This document shows positions 1 through 39,162 of a DNA stretch of 39,162 nucleotides, piece by piece; the first letter of the stretch is position 1; each line of letters opens with the position of its first letter. A program made the position numbers and the translations under genes. The stretch covers positions 1 through 39,162 of IMG/VR virus record IMGVR_UViG_3300010885_014667, one strand, 5' to 3'. The stretch is from a virus. The notes under the pieces are model-generated. The model worked only from the letters and a program-made list of their open reading frames with translations, ran no database searches and had not been told where the DNA came from.

Positions 1-2
1 AT

Positions 3-338
3 AGAAAGAAGTATTGGGATGCTTGCCGAGCTAATGACCTTGTATCTGGTCTTGACTATTGCGTTTTTGATGTCGCTGTTAACTCAGGTGTTGGGCGCTC
101 CGTTAAGCTTTTGCAGTCGTGTGTTGGCGCTACTCCTGATGGTGGTTACGGTAGCATTACTTCTGCATTAGTAAAAAAGGCAGAGAAAGAGCCAAAAGCT
201 CTAATAGAATTATATTGTGCTAAACGCTTGGAGTTTTTACAATCACTAAAGACTTTTGAAGTTTTTGGTAAAGGTTGGTCTAGGCGGGTTGCAGAGGTAA
301 AAGAAGAAGCACTTAAAATGTTAGGTACACCAGCATGA
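3..338 (+). CDS. Phage lysozyme, GH108 (ZliS-like) family, 5' end missing
   Basis: This is the C-terminal 111 residues of a peptidoglycan hydrolase that would degrade the host wall at lysis; the open frame runs in from the left edge. The visible pattern RKKYWDACRANDL, then LDYCVFDVAVNSGVGRSVKLLQ, then EVFGKGWSRRVAEV is typical of glycoside hydrolase family 108, whose C-terminal half carries a peptidoglycan-binding-like domain. The catalytic glutamate of this family lies near the N-terminus and so is outside the window. The stop codon overlaps the start of the next gene (ATGA). No holin or spanin is seen here; these may lie upstream. Confidence 0.85.
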   Translation, partial: RKKYWDACRANDLVSGLDYCVFDVAVNSGVGRSVKLLQSCVGATPDGGYGSITSALVKKAEKEPKALIELYCAKRLEFLQSLKTFEVFGKGWSRRVAEVKEEALKMLGTPA

Positions 339-2212
339 CAATGCAAAAGCTACAATTTAAGCCAGGTTTAAACAGAGACCAGAGTAACTACACCAACGAA
401 GGTGGCTGGTATGCTGGGGATAAAGTGCGCTTTCGTTCAGGTCAGCCTCAAAAAATTGGTGGATGGTTAAAAAGCAATGCACAGGTTCTTATTGGTACTT
501 GCCGTCAGCTGTTTACTTGGATTACTAGCTCTTCAGATAACATTATGGCTGTTGGTACAAGTAAAAAATTATACCTTGATGTTGGAGCAAATCTTTACGA
601 CATCACTCCAATACAACACACCTCTACAACGCTAGGGGCTGCGGCTGGTCCGTTTACGGCTACAAGTGGTTCTTCTGTGCTTTCCGTGTCTTATTCTACC
701 GACACTACATATAACCCAGCGGTTGGAAATTACGTAACCTATGCTGGGGCAACAAGTCTTGGTGGAAACATTACCGCCGCAGTGCTTAATGCTCAATATG
801 GTTACAAAATATTAACAGTAAACACAACTTCCAAAACATACACCATACAATTAAGCGTGGCGGCTAATGGCTCTGATACAGCTAAAGGCGGTGCTACTGT
901 TACTGCTTATTACGATATTAATGTTGGTTACTCAAATAACACCTATGGTTATGGCTGGGGTGTCGGTGCTTGGGGCGCTGGTGGCTGGGGTGTTGGTACA
1001 ACTACACCTATTAAAATCTTTCAACAAGATTGGTTTTTTGATAATTTTGATGATGCTTTAGTTGCTAATATTCGTAACGGAACTCCATATTACTGGGAAC
1101 TAGACGGTACATATACTAGTAGAGCGATAGAATTATCTGCAGTTTCTGGAGCATCAGATGTTCCTGACGAAGTAATGCAACTTTTAGTTTCTCAAGGCGA
1201 TAAACATTTACTGGCTTTTGGAGCAACCCCATACGGAGGTGGTTCTTTTGACCCGCTACTAATCCGTTGGTCTAATCAAGATGAACCACAAAACTTTACC
1301 CCATTACCTACAAATTCTGCTGGGTTTATCAGGGTTTCTCGTGGTGATGCAATTCTTAGGGCTATCCCAACCCGTCAAGAGATATTGGTTTTTACCAACG
1401 CTACCCTTAATTCCCTGCAGTTTTTAGGTACTACGGATGTGTTTGGCTTACAAGAACTTTCCGATAACATTTCTATTGCTAGTCCTCGTGCAGTAGCTAC
1501 AGTGAGTAATAATGCTTTTTGGATGGGCACAGATAAGTTCTACTACTATTCTGGTCGGGTAGATACCCTTCCCTGCACTTTGCGTAACCATGTATTTGAA
1601 AATATCAACTTTGACCAAATGGATCAAGTAGTTTGCGGTACTAATGAGCAATGGAGTGAAGTGTGGTGGTGCTACCCAACGGCTAATAGTTCAGTTAACG
1701 ATGCCTATGTTATTTATAACCACTTTGATAAGATTTGGTACTACGGCACTATTAACCGTACAGCATGGAACGACAGCCCATTACGCCCTCACCCACAAGC
1801 AGTTGGCGGTCCAGAAGGCGCACAATACATCTATAACCATGAGCTTGGTGTAGATGACGACTTATTACCTATGGCTTCATACATACAGTCTTCTGACTTT
1901 GACATCGTAGACGGTGAGCAGTTCTTGTTGATTAAACGTATTATTCCTGATGTAGAGTTTGGTGGTTCAGATATTACTAATCCTAACCCATCAGTGCTTA
2001 TTACAATGAAGCCTAGGAACTTTCCAGGGTCAGCGTATGCAACATCACCAGCTAAGAATGTTATCGAGACCTCAGTAGATATATACACAAACCAGATTTT
2101 CCTGCGGGCTAGAGCACGTCAAATGGGCTTTAAAATATCATCTTCTGATTTAGGTGTTCAGTGGCAGCTAGGTAGCCCCCGTTTAGACGGCAGACCAGAC
2201 GGAAAACGCTAA
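335..2212 (+). CDS. Phage tail/stopper-like structural protein
   Basis: This 625-residue protein probably forms part of the neck or tail of the virion. The N-terminus (KLQFKPGLNRDQSNYTNEGGWY, then DKVRFRSGQPQKIGGW) is a pattern I recognise from tail or stabilisation proteins of many uncultivated podovirus-like phages. A Gly/Trp-rich stretch (YGYGWGVGAWGAGGWG) lies around residues 200-217. The rest looks beta-rich, with many Asn, Thr, Tyr and Trp, as in propeller-type virion proteins. The start ATG overlaps the lysozyme stop by 4 nt; an in-frame ATG lies 6 nt further on. It may be comparable to the P22 gp10 group, but that is inferred from position and composition only. Confidence 0.75.
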   Translation: MTMQKLQFKPGLNRDQSNYTNEGGWYAGDKVRFRSGQPQKIGGWLKSNAQVLIGTCRQLFTWITSSSDNIMAVGTSKKLYLDVGANLYDITPIQHTSTTLGAAAGPFTATSGSSVLSVSYSTDTTYNPAVGNYVTYAGATSLGGNITAAVLNAQYGYKILTVNTTSKTYTIQLSVAANGSDTAKGGATVTAYYDINVGYSNNTYGYGWGVGAWGAGGWGVGTTTPIKIFQQDWFFDNFDDALVANIRNGTPYYWELDGTYTSRAIELSAVSGASDVPDEVMQLLVSQGDKHLLAFGATPYGGGSFDPLLIRWSNQDEPQNFTPLPTNSAGFIRVSRGDAILRAIPTRQEILVFTNATLNSLQFLGTTDVFGLQELSDNISIASPRAVATVSNNAFWMGTDKFYYYSGRVDTLPCTLRNHVFENINFDQMDQVVCGTNEQWSEVWWCYPTANSSVNDAYVIYNHFDKIWYYGTINRTAWNDSPLRPHPQAVGGPEGAQYIYNHELGVDDDLLPMASYIQSSDFDIVDGEQFLLIKRIIPDVEFGGSDITNPNPSVLITMKPRNFPGSAYATSPAKNVIETSVDIYTNQIFLRARARQMGFKISSSDLGVQWQLGSPRLDGRPDGKR

Positions 2213-2394
2213 TGCCTATATATAAAGTACGCTCCCCCGCTTTACCCATTCAGCCTAATGAATATGATCGTAGTCAAATGGATCAATTTCAAAACGCTCT
2301 TCGCCTGTACTTTAACCGCCTAGACCAGTACAACATACAAGCTTCTAGAGAACAAAACTCTTCTAATGTGCTTCTTTGGATGGGCATAGTTTAA
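2212..2394 (+). CDS. Small phage protein of unknown function in the structural module
   Basis: This 60-residue protein begins MPIYKVRSPALPIQPNEYD and continues with an amphipathic stretch (QMDQFQNALRLYFNRLDQYN). It is coupled to both neighbours by TAATG overlaps, so it is translated with the structural genes and probably helps virion assembly or is a minor virion part. No catalytic motif is visible. Confidence 0.7.
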   Translation: MPIYKVRSPALPIQPNEYDRSQMDQFQNALRLYFNRLDQYNIQASREQNSSNVLLWMGIV

Positions 2395-2729
2395 TGGCTT
2401 ATTACGATATAACCCCCATTCAGCTAGGTCAGGCTGCTATTACAGGTACTATAGCAACGCTATATACAGCTCCAACAGGGGTTCGCACTTTTGTAAAAGA
2501 CCTTAATATTTGCAACACCACCGCTGGTGCGGTTACTGTAAACATCCATTTAGTTCCCAATTTAGGAACTGCAGGAACAACTAACGCTATTTTGTATGGG
2601 TATTCTATTGCCGCTAATGCAACCTATCGTTGGACTGGAGTGCAAATTATGAATGAAGGCGGGACTATCCAAGTTAAAGGTTCTACTACTGGATTAACTA
2701 TTACCGCTAGTGGCGCAGAAGCTGTTTAA
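2394..2729 (+). CDS. Small beta-rich putative virion protein
   Basis: This 111-residue protein is read from the ATG at 2394, which overlaps the previous stop codon (TAATG). An ATG 18 nt upstream would lie inside the previous gene and is less likely. It is rich in Thr, Ala, Gly and Val with alternating hydrophobic residues, consistent with a small beta-sandwich such as a decoration or fibre-tip protein. That role is inferred from fold-like composition and position. Confidence 0.7.
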   Translation: MAYYDITPIQLGQAAITGTIATLYTAPTGVRTFVKDLNICNTTAGAVTVNIHLVPNLGTAGTTNAILYGYSIAANATYRWTGVQIMNEGGTIQVKGSTTGLTITASGAEAV

Positions 2730-2767
2730 CATGATAAAATTAACCCAAATCACCCCAAGAGGTTTGT

Positions 2768-4156
2768 ATGACCCATTCCGGACTTAGAGCCCTAGCACGA
2801 GAACTTCCTAAACATGGTCGCTACGGCGACTCTATTGTTGCACATATTAACCCTCAAGAAGCGGCGTTATTAAAGGCTATGGGCGGTTCGGGTACTATTA
2901 ACCCTACTACGGGTTTACCCGAGTATTGGGGTGGGCTTGGCGCTTTAAACCCTGTTAAAGCTATTAGTAATGCTTGGGGTGGCGTATCTAAACTACCGGG
3001 GCTTAATGTTATTGATAAAGGTTTAGTCGGTATTGACAAAGCTGTTGGCAGTGCTATTCCCGGTGGTTGGGGTACTTTAGGCATGGCTGCAGCATCTTTT
3101 GTTCCTGGTATGACTCCTCTTATGATGGCGGGTTTAGGTGCTCTAAACGGTAGTGGGTTAGCCCGCGGTAAAAAGTTTAATTTGCAAGGTGCCCTTATGG
3201 GTGGGGCAATGGCTTACGGCATGTCTAATTTAGCCGCAGGACTTGAGTCTGCTGGCGGTCCGGGGGTAGATGTTACTCCTACACAAGTTGCTGCTGACAT
3301 TGGACAAAATGTTTCCGGTGGAGTATCTATGGCTCCAGGTTCTCAAGCTGCTATGCTAGCTGAACAAGCATCTGGTATGGGTACTGCGGGTGCAAATAAT
3401 ATTGCCTCTTCTGCTGCGTATAGTGCCCCTACCCAAACATTTGGTCAATCTGTATCTTCTGGATTACAAAATCTTGCTACAGGCACAGGACAAAATATGG
3501 CGGCTGCTGGTCGAGGTCTTACTAATCTTTCTGGACTTGGGGCGGATGGTTCAGCAGCTGCAGCTCGCGCAGCTTTTGGGGGTTCAGGAGCAACTCTGCA
3601 AAATACGGCTCTTCCTATTGTTGCTGGTAGTATGGGTGTTGCTGATGCTCAGGCGCAACAAGATTATTTAGACGAACAACAAAACGCTAACAATGCTAAT
3701 GCCGCCGACTATAACTCTCAAATGGCTAGAATCAATGAAGCTAAAGCAAGAGCTAACCAAGCTGTATCTGAAAACCCCTATCAGTTTGCAATGGGTGGCG
3801 CTGTAAACCCTTCTGATGACCAAACAGGAATGCCTAGCCAAACTCCAATGCAAAACTTTGAACAAGGTGGCACGATGGGTTATGCTAATGGTGGTATGGC
3901 AGGTGGGCGTTTCTTATCAGGTGGTGGTGATGGTTTAAGTGATGATATTCCTGCTGTAATTGGTGGTAAACAGCCAGCTAAATTAGCCGACGGTGAATTT
4001 GTTATATCTAGTGATGTTGTATCTAATCTAGGTAATGGCTCATCTAAAGCTGGTGCTAAAAAGTTATATGAAATGATGGACCGAGTACGTAAACAGGCCC
4101 ATGGTACTAAAAAACAAATTCGTAAAGTAAACGCAAACAGAGTATTACCTGCGTAA
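2768..4156 (+). CDS. Putative internal virion (ejection) protein
   Basis: This 462-residue, Gly/Ala/Met-rich protein is probably packaged in the capsid and delivered with the DNA. A hydrophobic segment lies near residues 98-128. A long low-complexity middle is followed by Gly-rich runs (GYANGGMAGGRFLSGGGDG) at about 375-395. The C-terminal block AKLADGEFVISSDVVSNLG, then GAKKLYEMMDRVRK recurs in structural genes of related phages. It is preceded by an AAGAGG-type ribosome site. It is the first of four consecutive genes with ejection-type composition, ending in the 2057-residue giant, which resembles the internal-protein set of T7-like phages in layout only. Confidence 0.65.
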   Translation: MTHSGLRALARELPKHGRYGDSIVAHINPQEAALLKAMGGSGTINPTTGLPEYWGGLGALNPVKAISNAWGGVSKLPGLNVIDKGLVGIDKAVGSAIPGGWGTLGMAAASFVPGMTPLMMAGLGALNGSGLARGKKFNLQGALMGGAMAYGMSNLAAGLESAGGPGVDVTPTQVAADIGQNVSGGVSMAPGSQAAMLAEQASGMGTAGANNIASSAAYSAPTQTFGQSVSSGLQNLATGTGQNMAAAGRGLTNLSGLGADGSAAAARAAFGGSGATLQNTALPIVAGSMGVADAQAQQDYLDEQQNANNANAADYNSQMARINEAKARANQAVSENPYQFAMGGAVNPSDDQTGMPSQTPMQNFEQGGTMGYANGGMAGGRFLSGGGDGLSDDIPAVIGGKQPAKLADGEFVISSDVVSNLGNGSSKAGAKKLYEMMDRVRKQAHGTKKQIRKVNANRVLPA

Positions 4157-4166
4157 AGGATAAATT

Positions 4167-5075
4167 ATGCCAACAACAAACGTAGTCAGTTCCGGTTTAG
4201 CAACTATTGCTCCAGAAATAGCACCGTATTATACGGGTACAGGTACTGCAGGAACCGGGTTATTACCTAAAGCACAAGAGATATATTCCAAAGACTATGC
4301 AACGTCAGTGGGGAATCAACTAAATGCTTCTGGTTTAGGCGGTGCAGGACGTGTTGCTGGAATGAGTGACATTGAAAAACAAGTCGGTACAGATTTAATG
4401 GGGTTAGAAACTCCTGGGCAGTTTGGTATAGGCACAAATGCAGTCCAGTCAGGTATTGGTACTTTGCAAGGGTTTACTGATCCAAGCCAAGTGCAAAGCT
4501 ATATGTCTCCATATATTCAAAACGTAATGGATGTAAATAAAGCTGAAGCTTTGCGTGATGCTCAAAAACAATTAGTTGGCGCTAACTTAGCTTCTTCTCG
4601 TCAAGGTACTTATGGCGGTGCTCGTAATGCGTTAATGCAATCTGAAGCTGACCGTAATCTACAAACTAAGATGGGCGCTATCCAAGCAACAGGTATGCAG
4701 TCGGCATATGATGCTGCTACTAAAAATATGCTTGCTCAAGCTCAAGGCTATAACCAATTAGGTGCTACTGCTGGACAACTAGGCACTCAAGAACAAGCAA
4801 CAGATTTAAGTAGACTTGGTGCTCAAAGTGCTCAAGGTGGTTTAGAGCGTTCTATTGAACAGCAGGGTATTGACGCACGTTATCAAGATTTGTTACAACA
4901 GATTAACTATCCAAAAGAACAACTCGCTGGTATGCAGGGTATCCTTACAGGCGTTCCAACTGCAAGTACTCAGTCTACCCAAACAACTACAACCCCACCA
5001 CCAAGTTTGGCAAGTCAATTAACTGGCGCTGGTATGTCTGGTTTGGCTCTTTACAATACGTTTAAAGGTGTATAA
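4167..5075 (+). CDS. Putative internal virion / DNA-ejection protein
   Basis: This 302-residue protein is rich in Gln, Ala, Gly and Ser. Helical Gln-rich segments (around LRDAQKQLVGANLASSRQG and DRNLQTKMGAIQATGMQSA) span residues 125-260, and a Thr/Pro-rich linker precedes a hydrophobic C-terminus (SLASQLTGAGMSGLALYNTF). This composition is common in small phage proteins that sit inside the head and help form the DNA-delivery channel. The start follows an AAAGGA ribosome site with 6-nt spacing. The role is inferred from composition and neighbours. Confidence 0.65.
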   Translation: MPTTNVVSSGLATIAPEIAPYYTGTGTAGTGLLPKAQEIYSKDYATSVGNQLNASGLGGAGRVAGMSDIEKQVGTDLMGLETPGQFGIGTNAVQSGIGTLQGFTDPSQVQSYMSPYIQNVMDVNKAEALRDAQKQLVGANLASSRQGTYGGARNALMQSEADRNLQTKMGAIQATGMQSAYDAATKNMLAQAQGYNQLGATAGQLGTQEQATDLSRLGAQSAQGGLERSIEQQGIDARYQDLLQQINYPKEQLAGMQGILTGVPTASTQSTQTTTTPPPSLASQLTGAGMSGLALYNTFKGV

Positions 5076-5078
5076 CTT

Positions 5079-6503
5079 ATGAGCATCATTAACGCCCTAA
5101 AACAACATAATGGTTCTATTGATGAACTAGCTAAATTGCCGCAAAACCTGATTATGCAGATGGCTCAGCGTAAAGAAATTGGTCCTGAGTTAGTTGCTCC
5201 TATTCTTGCACGTAAAGCACAAATGGCAGATGCGATTGCTCGTACTAAAGCATTGCAAAAAGGACAAGCGCAAGGCCCAACACCGACTGTTATGGAACAG
5301 TTAATGCAGAAAACTGCCGATGCCGAGCAGCCTGCACCACAACCACAAGAGATGGGCATTGCTTCTAATCCGATTCCTGAGCGTAACTATGCTGGCGGTG
5401 GGATTGTTGCATTTGCTGAAGCAGGACCTGTAGAAGATAAAAACTTACCTGAGCAGCTGCCTGGTGAGTCTGATAACGCCTATATGCAACGTGTACAAGC
5501 GATTACTGGTGCTGGTAAACAATTCTTTACCCCAAGAAACTACAATCCACTAGCTAAAATTGGGGATTTGTATGATATGTACCAACAAAATGTTGGTCAG
5601 CCTTTTGCTGAAGGTGTAAAACGCTTTGTAAATGAAAGCCCTGAATCACAAGCGGCTAAGTTTAATGCTGGGGCAAACGCCCGTAAAGCTGTGGGCACTC
5701 CTGCTACTACTGCACCAGCGCTTCCTCCAATGCCTACTGGGGTTAAATTAGATGATAAAGGTAGAGCTGATGCCGCCAAACAAGACGGTAAAGCTTCTGC
5801 TGCTCCCACTGCAGACAATAAACCTGCTGGGATTAAATCACTTCCCGTTACTAAACCACCACTAGAACAAGCAGGCCCTCCACAACCTAGCGAGTTACAA
5901 CAAGTATTAGCTCAGTACCGCAGTGACATTGAAGGTAGCAAGGATGAGAAAGAAAAAGCACGTAAAGAAGCTATGTGGAGCCGTTTATTAGAAGCAGGTC
6001 TTAATGTTATGGGTGGTCAGTCATCTAACTTTGCTCAGAATTTGGCACTAGCTGGTCCTGCTGCTAAAGGGTTTGGTGAAGATATTAAAGGCTTACGTGC
6101 TGAAGAAACAGCTAGACGCAAACAACTTGCTGAGTTGGGTATTAAAGGTTATGAACTTGGTCAAGGCGCTAAGAAACAAGCTGCTGAAGAAGCATACATG
6201 AAACAGCATGGCAAGTATTTCGAACAAGCTGGTCAAGCATCTCTTATTGCCGCTAATCGTCCTACCGCTGGTGCATATGGTGCAGAGAAAGTAGATATTG
6301 CGGCGCTTAATGTTGGTCTTAATAACGCACAAAAAGCTTTGTTAACTGCTAAAAAAGCCGACCGCCCTGCTATTCAACAACAAATTGACGCCTATATTAA
6401 TCGTATTAATCAACTAGCTGGTGTTGGTGGTGCTCCCCCTGCAGCTTCAGCATCAGGCGCTTTTAACTATGTTCCTGGAAAAGGCTTAGTTCCGGTACAA
6501 TAG
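5079..6503 (+). CDS. Putative internal virion protein with AGGGIVAF motif
   Basis: This 474-residue protein begins three bases after the previous stop codon, with AAAGG about 8 nt before the ATG. Residues 1-70 are helical. The motif RNYAGGGIVAFAEAG near residue 105 is a Gly-rich block I associate with structural genes of freshwater phages. The middle is rich in Ala, Pro and Lys, and residues 280-420 look alpha-helical and charged (SDIEGSKDEKEKARKEAMW). No enzyme motif is seen. Together with the flanking genes it probably builds the ejected internal complex. Confidence 0.65.
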   Translation: MSIINALKQHNGSIDELAKLPQNLIMQMAQRKEIGPELVAPILARKAQMADAIARTKALQKGQAQGPTPTVMEQLMQKTADAEQPAPQPQEMGIASNPIPERNYAGGGIVAFAEAGPVEDKNLPEQLPGESDNAYMQRVQAITGAGKQFFTPRNYNPLAKIGDLYDMYQQNVGQPFAEGVKRFVNESPESQAAKFNAGANARKAVGTPATTAPALPPMPTGVKLDDKGRADAAKQDGKASAAPTADNKPAGIKSLPVTKPPLEQAGPPQPSELQQVLAQYRSDIEGSKDEKEKARKEAMWSRLLEAGLNVMGGQSSNFAQNLALAGPAAKGFGEDIKGLRAEETARRKQLAELGIKGYELGQGAKKQAAEEAYMKQHGKYFEQAGQASLIAANRPTAGAYGAEKVDIAALNVGLNNAQKALLTAKKADRPAIQQQIDAYINRINQLAGVGGAPPAASASGAFNYVPGKGLVPVQ

Positions 6504-6526
6504 CAATAACTATTTAAGGGTGCTGT

Positions 6527-9500
6527 GTGCCGATAATTAACATACCTAACATAGGGCAGGTAAACTTTCCTGACACCATGTCTCAAGCGGATATTGTTTC
6601 CGCCATTGAAAACGACATCTTAAAAAAACCGGGGCGTGCCCCAGAAGATGTTGGTTTCCTAGAAGGCACTAAAGCTGCTATTGGGCGTGGTATTGAGTCA
6701 TTAGGTGACGTAGCATCAGGTCTTGGTTTAGCTAAAACAGCTATTACTGGCACAGAAGCCCAAACAAAAGCCAAGATGGAAGCTATTAAAGCTGACCAAC
6801 AAAAACCTGAAGCAGCGCCCGGCATGACTGTTGAAGACTTCCAGCGTATCTATAAAGATAAAGGCATACTTGCTGCTGCTAAAGAAGTGCCTAAATACAT
6901 CTCAGAACAAGTCTTACAATCCGTCCCACAGATGGCAGGTCCTTTAGCTGTCGGTGCTGCAGCTTCACCGTTTATAACCCCATTTGGCGGTGCGTTGGCG
7001 GGTATGGCTACTTATGGTGTACAGCAATTTGGTAACTTCTTAGTGCGTCAAGCCCAAGAAAAGAAAGACCCTAAAGAATTAGAATTAACTAAGGCTGCTT
7101 TGACTGCAGCGGGCACTGCGCCGATTGGGTATTTTGCAGATAGATTTACTGCTGGCTTAGGTGGTTCGTCTAAAAAGGTTGGAGAGCAAATCCTTAAAGA
7201 GTTATCTGCACGTCAGGTAGCGGGTGAAGTTGGTAAAGGAGTTATTGGTGGTGCTACTCGGGGTATTATTGCTGAATCTCCAACAGAGGTATTAGAACAA
7301 GCTGCTGAGCGCTATCAGGCTGGATTAAGTCTTACTGGCCCTGAAGCCATGAGCGAGTATAAGAACGCATTTTTTGGAGCCGCTGCCGCTGGTGGTGGTA
7401 TTGGTGGTGTATCAGGAGGGATACGAGGCTATGCAGATACAAGAACTCAACCTATCATTGAACCAGATCAGTCGGGCATTTCGGGTGTTGGTGCACAAAG
7501 AGAAGCTCCCGGAGGAATTAGAACAGCTGACCAAACAGGACTGGACTTTTCTAGCGAACGCCCTGAGGAGCCTCTTGGAAGAGAAGCAGAACTCAATACT
7601 CCATTAACTGCTCCTCCTGCGGCTACTGACTTTTCCCAAATTGACCAAGCTATTGAGGCTCCAAAACAAACTGAAGAAGAAGTGGCGGCTAGGGCTTTTC
7701 AAAATAGTCAAAAAGCAGAGCAGATAAAGCAAATACAAGCAAAACTAAATGAAGTAGATGCTTATATCAGAGACTTATCAGAAGTTAACCCAGACGATGA
7801 GCGTATTGCCGATGCAGTAGACTACGCTAAAAGAATAAGCCAACAAGCAGAGCGCTTGCAAGCAGAAGTTATAGCACCACAAAAGGTAACCGCACTCAAT
7901 GCTCCAGAACAACAAGGGTTTGACTTTGCCCCCGCAGATGAAAATACCCAACGTAGTTTAGATATTGCCCCTACTGAGTTTGGTTTGACTGCCCCTGAAG
8001 GCAAGGTAGATACCTCTACTGAACTTACGCCTATTGAAGTTCCTAAGTATGAGACAAGCAAGTTTATGTTTGTCACGCCTAATGCTGACCCATTCAAAGG
8101 TTTAAATACTTTCTTTAATAGCGTTAAACCAGCTGCAGTTAGCGAATCTGAAGCAAAAGCACATCAAGCTGAAGTTAGAAAACTACAAGAAGCTATTACT
8201 GAGTTCCAACAAGACGCAGTCGGCAAAGACCGTGCTGGGCGTATTAATACTATACGTAATTTCTTTGACCAATTTAATATTGCTCCTGTTGAAAAACAAA
8301 ACGAAATAGCTAGATTACCCCAAGTTATGCCAGGTATGGATGCGCAGACTCAACAACAAGTGCTATCTGAAATATCTCAGTTGCCCAATATAAATACCGT
8401 ACGCGGTATGAAAGAATTAAATAGTCGTTTAGATACGGCTATGGCTGACTATTCCGAAGCTAAACTGGGTCGGTCTAGGGAAAATGCTATCTTGCCTTGG
8501 CAAGACCATGAAGATGTAAGCACAAAAACCGATGCCGACGCACTTAGAAGACTGGATAATATCTCTGAGAAGTTTAAGACTCCTGAGGAAAAAGCTGCGT
8601 CTACCTATTTAACTGCCCACGCCGACTATGACAAACCTTTTGCTTCTGCTATCCGTGCGGCTGCATTTGATTTAGGTGCGGAACAAGGGCCAGTATTTAG
8701 ATCACAAGATAAAGCAACGGCACAATTATTTAGAAATTGGGCGGGTAAAAATCTAGCCCCAATGAGCATAGCTAAGTTTGACGCTACTATTAATGAGTTC
8801 CGCCAAATGGGTGAGAAGATTAGTAAGCGCAAATTAGAAGATGAAGACATTGCTAGTGGCAAAAAAGTAGGGTGGGGTGCATGGTCTAAAGGTAACCCAA
8901 AAATTATGCACCCGTCAGTAGAAACCCGTATAGCTAATAACGATTTGCCTGGTGCTCTTCGTGCATTAAGCCGACTAGGTACTGAGTTCCAAAAAGGTTT
9001 AGCTAAGCAGTTAATGAAGCTAGACTTAAAAACTTCTATCGGTGTCGGTAAACAAGAAGACTTTGCTAAGTATATGGTTGAGCAAAATGCTGGCCCTGAG
9101 ATGACACAAATAATGATGATGTTGTCAGAGTCCTTTCCGTCGGTATTCCAAGAGCACTTCCGCAATCTAGACGATGTTAGAGCAACATATAAAGCATTGA
9201 CAGATTTAAAAGCAGGGCGTTTAGGTGTAGATCGTAAGACCTTAGAGGCATATACTGGACAACTTAAAGAAGCAACTGAAGCGTATCAAGCAGCTATTGC
9301 CGTATTAGATTCTCGTGGTACTTACATGCCGTCTTTGGATGCTATCAATATCAATCGGGATAGGGGCGGGAATACTACTGCTACTTTCCTACACGAAGTA
9401 CTACACGCTGCAACGCATTGGGCACTTGACCCAGCTAACTATGACTTACTTGACGCCAACCAAAAACAAGCAGTAGATGAACTTAAGCGTATGTACAACA

Positions 9501-12500
9501 CAGCTAAAGGCTTTTTACAGTTTGGCAATGAAATTAGTAGCATTGATGAGTTTGTTGTAGAGGCATATACCAACCCAGAGTTCCAGCGTTTCTTAAAAGA
9601 TGTGCCTGTGGTGAACACAAAACAGACTTTATGGGGCAAATTTACTCAGTTAATATCTAAACTGTTTGGTTTGAACAATATGCTTGGCTACACTTTAGCT
9701 AATGCAAACGACATTTTTATGGCTCCCCCAGAGACATCAAAAGAAGCCCGCGCTCTAAACTTACAAGGCAAACTTGGTGGATATATTCTTGAGGATAGCT
9801 ATCGTGCTGGCCCTGAAACTCGATCATTAACAGATAAAATGTTTGGTGAACGTGGTGATTGGGATGGGGTTAAAGATGCCATACCTTCGTTTTTATCAGG
9901 ATTAAAAGACTCTACCCGTAAACACTTCCTTGGTGCTCTAACCTTGCGTCAGATTGAAGACGTAGTCGGTCCTCGTGTTCCTCCGTTTAAAGAGTTTATT
10001 AACCGCATGGAGTTCATGCTTGATGACCGAAATGCAACCTTAAATAAGACTAAAGATATTGTTAAGCCTTGGATGAAATGGCAAAGTGCTAACCCTAAAA
10101 AGGGCAAAATTCTTAATGAATTAATGCTAGATGCTACTCGTATGGGTATTGACCCTGATATTAATACTAGTGATGAGATTCTTAATCGTGCTTGGAATGA
10201 TATAGGCACCGACGGTCAAAAGATTTACCGCCAAGTACGTGACTTTTACGCTAACCAAATGAAAGACCACATTCAAGTTCTTTTGGATAGAAAAGCTACT
10301 GCATTAAAAGCAGATGGTATCAGTGAAAATGTAATCAAAAATCATCCTGAATACATAGCCTTAAAAGAACATTTTAGTAAGCATTCTATTCAGCCGTATT
10401 TTCCTATTCGTCGTTTTGGTCAATATTGGTTACAAATTGGTAAAGGTAAGACTAAAGAGTTTTACACCTTTGAGTCTGCTCGTGAACGTAATGCTTTCCA
10501 AAAGAAACGTGAACGGGAACTAAATAAGCAAGGCTCTACAGCCCAAGTATCCGCTGGTAACTCTATTAAGCAGATGGTTAACGATAACTTACAAGACTTT
10601 GAGTTCTTGGCAAAGTTAAAAGGTCTTGTTGCTAGAGAAACAGGCGGTACTCGTAAAGAACTTAAAGATAACATTACCGACGCTATTGAGCAGATGTATC
10701 TGATGACGTTGCCTGACCAAAGTATTCGCAAGATGTTCTTAAACCGTCAGGGCATCCAAGGTATGAACAAAGATATGCTTCGTGCTTTTACAGCGTCGGC
10801 GTTCCGCATTGCCTACCAACAGTCTAGATTTAAGCACAGCGATAGCTTGTATGGTGCAGTTGATGCCGCTGAGTCTTATATTGAGGGTATGGATACCCAA
10901 GAACGCAAAGTATATACTGACTATATACGTGAGTTAGAAGGCCGCCTCCAGTACATTATGAACCCGCCAGACACAGGGGCAATTCCTTCGTTCTTGTCTA
11001 ACGTGTCTTTCGTTTGGTACATGACTTCTCCAGCTTCAGCTTTAGTTAACATGCTCGGTGTTCCAGCAGTAGGTATCCCTGTAGTCGGTGCTAGGTTTGG
11101 GATTGGCAAAACATCTGCCATGATGACTTCCTACGCTAGAAAATTTATGAGCGCAGGGTTTAAAGACCCAAAAGGGAACTGGTCATTTCCGTCTTTTACA
11201 AACAAACCAGACATGTTTAATGAAAGACAAAAAGCCGCTTTTGAACAGTTTATTGCCGATGGACTAATTGACATTACTCTTACACACGACATCGTTGGCT
11301 TAGCTGAGACTAACTCTAATTTATATACAGGGCGCACTCAGAAGGTTATGGGTGTATTGTCTGCAGCTTTCCACGGCGCTGAGAAGTTTAACCGTGAAGT
11401 AGTAGCTATGTCGTCTTATGATCTGGCTTACGAGCGTGCTAAGGCAAATGGATTAAGTGATGACGCTGCACAGAAAAAAGCCATTGATGAGGCTAAAGAA
11501 CTTACATACAAGTCAATGTTTGACTATTCTACACTTAACAAGCCACGCTATTTCCAGCCAGCTTACGCTAAAGTGTTCTTGCAGTTTAAGCAGTTCTCTC
11601 AGCAGATGACGTATATGCTTGCTCGTAGCGCCTATGAAGGGTTCTATAAGAAGTTTGATGCTAATGAGCTGCAAGATATTGGCACACAGATTAATACTAC
11701 CCGCACTACCGACGGTCAACCTGCTTTAGAAGGCCCTGCTTTAGACGCAGCAGTTAAGCAATATATTAAGGACTTCCGTGCCGAAGGTAAAAAACGCCTC
11801 ATGGGTACGCTCGGTGCTACATTCTTATTTGCTGGAGCTACGGGTTTACCCGGATGGTCTGCTTTATCTGCATTGATGGAAATGCTACAAACTCTATTTG
11901 CTGATGAAGATGAAGAAGACCAACCATTTGATTTTGACAACTGGTTTAAGAATTGGACTAATGAAACCTTTGGAGGCATGTTTGGGGAATCTATAGGTAA
12001 TTTTGTTGGAGAGTCTGTTTCTCGTGGGGTTGTAACTCAAGCATCTGGGGTTAACTTAGCTGATCGTATGGGATTAGATAGCATGTGGTTCCGTGATAAC
12101 CGTCAGAGCGCAGATGAAGTTAGTGCCGTAGAAGCTACATTAGTTAGCCTTATGGGACCAGCGGTAGGCTTAGCAGTTACTGGGGCTAATGCACTTAAAC
12201 AATTAAATGACGGTCATTTAGGTCGTGCTATTGAGACTGCCACACCTGCTGTTATTAAGAACGCCCTTAAAGGTACACGTTTGAGTTCAGAAGGTGCGTT
12301 AACTCTTAGTGGGGACATTCTTATCGAAGACTTTAGTGCGGCTGAAATAGGCGCACAGGCTCTTGGTTTCTCCCCAGAACGCTTAGCCCAACGTCAAAAG
12401 TCTAATATTGAAACTAAAGGTGCTGAGCAAGAGATTATTAAGAAGCACCAAGACCTTCTCAATGCGTTCTTTATGTCGGTTGATACTGGTGATGATGACA

Positions 12501-12700
12501 TGCGGGAACGAGTTATTGACAAGATTAGTAGGTTTAATAGGTCTAACCCTGGCGACGCAATCACACCTGAAGCACTAGTAGCCTCTATTAATCGCCGTTA
12601 TGAGCAGCGTGCACTGGCTCAACAGACTGGTGGCGTAAACATTAACAAGAAACTTATTGGTCAACTTGGCGAGATGGGTAACTACGGTAACCCTGATTAA
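6527..12700 (+). CDS. Giant multidomain virion protein with HExxH metallopeptidase motif
   Basis: This 2057-residue protein is read from a GTG preceded by TAAGGG. The first residues (PIINIPNIGQVNFPDTMSQ) are a typical opening of very large phage ejection or polyvalent proteins. Hydrophobic segments occur near residues 132-165, about 1490-1530 and about 1760-1790, as expected of a protein that crosses the host envelope. A zinc-peptidase signature HEVLH lies at residues 956-960, with H964 and acidic residues E1008 and E1012 (IDEFVVEAYT) as possible further ligands. The region FDYSTLNKPRYFQPAY then FLQFKQFSQQMTYML resembles large polyvalent protein-associated domains. It ends the late gene string, directly before the leftward terminator. 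The peptidase could act on the wall, a host protein or the virion itself; the sequence does not say which. Confidence 0.8.
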   Translation: MPIINIPNIGQVNFPDTMSQADIVSAIENDILKKPGRAPEDVGFLEGTKAAIGRGIESLGDVASGLGLAKTAITGTEAQTKAKMEAIKADQQKPEAAPGMTVEDFQRIYKDKGILAAAKEVPKYISEQVLQSVPQMAGPLAVGAAASPFITPFGGALAGMATYGVQQFGNFLVRQAQEKKDPKELELTKAALTAAGTAPIGYFADRFTAGLGGSSKKVGEQILKELSARQVAGEVGKGVIGGATRGIIAESPTEVLEQAAERYQAGLSLTGPEAMSEYKNAFFGAAAAGGGIGGVSGGIRGYADTRTQPIIEPDQSGISGVGAQREAPGGIRTADQTGLDFSSERPEEPLGREAELNTPLTAPPAATDFSQIDQAIEAPKQTEEEVAARAFQNSQKAEQIKQIQAKLNEVDAYIRDLSEVNPDDERIADAVDYAKRISQQAERLQAEVIAPQKVTALNAPEQQGFDFAPADENTQRSLDIAPTEFGLTAPEGKVDTSTELTPIEVPKYETSKFMFVTPNADPFKGLNTFFNSVKPAAVSESEAKAHQAEVRKLQEAITEFQQDAVGKDRAGRINTIRNFFDQFNIAPVEKQNEIARLPQVMPGMDAQTQQQVLSEISQLPNINTVRGMKELNSRLDTAMADYSEAKLGRSRENAILPWQDHEDVSTKTDADALRRLDNISEKFKTPEEKAASTYLTAHADYDKPFASAIRAAAFDLGAEQGPVFRSQDKATAQLFRNWAGKNLAPMSIAKFDATINEFRQMGEKISKRKLEDEDIASGKKVGWGAWSKGNPKIMHPSVETRIANNDLPGALRALSRLGTEFQKGLAKQLMKLDLKTSIGVGKQEDFAKYMVEQNAGPEMTQIMMMLSESFPSVFQEHFRNLDDVRATYKALTDLKAGRLGVDRKTLEAYTGQLKEATEAYQAAIAVLDSRGTYMPSLDAININRDRGGNTTATFLHEVLHAATHWALDPANYDLLDANQKQAVDELKRMYNTAKGFLQFGNEISSIDEFVVEAYTNPEFQRFLKDVPVVNTKQTLWGKFTQLISKLFGLNNMLGYTLANANDIFMAPPETSKEARALNLQGKLGGYILEDSYRAGPETRSLTDKMFGERGDWDGVKDAIPSFLSGLKDSTRKHFLGALTLRQIEDVVGPRVPPFKEFINRMEFMLDDRNATLNKTKDIVKPWMKWQSANPKKGKILNELMLDATRMGIDPDINTSDEILNRAWNDIGTDGQKIYRQVRDFYANQMKDHIQVLLDRKATALKADGISENVIKNHPEYIALKEHFSKHSIQPYFPIRRFGQYWLQIGKGKTKEFYTFESARERNAFQKKRERELNKQGSTAQVSAGNSIKQMVNDNLQDFEFLAKLKGLVARETGGTRKELKDNITDAIEQMYLMTLPDQSIRKMFLNRQGIQGMNKDMLRAFTASAFRIAYQQSRFKHSDSLYGAVDAAESYIEGMDTQERKVYTDYIRELEGRLQYIMNPPDTGAIPSFLSNVSFVWYMTSPASALVNMLGVPAVGIPVVGARFGIGKTSAMMTSYARKFMSAGFKDPKGNWSFPSFTNKPDMFNERQKAAFEQFIADGLIDITLTHDIVGLAETNSNLYTGRTQKVMGVLSAAFHGAEKFNREVVAMSSYDLAYERAKANGLSDDAAQKKAIDEAKELTYKSMFDYSTLNKPRYFQPAYAKVFLQFKQFSQQMTYMLARSAYEGFYKKFDANELQDIGTQINTTRTTDGQPALEGPALDAAVKQYIKDFRAEGKKRLMGTLGATFLFAGATGLPGWSALSALMEMLQTLFADEDEEDQPFDFDNWFKNWTNETFGGMFGESIGNFVGESVSRGVVTQASGVNLADRMGLDSMWFRDNRQSADEVSAVEATLVSLMGPAVGLAVTGANALKQLNDGHLGRAIETATPAVIKNALKGTRLSSEGALTLSGDILIEDFSAAEIGAQALGFSPERLAQRQKSNIETKGAEQEIIKKHQDLLNAFFMSVDTGDDDMRERVIDKISRFNRSNPGDAITPEALVASINRRYEQRALAQQTGGVNINKKLIGQLGEMGNYGNPD

Positions 12701-12704
12701 AAAA

Positions 12705-12722
12705 GACCCGCCGAAGCGGGTC
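12705..12722 (-). terminator. Rho-independent terminator ending the leftward early operon
   Basis: The stem GACCCGC/GCGGGTC closes a CGAA loop, which reads as a stable UUCG tetraloop on the minus strand. An A-tract at 12699-12704 on the plus strand gives six U residues after the hairpin in leftward transcripts only. Rightward transcripts get no U-run, so this is mainly a one-direction stop just beyond the last leftward genes. Confidence 0.85.
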
Positions 12723-12773
12723 CAAGAATCACTCGAAAGGAAGTAGTTGAAGCAACTACTAAGGCAAATAATA

Positions 12774-12971
12774 CTACTTAATGCGCCACACGCGCAAGCC
12801 GCAAATACCCAATTCGATAGTAGGAACGGACTTTATTTTATATCCTAGCCTACTTGTAGTCCTTTTAATCTGAATCAACGCCTCTTTTGCATCTAAACAA
12901 GGGATGAAAAAGGAAGCGCCGACTACAAATTTACGCCAATTAACTTTGAAGTCTAGACCGTGGATCAACAT
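12774..12971 (-). CDS. Small conserved-looking phage protein, last gene of the leftward operon
   Basis: This 65-residue product (MLIHGLDFKVNWRKFVVGAS) starts at the ATG at 12971 and overlaps the end of the primase gene by 32 nt. An upstream in-frame ATG at 13010 would lie deeper in the primase gene and gives a less natural N-terminus. It is basic, with a middle helix (AKEALIQIKRTTSRLGYKI) and a beta-like end (IELGICGLRVWRI), suggesting a small nucleic-acid-associated fold. The function is unknown. Confidence 0.6.
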   Translation of the reverse strand: MLIHGLDFKVNWRKFVVGASFFIPCLDAKEALIQIKRTTSRLGYKIKSVPTIELGICGLRVWRIK

Positions 12972-15789
12972 CGGGTGCACTCTTAGCCGCTTCAATATAA
13001 GTCTCAGCATCCAAAAAGTCTTTAATCTCTAGGTTAAATACGTAGGCATCAACTGGGGGAGATTGCAGCTTAGTCCCCTTAGATAAACGCTTCTTAACCT
13101 GACCTAGATAGATGCCGTCCACTTCCAAGCCCTTAAGGATGTTCTTCAAGTCAATCTGTTGCTTGGTGCAGTAAGTGCGAATCTGCTTGGCATTAATATA
13201 CAGACGCTTACCATCAGGCTCAATACGTACAAACAAGTCATTAAACTTAGGCTCGACAATCGGCAACTGCTCCATACCCGAACGTGCATCTGCCTGTCCA
13301 TTTATAACTAATGTGGATGCTCTGTGCTCGTTTAAAAACTCGCCAATAATGCTAGCTTCATTAATAGACTCAGGAGACTTAGCTTCCACACGCATATTGG
13401 CTAACTCTTTAACTAACCAGCGGTATACACGCCCAATATCGAAGTCAGGAATAATACCTAAGTCTTTAGCCATCAATGCACCAGCAATATTACAAGCTGC
13501 GGTTGCAGACCAAAAGCGCTCACGGCTTGTAAAACTAATTTCCTTATCTAACTTTTGCTGTACTTGCATCACAGTATCAATAGCCGTCTCTAAGTTAGCC
13601 ACAAGATGCTGAGCATAGATAATCCCTGCATGACCGTAATGAGAATAAAGCCCATTAAAGGTAATGTCGGCGTCTTCTTTTGAAAGCATGTCGGTGGCTT
13701 CAATACGGTACTCAAGCAAACGCATAAACTCACCATCGGGGGTAGCCTTGATAGAAGCTAACTTATCGTAAAAAGATGCGTTAGAACTACATAAAGCTAT
13801 GGTTGCCCATTTGGTTGCGTTAATGCGCTCGGCATTGTCATGTTGCATCATACGGTTCTTACCACGCCCTTGAGAAATACTATAGGCTAGGTCGGAGAAG
13901 TTATCGCCACTTAATTTAGTAATCTCGTCAATCGTTACAGGTAAGTTATTCATAATTCCCAAGCGGTGAATCATAGAGTTCTGTGTATCTTTCCATTGAA
14001 GCATTAATTCCTCAGGATGACCCCATACGCTATTGCACATCTTCAAAATAGTGGACTTACCTGTACCGGATGTATTGTTCACCAAGTTAATAATCGCACC
14101 TTTAAGATTCAAATGCTTTAAGAGGGGTGCCCCAAACGCTGTAAAGAAACCAAACGCATGTGGCTCAAATCCTGCACGGTTATATGTATTTGCTATTGTT
14201 TGCCATTCTGTCATCTCACCAACTGGGTGCATCCAGTTAGCCAAACTTCCTGTTGAACCTGAAGGGGGGCTATAGCTAATCTTTTCTGCGCTAATCTCTT
14301 TATCGCCGACGATAAATTTAGAATCGTGGTCTGTCCAACCAAATTGTGTTCTCATCATTTCTACCTTATGTTTATGTTGTAAGTCTTTAATGGATGTAAT
14401 TATGTAAGCCATAATGCCGTCCATCTGCTTTTTAGGTGCAGCTACACCGTGCCATGCTAACTTCTCACGTAACCGCTCGTAGTTCATAGCTTCTGTTTGT
14501 GGCATAGAAAACTCACGCACTCCATCTATAGGCAAATGCAAACGAATCCAAACTGCATCTCCCCTTGATGGGTCGTGTAATCGTTTGACTACATACAAGT
14601 CATGCTCGTAAATAGTAATTGCATCTTCTTCGCCGTCTTCGTCTTTGACGTTTAAATACACACCACCATTCTTGCCACGGAAATATGGGAATGGATACTC
14701 AGGGATTTTATAAACTTCTACTGTCCCCTTAGGAGTTTCGTGTGCTACTTCAACATCAGGCTCAGATGCTACTATTTCAGAACCTAACTGAATCGGTGAG
14801 GTGATCTTTCCTTTATTCGGGCAGTTAACGCAAGCCGAAGGGTGAATTTTTTCAAACGATGCACACGTATAAGGTCCTTTAGTGGAACGTGCTTTCCGTT
14901 CCGTTTCCTCTGCAGAATAAGAAGGATGTTCTTTTGAAATTTTGTGGATCGCCTCATCGCCATCTACGCACGCAATAGCTACCGCTAGTCCTGCTCTCCA
15001 TAATGGTTCCTCGATTGTGTCTTGGTTTAATACGATATGTTCAAGTTGAGCACAGCCCTTGCCATTCATTGTTTTCATCATTATGGTTTGAAACCGACTC
15101 TGACGATTACTTTGCAAAGCCTTACTCATCTCACTCTGCTGACGTGGAATATAGTCAGGTGCAACTAAAACTCCAATGATCCCTTTAATATCTTCGTAGT
15201 CAGTCTCGCCTTCTATAGACATAATCTCTACAGGTAAAGGTGGATCTTGTTTGAAGTTAGATGTTCCTGGTACTCTAAGAATAGATGCGCTCTCTGCTGT
15301 ACGTGAAGGATCACCTCGGAAGCCATGTTCTTCACAAAGTGCCTTGAGGCGGTCAGCTACAGGTTTCCATTCCGCACGAGAAATAGTCTCGGTCAGTCTC
15401 CAGTAGACGTGCAATCCACGACCTGAATTAACTATAGTCGGTAACGGCAAGCCAAGGGTATTACAAAACTTCTTAAGTTCTACTAAGCCTACTTCTTGGT
15501 TTAAATAACCTTTGCCTGTAGCATCTTTATCAATGCCGCAATCAATGTCCATCCAAAAAGATTTAAAGTAAGCGCTATTCTTTTGCGTGCGCCCGTCGGT
15601 ATCGTTCTCATACTTAGCACATGCAAAGTACACGTCAAACTTTTGCTCCAATAAAACATCAATTTCATCTGCCGCTTCCGCAAGTGATTCAACGAATACT
15701 TGCTTAGGGTGACCTTCTTGTTTTAAACCGACAAGGCAATACCACCCCTCAGGGGGCAGTACCGCAGTCAGTAATTCTGTATTTGCCAT
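12940..15789 (-). CDS. PrimPol-type primase fused to a DUF927-like helicase
   Basis: This 949-residue replication protein should make primers and unwind DNA at the phage fork. Residues 1-190 match an archaeo-eukaryotic primase: the metal-binding pair D81/D83 in FWMDIDCG, SGRGLHVYW at 122-130 and RVPGTSNFK at 172-180. A small Cys cluster follows (C309, C320, C323). The C-terminal half is a P-loop helicase with Walker A NNTSGTGKST at 571-580 and Walker B LPVTIDEI at 616-623, as in DUF927-containing proteins. The start codon has a strong ribosome site (GAGGTGAT). It is preceded by a structured gap, separate from the upstream helix-turn-helix gene. Confidence 0.9.
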   Translation of the reverse strand: MANTELLTAVLPPEGWYCLVGLKQEGHPKQVFVESLAEAADEIDVLLEQKFDVYFACAKYENDTDGRTQKNSAYFKSFWMDIDCGIDKDATGKGYLNQEVGLVELKKFCNTLGLPLPTIVNSGRGLHVYWRLTETISRAEWKPVADRLKALCEEHGFRGDPSRTAESASILRVPGTSNFKQDPPLPVEIMSIEGETDYEDIKGIIGVLVAPDYIPRQQSEMSKALQSNRQSRFQTIMMKTMNGKGCAQLEHIVLNQDTIEEPLWRAGLAVAIACVDGDEAIHKISKEHPSYSAEETERKARSTKGPYTCASFEKIHPSACVNCPNKGKITSPIQLGSEIVASEPDVEVAHETPKGTVEVYKIPEYPFPYFRGKNGGVYLNVKDEDGEEDAITIYEHDLYVVKRLHDPSRGDAVWIRLHLPIDGVREFSMPQTEAMNYERLREKLAWHGVAAPKKQMDGIMAYIITSIKDLQHKHKVEMMRTQFGWTDHDSKFIVGDKEISAEKISYSPPSGSTGSLANWMHPVGEMTEWQTIANTYNRAGFEPHAFGFFTAFGAPLLKHLNLKGAIINLVNNTSGTGKSTILKMCNSVWGHPEELMLQWKDTQNSMIHRLGIMNNLPVTIDEITKLSGDNFSDLAYSISQGRGKNRMMQHDNAERINATKWATIALCSSNASFYDKLASIKATPDGEFMRLLEYRIEATDMLSKEDADITFNGLYSHYGHAGIIYAQHLVANLETAIDTVMQVQQKLDKEISFTSRERFWSATAACNIAGALMAKDLGIIPDFDIGRVYRWLVKELANMRVEAKSPESINEASIIGEFLNEHRASTLVINGQADARSGMEQLPIVEPKFNDLFVRIEPDGKRLYINAKQIRTYCTKQQIDLKNILKGLEVDGIYLGQVKKRLSKGTKLQSPPVDAYVFNLEIKDFLDAETYIEAAKSAPDVDPRSRLQS

Positions 15790-15812
15790 ATCACCTCAAA
15801 CCGAATAAAGGA

Positions 15813-15867
15813 AGGACAGCAGGGGGTTCGGCACCACCCCTTTTCGCTCCGTCAAACTAGCTGTCCT
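15813..15867 (-). promoter_or_regulatory. Structured 5' leader upstream of the primase gene
   Basis: An outer 8-bp inverted repeat AGGACAGC/GCTGTCCT (15813-15820 and 15860-15867) encloses an inner GGGGT/ACCCC stem (15823-15827 and 15836-15840). It fills most of the gap between the helix-turn-helix gene and the primase, ending about 20 nt before the primase start. It could slow or attenuate leftward transcription, stabilise the downstream mRNA, or bind protein. There is no U-run after it in either direction, so it is not a standard terminator. Confidence 0.5.
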
Positions 15868-15876
15868 GGGTAAAAA

Positions 15877-16104
15877 CTAAGTTCGTAAGAACTCTTCTAT
15901 TTTTTCTGCTTTAGCTTTGTGCGGGTTGCTTGAACCAGTGAACCACGAGTAGACAGTCATACGGGATACATCAAAGAACCGTGCAACTTCTTCTACTGGC
16001 ATGTCATTAGCTATACACCACTTACCGAGCCGAACCCCAATATGCTTGGAATTAGCGGCTCGATTAGCTTGCACTAGCCGATAGCTATAGCCTCTTAGAT
16101 TCAT
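15877..16104 (-). CDS. Small helix-turn-helix DNA-binding protein
   Basis: This 75-residue basic protein has a recognisable helix-turn-helix at about residues 33-58 (MPVEEVARFFDVSRMTVYSW), like those in phage Cro-type and transposase-type regulators. Its start overlaps the upstream stop by 4 nt. It probably binds DNA near the early promoters or assists replication. With no second domain it is too small to be a CI-type repressor. It is a candidate to recognise one of the palindromes of this genome, but nothing in the sequence links it to a particular site. Confidence 0.75.
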   Translation of the reverse strand: MNLRGYSYRLVQANRAANSKHIGVRLGKWCIANDMPVEEVARFFDVSRMTVYSWFTGSSNPHKAKAEKIEEFLRT

Positions 16105-16976
16105 GCTTCGTCAGTAGACCAGTCGCCCATAATGGCTTTTAAGTCTTTCTTAGCAGTTGGCTCAGCAGCTTTCTTTTCAACACGTTTAACAGGCTCAGCA
16201 ATTTCTGCTTCAACTGCTTTTGCTTGCGGTGCTGGTTTTGGTGCAGATAACTTAGGAGCATCACTACTTGTCTTAGCTACGGACATTTCGATAGCTTTCT
16301 TAGCAGCTGGAGTTTCACCTTGGCGCTTAGCTACTTCCCACTGGTCTTTAGATAAAAACTTAAGGGGCTTAAAGAATAACTTAGCAGTATCGCTGTCAGT
16401 ATCAAAACGCATCTCAGTAGACAAGGTGTTCAAGTTGTAACCTTGTGAACCAACATACTTAGCGTATTGCTCAAACGGCATGTGAGTTAAATCGCCTTTA
16501 CCGAAGATAGACTTAGATGCTAAAGTAAGCTGGTAAATGTCACCACCAACATCGTCGGCAAGGACTACGGCTAAGCGACGGAAATGCCTACAAGCACGAC
16601 CACCACCTGAAGCAGAACCCTTAATATTTTGTGGGCACTCGGCACAGTTATGGTGTTGTGGTTGTTCGATTGATGCGTCCGGTGCTACGCCAGTGTTAGA
16701 CCAGCAGTCAGGAGGAGTTGCGTCCGCCTTTGGATTGTAAGCACCAGCATAGAAAGTACGGGATACATCTCTAGCCGCTTCAACGATAACTACATTTAAA
16801 GAATCGTTATTGCTTGTTAAGATTTCTTCACCGTTAACAACCATGCGGAATTTACCGCCACGCAGTGAAATACGTTTGCTACCGCCATTGCCTACAAGGG
16901 CACGAGTTGCGTCATCTAATTTGACGTCTTTGAGGTAGTCGGGTAATTCTTGATTAAAAAGAGCTAGTTCGCTCAT
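16101..16976 (-). CDS. Putative ssDNA-binding protein with a four-Cys site
   Basis: This 291-residue protein lies between the SNF2 helicase and primase genes. Residues 30-200 look like a beta-rich core, with Cys at 91, 111, 114 and 129 (HHNCAECPQN, GRACRHF) that could bind zinc. The tail (residues 235-291) is rich in Ala, Lys, Pro and Glu and ends in an acidic stretch (MGDWSTDEA), a form common in single-stranded DNA-binding proteins that recruit partners through an acidic tip. The function is inferred from this architecture and the replication neighbourhood; no direct motif proves it. The ribosome site AAGGAGAAG lies at the end of the preceding gene. Confidence 0.55.
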   Translation of the reverse strand: MSELALFNQELPDYLKDVKLDDATRALVGNGGSKRISLRGGKFRMVVNGEEILTSNNDSLNVVIVEAARDVSRTFYAGAYNPKADATPPDCWSNTGVAPDASIEQPQHHNCAECPQNIKGSASGGGRACRHFRRLAVVLADDVGGDIYQLTLASKSIFGKGDLTHMPFEQYAKYVGSQGYNLNTLSTEMRFDTDSDTAKLFFKPLKFLSKDQWEVAKRQGETPAAKKAIEMSVAKTSSDAPKLSAPKPAPQAKAVEAEIAEPVKRVEKKAAEPTAKKDLKAIMGDWSTDEA

Positions 16977-17368
16977 TTGCTTCTCCTTACAGTTATCGAG
17001 TGTTCGCTATCCACATTTAACCCGAGTGGTAGCAGATCGGGGTTTTCTTCTAAGAATTGCTTAATGTTTGTTTGATGAATACGTTTCTCCAATAATTCAG
17101 GAGCATGGTGTTCAAAAACAAATTGGTAAAACTTCTCCCAATCATTAGTCCAGTAACGACTTTTGACTGAGCGTATTGCAGTGCCATGCGGAGTTTTAAT
17201 GCTGTCGGCGCCTGTTTCTTTGCATACCTCAAGTATTTCTTTATTGAGAACATCGAGTTGTGCTTCAAAGTCAGCGTCAACTCTATCAGCATCTCTACGA
17301 GCAGCATCACGAGCATCACGGACTTTTATATAAACGGCGACCAGTTGGTCTACAGTTACTTGCGACAT
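16973..17368 (-). CDS. Coiled-coil phage protein in the replication operon
   Basis: This 131-residue protein has an N-terminal helix rich in Ala, Arg and Asp (residues 10-50, likely coiled coil). A compact C-terminal part follows (SRYWTNDWEKFYQF, then GLNVDSEHSITVRRSK). It is the first gene after the promoter at 17418-17446 and overlaps the putative ssDNA-binding gene by 4 nt, so it probably works with it in replication or recombination. It loosely recalls phage Gp157-type proteins, but the match is not firm. Confidence 0.65.
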   Translation of the reverse strand: MSQVTVDQLVAVYIKVRDARDAARRDADRVDADFEAQLDVLNKEILEVCKETGADSIKTPHGTAIRSVKSRYWTNDWEKFYQFVFEHHAPELLEKRIHQTNIKQFLEENPDLLPLGLNVDSEHSITVRRSK

Positions 17369-17417
17369 ACTTCCTTCCTTTCTTTATATTTCAATCGGGT
17401 CTATGCCCGTTAAAAAC

Positions 17418-17446
17418 ATCTTACTTCTAAAACTTTACCTTGTCAA
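17418..17446 (-). promoter_or_regulatory. Leftward sigma70-type promoter for the SSB-like/primase genes
   Basis: On the minus strand TTGACA (17441-17446) and TAAGAT (17418-17423) are separated by 17 nt. The start point would fall near 17411. The predicted leader holds a short CGGG/CCCG hairpin and then GAAAGGAAGGAAGT directly before the ATG at 17368. It sits in one of the few gaps in the leftward gene string. Confidence 0.7.
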
Positions 17447-17455
17447 CTACTTTAT

Positions 17456-18838
17456 TTAATTATTTTCTTTTACTTCATTGTTATATAGGTCGATCAGTTT
17501 ATCATGGACTTCAAGCTTGTTTTGGAGCATGTTATAAAGTCTTGCCTCTACGGGAGAACCCTTAATATGAACAATAGTCATAGCGTTTTTTTGCCCCTGA
17601 CGATTGATACGTGCATTGGCTTGCAAATATGTTTCGATTGATGTAACAGGGGAATACCAAATAATTGTATCTGCCGCAGTTAAAGTAACACCATGTGCCG
17701 CTGCTTGTGGCTGGATAATCAATACGGTTGGATATGCTTCTTCTTGAAATTTTTTGAATATTTCAGTACGTCTAGTAACGGGCACAGCGCCATTGATAAT
17801 TTCGCAGATAATACCCCGCCCTCTCAAATGCGCACTGAGTAGTTCTATTGTATGCGTGAAAGGAACAAAAACAAGTACTTTATGGCTTGCTTCTTCTATA
17901 ACTTCAGATATAACTTTAAGTCTATTACTAACATCAAACTCAACAACAGAGCCACTATCGGTATAGATAGCACCGCCAGATATTTGCAATAATTTATTAA
18001 GGTTAACCGCAGCATTGATGGTACTGACCTCTTCCCCCGCCGCCACCATGAGCATTTCTTTTTTAAGTAGTTTATAATATTTCTCCTGTTGGGGAGTAAG
18101 TGGTGCATCTCTAAATACATGGGTTGCTTCAGGTAAATCAAGACACTCTTCTTTAGTAAACCGAATAGCTGGCTGTAATGCGTCAAATACAATTTGATTA
18201 GCATTTGGTTTAGGCATCCATTTAAACTTAGATATGTTAATCATTGTCTGATCTCTAAATGCACCAAAGAATCTAGGTACTCTATGAGGTACACACATCT
18301 TGGCTAAGCCGTAAGCGTCGGTAGGATTTTGAGCGGCGGGTGTACCAGTCATCATCCATAGCCATGTATCGGGAGTAATTAATTTATTAAGAACTTTCCA
18401 ACGCTGAGTGGTTGGTGTTTTGTATGCGTTAGCTTCGTCAATAATGATAAGGTCAAACCCGCCATTAGCAATAGCTTCTGCAACAATTTCAATCCCATCA
18501 TAGTTAATAATAATGTAGTCGGCGTCGCCTTCAATAACTGCCTTACGCTTAGTGCGGTCCCCGTAAGCTATATCTACTTTTCTATGGACGGCAAACTTAA
18601 ACAAATCTGCTTGCCATGCTGACTGCATAATAGACAACGGGCAAATAATAAGAACACGCTTAATCATCCCTTGTTCTAGTAGGCAATCTGATGCCCATAT
18701 AGCTGATGCTGTTTTGCCTGTGCCTTGCTCATTAAAACAAAATGCACGTTGATTTGTTGCTAAAAATATTGCCGTATCTCTTTGATGTTGCATTGGGGGG
18801 AATACCCCAGGCCATTTATATACGTCAGGTTTTTCCAT
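17456..18838 (-). CDS. SNF2/DEAD-like superfamily 2 DNA helicase
   Basis: Read from the ATG at 18838 this is a 460-residue superfamily 2 ATPase that should translocate on or remodel DNA. Visible motifs: Q-like PPMQHQRD at 14-21, motif I EQGTGKTA at 37-44, motif II IIIDEAN at 131-137, motif III TGTP at 164-167, and the C-terminal motif VI QANARINRQGQ. The frame stays open upstream to a TTG at 18967 and an ATG at 18961 with a GGAAGG site. Those extra residues overlap the HNH gene by more than 130 nt and look like its shadow, so the shorter start is preferred. A small phage SNF2 protein of this kind may help replication, recombination or branch migration. Confidence 0.88.
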   Translation of the reverse strand: MEKPDVYKWPGVFPPMQHQRDTAIFLATNQRAFCFNEQGTGKTASAIWASDCLLEQGMIKRVLIICPLSIMQSAWQADLFKFAVHRKVDIAYGDRTKRKAVIEGDADYIIINYDGIEIVAEAIANGGFDLIIIDEANAYKTPTTQRWKVLNKLITPDTWLWMMTGTPAAQNPTDAYGLAKMCVPHRVPRFFGAFRDQTMINISKFKWMPKPNANQIVFDALQPAIRFTKEECLDLPEATHVFRDAPLTPQQEKYYKLLKKEMLMVAAGEEVSTINAAVNLNKLLQISGGAIYTDSGSVVEFDVSNRLKVISEVIEEASHKVLVFVPFTHTIELLSAHLRGRGIICEIINGAVPVTRRTEIFKKFQEEAYPTVLIIQPQAAAHGVTLTAADTIIWYSPVTSIETYLQANARINRQGQKNAMTIVHIKGSPVEARLYNMLQNKLEVHDKLIDLYNNEVKENN

Positions 18839-19109
18839 TTTTAGGTTTGTTTTTCTTAACTGTGTGGTCTGAGTTTCGACTAAACGAACGGTTTGCACTG
18901 GCGGATTTAAGTTTAAGGTTTTTTGGGGCGTTTGTACCGCCTTTTGAAAGAGGGATAACATGGTCAATATCCTTCCCTGTCCTGTCTATGCCCTTCTTGT
19001 CCATCGCATATCGTGCCCGTTCCCGAGCATTGCGTGCTGGCTGTTCGCCTCGCTCCTTCTGTTGCTGGTATTCTTTCTTGTAAGGTCTTGGTTTGTTCAC
19101 ATAAGGCAT
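18825..19109 (-). CDS. HNH endonuclease
   Basis: This 94-residue, very basic protein starts at the ATG at 19109, which has a good GAGG ribosome site 6 nt away. An in-frame ATG at 19151 lacks this. The nuclease core is DIDHVIPLSKGGTN (D49, H50, N60), then PKNLKLKSASANRSF (N64, N73), the ordinary ββα-metal arrangement of HNH nucleases. It overlaps the helicase start by 14 nt. It may nick DNA in replication or recombination, or be a free-standing homing-type nuclease kept in the operon. Confidence 0.8.
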   Translation of the reverse strand: MPYVNKPRPYKKEYQQQKERGEQPARNARERARYAMDKKGIDRTGKDIDHVIPLSKGGTNAPKNLKLKSASANRSFSRNSDHTVKKNKPKNGKT

Positions 19110-19233
19110 AGCAATCCTCGTCTTTCCTGTAATAAAAGGTACTCCCGTCACCCAATATTATATACTTTGGGCGGTTTTCAGGGTTATTTCCATATAAAGA
19201 CTGGATTAGCTGGTCAAGTTCAATATTAACCAT
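18964..19233 (-). CDS. Small unknown protein whose 3' half overlaps the HNH gene
   Basis: This 89-residue frame starts MVNIELDQLIQSLYGNN and has a plausible coding N-terminal half (to about residue 42). The rest lies in a different frame over the HNH gene and reads like its shadow. Its start overlaps the upstream stop by 8 nt. It may be a real short gene with an overlapping tail. Alternatively it may be an N-terminal piece that once continued into the HNH frame and was separated by a frameshift. The function is unknown. Confidence 0.5.
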   Translation of the reverse strand: MVNIELDQLIQSLYGNNPENRPKYIILGDGSTFYYRKDEDCYALCEQTKTLQERIPATEGARRTASTQCSGTGTICDGQEGHRQDREGY

Positions 19234-19555
19234 GTTGTAAAGCCCCCCAAAATTTACTTATATTAGAAACCCCAATAATGTCAGGTTCGTTCAATTTGCT
19301 TACCATTGTGCCTACAGTTTCAGGGTCTTTATAAGTAGTTCGCCATGTAATAAACTTAGTTTCGGGGTGCTCGCATTTACCTTCACAAATCATTTGCGCT
19401 TGGTATTCTTTCGTGCAATCCATACAGTAGTTATTGCTATCCATCGGCTGACCAACTCGGCGAATCATATACATATACTCTTCACATTGTTTTTTACTTT
19501 TAAAACAAGGTGGAAACCAATCAGGGTTATATGGTTCAATCTTAATGTCGCTCAT
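19226..19555 (-). CDS. Cys-rich small protein, possible zinc binder
   Basis: This 109-residue protein has several Cys pairs (CFKSKKQC, CMDC, CEGKC) that could hold a zinc ion. The start overlaps the upstream stop by 4 nt (ATGA). It lies between a membrane protein and the HNH region. There is no catalytic motif and I do not recognise the family. Confidence 0.65.
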   Translation of the reverse strand: MSDIKIEPYNPDWFPPCFKSKKQCEEYMYMIRRVGQPMDSNNYCMDCTKEYQAQMICEGKCEHPETKFITWRTTYKDPETVGTMVSKLNEPDIIGVSNISKFWGALQHG

Positions 19556-19797
19556 TCTGTTTCCTTAGTAATCTTCATTGCTGCCCTGTGAATTGAATCA
19601 TTAAACCAACGCCTAATAACATAACCTCTAATAAGGCTAACTACCATAAATATCAATCCAATTTCAATATTTTGTTGCACTGAAAATGTAGCCCCATATA
19701 AAGGATATACGATAAATTGCACCGCTAAACTTAGGAAATACCCTATGAATACATGAGTAAAAGATTCTATAAGACTTCCTAGTTTAGACTGGCTCAC
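19552..19797 (-). CDS. DUF7220-like two-helix membrane protein
   Basis: This 81-residue protein has two hydrophobic helices, at about residues 12-35 (FTHVFIGYFLSLAVQFIVY) and 45-62 (IGLIFMVVSLIRGYVIRRWF). The arginine-rich end of the second helix (RGYVIRRWF) fits the DUF7220 pattern common in phages. It would sit in the host inner membrane. The function of the family is not established; membrane remodelling or exclusion of other phages are only possibilities. Confidence 0.75.
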   Translation of the reverse strand: MSQSKLGSLIESFTHVFIGYFLSLAVQFIVYPLYGATFSVQQNIEIGLIFMVVSLIRGYVIRRWFNDSIHRAAMKITKETE

Positions 19798-20213
19798 TTC
19801 TTTTTAGCCTTCTTAGGTGGCTTAACTTCGCTAGTAATTTCTACTTCCTTAACCATTTGGTCTCGGTGAATGTCCATAAGGTTCTGCACTTGAGTTTCAA
19901 TCTTTTCTGCTAAGGTTTCTAGATGGTCACGCACGCCCCATAACGCACCGCTATGTGGGTCTTGTACATCTGTTGCTATCATCTCTACCATGTCTTTAAC
20001 ATTACTAACACGGTACGCTAAACTTTCAATTTCACTTGCTACTTCCCATACTGTATTCATTTGTTCTTTTCCTTTTTGTTGCGCTATGTATTGTTTAATA
20101 ATTGCTGTTATACCTTCTTGCACTAACAACTGTTCCCCTACCTCATCGTAGTTACACACGGCATTAGCCGATCCGTCGGGATTCTCGCTTACTACTTTTA
20201 AACTTATTGCCAT
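19794..20213 (-). CDS. Two-part phage protein, possible gene fusion with internal start
   Basis: Read from the ATG at 20213, which overlaps the previous stop as TAATG, this is 139 residues. A GTG at 20225 is the alternative. Residues 1-48 form one block (SLKVVSENPDGSANAVCNYD). Residues 52-125 form a helical block (MNTVWEVASEIESLAYRVS) with a Lys/Pro-rich tail. Each block looks like a small phage protein in its own right. The internal Met at residue 52 (position 20060) has AAGGA about 10 nt upstream, so a second, shorter product is possible. The function is unknown. Confidence 0.65.
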   Translation of the reverse strand: MAISLKVVSENPDGSANAVCNYDEVGEQLLVQEGITAIIKQYIAQQKGKEQMNTVWEVASEIESLAYRVSNVKDMVEMIATDVQDPHSGALWGVRDHLETLAEKIETQVQNLMDIHRDQMVKEVEITSEVKPPKKAKKK

Positions 20214-20560
20214 TATTTCAACCACTCCTTAGGTCTGTCATCGCCCTCGGTATAGGTCTTGCTATACAACGTGAGCATCCGTAAATTACACATAGCGTGT
20301 GCTAAATGAGACTGCCCTGATTCAGGGTCTATGTCTTCTCCTCTTTGCCAAGCCGCTAAATGACGCATTGCGCAAGCATAGGGTACTGACCAATCCATGC
20401 CCTTAGCCCAATTCCATGCCGCATATTTCTTCTTGCCATACGCCCATACTCGAGCTTCATCTTCCAAAGTACACAAAGGAATAAGGCTTAGGTCAGGTTT
20501 ATCGTCGTTATAACGAGCACCTGACCCCCTGGCTTTGCTATTAACATCACCAACTGCCAT
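20213..20560 (-). CDS. dATP/dGTP diphosphohydrolase-like protein
   Basis: This 115-residue protein carries the pattern GARYNDDKPDLSLIPL, then EDEARVWAYGKKKYAAWNW, then YACAMRHLAAWQRGEDIDPE, then HLAHAMCNLRML. It matches the N-terminal domain family named dATP/dGTP diphosphohydrolase, found in phages. Enzymes of this type remove pyrophosphate from purine dNTPs and adjust the nucleotide pool. Related enzymes occur in phages that replace adenine by 2-aminoadenine, but no PurZ or DatZ gene is seen in this window. The His and Glu/Asp residues of the middle part are likely metal ligands. Confidence 0.8.
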   Translation of the reverse strand: MAVGDVNSKARGSGARYNDDKPDLSLIPLCTLEDEARVWAYGKKKYAAWNWAKGMDWSVPYACAMRHLAAWQRGEDIDPESGQSHLAHAMCNLRMLTLYSKTYTEGDDRPKEWLK

Positions 20561-20561
20561 G

Positions 20562-20708
20562 TTAGCAACCTACTGGCTGAAAAATACCATCACGCACTGT
20601 ATCCCAACAACATGTGCCTTGGCCCATAGTAGACGGGGCGCAACGAATTGCTGAATATGCACTGAACGATAGACCTACCAACATAACTGCTACGATTACT
20701 TTTTTCAT
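20562..20708 (-). CDS. 48-residue secreted Cys-containing peptide
   Basis: This short gene encodes a protein beginning MKKVIVAVMLVGLSFSAYSA, a textbook signal peptide with a likely cut after the last Ala. The mature part is about 28 residues and holds four Cys (C23, C33, C34, C48), which suggests a disulphide-bonded periplasmic peptide. AGGAG lies 8 nt before the start, and the start overlaps the upstream stop by 4 nt. It could act on the host envelope, for instance in exclusion. The function is unknown. Confidence 0.7.
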   Translation of the reverse strand: MKKVIVAVMLVGLSFSAYSAIRCAPSTMGQGTCCWDTVRDGIFQPVGC

Positions 20709-20866
20709 TTCACTTCTCCTTGTTTAGTTACTTCGTTTTTTAACTGCATTACTTCTGTTTCCAACTCTTTAATCCTATGTTGCTGAGCATGAAGTTGGTC
20801 TCTTAACATCTGCTGAGTATCTTCTTCATCTTCTGCTAACCACCCTAAAAACGGTATTGGTATCAT
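20705..20866 (-). CDS. 53-residue acidic coiled-coil protein
   Basis: The protein begins MIPIPFLGWLAEDEEDTQQM and continues as a single charged helix with heptad-like spacing (QLHAQQHRIKELETEVMQL), so it probably forms a dimeric coiled coil. It overlaps both neighbours by 4 nt (ATGA) and is preceded by AAGGAAA. The short hydrophobic start (IPIPFLGWL) could touch the membrane. The function is unknown. Confidence 0.65.
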   Translation of the reverse strand: MIPIPFLGWLAEDEEDTQQMLRDQLHAQQHRIKELETEVMQLKNEVTKQGEVK

Positions 20867-21060
20867 TTTGCTTTCCTTACACTTGGTATTGGTTTAGCTA
20901 CTTTCTGTATTACTGGGTGAAACTCTAACGCTTTAAGACAACCAAAACTAGGCACTTCATATTTCTGTTTTAACATTGGTAATACTTCATCTAACACTTC
21001 AACTAGCGTCAGATACTTTCTTGGTAACACGCCTTTTCGGTTTGAACGCTGCAATTCCAT
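20863..21060 (-). CDS. Small basic phage protein
   Basis: This 65-residue protein has a recognisable block KYLTLVEVLDEVLPMLKQKYEVPSF with a basic start and end. It overlaps the previous gene by 62 nt in another frame, and AGGAG is very close to its start, so a later non-ATG start (for example GTG in GVLPRKY) is possible. No known domain is recognised. Confidence 0.55.
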   Translation of the reverse strand: MELQRSNRKGVLPRKYLTLVEVLDEVLPMLKQKYEVPSFGCLKALEFHPVIQKVAKPIPSVRKAK

Positions 21061-21223
21061 TCTCCTGTTCAGGTTCTTTGCTTGTTTCTCTTGTTGCTAA
21101 CATCCTATCTGCCATAGACCATGCGTCTAATTCTAAAGCGCTTCCTTCGCATACGCCCTCACGCATAACTAACCCCATCATTGCAAACATTGCAAAAGCA
21201 TCCCTTAAATCGTTCTCGTTCAT
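20999..21223 (-). CDS. Small phage protein with an N-terminal helix pattern
   Basis: This 74-residue protein begins MNENDLRDAFAMFAMMGLVM, followed by DAWSMADRMLATRE and a basic tail (AAFKPKRRVTKK). I recognise this arrangement as a recurrent small gene of phage early operons; its role is not known. Its start overlaps the upstream stop (GTATGA). Confidence 0.65.
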   Translation of the reverse strand: MNENDLRDAFAMFAMMGLVMREGVCEGSALELDAWSMADRMLATRETSKEPEQENGIAAFKPKRRVTKKVSDAS

Positions 21224-21549
21224 ACTTTGCCTTTTGTTTCTTCATATCCACAAACTTCGTTCCAGTACATAAAAGTGCTTCCTTTATGTTGTAGTATGTT
21301 AAGCACAGGTTTACAGTCGGCTTCGCAATCAAAATGTATCCGCAAGCCTTGGCGACGTGCGCTAGGGTTCATAGTAAAATCTTTATCTACCGCAATTTCA
21401 CCATTCCCCGATGTAGTATGCAAACACAAACCTGTCATATCCTCACCGCAATCAAACACTTCAATCTTTCCTTGGTGTAGATACGTTCCGTTACATACTG
21501 GACATACAAGTTCATCCCCGTATTGCCACTCTTTTTCGAGCTTAATCAT
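21220..21549 (-). CDS. Putative zinc-ribbon phage protein
   Basis: This 109-residue protein has a Cys pair in ELVCPVCNGTYLH and further Cys residues (FDCGED, DCEADC, EVCGYE), suggesting a metal-bound fold. It overlaps both neighbours by 4 nt and lies just after the Cas4/RecB-like nuclease gene. No catalytic residue is obvious. Confidence 0.65.
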   Translation of the reverse strand: MIKLEKEWQYGDELVCPVCNGTYLHQGKIEVFDCGEDMTGLCLHTTSGNGEIAVDKDFTMNPSARRQGLRIHFDCEADCKPVLNILQHKGSTFMYWNEVCGYEETKGKV

Positions 21550-22217
21550 CTGTAATGCCCTTTCCCGTTATGTTCACAACTCATTACTGAGCAAAATTTC
21601 CTACATGTAAAGTTCGGCTTAGCGTTCCATACATCGTTCTTAAATGATTCTGCAAGCCTGTCGGTCTCTTGCAACCAACGAGTCCAAAATAACTGTTCGT
21701 CTTTCTTGTCATACTTGGCTCTGACAAAGTCATCGCATACTACAAACGCAAGCCCCGCCTTAACTCTTTCAACCTCAGGGAAATGCTTAAAGATTGCTAG
21801 TGCCATCAACTCTAACTGTTTGGTGTCGGCGTACTTACTAGACTTACCCGTCTTGTAATCAACTACATGGGCACTATCACCATCAATAATAAGTAAGTCG
21901 GCAACTCCCCTAAACCAAACATCCTTTGCAAAAAACTCGCATGCTTCTAAATCTTTAGTCAAACCCATGCGATACTCAGCTAACTTCTCCCCTTTTATGT
22001 TCTCAAGTACCTTGAGAACTGGTTCTATAAATTTGTATTTCTCGGGAATTGGCACGCCATTAGCTATGTATTCCTCAGCCGCTTTGTGGACTTCCGTACC
22101 AAACATCATAGCCTCAGACTCGGGTTCTTTAATATCCTTGATTACCCTTAGATGGTAGTATTTTTTAGGGCATTGTTGAAACAACCCAAGCGAGGAATAT
22201 GACCAAGTAAAACTCAT
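21546..22217 (-). CDS. Cas4/RecB-like PD-(D/E)XK exonuclease, possible Fe-S protein
   Basis: This 223-residue nuclease probably trims DNA ends in phage recombination or replication. N-terminal SYSSLGLFQQCPKKY is followed by H44 in FGTEVHKAAEEY, D107 in RGVADLLI and D120-x-K122 in VVDYKTGK, the usual RecB-family active site. Cys16 together with C205, C209 and C214 near the C-terminus (FTCRKFCSVMSC) copies the four-Cys iron-sulphur layout of Cas4 and AddB. The ATG at 22217 overlaps the upstream stop by 4 nt. A GTG at 22226 is also in frame but would overlap further. Confidence 0.85.
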   Translation of the reverse strand: MSFTWSYSSLGLFQQCPKKYYHLRVIKDIKEPESEAMMFGTEVHKAAEEYIANGVPIPEKYKFIEPVLKVLENIKGEKLAEYRMGLTKDLEACEFFAKDVWFRGVADLLIIDGDSAHVVDYKTGKSSKYADTKQLELMALAIFKHFPEVERVKAGLAFVVCDDFVRAKYDKKDEQLFWTRWLQETDRLAESFKNDVWNAKPNFTCRKFCSVMSCEHNGKGHYR

Positions 22218-22456
22218 TGCAACCACCCTTCTTCGTCGCCTATATCAGCACTCTCAAGTACTATCTTATTGGCACGCTGAAGTAACCATGAAATTAAAGC
22301 AGAGTCGCCTGTTGATGAAACTAAACGCTCTGCCCCTTGTTTTGTATACCCAACAATAATGACACATTCAAACTCGCCTTTATTGTTCTCAAGGACATCA
22401 TCGGGATTAATTTCCACATCTGTTTCGCCTGTAAACGGAATAATTTTGTCGCTCAT
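22214..22456 (-). CDS. Small acidic phage protein
   Basis: This 80-residue protein (SDKIIPFTGETDVEINPDDV, then ECVIIVGYTKQGAERLVSS) is acidic, with one predicted beta strand and a helix near ALISWLLQRANKIVL. GGAG lies 7-8 nt before the start. It directly precedes the nuclease gene with a 4-nt overlap. The function is unknown. Confidence 0.65.
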   Translation of the reverse strand: MSDKIIPFTGETDVEINPDDVLENNKGEFECVIIVGYTKQGAERLVSSTGDSALISWLLQRANKIVLESADIGDEEGWLQ

Positions 22457-22572
22457 TTATTTCTCCAGTACCTATCGTTGGGGTTTTTAATCATACTTTT
22501 AATAAGTTCATCTATTGAGAAAAACCATTGCTCTATTCTCATGCCGTTGTGCGTAGTGATTGTAAAACTCAT
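22453..22572 (-). CDS. 39-residue protein downstream of DNA polymerase
   Basis: This short gene (MSFTITTHNGMRIEQWFFSI) fills the space between the polymerase and the next gene and overlaps both by 4 nt (ATGA at each end). Such exact packing supports it being translated. It shows no motif and its function is unknown. Confidence 0.6.
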   Translation of the reverse strand: MSFTITTHNGMRIEQWFFSIDELIKSMIKNPNDRYWRNK

Positions 22573-24401
22573 TTAAGTCCCCATTGTTCAATAGATTTTT
22601 TATTGCTACATTCGCCATAGTGTTGACCAACACCCAATTCGCAAGTAAGAGGTAATGTCTGTGCCCAGGTAGGTCTCCACTTCATACACTCATCTATGTA
22701 TAACATAGCGTGGTCTTTATCAGCTACCGGCACTACCGCCATAACCGCATCATGTACAGTCAAGGCAACTCTGTAACGCTTAGCTATACGCAACATCTGC
22801 TCCCCAATAATGCAACGGGCTACTGCTTGGCAGACATTCTCTACTATCTTCCCGCCGTAAATCTTAATACGACCACGCCTACTTGCATAGGTATAACCAT
22901 CATCGTCCTTTTGTAAATCTTTGTAATTTAAATAGAGACCGCTAGGGAGTAAAAAACCTGACTCCGTAACCGACAATGCTTGCGCTTGATGCCCCACTTG
23001 ACAAGTTTTGCCATCTCTGAGGGCTTCGAGGGAACGATTAGCTTCTTGCCAAAGTCGGGGAATGTGTGGGTATCTAGAACGATAGACTTCAATAATCCTA
23101 GTCGCCTCCGCATCAGGGATTTCCACCCCAAAAGTTCTGAGTTGTATCCCAAACTTGGTAGCACCCATGCCATACCCCGCACCGAGGATTGTCGTCTTAC
23201 CCACGAACCGTTCTCCCGAGTCGATTTCTTCTTCTGCCTTACCATATATAGCAGATGCCATGATCTTGTAGACATCTTCTTTCCTTTCGAAAGCATTGAC
23301 GAGGTCGTTTTGACCGCTTAGCCACGCAACAGTTCGGGCTTCAATTTGTGAGGAGTCGGCGTCGATTAGAACATACCCCTTAGGGGCAGTAATAGAATCT
23401 TTGAGAAGAGATTTTCTAGGTAGGTTTTGAAGGTTGAGTTTATCATCGCCTCCCCAACGACCAGTATGAGCAGCATAATACCTAAGAGGTACTGGCATTT
23501 TGCCCCGTAAGGATATGTTAATGAATCTTTGTGTTCGGGTTTCTTCGAGGGTCGACTTAGTCCCCAATCTAGCGGCAACGACAGCTTGAACTCTCTCGTC
23601 AGGGTGATCAGCCAATGCTTTAAATCCTTCATCACTTTTTGCAAACGCATAGGTCTCCTTCCCGTTAGCGGGGCTTATCTTCATAGGGGGTTCAACGCCT
23701 AAACTGATTAGTAGTTCAGCCAGCTTGGGGTTTGACATCAATGTGTCCTTATCCGAGATACATGCCTCAAGTAGTTTTTCCTTGCGGTTCTTTACTTGCA
23801 TCAGGTGTTGCTCTAGCAACGGAGTGTTTAACTGCAACGTCGGTTCGGAGAACATTTTTATAGTAAGGCTAATCAGTTGAAGCTCTGACCTCGAAAAGCG
23901 TTGCACTAATACATGGAACAAAGCATACGTTAACTCCACGTCATTATTACAATATCCGCCATATGAGCTAAGATCATGCTTGCTAAAATCTTCACGTCGT
24001 TTGCCGAGGGCTTCAACAACTTCTGTCCCTTTTCGTCCGAGGTTGTACCGCACAGCAAGTTTAGCCAAACTGTTTCCAGCTTCCAAACCATCCGTCGCAC
24101 GAGCCATGCTAAGCGTGTCCAGCCAAGCCATTGGTTGAATATTAAACCGCCAACCGAGAATAGCAGAGTCAAACATAGCGTTATGGGCAAGAGCAAAAGA
24201 ATTACTCCAGTCGTAGTGAGACAAGAAATCCAATATTTCTTCGTGAGAACCGCTAAACCATTTTGCTTCACCATCATTCTCCTTTACTGATACTCCGATT
24301 GTTTGAAATGAATCTGACCGCACATACTCCTCAGTCGTGGACTTGGTCAGGCTAAAATCACGACTGTAATAAGTTTCAAAGTCTATTGTTAATATGTTCA
24401 T
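22569..24401 (-). CDS. polA: Family A DNA polymerase with 3'-5' exonuclease
   Basis: This 610-residue replicative polymerase has both expected domains. Proofreading exonuclease: D7 and E9 in IDFETY, AHNAMFD at 72-78, and YCNNDVELT at 150-158. Polymerase: TGRWGGD at 313-319, motif A LIDADSSQIEAR at 345-356, motif B RFVGKTTILGAGYGMG at 398-413, and motif C VHDAV near the C-terminus. It lacks the 5'-3' exonuclease domain of bacterial Pol I, as usual for phage enzymes. It overlaps the upstream gene by 4 nt. Confidence 0.95.
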   Translation of the reverse strand: MNILTIDFETYYSRDFSLTKSTTEEYVRSDSFQTIGVSVKENDGEAKWFSGSHEEILDFLSHYDWSNSFALAHNAMFDSAILGWRFNIQPMAWLDTLSMARATDGLEAGNSLAKLAVRYNLGRKGTEVVEALGKRREDFSKHDLSSYGGYCNNDVELTYALFHVLVQRFSRSELQLISLTIKMFSEPTLQLNTPLLEQHLMQVKNRKEKLLEACISDKDTLMSNPKLAELLISLGVEPPMKISPANGKETYAFAKSDEGFKALADHPDERVQAVVAARLGTKSTLEETRTQRFINISLRGKMPVPLRYYAAHTGRWGGDDKLNLQNLPRKSLLKDSITAPKGYVLIDADSSQIEARTVAWLSGQNDLVNAFERKEDVYKIMASAIYGKAEEEIDSGERFVGKTTILGAGYGMGATKFGIQLRTFGVEIPDAEATRIIEVYRSRYPHIPRLWQEANRSLEALRDGKTCQVGHQAQALSVTESGFLLPSGLYLNYKDLQKDDDGYTYASRRGRIKIYGGKIVENVCQAVARCIIGEQMLRIAKRYRVALTVHDAVMAVVPVADKDHAMLYIDECMKWRPTWAQTLPLTCELGVGQHYGECSNKKSIEQWGLK

Positions 24402-24736
24402 ACTGTTTGTGTTACTCCTGCTATTGGGGTAGGCAGTCGTAATGATTTCATTTGCTCATGGGCTGCTTTTACTTGTGCTTCTCTAAGTCTTTGTGTCTTA
24501 GATTTTTGTGGGTCAATAAGTTCCTCCATTACCTTTTCGGTAAAGCGTTGTTGCATATGTCGGAAGATAGCTTCTCTATGCCCCGCATCAAAAGCTTCTA
24601 AGTCTTCTTTGGGTAAGTAGTTTCGATACTCGTTCATAAGGCGACCCCATTTATTTTCCCCGTTAGACATACTATCAACAAACTCCTCAGGGTTAGTTTT
24701 CATGCGTTCTAAGAGCATGGCTACGCCGTCGTTCAT
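24398..24736 (-). CDS. Helical phage protein next to DNA polymerase
   Basis: Read from the ATG at 24736, with AAAGGA about 9 nt upstream, this protein has 112 residues. The frame is open to another ATG at 24769 that overlaps the nuclease gene. It is charged and helical (GVAMLLERMKTNPEEF, then RLREAQVKAAHEQMKSLRL). It overlaps the polymerase start by 4 nt, so it may be made in proportion to the polymerase. The function is unknown. Confidence 0.7.
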   Translation of the reverse strand: MNDGVAMLLERMKTNPEEFVDSMSNGENKWGRLMNEYRNYLPKEDLEAFDAGHREAIFRHMQQRFTEKVMEELIDPQKSKTQRLREAQVKAAHEQMKSLRLPTPIAGVTQTV

Positions 24737-24762
24737 GTCGTTTTTTCCTTTTGTGGAACTGG

Positions 24763-25071
24763 TCAGCATCGGTCATCGTCAAGATCAAACCGATTAAAAT
24801 AAGACTCAAAAAACTCTATGTTTTCTTCGTTGGCAACAAAGGCATGACCACCCGCAGTCATAATATTTTTAAGTTCTCTTTGTTGTAATGCAGTAGGTTT
24901 GTTGTCGCCAGCCTTGCACTCAATAGCAACGAACTGCCCACGGAAACAACATATAATATCAGGCACGCCCGAGCGACCGTAGCCGTGTGTAGCGGGGAAA
25001 AAGTAGTAGACCCCATTCTTCTTGAGTATCTTTACTACTGCGTCTTTAACTTTGGATTCAGGTGTAGCCAT
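24763..25071 (-). CDS. VRR-NUC domain nuclease
   Basis: This 102-residue protein is a minimal VRR-NUC nuclease: GVPDII (D38) then VAIECKAGDN (E51, K53) form the PD-(D/E)XK site, followed by the family's TALQQREL. Such stand-alone domains probably cut branched or damaged DNA, such as replication intermediates. There is no ribosome site before the ATG at 25071. The start lies 7 nt after a TATACT box, which points to a leaderless mRNA. A TTG at 25077 is also in frame. Confidence 0.88.
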   Translation of the reverse strand: MATPESKVKDAVVKILKKNGVYYFFPATHGYGRSGVPDIICCFRGQFVAIECKAGDNKPTALQQRELKNIMTAGGHAFVANEENIEFFESYFNRFDLDDDRC

Positions 25072-25077
25072 TGACAA

Positions 25078-25106
25078 AGTATAGTGTTAAGTTCACCACA
25101 AAGCAA
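25078..25106 (-). promoter_or_regulatory. Leftward promoter P2, at the start codon of the VRR-NUC gene
   Basis: On the minus strand TTGCTT (25101-25106) and TATACT (25078-25083) are separated by exactly 17 nt. The expected start point is the A of the ATG at 25071, so the first transcript would have no leader. Confidence 0.65.
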
Positions 25107-25122
25107 TAGCTAAAAGAAATTT

Positions 25123-25151
25123 ATTTTATAGGGATATACCCCTATTGACAA
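25123..25151 (-). promoter_or_regulatory. Leftward promoter P1 with an inverted repeat in its spacer
   Basis: On the minus strand TTGTCA (25146-25151) and TAAAAT (25123-25128) are 17 nt apart. The spacer is almost exactly filled by the perfect inverted repeat ATAGGG-ATATAC-CCCTAT (25128-25145), as expected of an operator. The conserved palindrome at 25156-25180 lies directly upstream. Together with P2 it would restart transcription of the DNA polymerase block after the terminator at 25191-25210. Confidence 0.65.
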
Positions 25152-25155
25152 AGCA

Positions 25156-25180
25156 ACATTCAGACGCTATGTCTGAATGT
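25156..25180. repeat. Inverted repeat copy 1 (ACATTCAGAC family)
   Basis: Perfect 10-bp arms ACATTCAGAC/GTCTGAATGT around GCTAT. It lies directly upstream of promoter P1 and downstream of the terminator at 25191-25210 as read leftward. It is the best-preserved copy of the family and the only one next to a clear promoter. Confidence 0.85.
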
Positions 25181-25190
25181 GGCAATAAAA

Positions 25191-25210
25191 AAGCCACCCG
25201 AAGGTGGCTT
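25191..25210 (-). terminator. Rho-independent terminator of the upstream leftward block
   Basis: The stem AAGCCACC/GGTGGCTT closes a CGAA loop (UUCG on the minus strand) and is followed by six U residues in leftward transcripts. It ends the block that begins at 35769, about 170 nt beyond the stop codon at 25379. Confidence 0.85.
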
Positions 25211-25378
25211 AGTAATGCTTTGGAGGATTTCATAAATCAAAACTAGGTTAAGCAGATTACGCCCTTGTGCGTTAAATGTTGTTTGCCCGTGTATATACAT
25301 CTGCCATATATAGTTCACACAACCGTGAAAGGAAATTACTATGAAAGCAACTTCCGAATTAGTATAACCTAACTTACG

Positions 25379-26251
25379 TCAGGGAGCAATAAAAAACATA
25401 CCATCTTTAAACTTGCACCCTATATGGCTATACCCCTCGCCTTCAGACAATACTTTAAACATAGCAAACTTCTCCTGAATAGCCGTAGGCAGATCATCGT
25501 AGTGTTTATAGTGCGTAATACTATCCTGTTCTAGAGAATATAAAACAAGACTACTGTCGGCTTTGACATTGATGCCGTAGCCTAGCTTAGCATCAAACGC
25601 AGTCTTCAAATCGTTCCAATTCTTATATATCTCACATTTGATATTGTGCTTTTTTATATCTTTATTAACTAAACTAAAAAAGGTAGATGACATAGAGATT
25701 GTTGGTTCTCCCCTAAGCCGTGCCTCATACCCAAGCATAGCCATAAGTGAAATCTCGTCATCAACACTAAAGTCCCACCGCACCTGATTCTTATGGCTAT
25801 TGTGCATTGACGATATGTTATCTCGGATACTTTTACCGATTAACTCTTTTAACTCGTCGTCTAGTCTAGAAACAAGTGTCTTCTTTGCAACGCGTAAAGC
25901 TACCTTCATATCTTTGGCTTGCACAGCCTCACGATTACCCCTTTCTTTACGAATACGAAAGCTTTGGACTTCATAGACAGGTTCAGAACTACCACCACGA
26001 TACCGAGTAGTAACTCCGATAGCACCCACTTCCTCACCATTCTCTACAACTTTAATGCGACGAATAAATCTACTAGTCGTTACCGTCGTTCCGTTGCCCG
26101 AGTTTTTCCGTACTTCAATAGTGCAATCGTTGTCGACAATAAAGTCATACAGAGGTTTAGCTTTATACAATGCCTGTGCAAACCCCTCTAGACCATCAAT
26201 ATAGGGAGCGTCTTTGTACTCTTGCTTTAAGTTTGATTTATTTATGTTCAT
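25379..26251 (-). CDS. Unknown phage protein next to the DUF3150-like gene
   Basis: This 290-residue basic protein is not recognised. The first third is beta-like (CTIEVRKNSGNGTTVTTSRF, then VYEVQSFRIRKERGNRE). The middle is helical (VALRVAKKTLVSRLDDELKEL) and the end is compact (HIGCKFKDGMFFIAP). AAGGGAAG lies just before the ATG, which follows the DUF3150-like gene by 9 nt. It is therefore the last gene of the ATPase/VWA block before the terminator. Its position suggests a partner of that set. Confidence 0.7.
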   Translation of the reverse strand: MNINKSNLKQEYKDAPYIDGLEGFAQALYKAKPLYDFIVDNDCTIEVRKNSGNGTTVTTSRFIRRIKVVENGEEVGAIGVTTRYRGGSSEPVYEVQSFRIRKERGNREAVQAKDMKVALRVAKKTLVSRLDDELKELIGKSIRDNISSMHNSHKNQVRWDFSVDDEISLMAMLGYEARLRGEPTISMSSTFFSLVNKDIKKHNIKCEIYKNWNDLKTAFDAKLGYGINVKADSSLVLYSLEQDSITHYKHYDDLPTAIQEKFAMFKVLSEGEGYSHIGCKFKDGMFFIAP

Positions 26252-26260
26252 ATACTTCCC

Positions 26261-27130
26261 TTAAAAGTTAAACTTAGACAGAATGTCATCAACCTTAGCC
26301 TTGACTGTTTCTCTAGCAACAAAGCTTTCTCTGAGGTCGTCGGCATCATGGTTATTAATAGCGTTCTCCAACTCGGTGCGTGCCTGTTCCATGTTAGCGT
26401 CTTTGGTAAGGTTAAAGTGTTTAAGCAGCGACGTTAACTCCACAGCATTCTCTACTAGGGAGTCCCTAAATATTTTCTTCTCACCTTTCTCGTTGTCAGC
26501 CAGCCTTTCACTCATACGCATGAGGCACTCATGTAACCTAGTCCACGCATCTTTCATAGCGTTGTTAAGTCGCTCGTTGTAGATACCTTCGCATGACGCA
26601 ATGATCTCAGCCTTAGCTTCTTCACCAATGTCAACTCGGAAATCCCCCGCCATCGGCACAGGCAAGTAGTTCACATTAAACTTAAACTTTCTCGCAATGG
26701 TGTCGGCTTCGGGATACTCTGACCTATCGAACAACTCGCCCAACTGAAAAGCGGCGGCACTCACTAGGTTAGGATATGCAATGATGAACTTATCCACTAA
26801 TGCCATGTAGTTCTTCTCAAGCGTAGCCAACTGCGACTTATAGGTTAAGAAGTTACTCATCGGCAGTAATCGTAGTCCGTTGTCTGACCAAGGTAATGTT
26901 TGAGATAAGTGCCATGCTCTAGCCGTTGCCGCATACTTTGTTATGGTGTCAAGAAACCCTGTACCCGCTAAGAGGTTCTTGTTGTAGTTACCCGCACGAG
27001 TCTTCGTGCCCTTATCAAAGTCTACTTGCGTAGATACCTTCTTATCCAGTTTTCTAGCAGTCCATGTGCTTATGGACATCTCTACTAACATAGCTGATGA
27101 TGCGATTGAGATACTGTTGTCTTGTTGCAT
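26261..27130 (-). CDS. DUF3150-like protein, partner of the ATPase/VWA pair
   Basis: Read from the ATG at 27130, with a GAAAGGAATTACC ribosome-site sequence, this protein has 289 residues. It is mostly helical, with blocks SISTWTARKLDKKVS, LPWSDNGLRLLP, YPNLVSAAAFQLGELFDRSEYP and a charged helical C-terminus (LENAINNHDADDLRES). The pattern fits DUF3150, a family seen beside CobS-like ATPases and VWA proteins in phages and plasmids. Its role is not established. It may be the substrate or adaptor of that ATPase. Palindrome copy 2 lies 23 nt upstream. The DUF assignment is moderately sure. Confidence 0.65.
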   Translation of the reverse strand: MQQDNSISIASSAMLVEMSISTWTARKLDKKVSTQVDFDKGTKTRAGNYNKNLLAGTGFLDTITKYAATARAWHLSQTLPWSDNGLRLLPMSNFLTYKSQLATLEKNYMALVDKFIIAYPNLVSAAAFQLGELFDRSEYPEADTIARKFKFNVNYLPVPMAGDFRVDIGEEAKAEIIASCEGIYNERLNNAMKDAWTRLHECLMRMSERLADNEKGEKKIFRDSLVENAVELTSLLKHFNLTKDANMEQARTELENAINNHDADDLRESFVARETVKAKVDDILSKFNF

Positions 27131-27152
27131 GGTAATTCCTTTCGATTGTTGT

Positions 27153-27185
27153 GGCAACATTCAGACACGATGACTGAATGTTGCC
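27153..27185. repeat. Inverted repeat copy 2
   Basis: Perfect 12-bp arms GGCAACATTCAG/CTGAATGTTGCC around 9 nt. It fills the gap between the VWA gene (stop 8 nt away) and the start of the DUF3150-like gene. It has no U-run, so it is not an ordinary terminator. Confidence 0.85.
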
Positions 27186-27192
27186 GTTGGGT

Positions 27193-28422
27193 TTACTCTA
27201 CATGAACTACTTTACCTACTACTGAATTACTATCAAAGCGGGAGTTGCCTTTGATGCACCACATGACGGGAGAGTTAATCACACCCCACGCAGATATATC
27301 CGAATCAATATACCCGTCGGTTAACATGATCACGCACTCAGGTTCAAGTGTTTCCTTTTGCATAAACTTAGGCACGCAGTCAGGATTAGTTCCACCACCA
27401 CCCTTAGGCTTAGTCGATTCGGTTAACCCCATCAGTTCACTACCTTGATACACCTCATGCGATGCAACCCGAGTATCCCAATACAACAGATCAATCTTCT
27501 CGGGACTTACTTCTTCGCAGATGCACTTCACCTCGCTAAGAAACTGAGAGAGTTCTTCTACACCAATAGAGCCTGATGTATCAATACCTACTAATATAGA
27601 ACCAACCTTCTCGTCGTAGCTTGACGGCATAATAATATCCATGCTGATGTATCGCTTGTGAAGACGCTTCCATGTTGTTTGGTCTTTACCTTGCGTGGTA
27701 GTTTTAACAAAGTCACGCAACGCTTCTTTCCAATCAACCTTAGGAGTGAGTAAGTCATGTAGTTCTCTAGAAACATCTCCGCCTAGCTTACCCGCTAAGA
27801 TTGCCCCTTGACGCAATGCTTTCTCGACCTCGTTAGTGATCTCGTCTTTTTCCTCTTGGGACATTTCTTTTGCCCCTTCCCAATCGTGCGAATCAAACCC
27901 CTCGCCAGTTCCCTCTCCTTCTTCGCCACCATCACCGCTACCACCACCCCCACCGCCACCACCATGTTCTTCTTTAAGAAGTCTAAAGATTTGAGCCGCA
28001 TCCATACCCCGATACTTCTCGTCAATCAAGCCCATGATTTCACCTTCCTCATCAACAGGCATTTCAGTATCGTGCCCATGCGGGTCGTAGTCACGGATTT
28101 GTAGATTGATAACATAGTCACAAGCGGCATTTGCCAAGCGTGGGTTTTCCTTCGCAAGCTTTTCCCATACAGTTAAGTGACGATAAGCCTTGTGCATATT
28201 CTCATGCAATATTAAGAAAGCAAGTGCCTTGTCAGTTAACCTATTGATAAACTTGCGACCATAGACAACATCAACACCATTAGTCTTAGCCGTTGGCTCA
28301 TCGTCAGATACCGATACCTTGCCTACCATAAACAAACCCGAGAACATGCAAAAGTTCTTGTGCTTCATTAACTGCACATGGGTGCGTTCAATGCGTTGTT
28401 CTGCTGATAACTTGCTCATCAT
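27193..28422 (-). CDS. VWA-like protein with N-terminal metallopeptidase-like domain
   Basis: This 409-residue protein resembles the DUF2201-type pairing of a putative metallopeptidase domain with a VWA-like domain. Residues 65-110 carry ILHENMHKAYRH with HExxH at 73-77, then ANAACDYVIN (possible third ligand D102). A Gly-rich linker (154-175) follows. The VWA fold from about 270 has a complete MIDAS metal site: DTSGS at 281-285, T345 in GGGGTNPD and D369 in MLTDG. Such proteins pair with MoxR-type ATPases, encoded here by the AAA+ gene at 29652. ATG codons at 28422 and 28419 are both possible. The substrate is unknown. Confidence 0.85.
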   Translation of the reverse strand: MMSKLSAEQRIERTHVQLMKHKNFCMFSGLFMVGKVSVSDDEPTAKTNGVDVVYGRKFINRLTDKALAFLILHENMHKAYRHLTVWEKLAKENPRLANAACDYVINLQIRDYDPHGHDTEMPVDEEGEIMGLIDEKYRGMDAAQIFRLLKEEHGGGGGGGGSGDGGEEGEGTGEGFDSHDWEGAKEMSQEEKDEITNEVEKALRQGAILAGKLGGDVSRELHDLLTPKVDWKEALRDFVKTTTQGKDQTTWKRLHKRYISMDIIMPSSYDEKVGSILVGIDTSGSIGVEELSQFLSEVKCICEEVSPEKIDLLYWDTRVASHEVYQGSELMGLTESTKPKGGGGTNPDCVPKFMQKETLEPECVIMLTDGYIDSDISAWGVINSPVMWCIKGNSRFDSNSVVGKVVHVE

Positions 28423-28651
28423 TTTCTTCCTTTTCTAAGTTTTTAATTCCATCTTCAAATACTTCAACCGCTTGACTAAACAAACGCAACAACTCAACCC
28501 CTGTCATGTTTGCCTGAGTAAGTGCCGTTGATACCAACATAGATACAAGGACAGATAAAACTACCTCGATCTCTATATTTTCTTGGGTAAATAAATCCCC
28601 CACCTTATCCGCTAACTTCTCGGCTTTGATTTGTATATCTGTTTGTTTCAT
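28388..28651 (-). CDS. Small helical protein between regulator and VWA gene
   Basis: This 87-residue protein has a hydrophobic helix (IEVVLSVLVSMLVSTALTQA) at about residues 28-47 and a charged tail rich in Glu. Its start overlaps the upstream stop by 4 nt and its end overlaps the VWA gene by 35 nt. It may be membrane-associated. The function is unknown. Confidence 0.65.
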   Translation of the reverse strand: MKQTDIQIKAEKLADKVGDLFTQENIEIEVVLSVLVSMLVSTALTQANMTGVELLRLFSQAVEVFEDGIKNLEKEENDEQVISRTTH

Positions 28652-28836
28652 GTACCTATCTCCTTCTTTCGTTTAGTTAAATACTTAGTGACACTACTAG
28701 CTACCACACGGCGATGACCCCCTCGGGTAATGAAGAACTTAAACTCACCCTCGTCTATCATCTTTTGAACTGTGCCTAATGATAGGCAGATAGCTTTTGC
28801 CACCTCCCTTGAAGTCATAAAGATTTCTTGTTTCAT
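28648..28836 (-). CDS. Excisionase/MerR-like DNA-binding protein
   Basis: This 62-residue protein matches the short winged-helix pattern of excisionase and MerR-type binders: MTSREVAKAICLSLGTVQKM, then FFITRGGHRRV. There is no integrase in the window, so it is more likely a small regulator than a true excisionase. A strong GAGGAGGAAG ribosome site overlaps the end of the upstream gene. It is a candidate for binding the repeated palindromes near this operon, by inference only. Confidence 0.8.
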   Translation of the reverse strand: MKQEIFMTSREVAKAICLSLGTVQKMIDEGEFKFFITRGGHRRVVASSVTKYLTKRKKEIGT

Positions 28837-29165
28837 ACTTCCTCCTCATCTAGCCAGTCGTACCAATCTGTGCCTACTACCCACTCTTCCTTAAAATCCC
28901 CCGAGGAATACAAAGCACTTGCCACATTGAACATCGTGTCAATCAACTGATCTTTACGAACTAATGTCCACTCCTCGGAGAAAAACCCATCAAAGTTTTT
29001 CTGTGCTTCTTCCCATACTTTATCCCAAGTAGTATCCCAGTCAGTCATGTCATACTCACCTACATAGTGACCAGCATCTTGCTCAGTACCAAGGGCATAC
29101 CATTTAATCTTGCCGTTGTCATGGGGTATCCCACTTTCTTCTTTCCAGTTTTTCATATCGTTCAT
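28833..29165 (-). CDS. Acidic Trp-rich unknown protein
   Basis: This protein of about 110 residues is very acidic and rich in Trp and Asp (EYDMTDWDTTWDKVWEEAQ, then VVGTDWYDWLDEEEV). AGGAG is 6 nt from the ATG at 29165, and the ATG at 29168 is the alternative. It is not recognised. Its charge resembles DNA-mimic or inhibitor proteins, but that is only a compositional remark. Confidence 0.65.
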   Translation of the reverse strand: MNDMKNWKEESGIPHDNGKIKWYALGTEQDAGHYVGEYDMTDWDTTWDKVWEEAQKNFDGFFSEEWTLVRKDQLIDTMFNVASALYSSGDFKEEWVVGTDWYDWLDEEEV

Positions 29166-29175
29166 CATCTACTCC

Positions 29176-29430
29176 TTATTTATAACGCATCATTGGACAA
29201 TCGGGAACACTAAAGCGAATCTTAGGCATACGCATACGAGCCGTATCTAACATATACTCGTTCAACCCACTTCTCAAACGATTAAGCCGTCTATCCATCT
29301 TGGCATAGCAACTAGCCCTTAAGCGTTTCAGCTTACGACCTTTCGGTCTTTTGTCAGGGTGTCGCATACTGTAATTGATGTAGGCTATCTTCTCTTTACG
29401 AACTCCCACTCCAGCTAATCTTCTAGTCAT
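29176..29430 (-). CDS. Very basic small protein
   Basis: This 84-residue protein is rich in Arg and Lys (RPKGRKLKRLRASCYAKMDR, then LNRLRSGLNEYML). It starts at the ATG at 29430, which overlaps the upstream stop by 8 nt. The frame is open further upstream to 29466 but lacks a better start. It probably binds nucleic acid. The function is unknown. Confidence 0.6.
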   Translation of the reverse strand: MTRRLAGVGVRKEKIAYINYSMRHPDKRPKGRKLKRLRASCYAKMDRRLNRLRSGLNEYMLDTARMRMPKIRFSVPDCPMMRYK

Positions 29431-29641
29431 AATTTTTTCCTGTTCGATCAAAATATTCATCGGCATACTCAGTTACATCTTTCTTAAAATTCTCAATCGT
29501 ATACTTCTCGTTGATTAAGTCCGTTAGTAAATCCAAGAAAGAGTCGGCATCTAAGTTATCACTACCCACCCAATCTTCTACCATTGATTTTGTTATGCCC
29601 CCGTGATACTCAGGGTTTTGAGTAAACAATCCATCTTTCAT
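29423..29641 (-). CDS. Small acidic unknown protein
   Basis: This 72-residue protein (MKDGLFTQNPEYHGGITKSM, then DADSFLDLLTDLINEKYTIE) is acidic and mostly helical. AAGGAGAAATAA precedes its ATG, which lies 10 nt after the AAA+ gene's stop. The function is unknown. Confidence 0.65.
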   Translation of the reverse strand: MKDGLFTQNPEYHGGITKSMVEDWVGSDNLDADSFLDLLTDLINEKYTIENFKKDVTEYADEYFDRTGKNYD

Positions 29642-29651
29642 TTATTTCTCC

Positions 29652-30746
29652 TTAAAATAAGTATTGGTTTTCACGCATCCAAGTTACGAACGATTGGCTA
29701 GTAAGGAATAACTTTTTCTTCTCGTCATTCTTCATACCAGTCAAGCAGAACACAGACTGCAATTCTTTAGGTGTCCGCTTGAGATACTCAAAGAACTTAC
29801 TGATAGTCGTGCGGTCTACCCGCTGAACTGCACTAAAAGCTAGTAAGCACAAAGCGGCGGGTGAGGCGGGGACTTTAGCGTTGTTGGGGTCTTTGCAGAT
29901 TTCGTCCCAAGTCGGAAGCGAGTCGGCGACTTCAACATAAGCCATAAGGTCACGGGCTGCGGGTGCACCGATAGTCCCTTCTAAAGCACAAAGCGTTGCG
30001 TTAGTTGTTACACCTGCCCTGCTCTTAAGAATACTCGATGCTCTAGCAAGGGATCGTGGCGAAACAAAAGACTTCTGTGCTTCCTTAGGGTTAAAGATAT
30101 ACTTGTTACCCGCCTGTCCACCATCAAGGTAAGACGCTAATGCTTGCGGTGTTTCTTTAATCCATACTAGAACCTCAGGTGCGATGTCATTCTCGACAGC
30201 CCATGCACCCCAAGAGTCAGAGTCAATAGAGCCATCACCATTAAATCCCGCCGTAGGTTTCTTCACATTCACAACAGAGATACGATTACGGCTATGTGCC
30301 ATCATGTTATCGCCAACACCATCGCCTGTGTAGTTACCCGCCGTTACGACAATATCTTCGGGGTGTAGTGGGATACCCATAATCATGCGTGGTTCGTTAA
30401 GCATAGGGTGTAACATATTCTTTACTGCGTTGTGTGCTTTCGTAAACTCGTCAATGAAGATAACCTTCGGCTCATCAAGATGGAAACCCCATTGCTCATT
30501 AGGGTAAATACGGGTGGTCTTGGTGCTATGGTCAGGGATTGGAATACCTAGTTCGCCCAGTTCAATATTCGGTGCGTCAATATAGATACCTTTAAAGCCT
30601 GTGCGTTTAACTATGTTCTTAAACATAGAGGTTTTGCCTACCCCCGGCTCACCCATAAGGTGAACTGTTCCGCTAGAACCAAGTGATATAACTAAGTCCT
30701 CGGCTTCTTTGAGGGTGGCGGTGCGATTTAAGAATACTTCTGACAT
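29652..30746 (-). CDS. MoxR/CobS-like AAA+ ATPase
   Basis: This 364-residue ATPase starts at the ATG at 30746, after a GAAAGGATTTACC ribosome-site sequence; a TTG at 30761 is also in frame. Walker A GEPGVGKTS lies at 32-40, Walker B VIFIDEFTKA at 95-104, sensor 1 TAGN at 135-138 and an arginine-finger-like HSRNRI at 151-156. The order and the DEF box resemble MoxR/CobS-type AAA+ proteins, which remodel targets together with VWA partners. A VWA gene lies about 1.2 kb downstream in the same operon. Palindrome copy 3 lies 32 nt before the start. Target and role in infection are unknown. Confidence 0.85.
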   Translation of the reverse strand: MSEVFLNRTATLKEAEDLVISLGSSGTVHLMGEPGVGKTSMFKNIVKRTGFKGIYIDAPNIELGELGIPIPDHSTKTTRIYPNEQWGFHLDEPKVIFIDEFTKAHNAVKNMLHPMLNEPRMIMGIPLHPEDIVVTAGNYTGDGVGDNMMAHSRNRISVVNVKKPTAGFNGDGSIDSDSWGAWAVENDIAPEVLVWIKETPQALASYLDGGQAGNKYIFNPKEAQKSFVSPRSLARASSILKSRAGVTTNATLCALEGTIGAPAARDLMAYVEVADSLPTWDEICKDPNNAKVPASPAALCLLAFSAVQRVDRTTISKFFEYLKRTPKELQSVFCLTGMKNDEKKKLFLTSQSFVTWMRENQYLF

Positions 30747-30777
30747 GGTAAATCCTTTCAAGGTTTGTTTTGGTTAA

Positions 30778-30804
30778 CACATTCAGACACTATGTCCGAT
30801 TGTG
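30778..30804. repeat. Inverted repeat copy 3 (imperfect)
   Basis: Left arm ACATTCAGAC, spacer ACTAT, right arm GTCCGATTGT, with two mismatches to the perfect arm. It lies in the gap between the stop at 30813 and the start of the AAA+ gene. Confidence 0.75.
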
Positions 30805-30812
30805 GGTGCTAC

Positions 30813-31757
30813 TTATTGCCGAAAATACTTGGCGTTCCTATCAAAAAAGTGATACCCGATAGGCATAGGTACTACTACAAATGCTTCTTCTTTAAACTGA
30901 TACTTCAGTATTTCTGCAAATGCCTTGGCAAACTGAGAATTTGTAATGCGACCCTTGTAATCCCCAAACGCATGACCAATCCGCATGACTGCGTCGTAGG
31001 CTAACTCCAAATCCCCAGATTGGTTAAACTCATCTAGTTGTTTAAAAAGGTGTGTTCTGTTCTTAATGCACTTGTCATTACTCCAATGACTCCAAGTTAA
31101 GCCACTATCTGACCAAGTTCTACCGCTGACTTCTATCTTAGGGTCGATCAATAGCATGTTGCACCCATACTCGAGGAACTTCTTATACTTTCTGCGTAGT
31201 GCGTTAAGTGCCTTGCGGTTAGCGTTATACTTAAACTCTTGCACAGGGTTGACCACAGTAAAGGCGTTCATCATGCCCCCGTTAGTCTGAACCATGTTGC
31301 CCGTCGGCTCAAAACGCAGTCGGCGTTTATCTTCTGAGTCAAGGTAGTAGTCCATGCCATCAGCGTAGTTGCGGAAATACCATTTGCCGTCGAGTGAAGT
31401 GAATGTCCCAAGGCGGTTTTGAAGCGTGTAATTTATGAAGCTTTGCGTGGTCGGACTCCGATACCCGCCAGTTCCCACCTCAATAGAGCCATCATCGAAC
31501 CATTCAACACAGTCGGTGCGATATAACCTAGCGGTATAAGTCTCTTGCCATCTACCCAAAGGGTTACCCACTTCCTCGACAGACTTCATGTGCTTTACTA
31601 TGCGGTGATCTGCATAACGACGATTACTACCCAATGGACGCACATCTTCTTTACGCCCACGGATTGGCGTTGTATTTGCATACCAATCTTTTGCTTCTTT
31701 GAAACTACCGATAGGCTTTAAGCCTGCTGAATTACCAAATCCCCAAGTCATGGTCAT
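30813..31757 (-). CDS. Unknown phage protein upstream of the AAA+ ATPase
   Basis: This 314-residue protein is not recognised. It has aromatic-rich stretches (GKWYFRNYADGMDYYLDSED, then SGLTWSHWSNDKCIKNRTHL) and a basic helix (ALNALRRKYKKFLEYG). Its start overlaps the upstream stop by 4 nt (ATGA). Its position just before the ATPase gene makes it a candidate substrate or partner of that set, without direct evidence. Confidence 0.7.
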   Translation of the reverse strand: MTMTWGFGNSAGLKPIGSFKEAKDWYANTTPIRGRKEDVRPLGSNRRYADHRIVKHMKSVEEVGNPLGRWQETYTARLYRTDCVEWFDDGSIEVGTGGYRSPTTQSFINYTLQNRLGTFTSLDGKWYFRNYADGMDYYLDSEDKRRLRFEPTGNMVQTNGGMMNAFTVVNPVQEFKYNANRKALNALRRKYKKFLEYGCNMLLIDPKIEVSGRTWSDSGLTWSHWSNDKCIKNRTHLFKQLDEFNQSGDLELAYDAVMRIGHAFGDYKGRITNSQFAKAFAEILKYQFKEEAFVVVPMPIGYHFFDRNAKYFRQ

Positions 31758-32236
31758 ACTCCTTCACTAAATAAATGTTTAACTGGATTTACTTCTACTG
31801 CGGGTGCTTGAATATCAAACTGCCTTATTACATCTACTGGATTCTCGTAGTCATAGGGGTTCTCACCCCAATTCTTTTCTTCATAGTCGTCAGCGTTCTC
31901 GCCAAGCCGTTGCATAGTTATAGCTAAGGATTGGTATTTGTCATGGGTCTGCATTTCCTCGAGCAAATTACCGAGTCTATTCAATGCCCTTTCGGACTCG
32001 TCATACCACTTAACCGATATAAAATGCCAAGTTAGTTGCACCACAGGGTCGTTGGACTCGATAGCCTCGTAGTAAAAACTAACATCAGCACTATTTAAAT
32101 CGTCCCTATCTACCAACAAATGCCATGCCCCCGCAATCTGCTCGGTGGTCTCGGTTAGGCGATATGCGTTAAGCAAGTCTTTAACCTCTTGCTTTTCCCC
32201 TGTCAGGGTTACAGATGTGTTACTGTAATATCCCAT
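31754..32236 (-). CDS. Unknown phage protein beginning MGYYSN
   Basis: This 160-residue acidic protein begins MGYYSNTSVTLTGEKQEVKD, an opening I have seen in small phage and plasmid proteins with an alternating beta-helix core (VVQLTWHFISVKWYDESE). The C-terminus is Pro- and Val-rich. AAGGGG precedes the ATG. The function is unknown. Confidence 0.65.
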   Translation of the reverse strand: MGYYSNTSVTLTGEKQEVKDLLNAYRLTETTEQIAGAWHLLVDRDDLNSADVSFYYEAIESNDPVVQLTWHFISVKWYDESERALNRLGNLLEEMQTHDKYQSLAITMQRLGENADDYEEKNWGENPYDYENPVDVIRQFDIQAPAVEVNPVKHLFSEGV

Positions 32237-32239
32237 GAT

Positions 32240-32452
32240 TTACCCCTTAAAAACTAGATAAACTGCCCCTACTGCACTACCGAGCACAATCATTACCCAA
32301 AGAAAGCCAAGAATTGCATTGCCTAAGAAGTCTAGGGTTAGCTTCACATCAGACTTAAAGCTTTGTATTGCACAAGCATACTGTGCGTCTCGGTTGGCTT
32401 CGCTTACTGTGCGAGGGATTGGGGTTAAATTCTTTTCCATTGGTGTTCTCAT
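32240..32452 (-). CDS. Small single-pass membrane protein
   Basis: This 70-residue protein has a soluble N-terminal part and a long hydrophobic C-terminal segment (AILGFLWVMIVLGSAVGAVY) that should span the inner membrane once. The start overlaps the upstream stop by 4 nt. Palindrome copy 4 lies about 12 nt before it, inside the upstream gene. Possible roles (inhibition, exclusion, lysis control) cannot be told apart. Confidence 0.65.
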   Translation of the reverse strand: MRTPMEKNLTPIPRTVSEANRDAQYACAIQSFKSDVKLTLDFLGNAILGFLWVMIVLGSAVGAVYLVFKG

Positions 32453-32697
32453 TTGGTTACTCCACTTTCGGTCAGGTTGTCTGAATGTTCCACGCTTAAA
32501 AGGATAGTTATTGCCTCGTCCAGTTTTTTGCCGTAGATGCTTTTTAAATCAATGATGGTTTGAGCCGTCTTGTTGCGTAGCATGGCACTTGCCCCACCAG
32601 TTTTTACCTCAAAAAAGATACGAACCAAGGTCTCTTGGTCAGCCGTGCTATCTATCAGGTGTGCAATGTTCAGTTGCAGTTGTTTAAGTTTGCTCAT
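32449..32697 (-). CDS. Small helical unknown protein
   Basis: This 82-residue protein starts at the ATG at 32697, overlapping the upstream stop by 4 nt. The longer frame to 32775 would run over the upstream gene and reads as its shadow. It is helical (KLKQLQLNIAHLIDSTADQE, then AITILLSVEHSDNLTE). Its last codons contain palindrome copy 4. The function is unknown. Confidence 0.6.
   Translation of the reverse strand: MSKLKQLQLNIAHLIDSTADQETLVRIFFEVKTGGASAMLRNKTAQTIIDLKSIYGKKLDEAITILLSVEHSDNLTESGVTK
32464..32488. repeat. Inverted repeat copy 4, degenerate and inside a coding end
   Basis: Right arm GTCTGAATGT is intact (32479-32488). The left arm ACTTTCGGTC has three changes from ACATTCAGAC. 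Unlike the other copies it lies inside the last codons of a gene, where it encodes EHSDNLTESG. Confidence 0.6.
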
Positions 32698-32882
32698 ACG
32701 ATTGCCCCCATTCTTACTGCGTTGATTGCGTCCATCGGGTCGGTTGCCATCACTTCTATTACTAGGTGTTCCCATACCCCTGAGTCCTTGCGGTCAAACT
32801 CCACCTCATGCAAGGCGACTTCCTCGATGCTTTCTTTGTCTAGGCATCTAGCGGTCATGTTTTTATACTCGGTTGTGCTCAT
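32694..32882 (-). CDS. Small unknown protein
   Basis: This 62-residue protein (STTEYKNMTARCLDKESIEE, then HLVIEVMATDPMDAINAVRM) is beta-alpha-like. Overlaps with both neighbours (TAATG upstream, ATGA downstream) support it being translated. The function is unknown. Confidence 0.6.
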   Translation of the reverse strand: MSTTEYKNMTARCLDKESIEEVALHEVEFDRKDSGVWEHLVIEVMATDPMDAINAVRMGAIV

Positions 32883-33085
32883 TACTTCTCTCCTTGTAAT
32901 GCAGTTAGTTTCGCTTTTGCGAGGGCAAGCGATGTATAGCCCTGTGCTACTTCTTCATACTGTGCGTGTGAAAAGGGGTTGTGAATAGGGTCGGTGTCAG
33001 CAGTAATTAACTTAAGCCGTTGTTCCATAACCTTAATTAGTTCTAGCAACTCGCTGATGCGTTGCCCTTTGTAATGCGTTGTCAT
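32882..33085 (-). CDS. Small helical unknown protein
   Basis: This 67-residue protein is mostly helical (SELLELIKVMEQRLKLITAD, then QGYTSLALAKAKLTALQG). It overlaps the upstream stop by 4 nt and ends as TAATG. The function is unknown. Confidence 0.6.
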   Translation of the reverse strand: MTTHYKGQRISELLELIKVMEQRLKLITADTDPIHNPFSHAQYEEVAQGYTSLALAKAKLTALQGEK

Positions 33086-33276
33086 TTGAACTCCTTATAG
33101 GTTTTAACAATCTCACCACTCGCTTCAAACTCTTTCCACGCTTGGCAAGTCGGGCAAAGGCGGTCATAGTCAGGGCATTTCTCACCCCAATACTGAACCA
33201 TGCCTTCTTCTGCATCGTCGGCTTCACATGCTTTCGCCCACTCGTGGTCTAACCACGCATCTAGATTTATACTCAT
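33082..33276 (-). CDS. Small acidic protein with a Cys pair
   Basis: This 64-residue protein is acidic, with C34, C41 and C44 (EKCPDYDRLCPTCQAW) that could hold a metal. It overlaps both neighbours by 4 nt. A basic frame inside it (33033-33227) is taken as a shadow. The function is unknown. Confidence 0.6.
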   Translation of the reverse strand: MSINLDAWLDHEWAKACEADDAEEGMVQYWGEKCPDYDRLCPTCQAWKEFEASGEIVKTYKEFK

Positions 33277-33494
33277 AGGTCTTTATCTCCTGTAATTTTG
33301 TAAACAAAGCCCGCCAAGAAACCAGCGATATAGCCTTCTTTTAATGCGTGGTAATTGGGCTTATCTTCAGCCCGCCCTGTGCTTGGGTTATATTCCTGTG
33401 AAAAGATGTGAGCCTTGACGATTGTTAAACCCATAATGTTCGCCTGTACTTCATCGTCGGTGTCGTTCTCAAACTCGTACTGTTCCTCGGTCAT
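33273..33494 (-). CDS. Small unknown protein
   Basis: This 73-residue protein begins acidic (MTEEQYEFENDTDDEVQANI) and has a short hydrophobic end (GYIAGFLAGFVYKI), perhaps touching the membrane. ATGA overlaps link it to both neighbours. The function is unknown. Confidence 0.6.
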   Translation of the reverse strand: MTEEQYEFENDTDDEVQANIMGLTIVKAHIFSQEYNPSTGRAEDKPNYHALKEGYIAGFLAGFVYKITGDKDL

Positions 33495-33793
33495 TGCTCC
33501 ACCTCCGTTGTGCGTAGCCGTTGCAAATACTCCCTTGCTTCCTCGACTGATGTAATGTGCTCGGGGGTTGTCGGGTTGCTTCGTTGTACCCAGTCGGTGT
33601 AGGTTTCCCCGTAGTGCGGGTTGGTAAGGGGCGAGCCAAAGGCATGGAGGTATGGGTTTCTCTCAGCGACTAGGTTAGCTTTGTCCTCAATGCTCAAGTC
33701 CTTGTTTTTCAATAGGTGGGTCAGACTGTTCTGATTGCGTTGCTCTATCAGGTTGTCCCTGTTGCGGGGTTTGAATGAGTAGTTGCGTGTCAT
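33491..33793 (-). CDS. Small unknown protein rich in Asn, Arg and Leu
   Basis: This 100-residue protein (TRNYSFKPRNRDNLIEQRNQ, then SVEEAREYLQRLRTTEVEQ) is charged and probably helical at both ends. It overlaps both neighbours by 4 nt. No family is recognised. Confidence 0.6.
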   Translation of the reverse strand: MTRNYSFKPRNRDNLIEQRNQNSLTHLLKNKDLSIEDKANLVAERNPYLHAFGSPLTNPHYGETYTDWVQRSNPTTPEHITSVEEAREYLQRLRTTEVEQ

Positions 33794-33993
33794 GTTGTCC
33801 TCTTAGGGTTTAGTTGCTTTAGTTGGCTCAGGTCGGTGATGAGCATATAGTTAGACTTGTTCATGGGTGCTATTGTGTATTGCTTGAATTTAGCCACGGC
33901 ATCTTGGTGTCCGCAGTTAAGACAGGTTTTGTAGCCCAGCTTGGTGTAGCGTTGCTTGGGTACGATAGGTTTATTACAGTTAACGCACTTCAT
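33790..33993 (-). CDS. Zinc-ribbon protein
   Basis: This 67-residue protein has two CxxC knuckles, MKCVNCNKPI and TCLNCGHQD, typical of a small zinc ribbon that binds DNA, RNA or protein. The ATG at 33993 follows a GAAAGGAAGCAACC ribosome-site sequence. The frame is open upstream to 34017 but that part overlaps palindrome copy 5. Confidence 0.7.
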   Translation of the reverse strand: MKCVNCNKPIVPKQRYTKLGYKTCLNCGHQDAVAKFKQYTIAPMNKSNYMLITDLSQLKQLNPKRTT

Positions 33994-34013
33994 GGTTGCT
34001 TCCTTTCGTTGGA

Positions 34014-34039
34014 ACATTCAGACGGGTATGACTGAATGT
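34014..34039. repeat. Inverted repeat copy 5
   Basis: Arms ACATTCAG/CTGAATGT pair over 8 bp; the spacer is 1 nt longer than in most copies. GGAACATT precedes the left arm. It lies 5 nt after the stop at 34045 and about 20 nt before the start at 33993. Confidence 0.8.
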
Positions 34040-34044
34040 GGGGG

Positions 34045-34233
34045 TTAAAAGAGGGTTACGAGATAAAGGGGGCAAGACTCAATACCAAGTTCAAGCATGT
34101 GCTCAATGTCATGGGTGTTGATAAGCCTTCCCTGTTCGAACAGAACTTCTTGGGTGTCAGGGTGCAATACATCTGCTGATAGCCTGTATTGGGTTGGGTT
34201 AGCATAGTGAACTGCTTTTGGTAAGACTTGCAT
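34045..34233 (-). CDS. Small unknown protein
   Basis: This 62-residue protein starts at the ATG at 34233, after a GAAAGGAAATACC ribosome-site sequence. It begins MQVLPKAVHYANPTQYRLSA and has a helix near IEHMLELGIE. The frame upstream of this ATG runs into palindrome copy 6. The function is unknown. Confidence 0.6.
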   Translation of the reverse strand: MQVLPKAVHYANPTQYRLSADVLHPDTQEVLFEQGRLINTHDIEHMLELGIESCPLYLVTLF

Positions 34234-34253
34234 GGTATTTCCTTTCGTTTGGA

Positions 34254-34278
34254 ACATTCGGTCATCATGTCTGAATGT
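34254..34278. repeat. Inverted repeat copy 6
   Basis: Left arm ACATTCGGTC, spacer ATCAT, right arm GTCTGAATGT. GGAACATT begins the left arm. It lies 20 nt upstream of the gene starting at 34233 and at the left edge of the large non-coding stretch. Confidence 0.8.
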
Positions 34279-34861
34279 GGTTGGGTTGGGGTATCTCTAA
34301 AACATTTTTCATTCTATACATCTATTATACTCCTATTACTATACAATGTCAAGTTTTTGTGGTATTAAGTTTTGGTGTGTGTTCTTGGGAGCTGAGGTAT
34401 GTAATGTTCCAAAAAGAGGGGTAATGTTCTATTTTGTTATTTTGGTTGGAACATTGCAAAAGCCTATAAGTTCGGGGGTTTGATGTTCGTTTTATATATA
34501 ATGTTCTAATGTTATATTGTTCTATCTTTTATATATCGAGGGATAATTTTTTAAGCAATATTTCACTATGTGCAATATTGCACTATGCGAAGGGGGTCTT
34601 TGCTTTTCGTTTTCCCCAAGTACCTAAAAAGTCGGAACATTAGGAACATTCCGTACAAAGCTTATTCTATATAGGTTTGTGTTGGAACATTGCTTGGAAC
34701 ATTCGGAACATTACAAACTGAGGCAACTGCGTTGGTTTAAGCTTCTGCGTTGCGATATGCCTGACCAGTTCTTTGACTTGCGGTGTTGACTTTGGGTTTT
34801 TGATTTTGACTTTTGGTTTTAAGAATTTTTGGGCGAAAAAAAAACCCCTTGCGGGGTTTGG
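34279..34861. other. Non-coding AT-rich region with GGAACATT iterons, candidate origin
   Basis: About 580 bases hold no supported gene. The word GGAACATT occurs six times on the plus strand (34448, 34634, 34643, 34684, 34696, 34705) and once reversed (34403-34410), with near matches AATGTTCT at 34423 and 34500. Three spacings are 9, 12 and 9 nt. AT-rich stretches lie at 34485-34560, followed by a repeat of GCAATATT around 34556-34581. Near the right end there are T/G-rich repeats (TTGACTTTGGG, TTGACTTTTGG). This pattern fits a replication origin or a regulator-binding cluster. Confidence 0.5.
34842..34859 (-). terminator. Rho-independent terminator after the small gene at 34862
   Basis: The stem AAACCCC/GGGGTTT closes TTGC, with a run of at least eight U residues after the hairpin in leftward transcripts. 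It lies only 2 nt after the stop codon and separates the two rightmost leftward genes from the rest of the operon. Confidence 0.85.
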
Positions 34862-35044
34862 TTAGAATTGCTCTGTTTGTTTTTCGCATAGCCTGATGTA
34901 GCTAAGTGTTTCTTTAGCTTGGCGTATTTCATTCTCGACCCATTGGCGGTTATGGTCGTTTTTATCTATATATCCTGTATTTAGGATTTCTTGCAAACAA
35001 TCAATTAAATTTAATGCAGTATCTTCAAGTATATTTTTAGCCAT
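34862..35044 (-). CDS. Small helical unknown protein
   Basis: This 60-residue protein starts at the ATG at 35044, with GGAG 6 nt upstream; an ATG at 35056 is also in frame but lies inside the ribosome site. It is helical and acidic (AKNILEDTALNLIDCLQEIL). It lies between a GC-rich hairpin and a strong terminator, and may be expressed with the 35089-35769 gene. Confidence 0.65.
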   Translation of the reverse strand: MAKNILEDTALNLIDCLQEILNTGYIDKNDHNRQWVENEIRQAKETLSYIRLCEKQTEQF

Positions 35045-35064
35045 GTCATTCTCCAAAATAGAAT

Positions 35065-35082
35065 GGGGGGATTTCTCCCCCC
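35065..35082 (-). terminator. Hairpin between the two rightmost leftward genes (weak terminator or attenuator)
   Basis: The stem GGGGGGA/TCCCCCC around TTTC lies 7 nt after the stop at 35089. Leftward transcripts continue with only scattered U residues, so it may reduce rather than stop transcription, or protect the 3' end of the upstream message. Confidence 0.5.
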
Positions 35083-35088
35083 TGTTAA

Positions 35089-35769
35089 TTAAACCTTCGG
35101 CAACAACTTAGCAACTTTATCAAGCAATGCTTTATTATTGCAAGCCGACAACTGCTTACGGATTTCATCTTTCAAAGGCTTCAAGGCTTCGATAGCACCC
35201 TGATTTTCTTGGGCTTTTCTGCGACCCGCTTCTTTAGCCAATGCTGGAATAACTTCAAGATTACCCGATGCCATAGCTTCAGCCATAGCTTTTTTCAGGT
35301 CTGGAATCGCTTCCATTTTTTTCTTTTCTTCCTCACGCTTCTTTTGCATGGCGATAGCCTTAGGGTTATCAGCCTTGGGCTTCACAACATCGGTCTTTTC
35401 GAGCAGACGATTCCACGCACGATTCGCAACGGCAACATCGCATTTTTGGGCTAAAGCATAAACACCTTCCCAATTATTGCGAACCGCTTCAAACCAAGCA
35501 AACGGGATTACCTTATCGCCCTTAGACTTGAGCAAAGAAGCAATGTCAGCCGAAGCAGATTGAACCGCATTAGAACCCGCAATAGCTTGAGCTTCGCCAC
35601 TTCGGAAAGTCGAAACCGACTCGCTAATGATTCCACGATCTTCGCCAGTCAAAGCCTCGGAGATAGCAGAGTCCAACTTGAAAGCGGGAACGATAACCGC
35701 ACCATTAGAACGAACTAAAGATGAAGCGACGGAAGATAAAGCATTTACAACGATAGGCGTATTAGCCAT
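35089..35769 (-). CDS. Unknown protein with coiled-coil middle, first leftward gene
   Basis: This 226-residue protein is the first gene transcribed leftward from the control region. Residues 1-80 are Ala/Ser/Val-rich. A charged coiled coil lies around 140-165 (AIAMQKKREEEKKKMEAIPD). The C-terminus is helical and basic (LKDEIRKQLSACNNKALLDK). GGAG is 7 nt before the ATG, and palindrome copy 7 lies 33 nt upstream. Being first, next to a hairpin and terminator, it could be made early and abundantly. I do not recognise the family. Confidence 0.7.
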   Translation of the reverse strand: MANTPIVVNALSSVASSLVRSNGAVIVPAFKLDSAISEALTGEDRGIISESVSTFRSGEAQAIAGSNAVQSASADIASLLKSKGDKVIPFAWFEAVRNNWEGVYALAQKCDVAVANRAWNRLLEKTDVVKPKADNPKAIAMQKKREEEKKKMEAIPDLKKAMAEAMASGNLEVIPALAKEAGRRKAQENQGAIEALKPLKDEIRKQLSACNNKALLDKVAKLLPKV

Positions 35770-35802
35770 AATAAAACTCCATTCACGCAGTTATTGAGTA
35801 GC

Positions 35803-35827
35803 ACATTCAGACAACATGACTGAATGT
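35803..35827. repeat. Inverted repeat copy 7
   Basis: Left arm ACATTCAGAC, spacer AACAT, right arm GACTGAATGT (one mismatch). It lies upstream of the first leftward gene, within its presumed leader or promoter region. Confidence 0.8.
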
Positions 35828-35980
35828 AGCAAGAGAAAGCCAACCGCTAGAACGCCTTCCCTATGACTTAATAATACCCCAACCAATATAAATAGGGGAT
35901 TCTTGGACAGGCTAAAGTGTAATAGAATCAACGGGTTAGAGCAACACCGACGACGATAAGCAAAGCCTAAAAAAAATCGA

Positions 35981-35998
35981 CTTCGCTCGCTTCGCTCG
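35981..35998. repeat. Tandem 9-bp repeat CTTCGCTCG
   Basis: Two exact back-to-back copies follow an A8 run at 35969-35976. A short AAGCC/GGCTT pair encloses them. No gene or convincing terminator is formed. Confidence 0.7.
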
Positions 35999-36352
35999 GC
36001 TTACATTGTAGTAGGCTAGCATTGTGTAAAGTCAAAACCCAAAGTCAACGGCGGAAATCCAGTAGTCCGCAAACGCCAAAACCAACGACCCACTACTACC
36101 CGACCACCATATATAACGCAGTACATCAAGCAACTCACATATACACTATGATGTGCACAATCAATATCACTCCCCCAACTTTTCCTAAGAAATAAGGGTT
36201 TACCCCAATATACCTATGCTATATACCAAACACCCCCCGTCACTAAAATTTTACCTCCCACACCCCATAATATATTTATAAAAATCAAAGACTTACGGGT
36301 AAAAAGTGCATGAATTTTCAATAAAACTGATACCTATAAGTACTGATTGCGT

Positions 36353-36376
36353 ATACATATTGATACCTATATGTAT
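36353..36376. promoter_or_regulatory. Operator-like inverted repeat with overlapping direct repeat
   Basis: ATACATAT (36353-36360) and ATATGTAT (36369-36376) are perfect 8-bp arms around TGATACCT. That spacer begins the second of two direct repeats TGATACCTATA; the first starts 33 bp upstream, about three helical turns. It lies 32 bp before the -35 box of the rightward promoter, a usual place for a regulator. Confidence 0.55.
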
Positions 36377-36407
36377 AAAAAACCCCAAAAAATGTACATA
36401 TTAAATG

Positions 36408-36436
36408 TTGCAACGCAACAAAATGTATCGTATACT
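36408..36436 (+). promoter_or_regulatory. Rightward sigma70-type promoter
   Basis: TTGCAA (36408-36413) and TATACT (36431-36436) are exactly 17 nt apart, giving a start near 36443. The -35 box lies in a small inverted repeat GTTGC-AAC-GCAAC that could be an operator. It drives the 43-residue gene and possibly, by readthrough, the terminase genes. Confidence 0.75.
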
Positions 36437-36466
36437 ACACATTATTAACCCCTTATGGAGAAAACC

Positions 36467-36598
36467 ATGTTTGAATTTGAAAAGCAGTTTAAGCAGTACG
36501 AAGAGCTAGCAGACCGCCTTAAAGAAATGAATGAGTTCTGGGTGCAAGCAACCCTCTCAACGGTCAAAGAGTTCTTCAAACTCTCAAAAACCAAGTAA
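36467..36598 (+). CDS. 43-residue helical protein with its own promoter and terminator
   Basis: The product begins MFEFEKQFKQYEELADRLKE and ends NEFWVQATLSTVKEFFKLSK. It is one long amphipathic helix pattern with several Phe and charged residues. GGAG lies 7 nt before the ATG. A clear promoter stands 31 nt upstream and a strong terminator starts 6 nt after the stop, so this is a compact single-gene unit. It faintly resembles the helical part of phasin-type proteins. The function is unknown. It may be one of the first products made after infection. Confidence 0.7.
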   Translation: MFEFEKQFKQYEELADRLKEMNEFWVQATLSTVKEFFKLSKTK

Positions 36599-36604
36599 TA
36601 CCCG

Positions 36605-36625
36605 GGGGCCTAGTGCCCCTTTTTT
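36605..36625 (+). terminator. Rho-independent terminator after the 43-residue gene
   Basis: GGGGC/GCCCC close a CTAGT loop, followed by six T residues on the plus strand. The terminase genes downstream must be reached by readthrough, antitermination or a separate promoter in 36626-36720, where none is clear. Confidence 0.85.
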
Positions 36626-36720
36626 CATAGTAAAATACTTCTTCGGGGGTAAGGTTTGGGAAAATAGTCCAGACTTTTGGTTTCGAAACACCCCCACCAC
36701 ATTCATGGGAGGCTTGATGT

Positions 36721-37209
36721 ATGAAATTCACGGTAAAGAAAGTCGACACAAGAGTCCCATCAGTTCGAACCACACTAAATTTTCTGCAAAAGAAGATACT
36801 GCCGGAGGATACTCCGTACCCGACAGACCGGGGCCATTGGTGGATTGCTTATGCGGAATGTGGAAAGCCTGTCGCTTTTGCGGGTATGGCACGTTCGACG
36901 AGATGGAGCGATACAGGTTATTTATGTAGAGCAGGTGTAATGGATGGCTTTACAGGTCATGGTTTGCAACTACGCTTAATTCAAGCACGCCTTCGAAAAG
37001 CAAAAGAATTAGGTTGGGCATGGTGTATTACAGATACAACAGATAACCCCGCTTCATCTAATAGTTTAATCAACGCTGGCTTTAAGTTATATACTCCTGC
37101 TAATCCCTGGGGGTTTCCCAGAGCGCTGTATTGGAAAAGGAAGATAGACCCTGATGCCGTACAAAGACGAGAGCGTAAAAAAAGCGTATCACAAACAACA
37201 GAGCCGTAA
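36721..37209 (+). CDS. GNAT family N-acetyltransferase
   Basis: This 162-residue protein has the acetyl-CoA-binding pattern AGVMDGFTGHGLQLRLIQ at 71-88 (the GHG takes the place of Q/RxxGxG) and a C-terminal NPASSNSLINAGFKLY at 109-124 typical of GNAT enzymes. It should transfer an acetyl group to an amine of a protein or small molecule. It stands just before the HNH and terminase genes and is read from an ATG with GGGAGG about 9 nt upstream. The substrate is unknown: a host protein, nucleotide or virion protein is each possible. Confidence 0.8.
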   Translation: MKFTVKKVDTRVPSVRTTLNFLQKKILPEDTPYPTDRGHWWIAYAECGKPVAFAGMARSTRWSDTGYLCRAGVMDGFTGHGLQLRLIQARLRKAKELGWAWCITDTTDNPASSNSLINAGFKLYTPANPWGFPRALYWKRKIDPDAVQRRERKKSVSQTTEP

Positions 37210-37507
37210 ACATTACTTAGCCAACAAAGCAGAAGTAATAGCCAAGACAGCAAGTAAAAAGAAAGAGTTTCGTAAAGAGTGGCAAGAGTTCAAAGCATCT
37301 CTTAGTTGTACCAAGTGCGGGTTTAATCATCCAGCGGCATTAGATTTTCACCACGAAGACCCAAGCACTAAAGATGGGAATGTCCACCGATATGTATCAA
37401 ATGGGCAATTTAAAAAAGTTAGGGACGAAATTAAAAAGTGCATAGTGTTGTGCGCTAACTGCCATAGAATTTACCACCACGAAAAAAGTCTGATACAATC
37501 GCCGTAA
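37154..37507 (+). CDS. HNH endonuclease beside the terminase genes
   Basis: This 117-residue basic protein has two zinc knuckles, SCTKCGFNHP (C52, C55) and LCANCHRIYHH (C100, C103), around the active-site pair LDFHHEDP (H66, H67), the layout of Cys-rich HNH nucleases. Its start overlaps the GNAT gene by 56 nt in another frame. HNH proteins beside terminase genes often assist packaging by nicking DNA (as with HK97 gp74), so a packaging role is likely here by analogy. Confidence 0.85.
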   Translation: MPYKDESVKKAYHKQQSRKHYLANKAEVIAKTASKKKEFRKEWQEFKASLSCTKCGFNHPAALDFHHEDPSTKDGNVHRYVSNGQFKKVRDEIKKCIVLCANCHRIYHHEKSLIQSP

Positions 37508-37532
37508 TCTTTGCCACAAACCGCAAGAACAA

Positions 37533-38123
37533 ATGACTATAGAAGTACAACCTACTATGGAACACCCACTGCCTATGCACGAACATGCGCATAGCATGGA
37601 GACTATTTCCGATCAGATTCGCGTAAAAGCTAATACTGCTGTCCTCTTAAAAGAACTTGATGCCAATATAGAAGTCACTCCCGAAGATGACGCCGCTGCC
37701 AAAGAACTATTTAAAAAGGTAGATGGAACAGATCCATCTAAGCCGACCAAGAAACAAGCAAAAGCGATTGCACAAACCCCAGGTATAGCCCTAGCGCTTG
37801 GCGGATATATTGCACATTACGACCAGCAAGTAGTCCACGACAAGGTCACCCTAAGAAATATAGCTATTAACCGCCTGCTAGAGATGAGCAAAGATGACGA
37901 CATTAAGATTGCTATTAAGGCAGTTGAGCTTATTGGCAAGGCATCTGACTTATTTACAGAACACCAAGAAATTACCATTACCCATAAGAACAGTGCTGAG
38001 CTGCAAGATGCTATACGTGACAGGATTAAGTTACTGATGCAGATGAACACTATAGATGTAACGCCTAAGTCTGAGAAACTTACAAACAGCTTAGACGTTG
38101 AGACAATAGATATAGATGAGTAA
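37533..38123 (+). CDS. Putative small terminase subunit
   Basis: This 196-residue protein lies directly before the large terminase with an 8-nt overlap, the usual place of the DNA-recognising small subunit. The first 80 residues are His- and Met-rich then acidic. A helical core (TLRNIAINRLLEMSKDDDIK, then KAVELIGKASDLFTEHQEI) recalls the helical central part of small terminases, and the tail is acidic (LDVETIDIDE). There is no clear ribosome site; later Met codons at residues 9 and 15 are alternatives. The call rests on position and fold-like pattern. Confidence 0.7.
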   Translation: MTIEVQPTMEHPLPMHEHAHSMETISDQIRVKANTAVLLKELDANIEVTPEDDAAAKELFKKVDGTDPSKPTKKQAKAIAQTPGIALALGGYIAHYDQQVVHDKVTLRNIAINRLLEMSKDDDIKIAIKAVELIGKASDLFTEHQEITITHKNSAELQDAIRDRIKLLMQMNTIDVTPKSEKLTNSLDVETIDIDE

Positions 38124-39162
38124 TCTTAGTCTTAGCGAACTCCAACATTTGGAGAAAAACCTAGGTCAGTTGACAGAAGCGCAGCTACGAGCACTCTTAA
38201 CGGAATTAGATACAACAGTAGAAGCAAAAAACAAGGAAAATTGCCAAGAGAACTTCATGGATTTTGTCCACAGGGTGTGGCCTCACTTTATTGACGGGGC
38301 ACATCACAAGAAGATGGCGGCAGCATTTGAAAGGGTAGCTCGTGGCGAATGTAAACGTCTTATTATCAATATGCCTCCGCGCCATACAAAATCTGAATTT
38401 GCGTCTTACCTTCTACCTGCTTGGTTTTTGGGTAAATTTCCAAAGAAAAAGATTATCGAAACAGCCCATACTGCGGAGCTTGCTGTTGGATTTGGACGAA
38501 AGGTCAGGAACCTTGTCGATTCAGACGTGTATAAGTCTATATTCCCAGGTGTTGGATTGCAGTCTGATTCAAAGGCAGCTGGTAGGTGGGCGACTAACCA
38601 AGGTGGAGACTACTTTGCTATTGGTATTGGGGGCGCTGTCACGGGTAAGGGCGCGGACATCCTTATTATTGACGACCCTCACTCAGAACAAGAAGCAACC
38701 TTAGCGGAAAACAACCCCGAGGTCTACGATAAAGTCTATGAGTGGTATACATCTGGTCCAAGGCAACGTCTACAACCAGGTGGGTCTATCGTAGTTGTTA
38801 TGACACGGTGGTCTAAGAAGGATTTAACGGGTCAAGTACTTAAATCTGCGATGCAAAGGTCGGGTGAGGACTGGGAAGTTATTGAATTTCCTGCTATTTT
38901 GCCTAACGACAAACCCCTTTGGCCCGAATTTTGGAGTTTAGAAGAGCTACAAGCGCTTAGAAACGAACTTCCTAACGGAAAATGGATGGCGCAGTACATG
39001 CAGCAGCCGACTTCAGACGTTTCGGCTATTGTTAAGCGAGAATGGTGGCAGATTTGGGAGCATGAAGACCCTCCATACTGCGAATTTACAATACAAAGCT
39101 GGGATACAGCCTTTTTAAAGACCCAACGAAGCGACTTTTGCGCTTGTACGACGTGGGGCGTG
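38116..39162 (+). CDS. terL: Large terminase subunit (ATPase and nuclease), 3' end missing
   Basis: The first 349 residues are visible; the frame is open at the right edge. It packages DNA into the capsid. ATPase: Walker A-like INMPPRHTKSE at 84-94, Walker B ILIIDDPHSE at 182-191 and coupling motif VMTRW at 228-232. The nuclease domain begins with SWDTAF, whose D330 is the first metal-binding acid; the rest lies beyond the edge. The Pro-rich Walker A and the motif order are typical of phage large terminases. The ATG at 38116 overlaps the small subunit gene. Confidence 0.95.
   Translation, partial: MSNLSLSELQHLEKNLGQLTEAQLRALLTELDTTVEAKNKENCQENFMDFVHRVWPHFIDGAHHKKMAAAFERVARGECKRLIINMPPRHTKSEFASYLLPAWFLGKFPKKKIIETAHTAELAVGFGRKVRNLVDSDVYKSIFPGVGLQSDSKAAGRWATNQGGDYFAIGIGGAVTGKGADILIIDDPHSEQEATLAENNPEVYDKVYEWYTSGPRQRLQPGGSIVVVMTRWSKKDLTGQVLKSAMQRSGEDWEVIEFPAILPNDKPLWPEFWSLEELQALRNELPNGKWMAQYMQQPTSDVSAIVKREWWQIWEHEDPPYCEFTIQSWDTAFLKTQRSDFCACTTWGV

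Follow-up and report, generated by a model that had tools for sequence, protein, structure and literature searches.

The 39-kb viral record analysed here (the window, 39,162 nucleotides of a freshwater phage) carries on its minus strand the genes for a MoxR-like AAA+ ATPase, a VWA protein with an added HExxH domain, and a DUF3150-like helical protein (together, the trio), as well as flanking proteins of 290 and 314 residues (Table 1). The three trio genes are not contiguous, and the five small genes that separate the ATPase and VWA genes are poorly conserved and come and go among relatives. Profile searches with the two flanking proteins gave no family match above cut-off, in keeping with the original prediction, which had described both as unrecognised; both often stay with the trio.

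Table 1. Genes and other features of the trio region in the window.
Feature	Coordinates	Strand	Remarks
Intrinsic hairpin terminator closing the unit	25191..25210	(-)	41 of the 41 testable relatives have one (0.05 expected)
290-aa protein, last gene of the unit	25379..26251	(-)	Present in 47/81 loci
DUF3150-like helical protein, 289 aa	26261..27130	(-)	26/45 relatives match PF11348; RBS and start
DUF2201 protein (PHROG 1314), N-terminal HExxH putative metallopeptidase and C-terminal MIDAS VWA domain	27193..28422	(-)	PF13203 and PF09967
MoxR-like AAA+ ATPase (PHROG 1297), 364 aa	29652..30746	(-)	Pfam AAA and AAA_5 above cut-off
314-aa protein, upstream of the ATPase gene	30813..31757	(-)	Present in 57/81 loci
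Sigma-70 consensus promoter of the unit, TTGACA-17-TATAAT	34324..34352	(-)	12/12 match
Palindrome between terminator and next (replication) unit	25156..25180	.	
Palindrome in DUF3150 leader	27157..27181	.	
Palindrome in ATPase leader	30779..30803	.	
Palindrome behind promoter of the trio unit	34254..34278	.	
Palindrome upstream of 226-aa gene	35803..35827	.	
Weaker palindrome copies	32464-32488 and 34014-34039		

A promoter matching at least 11 of the 12 consensus positions lies upstream of the ATPase gene in 39 of 50 relatives (4.5 expected; 5 on the other strand). Beyond the terminator, the next unit contains VRR nuclease, DNA polymerase and exonuclease genes, and the virion genes are on the strand opposite to the trio unit. 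The host-type promoter and the conserved terminator thus place the trio unit ahead of the replication genes; its organization is of an early type and would suit early work better than virion assembly. The neighbourhood with replication and recombination genes may simply reflect the clustering of early genes.

The gaps of the early region contain five copies, and two weaker ones, of a 25-bp palindrome (ACATTCAGAC-N5-GTCTGAATGT). Such a palindrome family is present in at least four copies at 39 of the loci searched (4–10 per locus, 255 copies in total), and a shuffled-sequence control gave no recurrent family. The copies lie a median of 24 bases before a start codon, with 31 preceding the ATPase gene and 26 the DUF3150 gene, and in related phages their position is kept while the sequence is private to each lineage. 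An RNA hairpin was considered and rejected: 372 deviations are seen in one arm and 17 are matched on the other, such that base pairing is not conserved. Because the deviations are mostly in a single arm, the palindrome fits a candidate site for a dimeric DNA-binding protein, and the copies together look like an operator set with turnover of specificity, reminiscent of phage stoperators. The 226-aa upstream gene was tried as the regulator and set aside, as it is widespread but no DNA-binding family was found in its product.

The ATPase has its Walker A motif (GEPGVGKTS) at residues 32–40 and a Walker B segment at 95–104 with D99/E100, where the original prediction had placed them, and the Walker A and B motifs, sensor 1 Asn, Arg finger and sensor 2 Arg are invariant in its relatives. 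Comparison of its profile with solved structures gives the midasin AAA as the best match (2e-19), with NorQ also among the solved relatives. It has the AAA+ core motifs and a linked VWA gene with a MIDAS (DxSxS..T..D), as in MoxR-type ATPases, and scores 18.1 bits with the bpMoxR model, below the 27-bit cut-off.

The VWA protein matches PF13203 (DUF2201_N; E 5.5e-25) and PF09967 (DUF2201; E 1.1e-13), both above cut-off. In an alignment of 47 VWA proteins, with relatives at 44–80% identity to the window protein, the HExxHxxxxH, D..IN and MIDAS residues are invariant, so the HExxH and MIDAS sites originally described as intact prove to be so across this set. The retained HExxHxxxxH and NxAxDxxIN-type motifs include further conserved candidate metal ligands beside HExxH. 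Plasmid, N4-like, jumbo and cyanophage VWA proteins also contain these motifs and the MIDAS residues, with variable residues separating the MIDAS D, S and S, and a Methylophilaceae copy has Ser in place of the MIDAS Thr. A structure model of the window protein (pTM 0.54) is similar to several VWA folds, including NorD and the MIDAS domain of midasin. An HExxH motif by itself is no proof of peptidase activity; judged by its sequence, the domain is probably a metal protease. Many phage records name the DUF2201 protein (PHROG 1314) an 'HNH endonuclease', apparently a propagated mis-annotation, and we rejected this label for the window protein, in which Pfam finds just DUF2201_N and DUF2201.

The window DUF3150 protein falls below the PF11348 cut-off (E 0.0043; 16.8 bits vs 24.9), and it is the family that carries the assignment, with 26 of 45 members matching at E<=0.1 and the best at 1e-6; the earlier DUF3150-like call was therefore right, though weak from the window protein alone. 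We corrected the start to the ATG at 27130, behind the ribosome binding site GAAAGGA, giving 289 rather than 299 residues. The predicted structure consists chiefly of long helices (pLDDT 86), its best structural match among viral proteins is another DUF3150 protein, and searches for solved relatives by sequence and by fold gave no convincing match. A search of 5.39 million papers, with most subscription journals outside its coverage, found none on DUF3150.

The three-gene set turns up in hundreds of related phages, and on plasmids unrelated to them. Of 80 IMG/VR loci found via the VWA protein, 79 have DUF3150 and 78 the ATPase, and the three absences are at contig ends; every locus uncut by a contig end thus has both. 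Anchoring on DUF3150 gives 62 of 81 loci with all three genes, the remainder being cut by a contig end near the gene, although the two sets share contigs and are not independent. DUF3150 may follow the VWA gene, precede the ATPase gene or lie between the two, and because the order varies the linkage reflects more than a frozen arrangement. Synechococcus phage MinM2 also carries all three genes. The original prediction that these form one gene set, with the MoxR-type ATPase and VWA protein as a pair, is supported. Co-occurrence in related phages, the absence of which would have refuted it, is seen at all untruncated loci, with a MIDAS-containing VWA gene linked to the ATPase gene. It overlooked that the ATPase/VWA pair itself is already known (PMC7824862; PMC4193335; PMC7650795), that the trio also occurs on plasmids, and that DUF3150 is a regular member. 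No account of DUF3150 as the regular third partner of the pair, in phages and plasmids alike, turned up in the literature searched, in which subscription journals were mostly uncovered.

In jumbo phages a MoxR ATPase and metallopeptidase-vWA pair has been described and a virion role proposed (PMC7824862). This pair shares with the window the two-protein architecture, including fusion of an N-terminal peptidase domain to the VWA domain, but it lies near virion genes, and no DUF3150 was found near it in GAP32. N4 gp24/gp25 are a core pair of middle genes with no known function and are absent from the listed N4 virion proteins (PMC4193335). These and LIT1 gp33/gp35 (Schitoviridae core) are homologous ATPase and DUF2201 proteins whose genes lie upstream of those for helicase and DNA polymerase, and are transcribed by a phage RNA polymerase whereas the window unit has a host-type promoter. 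Examination of the LIT1, S-TIM66 and GAP32 flanks detected no DUF3150 beside the pair in these N4-like, cyanomyovirus and jumbo relatives, so the third member is not universal. Acinetobacter baumannii pRBH2-3, recorded as a plasmid, has a phage-type RNA polymerase gene adjoining an N4-like ATPase/VWA pair and may be an N4-like phage or phage-plasmid.

Plasmid records with a DUF3150 relative have an adjacent VWA gene in 41 of 44 cases, and the trio ATPase is present in those regions that were read. The three exceptions are Manganitrophus plasmids; in the one read (3854-6876), another AAA ATPase gene is followed by DUF1257, DUF2997 and then DUF3150 with no adjoining VWA gene, so that DUF3150 possibly has other partners there. 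On the IncA plasmid pRA1, genes for a CbbQ-type ATPase, bet, exo, DUF3150 and then a VWA protein of the CobT-like kind (PF06213, 1e-8) form a cluster, which shares three component kinds with the window, including both HExxH and MIDAS, but differs in its CbbQ_C ATPase and CobT-like VWA protein. Trios of this second branch are often near bet/exo, and their sequence similarity to the window trio is remote and marginal. Among 369 genomes sampled from a single class, nine gammaproteobacterial ones have a Pfam DUF3150 match above cut-off, with a CobT-like HExxH VWA gene in the same stretch in all nine, an ATPase in eight and an exonuclease in six. Common descent of the whole trio across both branches is plausible. 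No IncA-type DUF3150 was found in viral contigs, and scanning genomes with the DUF3150 alignment recovered a single contig, from a Methylophilaceae MAG, carrying DUF3150, ATPase and VWA genes.

RavA-ViaA, NorQ-NorD, CbbQ-CbbO and midasin share with the window a MoxR-type AAA+ motor and a MIDAS co-factor; to our knowledge, none has an HExxH domain or a DUF3150 partner. Because the window ATPase and VWA proteins resemble midasin and NorQ/NorD, which are known pairs, a motor and co-factor reading is supported, and we give about even credence to the trio being an early-acting, ATP-driven remodelling machine of the MoxR-VWA kind, with probable proteolysis. We infer that the proteins would form a complex in which the AAA+ protein assembles into a hexameric motor, and the VWA co-factor would grip a client via its MIDAS metal and offer it both to the motor and to the HExxH peptidase domain that the co-factor itself carries, with DUF3150 serving the motor as a dedicated adaptor or assembly partner. 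Such a machine would act early, either ahead of DNA replication or while it is under way; its target would be a protein complex of the host or the phage, perhaps DNA-bound, and plasmids and integrative elements would use it during establishment or recombination of their DNA. A bolder reading, less likely than not, is that mobile elements carry here an undescribed machine of three components, with DUF3150 as the specific adaptor of an ATPase-driven metalloprotease that would serve early on to clear or rebuild a nucleoprotein complex, and that in these phages it would be under lineage-private dispersed operators at the ATPase and DUF3150 leaders.

Of the three functions originally suggested, maturation of phage proteins is the least favoured, because the unit is of an early type and the plasmid carriers make no virions. 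An ATPase/VWA pair that folds and cleaves structural proteins, as a virion-assembly chaperone and processing protease, is accordingly unlikely, even though such a role has been suggested for jumbo phages of group 2.2, where the archaeal virus ATV served as precedent (PMC7824862). In GAP32 the pair has a head-completion gene in its vicinity, in S-TIM66 it is near or among virion genes, and roseophage RPP1 has a second structural module near gp24/25. Virions of phAPEC6 were found to contain the ATPase gp265c, which by synteny is probably of the trio type (PMC7247149); this and the jumbo-phage context keep a virion role plausible for the jumbo lineage. However, in the window's phage group the unit is of an early type and runs on the strand opposite the virion genes, the N4 homologues are middle genes missing from the listed virion proteins, and plasmids that produce no virions retain the trio, which argues against a virion role as the general one. 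A counter-defence device that disarms or degrades a host antiviral protein is a somewhat better but still improbable candidate. It would be useful to both phages and plasmids, which face the same defences and have the trio in common, and would suit an early-type unit whose neighbouring small genes vary among relatives as host-takeover genes do. Yet the trio is core rather than accessory in its lineages, including the N4 core genes, while counter-defence genes are usually patchy, and no convincing match was found in a library of known defence, as distinct from counter-defence, proteins.

Ternary conflict systems with MoxR-vWA pairs at their core have also been described (PMC7159879), and the trio could be an exclusion or abortive system carried against competitors. 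We consider this very unlikely, as the third component of the window set is DUF3150, no ternary-system third component (VMAP, iSTAND, FtsH or beta-propeller) was recognised by Pfam among the flanking genes scanned, a hypervariable effector was not seen, and the ATPase lies below the bpMoxR cut-off. The chance that the trio is a CobS/CobT-like metal-insertion chaperone for a metabolic enzyme is slighter still; the CobT match of the pRA1 VWA protein and a weak match of the window ATPase to phage PHROG 249 ('porphyrin biosynthesis') point that way, but the window VWA protein belongs to DUF2201 and has HExxH conserved, the pRA1 ATPase is of the CbbQ/NorQ type, and no cobalamin gene was recognised among the window genes scanned.

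Returning to the early remodelling machine, plasmids and bacterial genomes carry a pair of this kind too, again with a regular third partner, which speaks against virion assembly as its original job and in favour of early work, whether DNA-related or in host takeover, for pairs of the N4 gp24/gp25 kind. With three genes, two metal sites and one motor, the trio is a compact, testable system.

Elsewhere in the record, a DNA search of the first 25 kb against phage records gave no near matches. A 2057-aa protein (6527-12700, plus strand), encoded where the block of structural genes ends, matches large DarB-like antirestriction PHROGs. An Rfam int-alpA RNA (RF02996; 15794-15867, minus strand; 43.2 bits) lies between a 949-aa primase/helicase-like gene and a 75-aa gene upstream of it.
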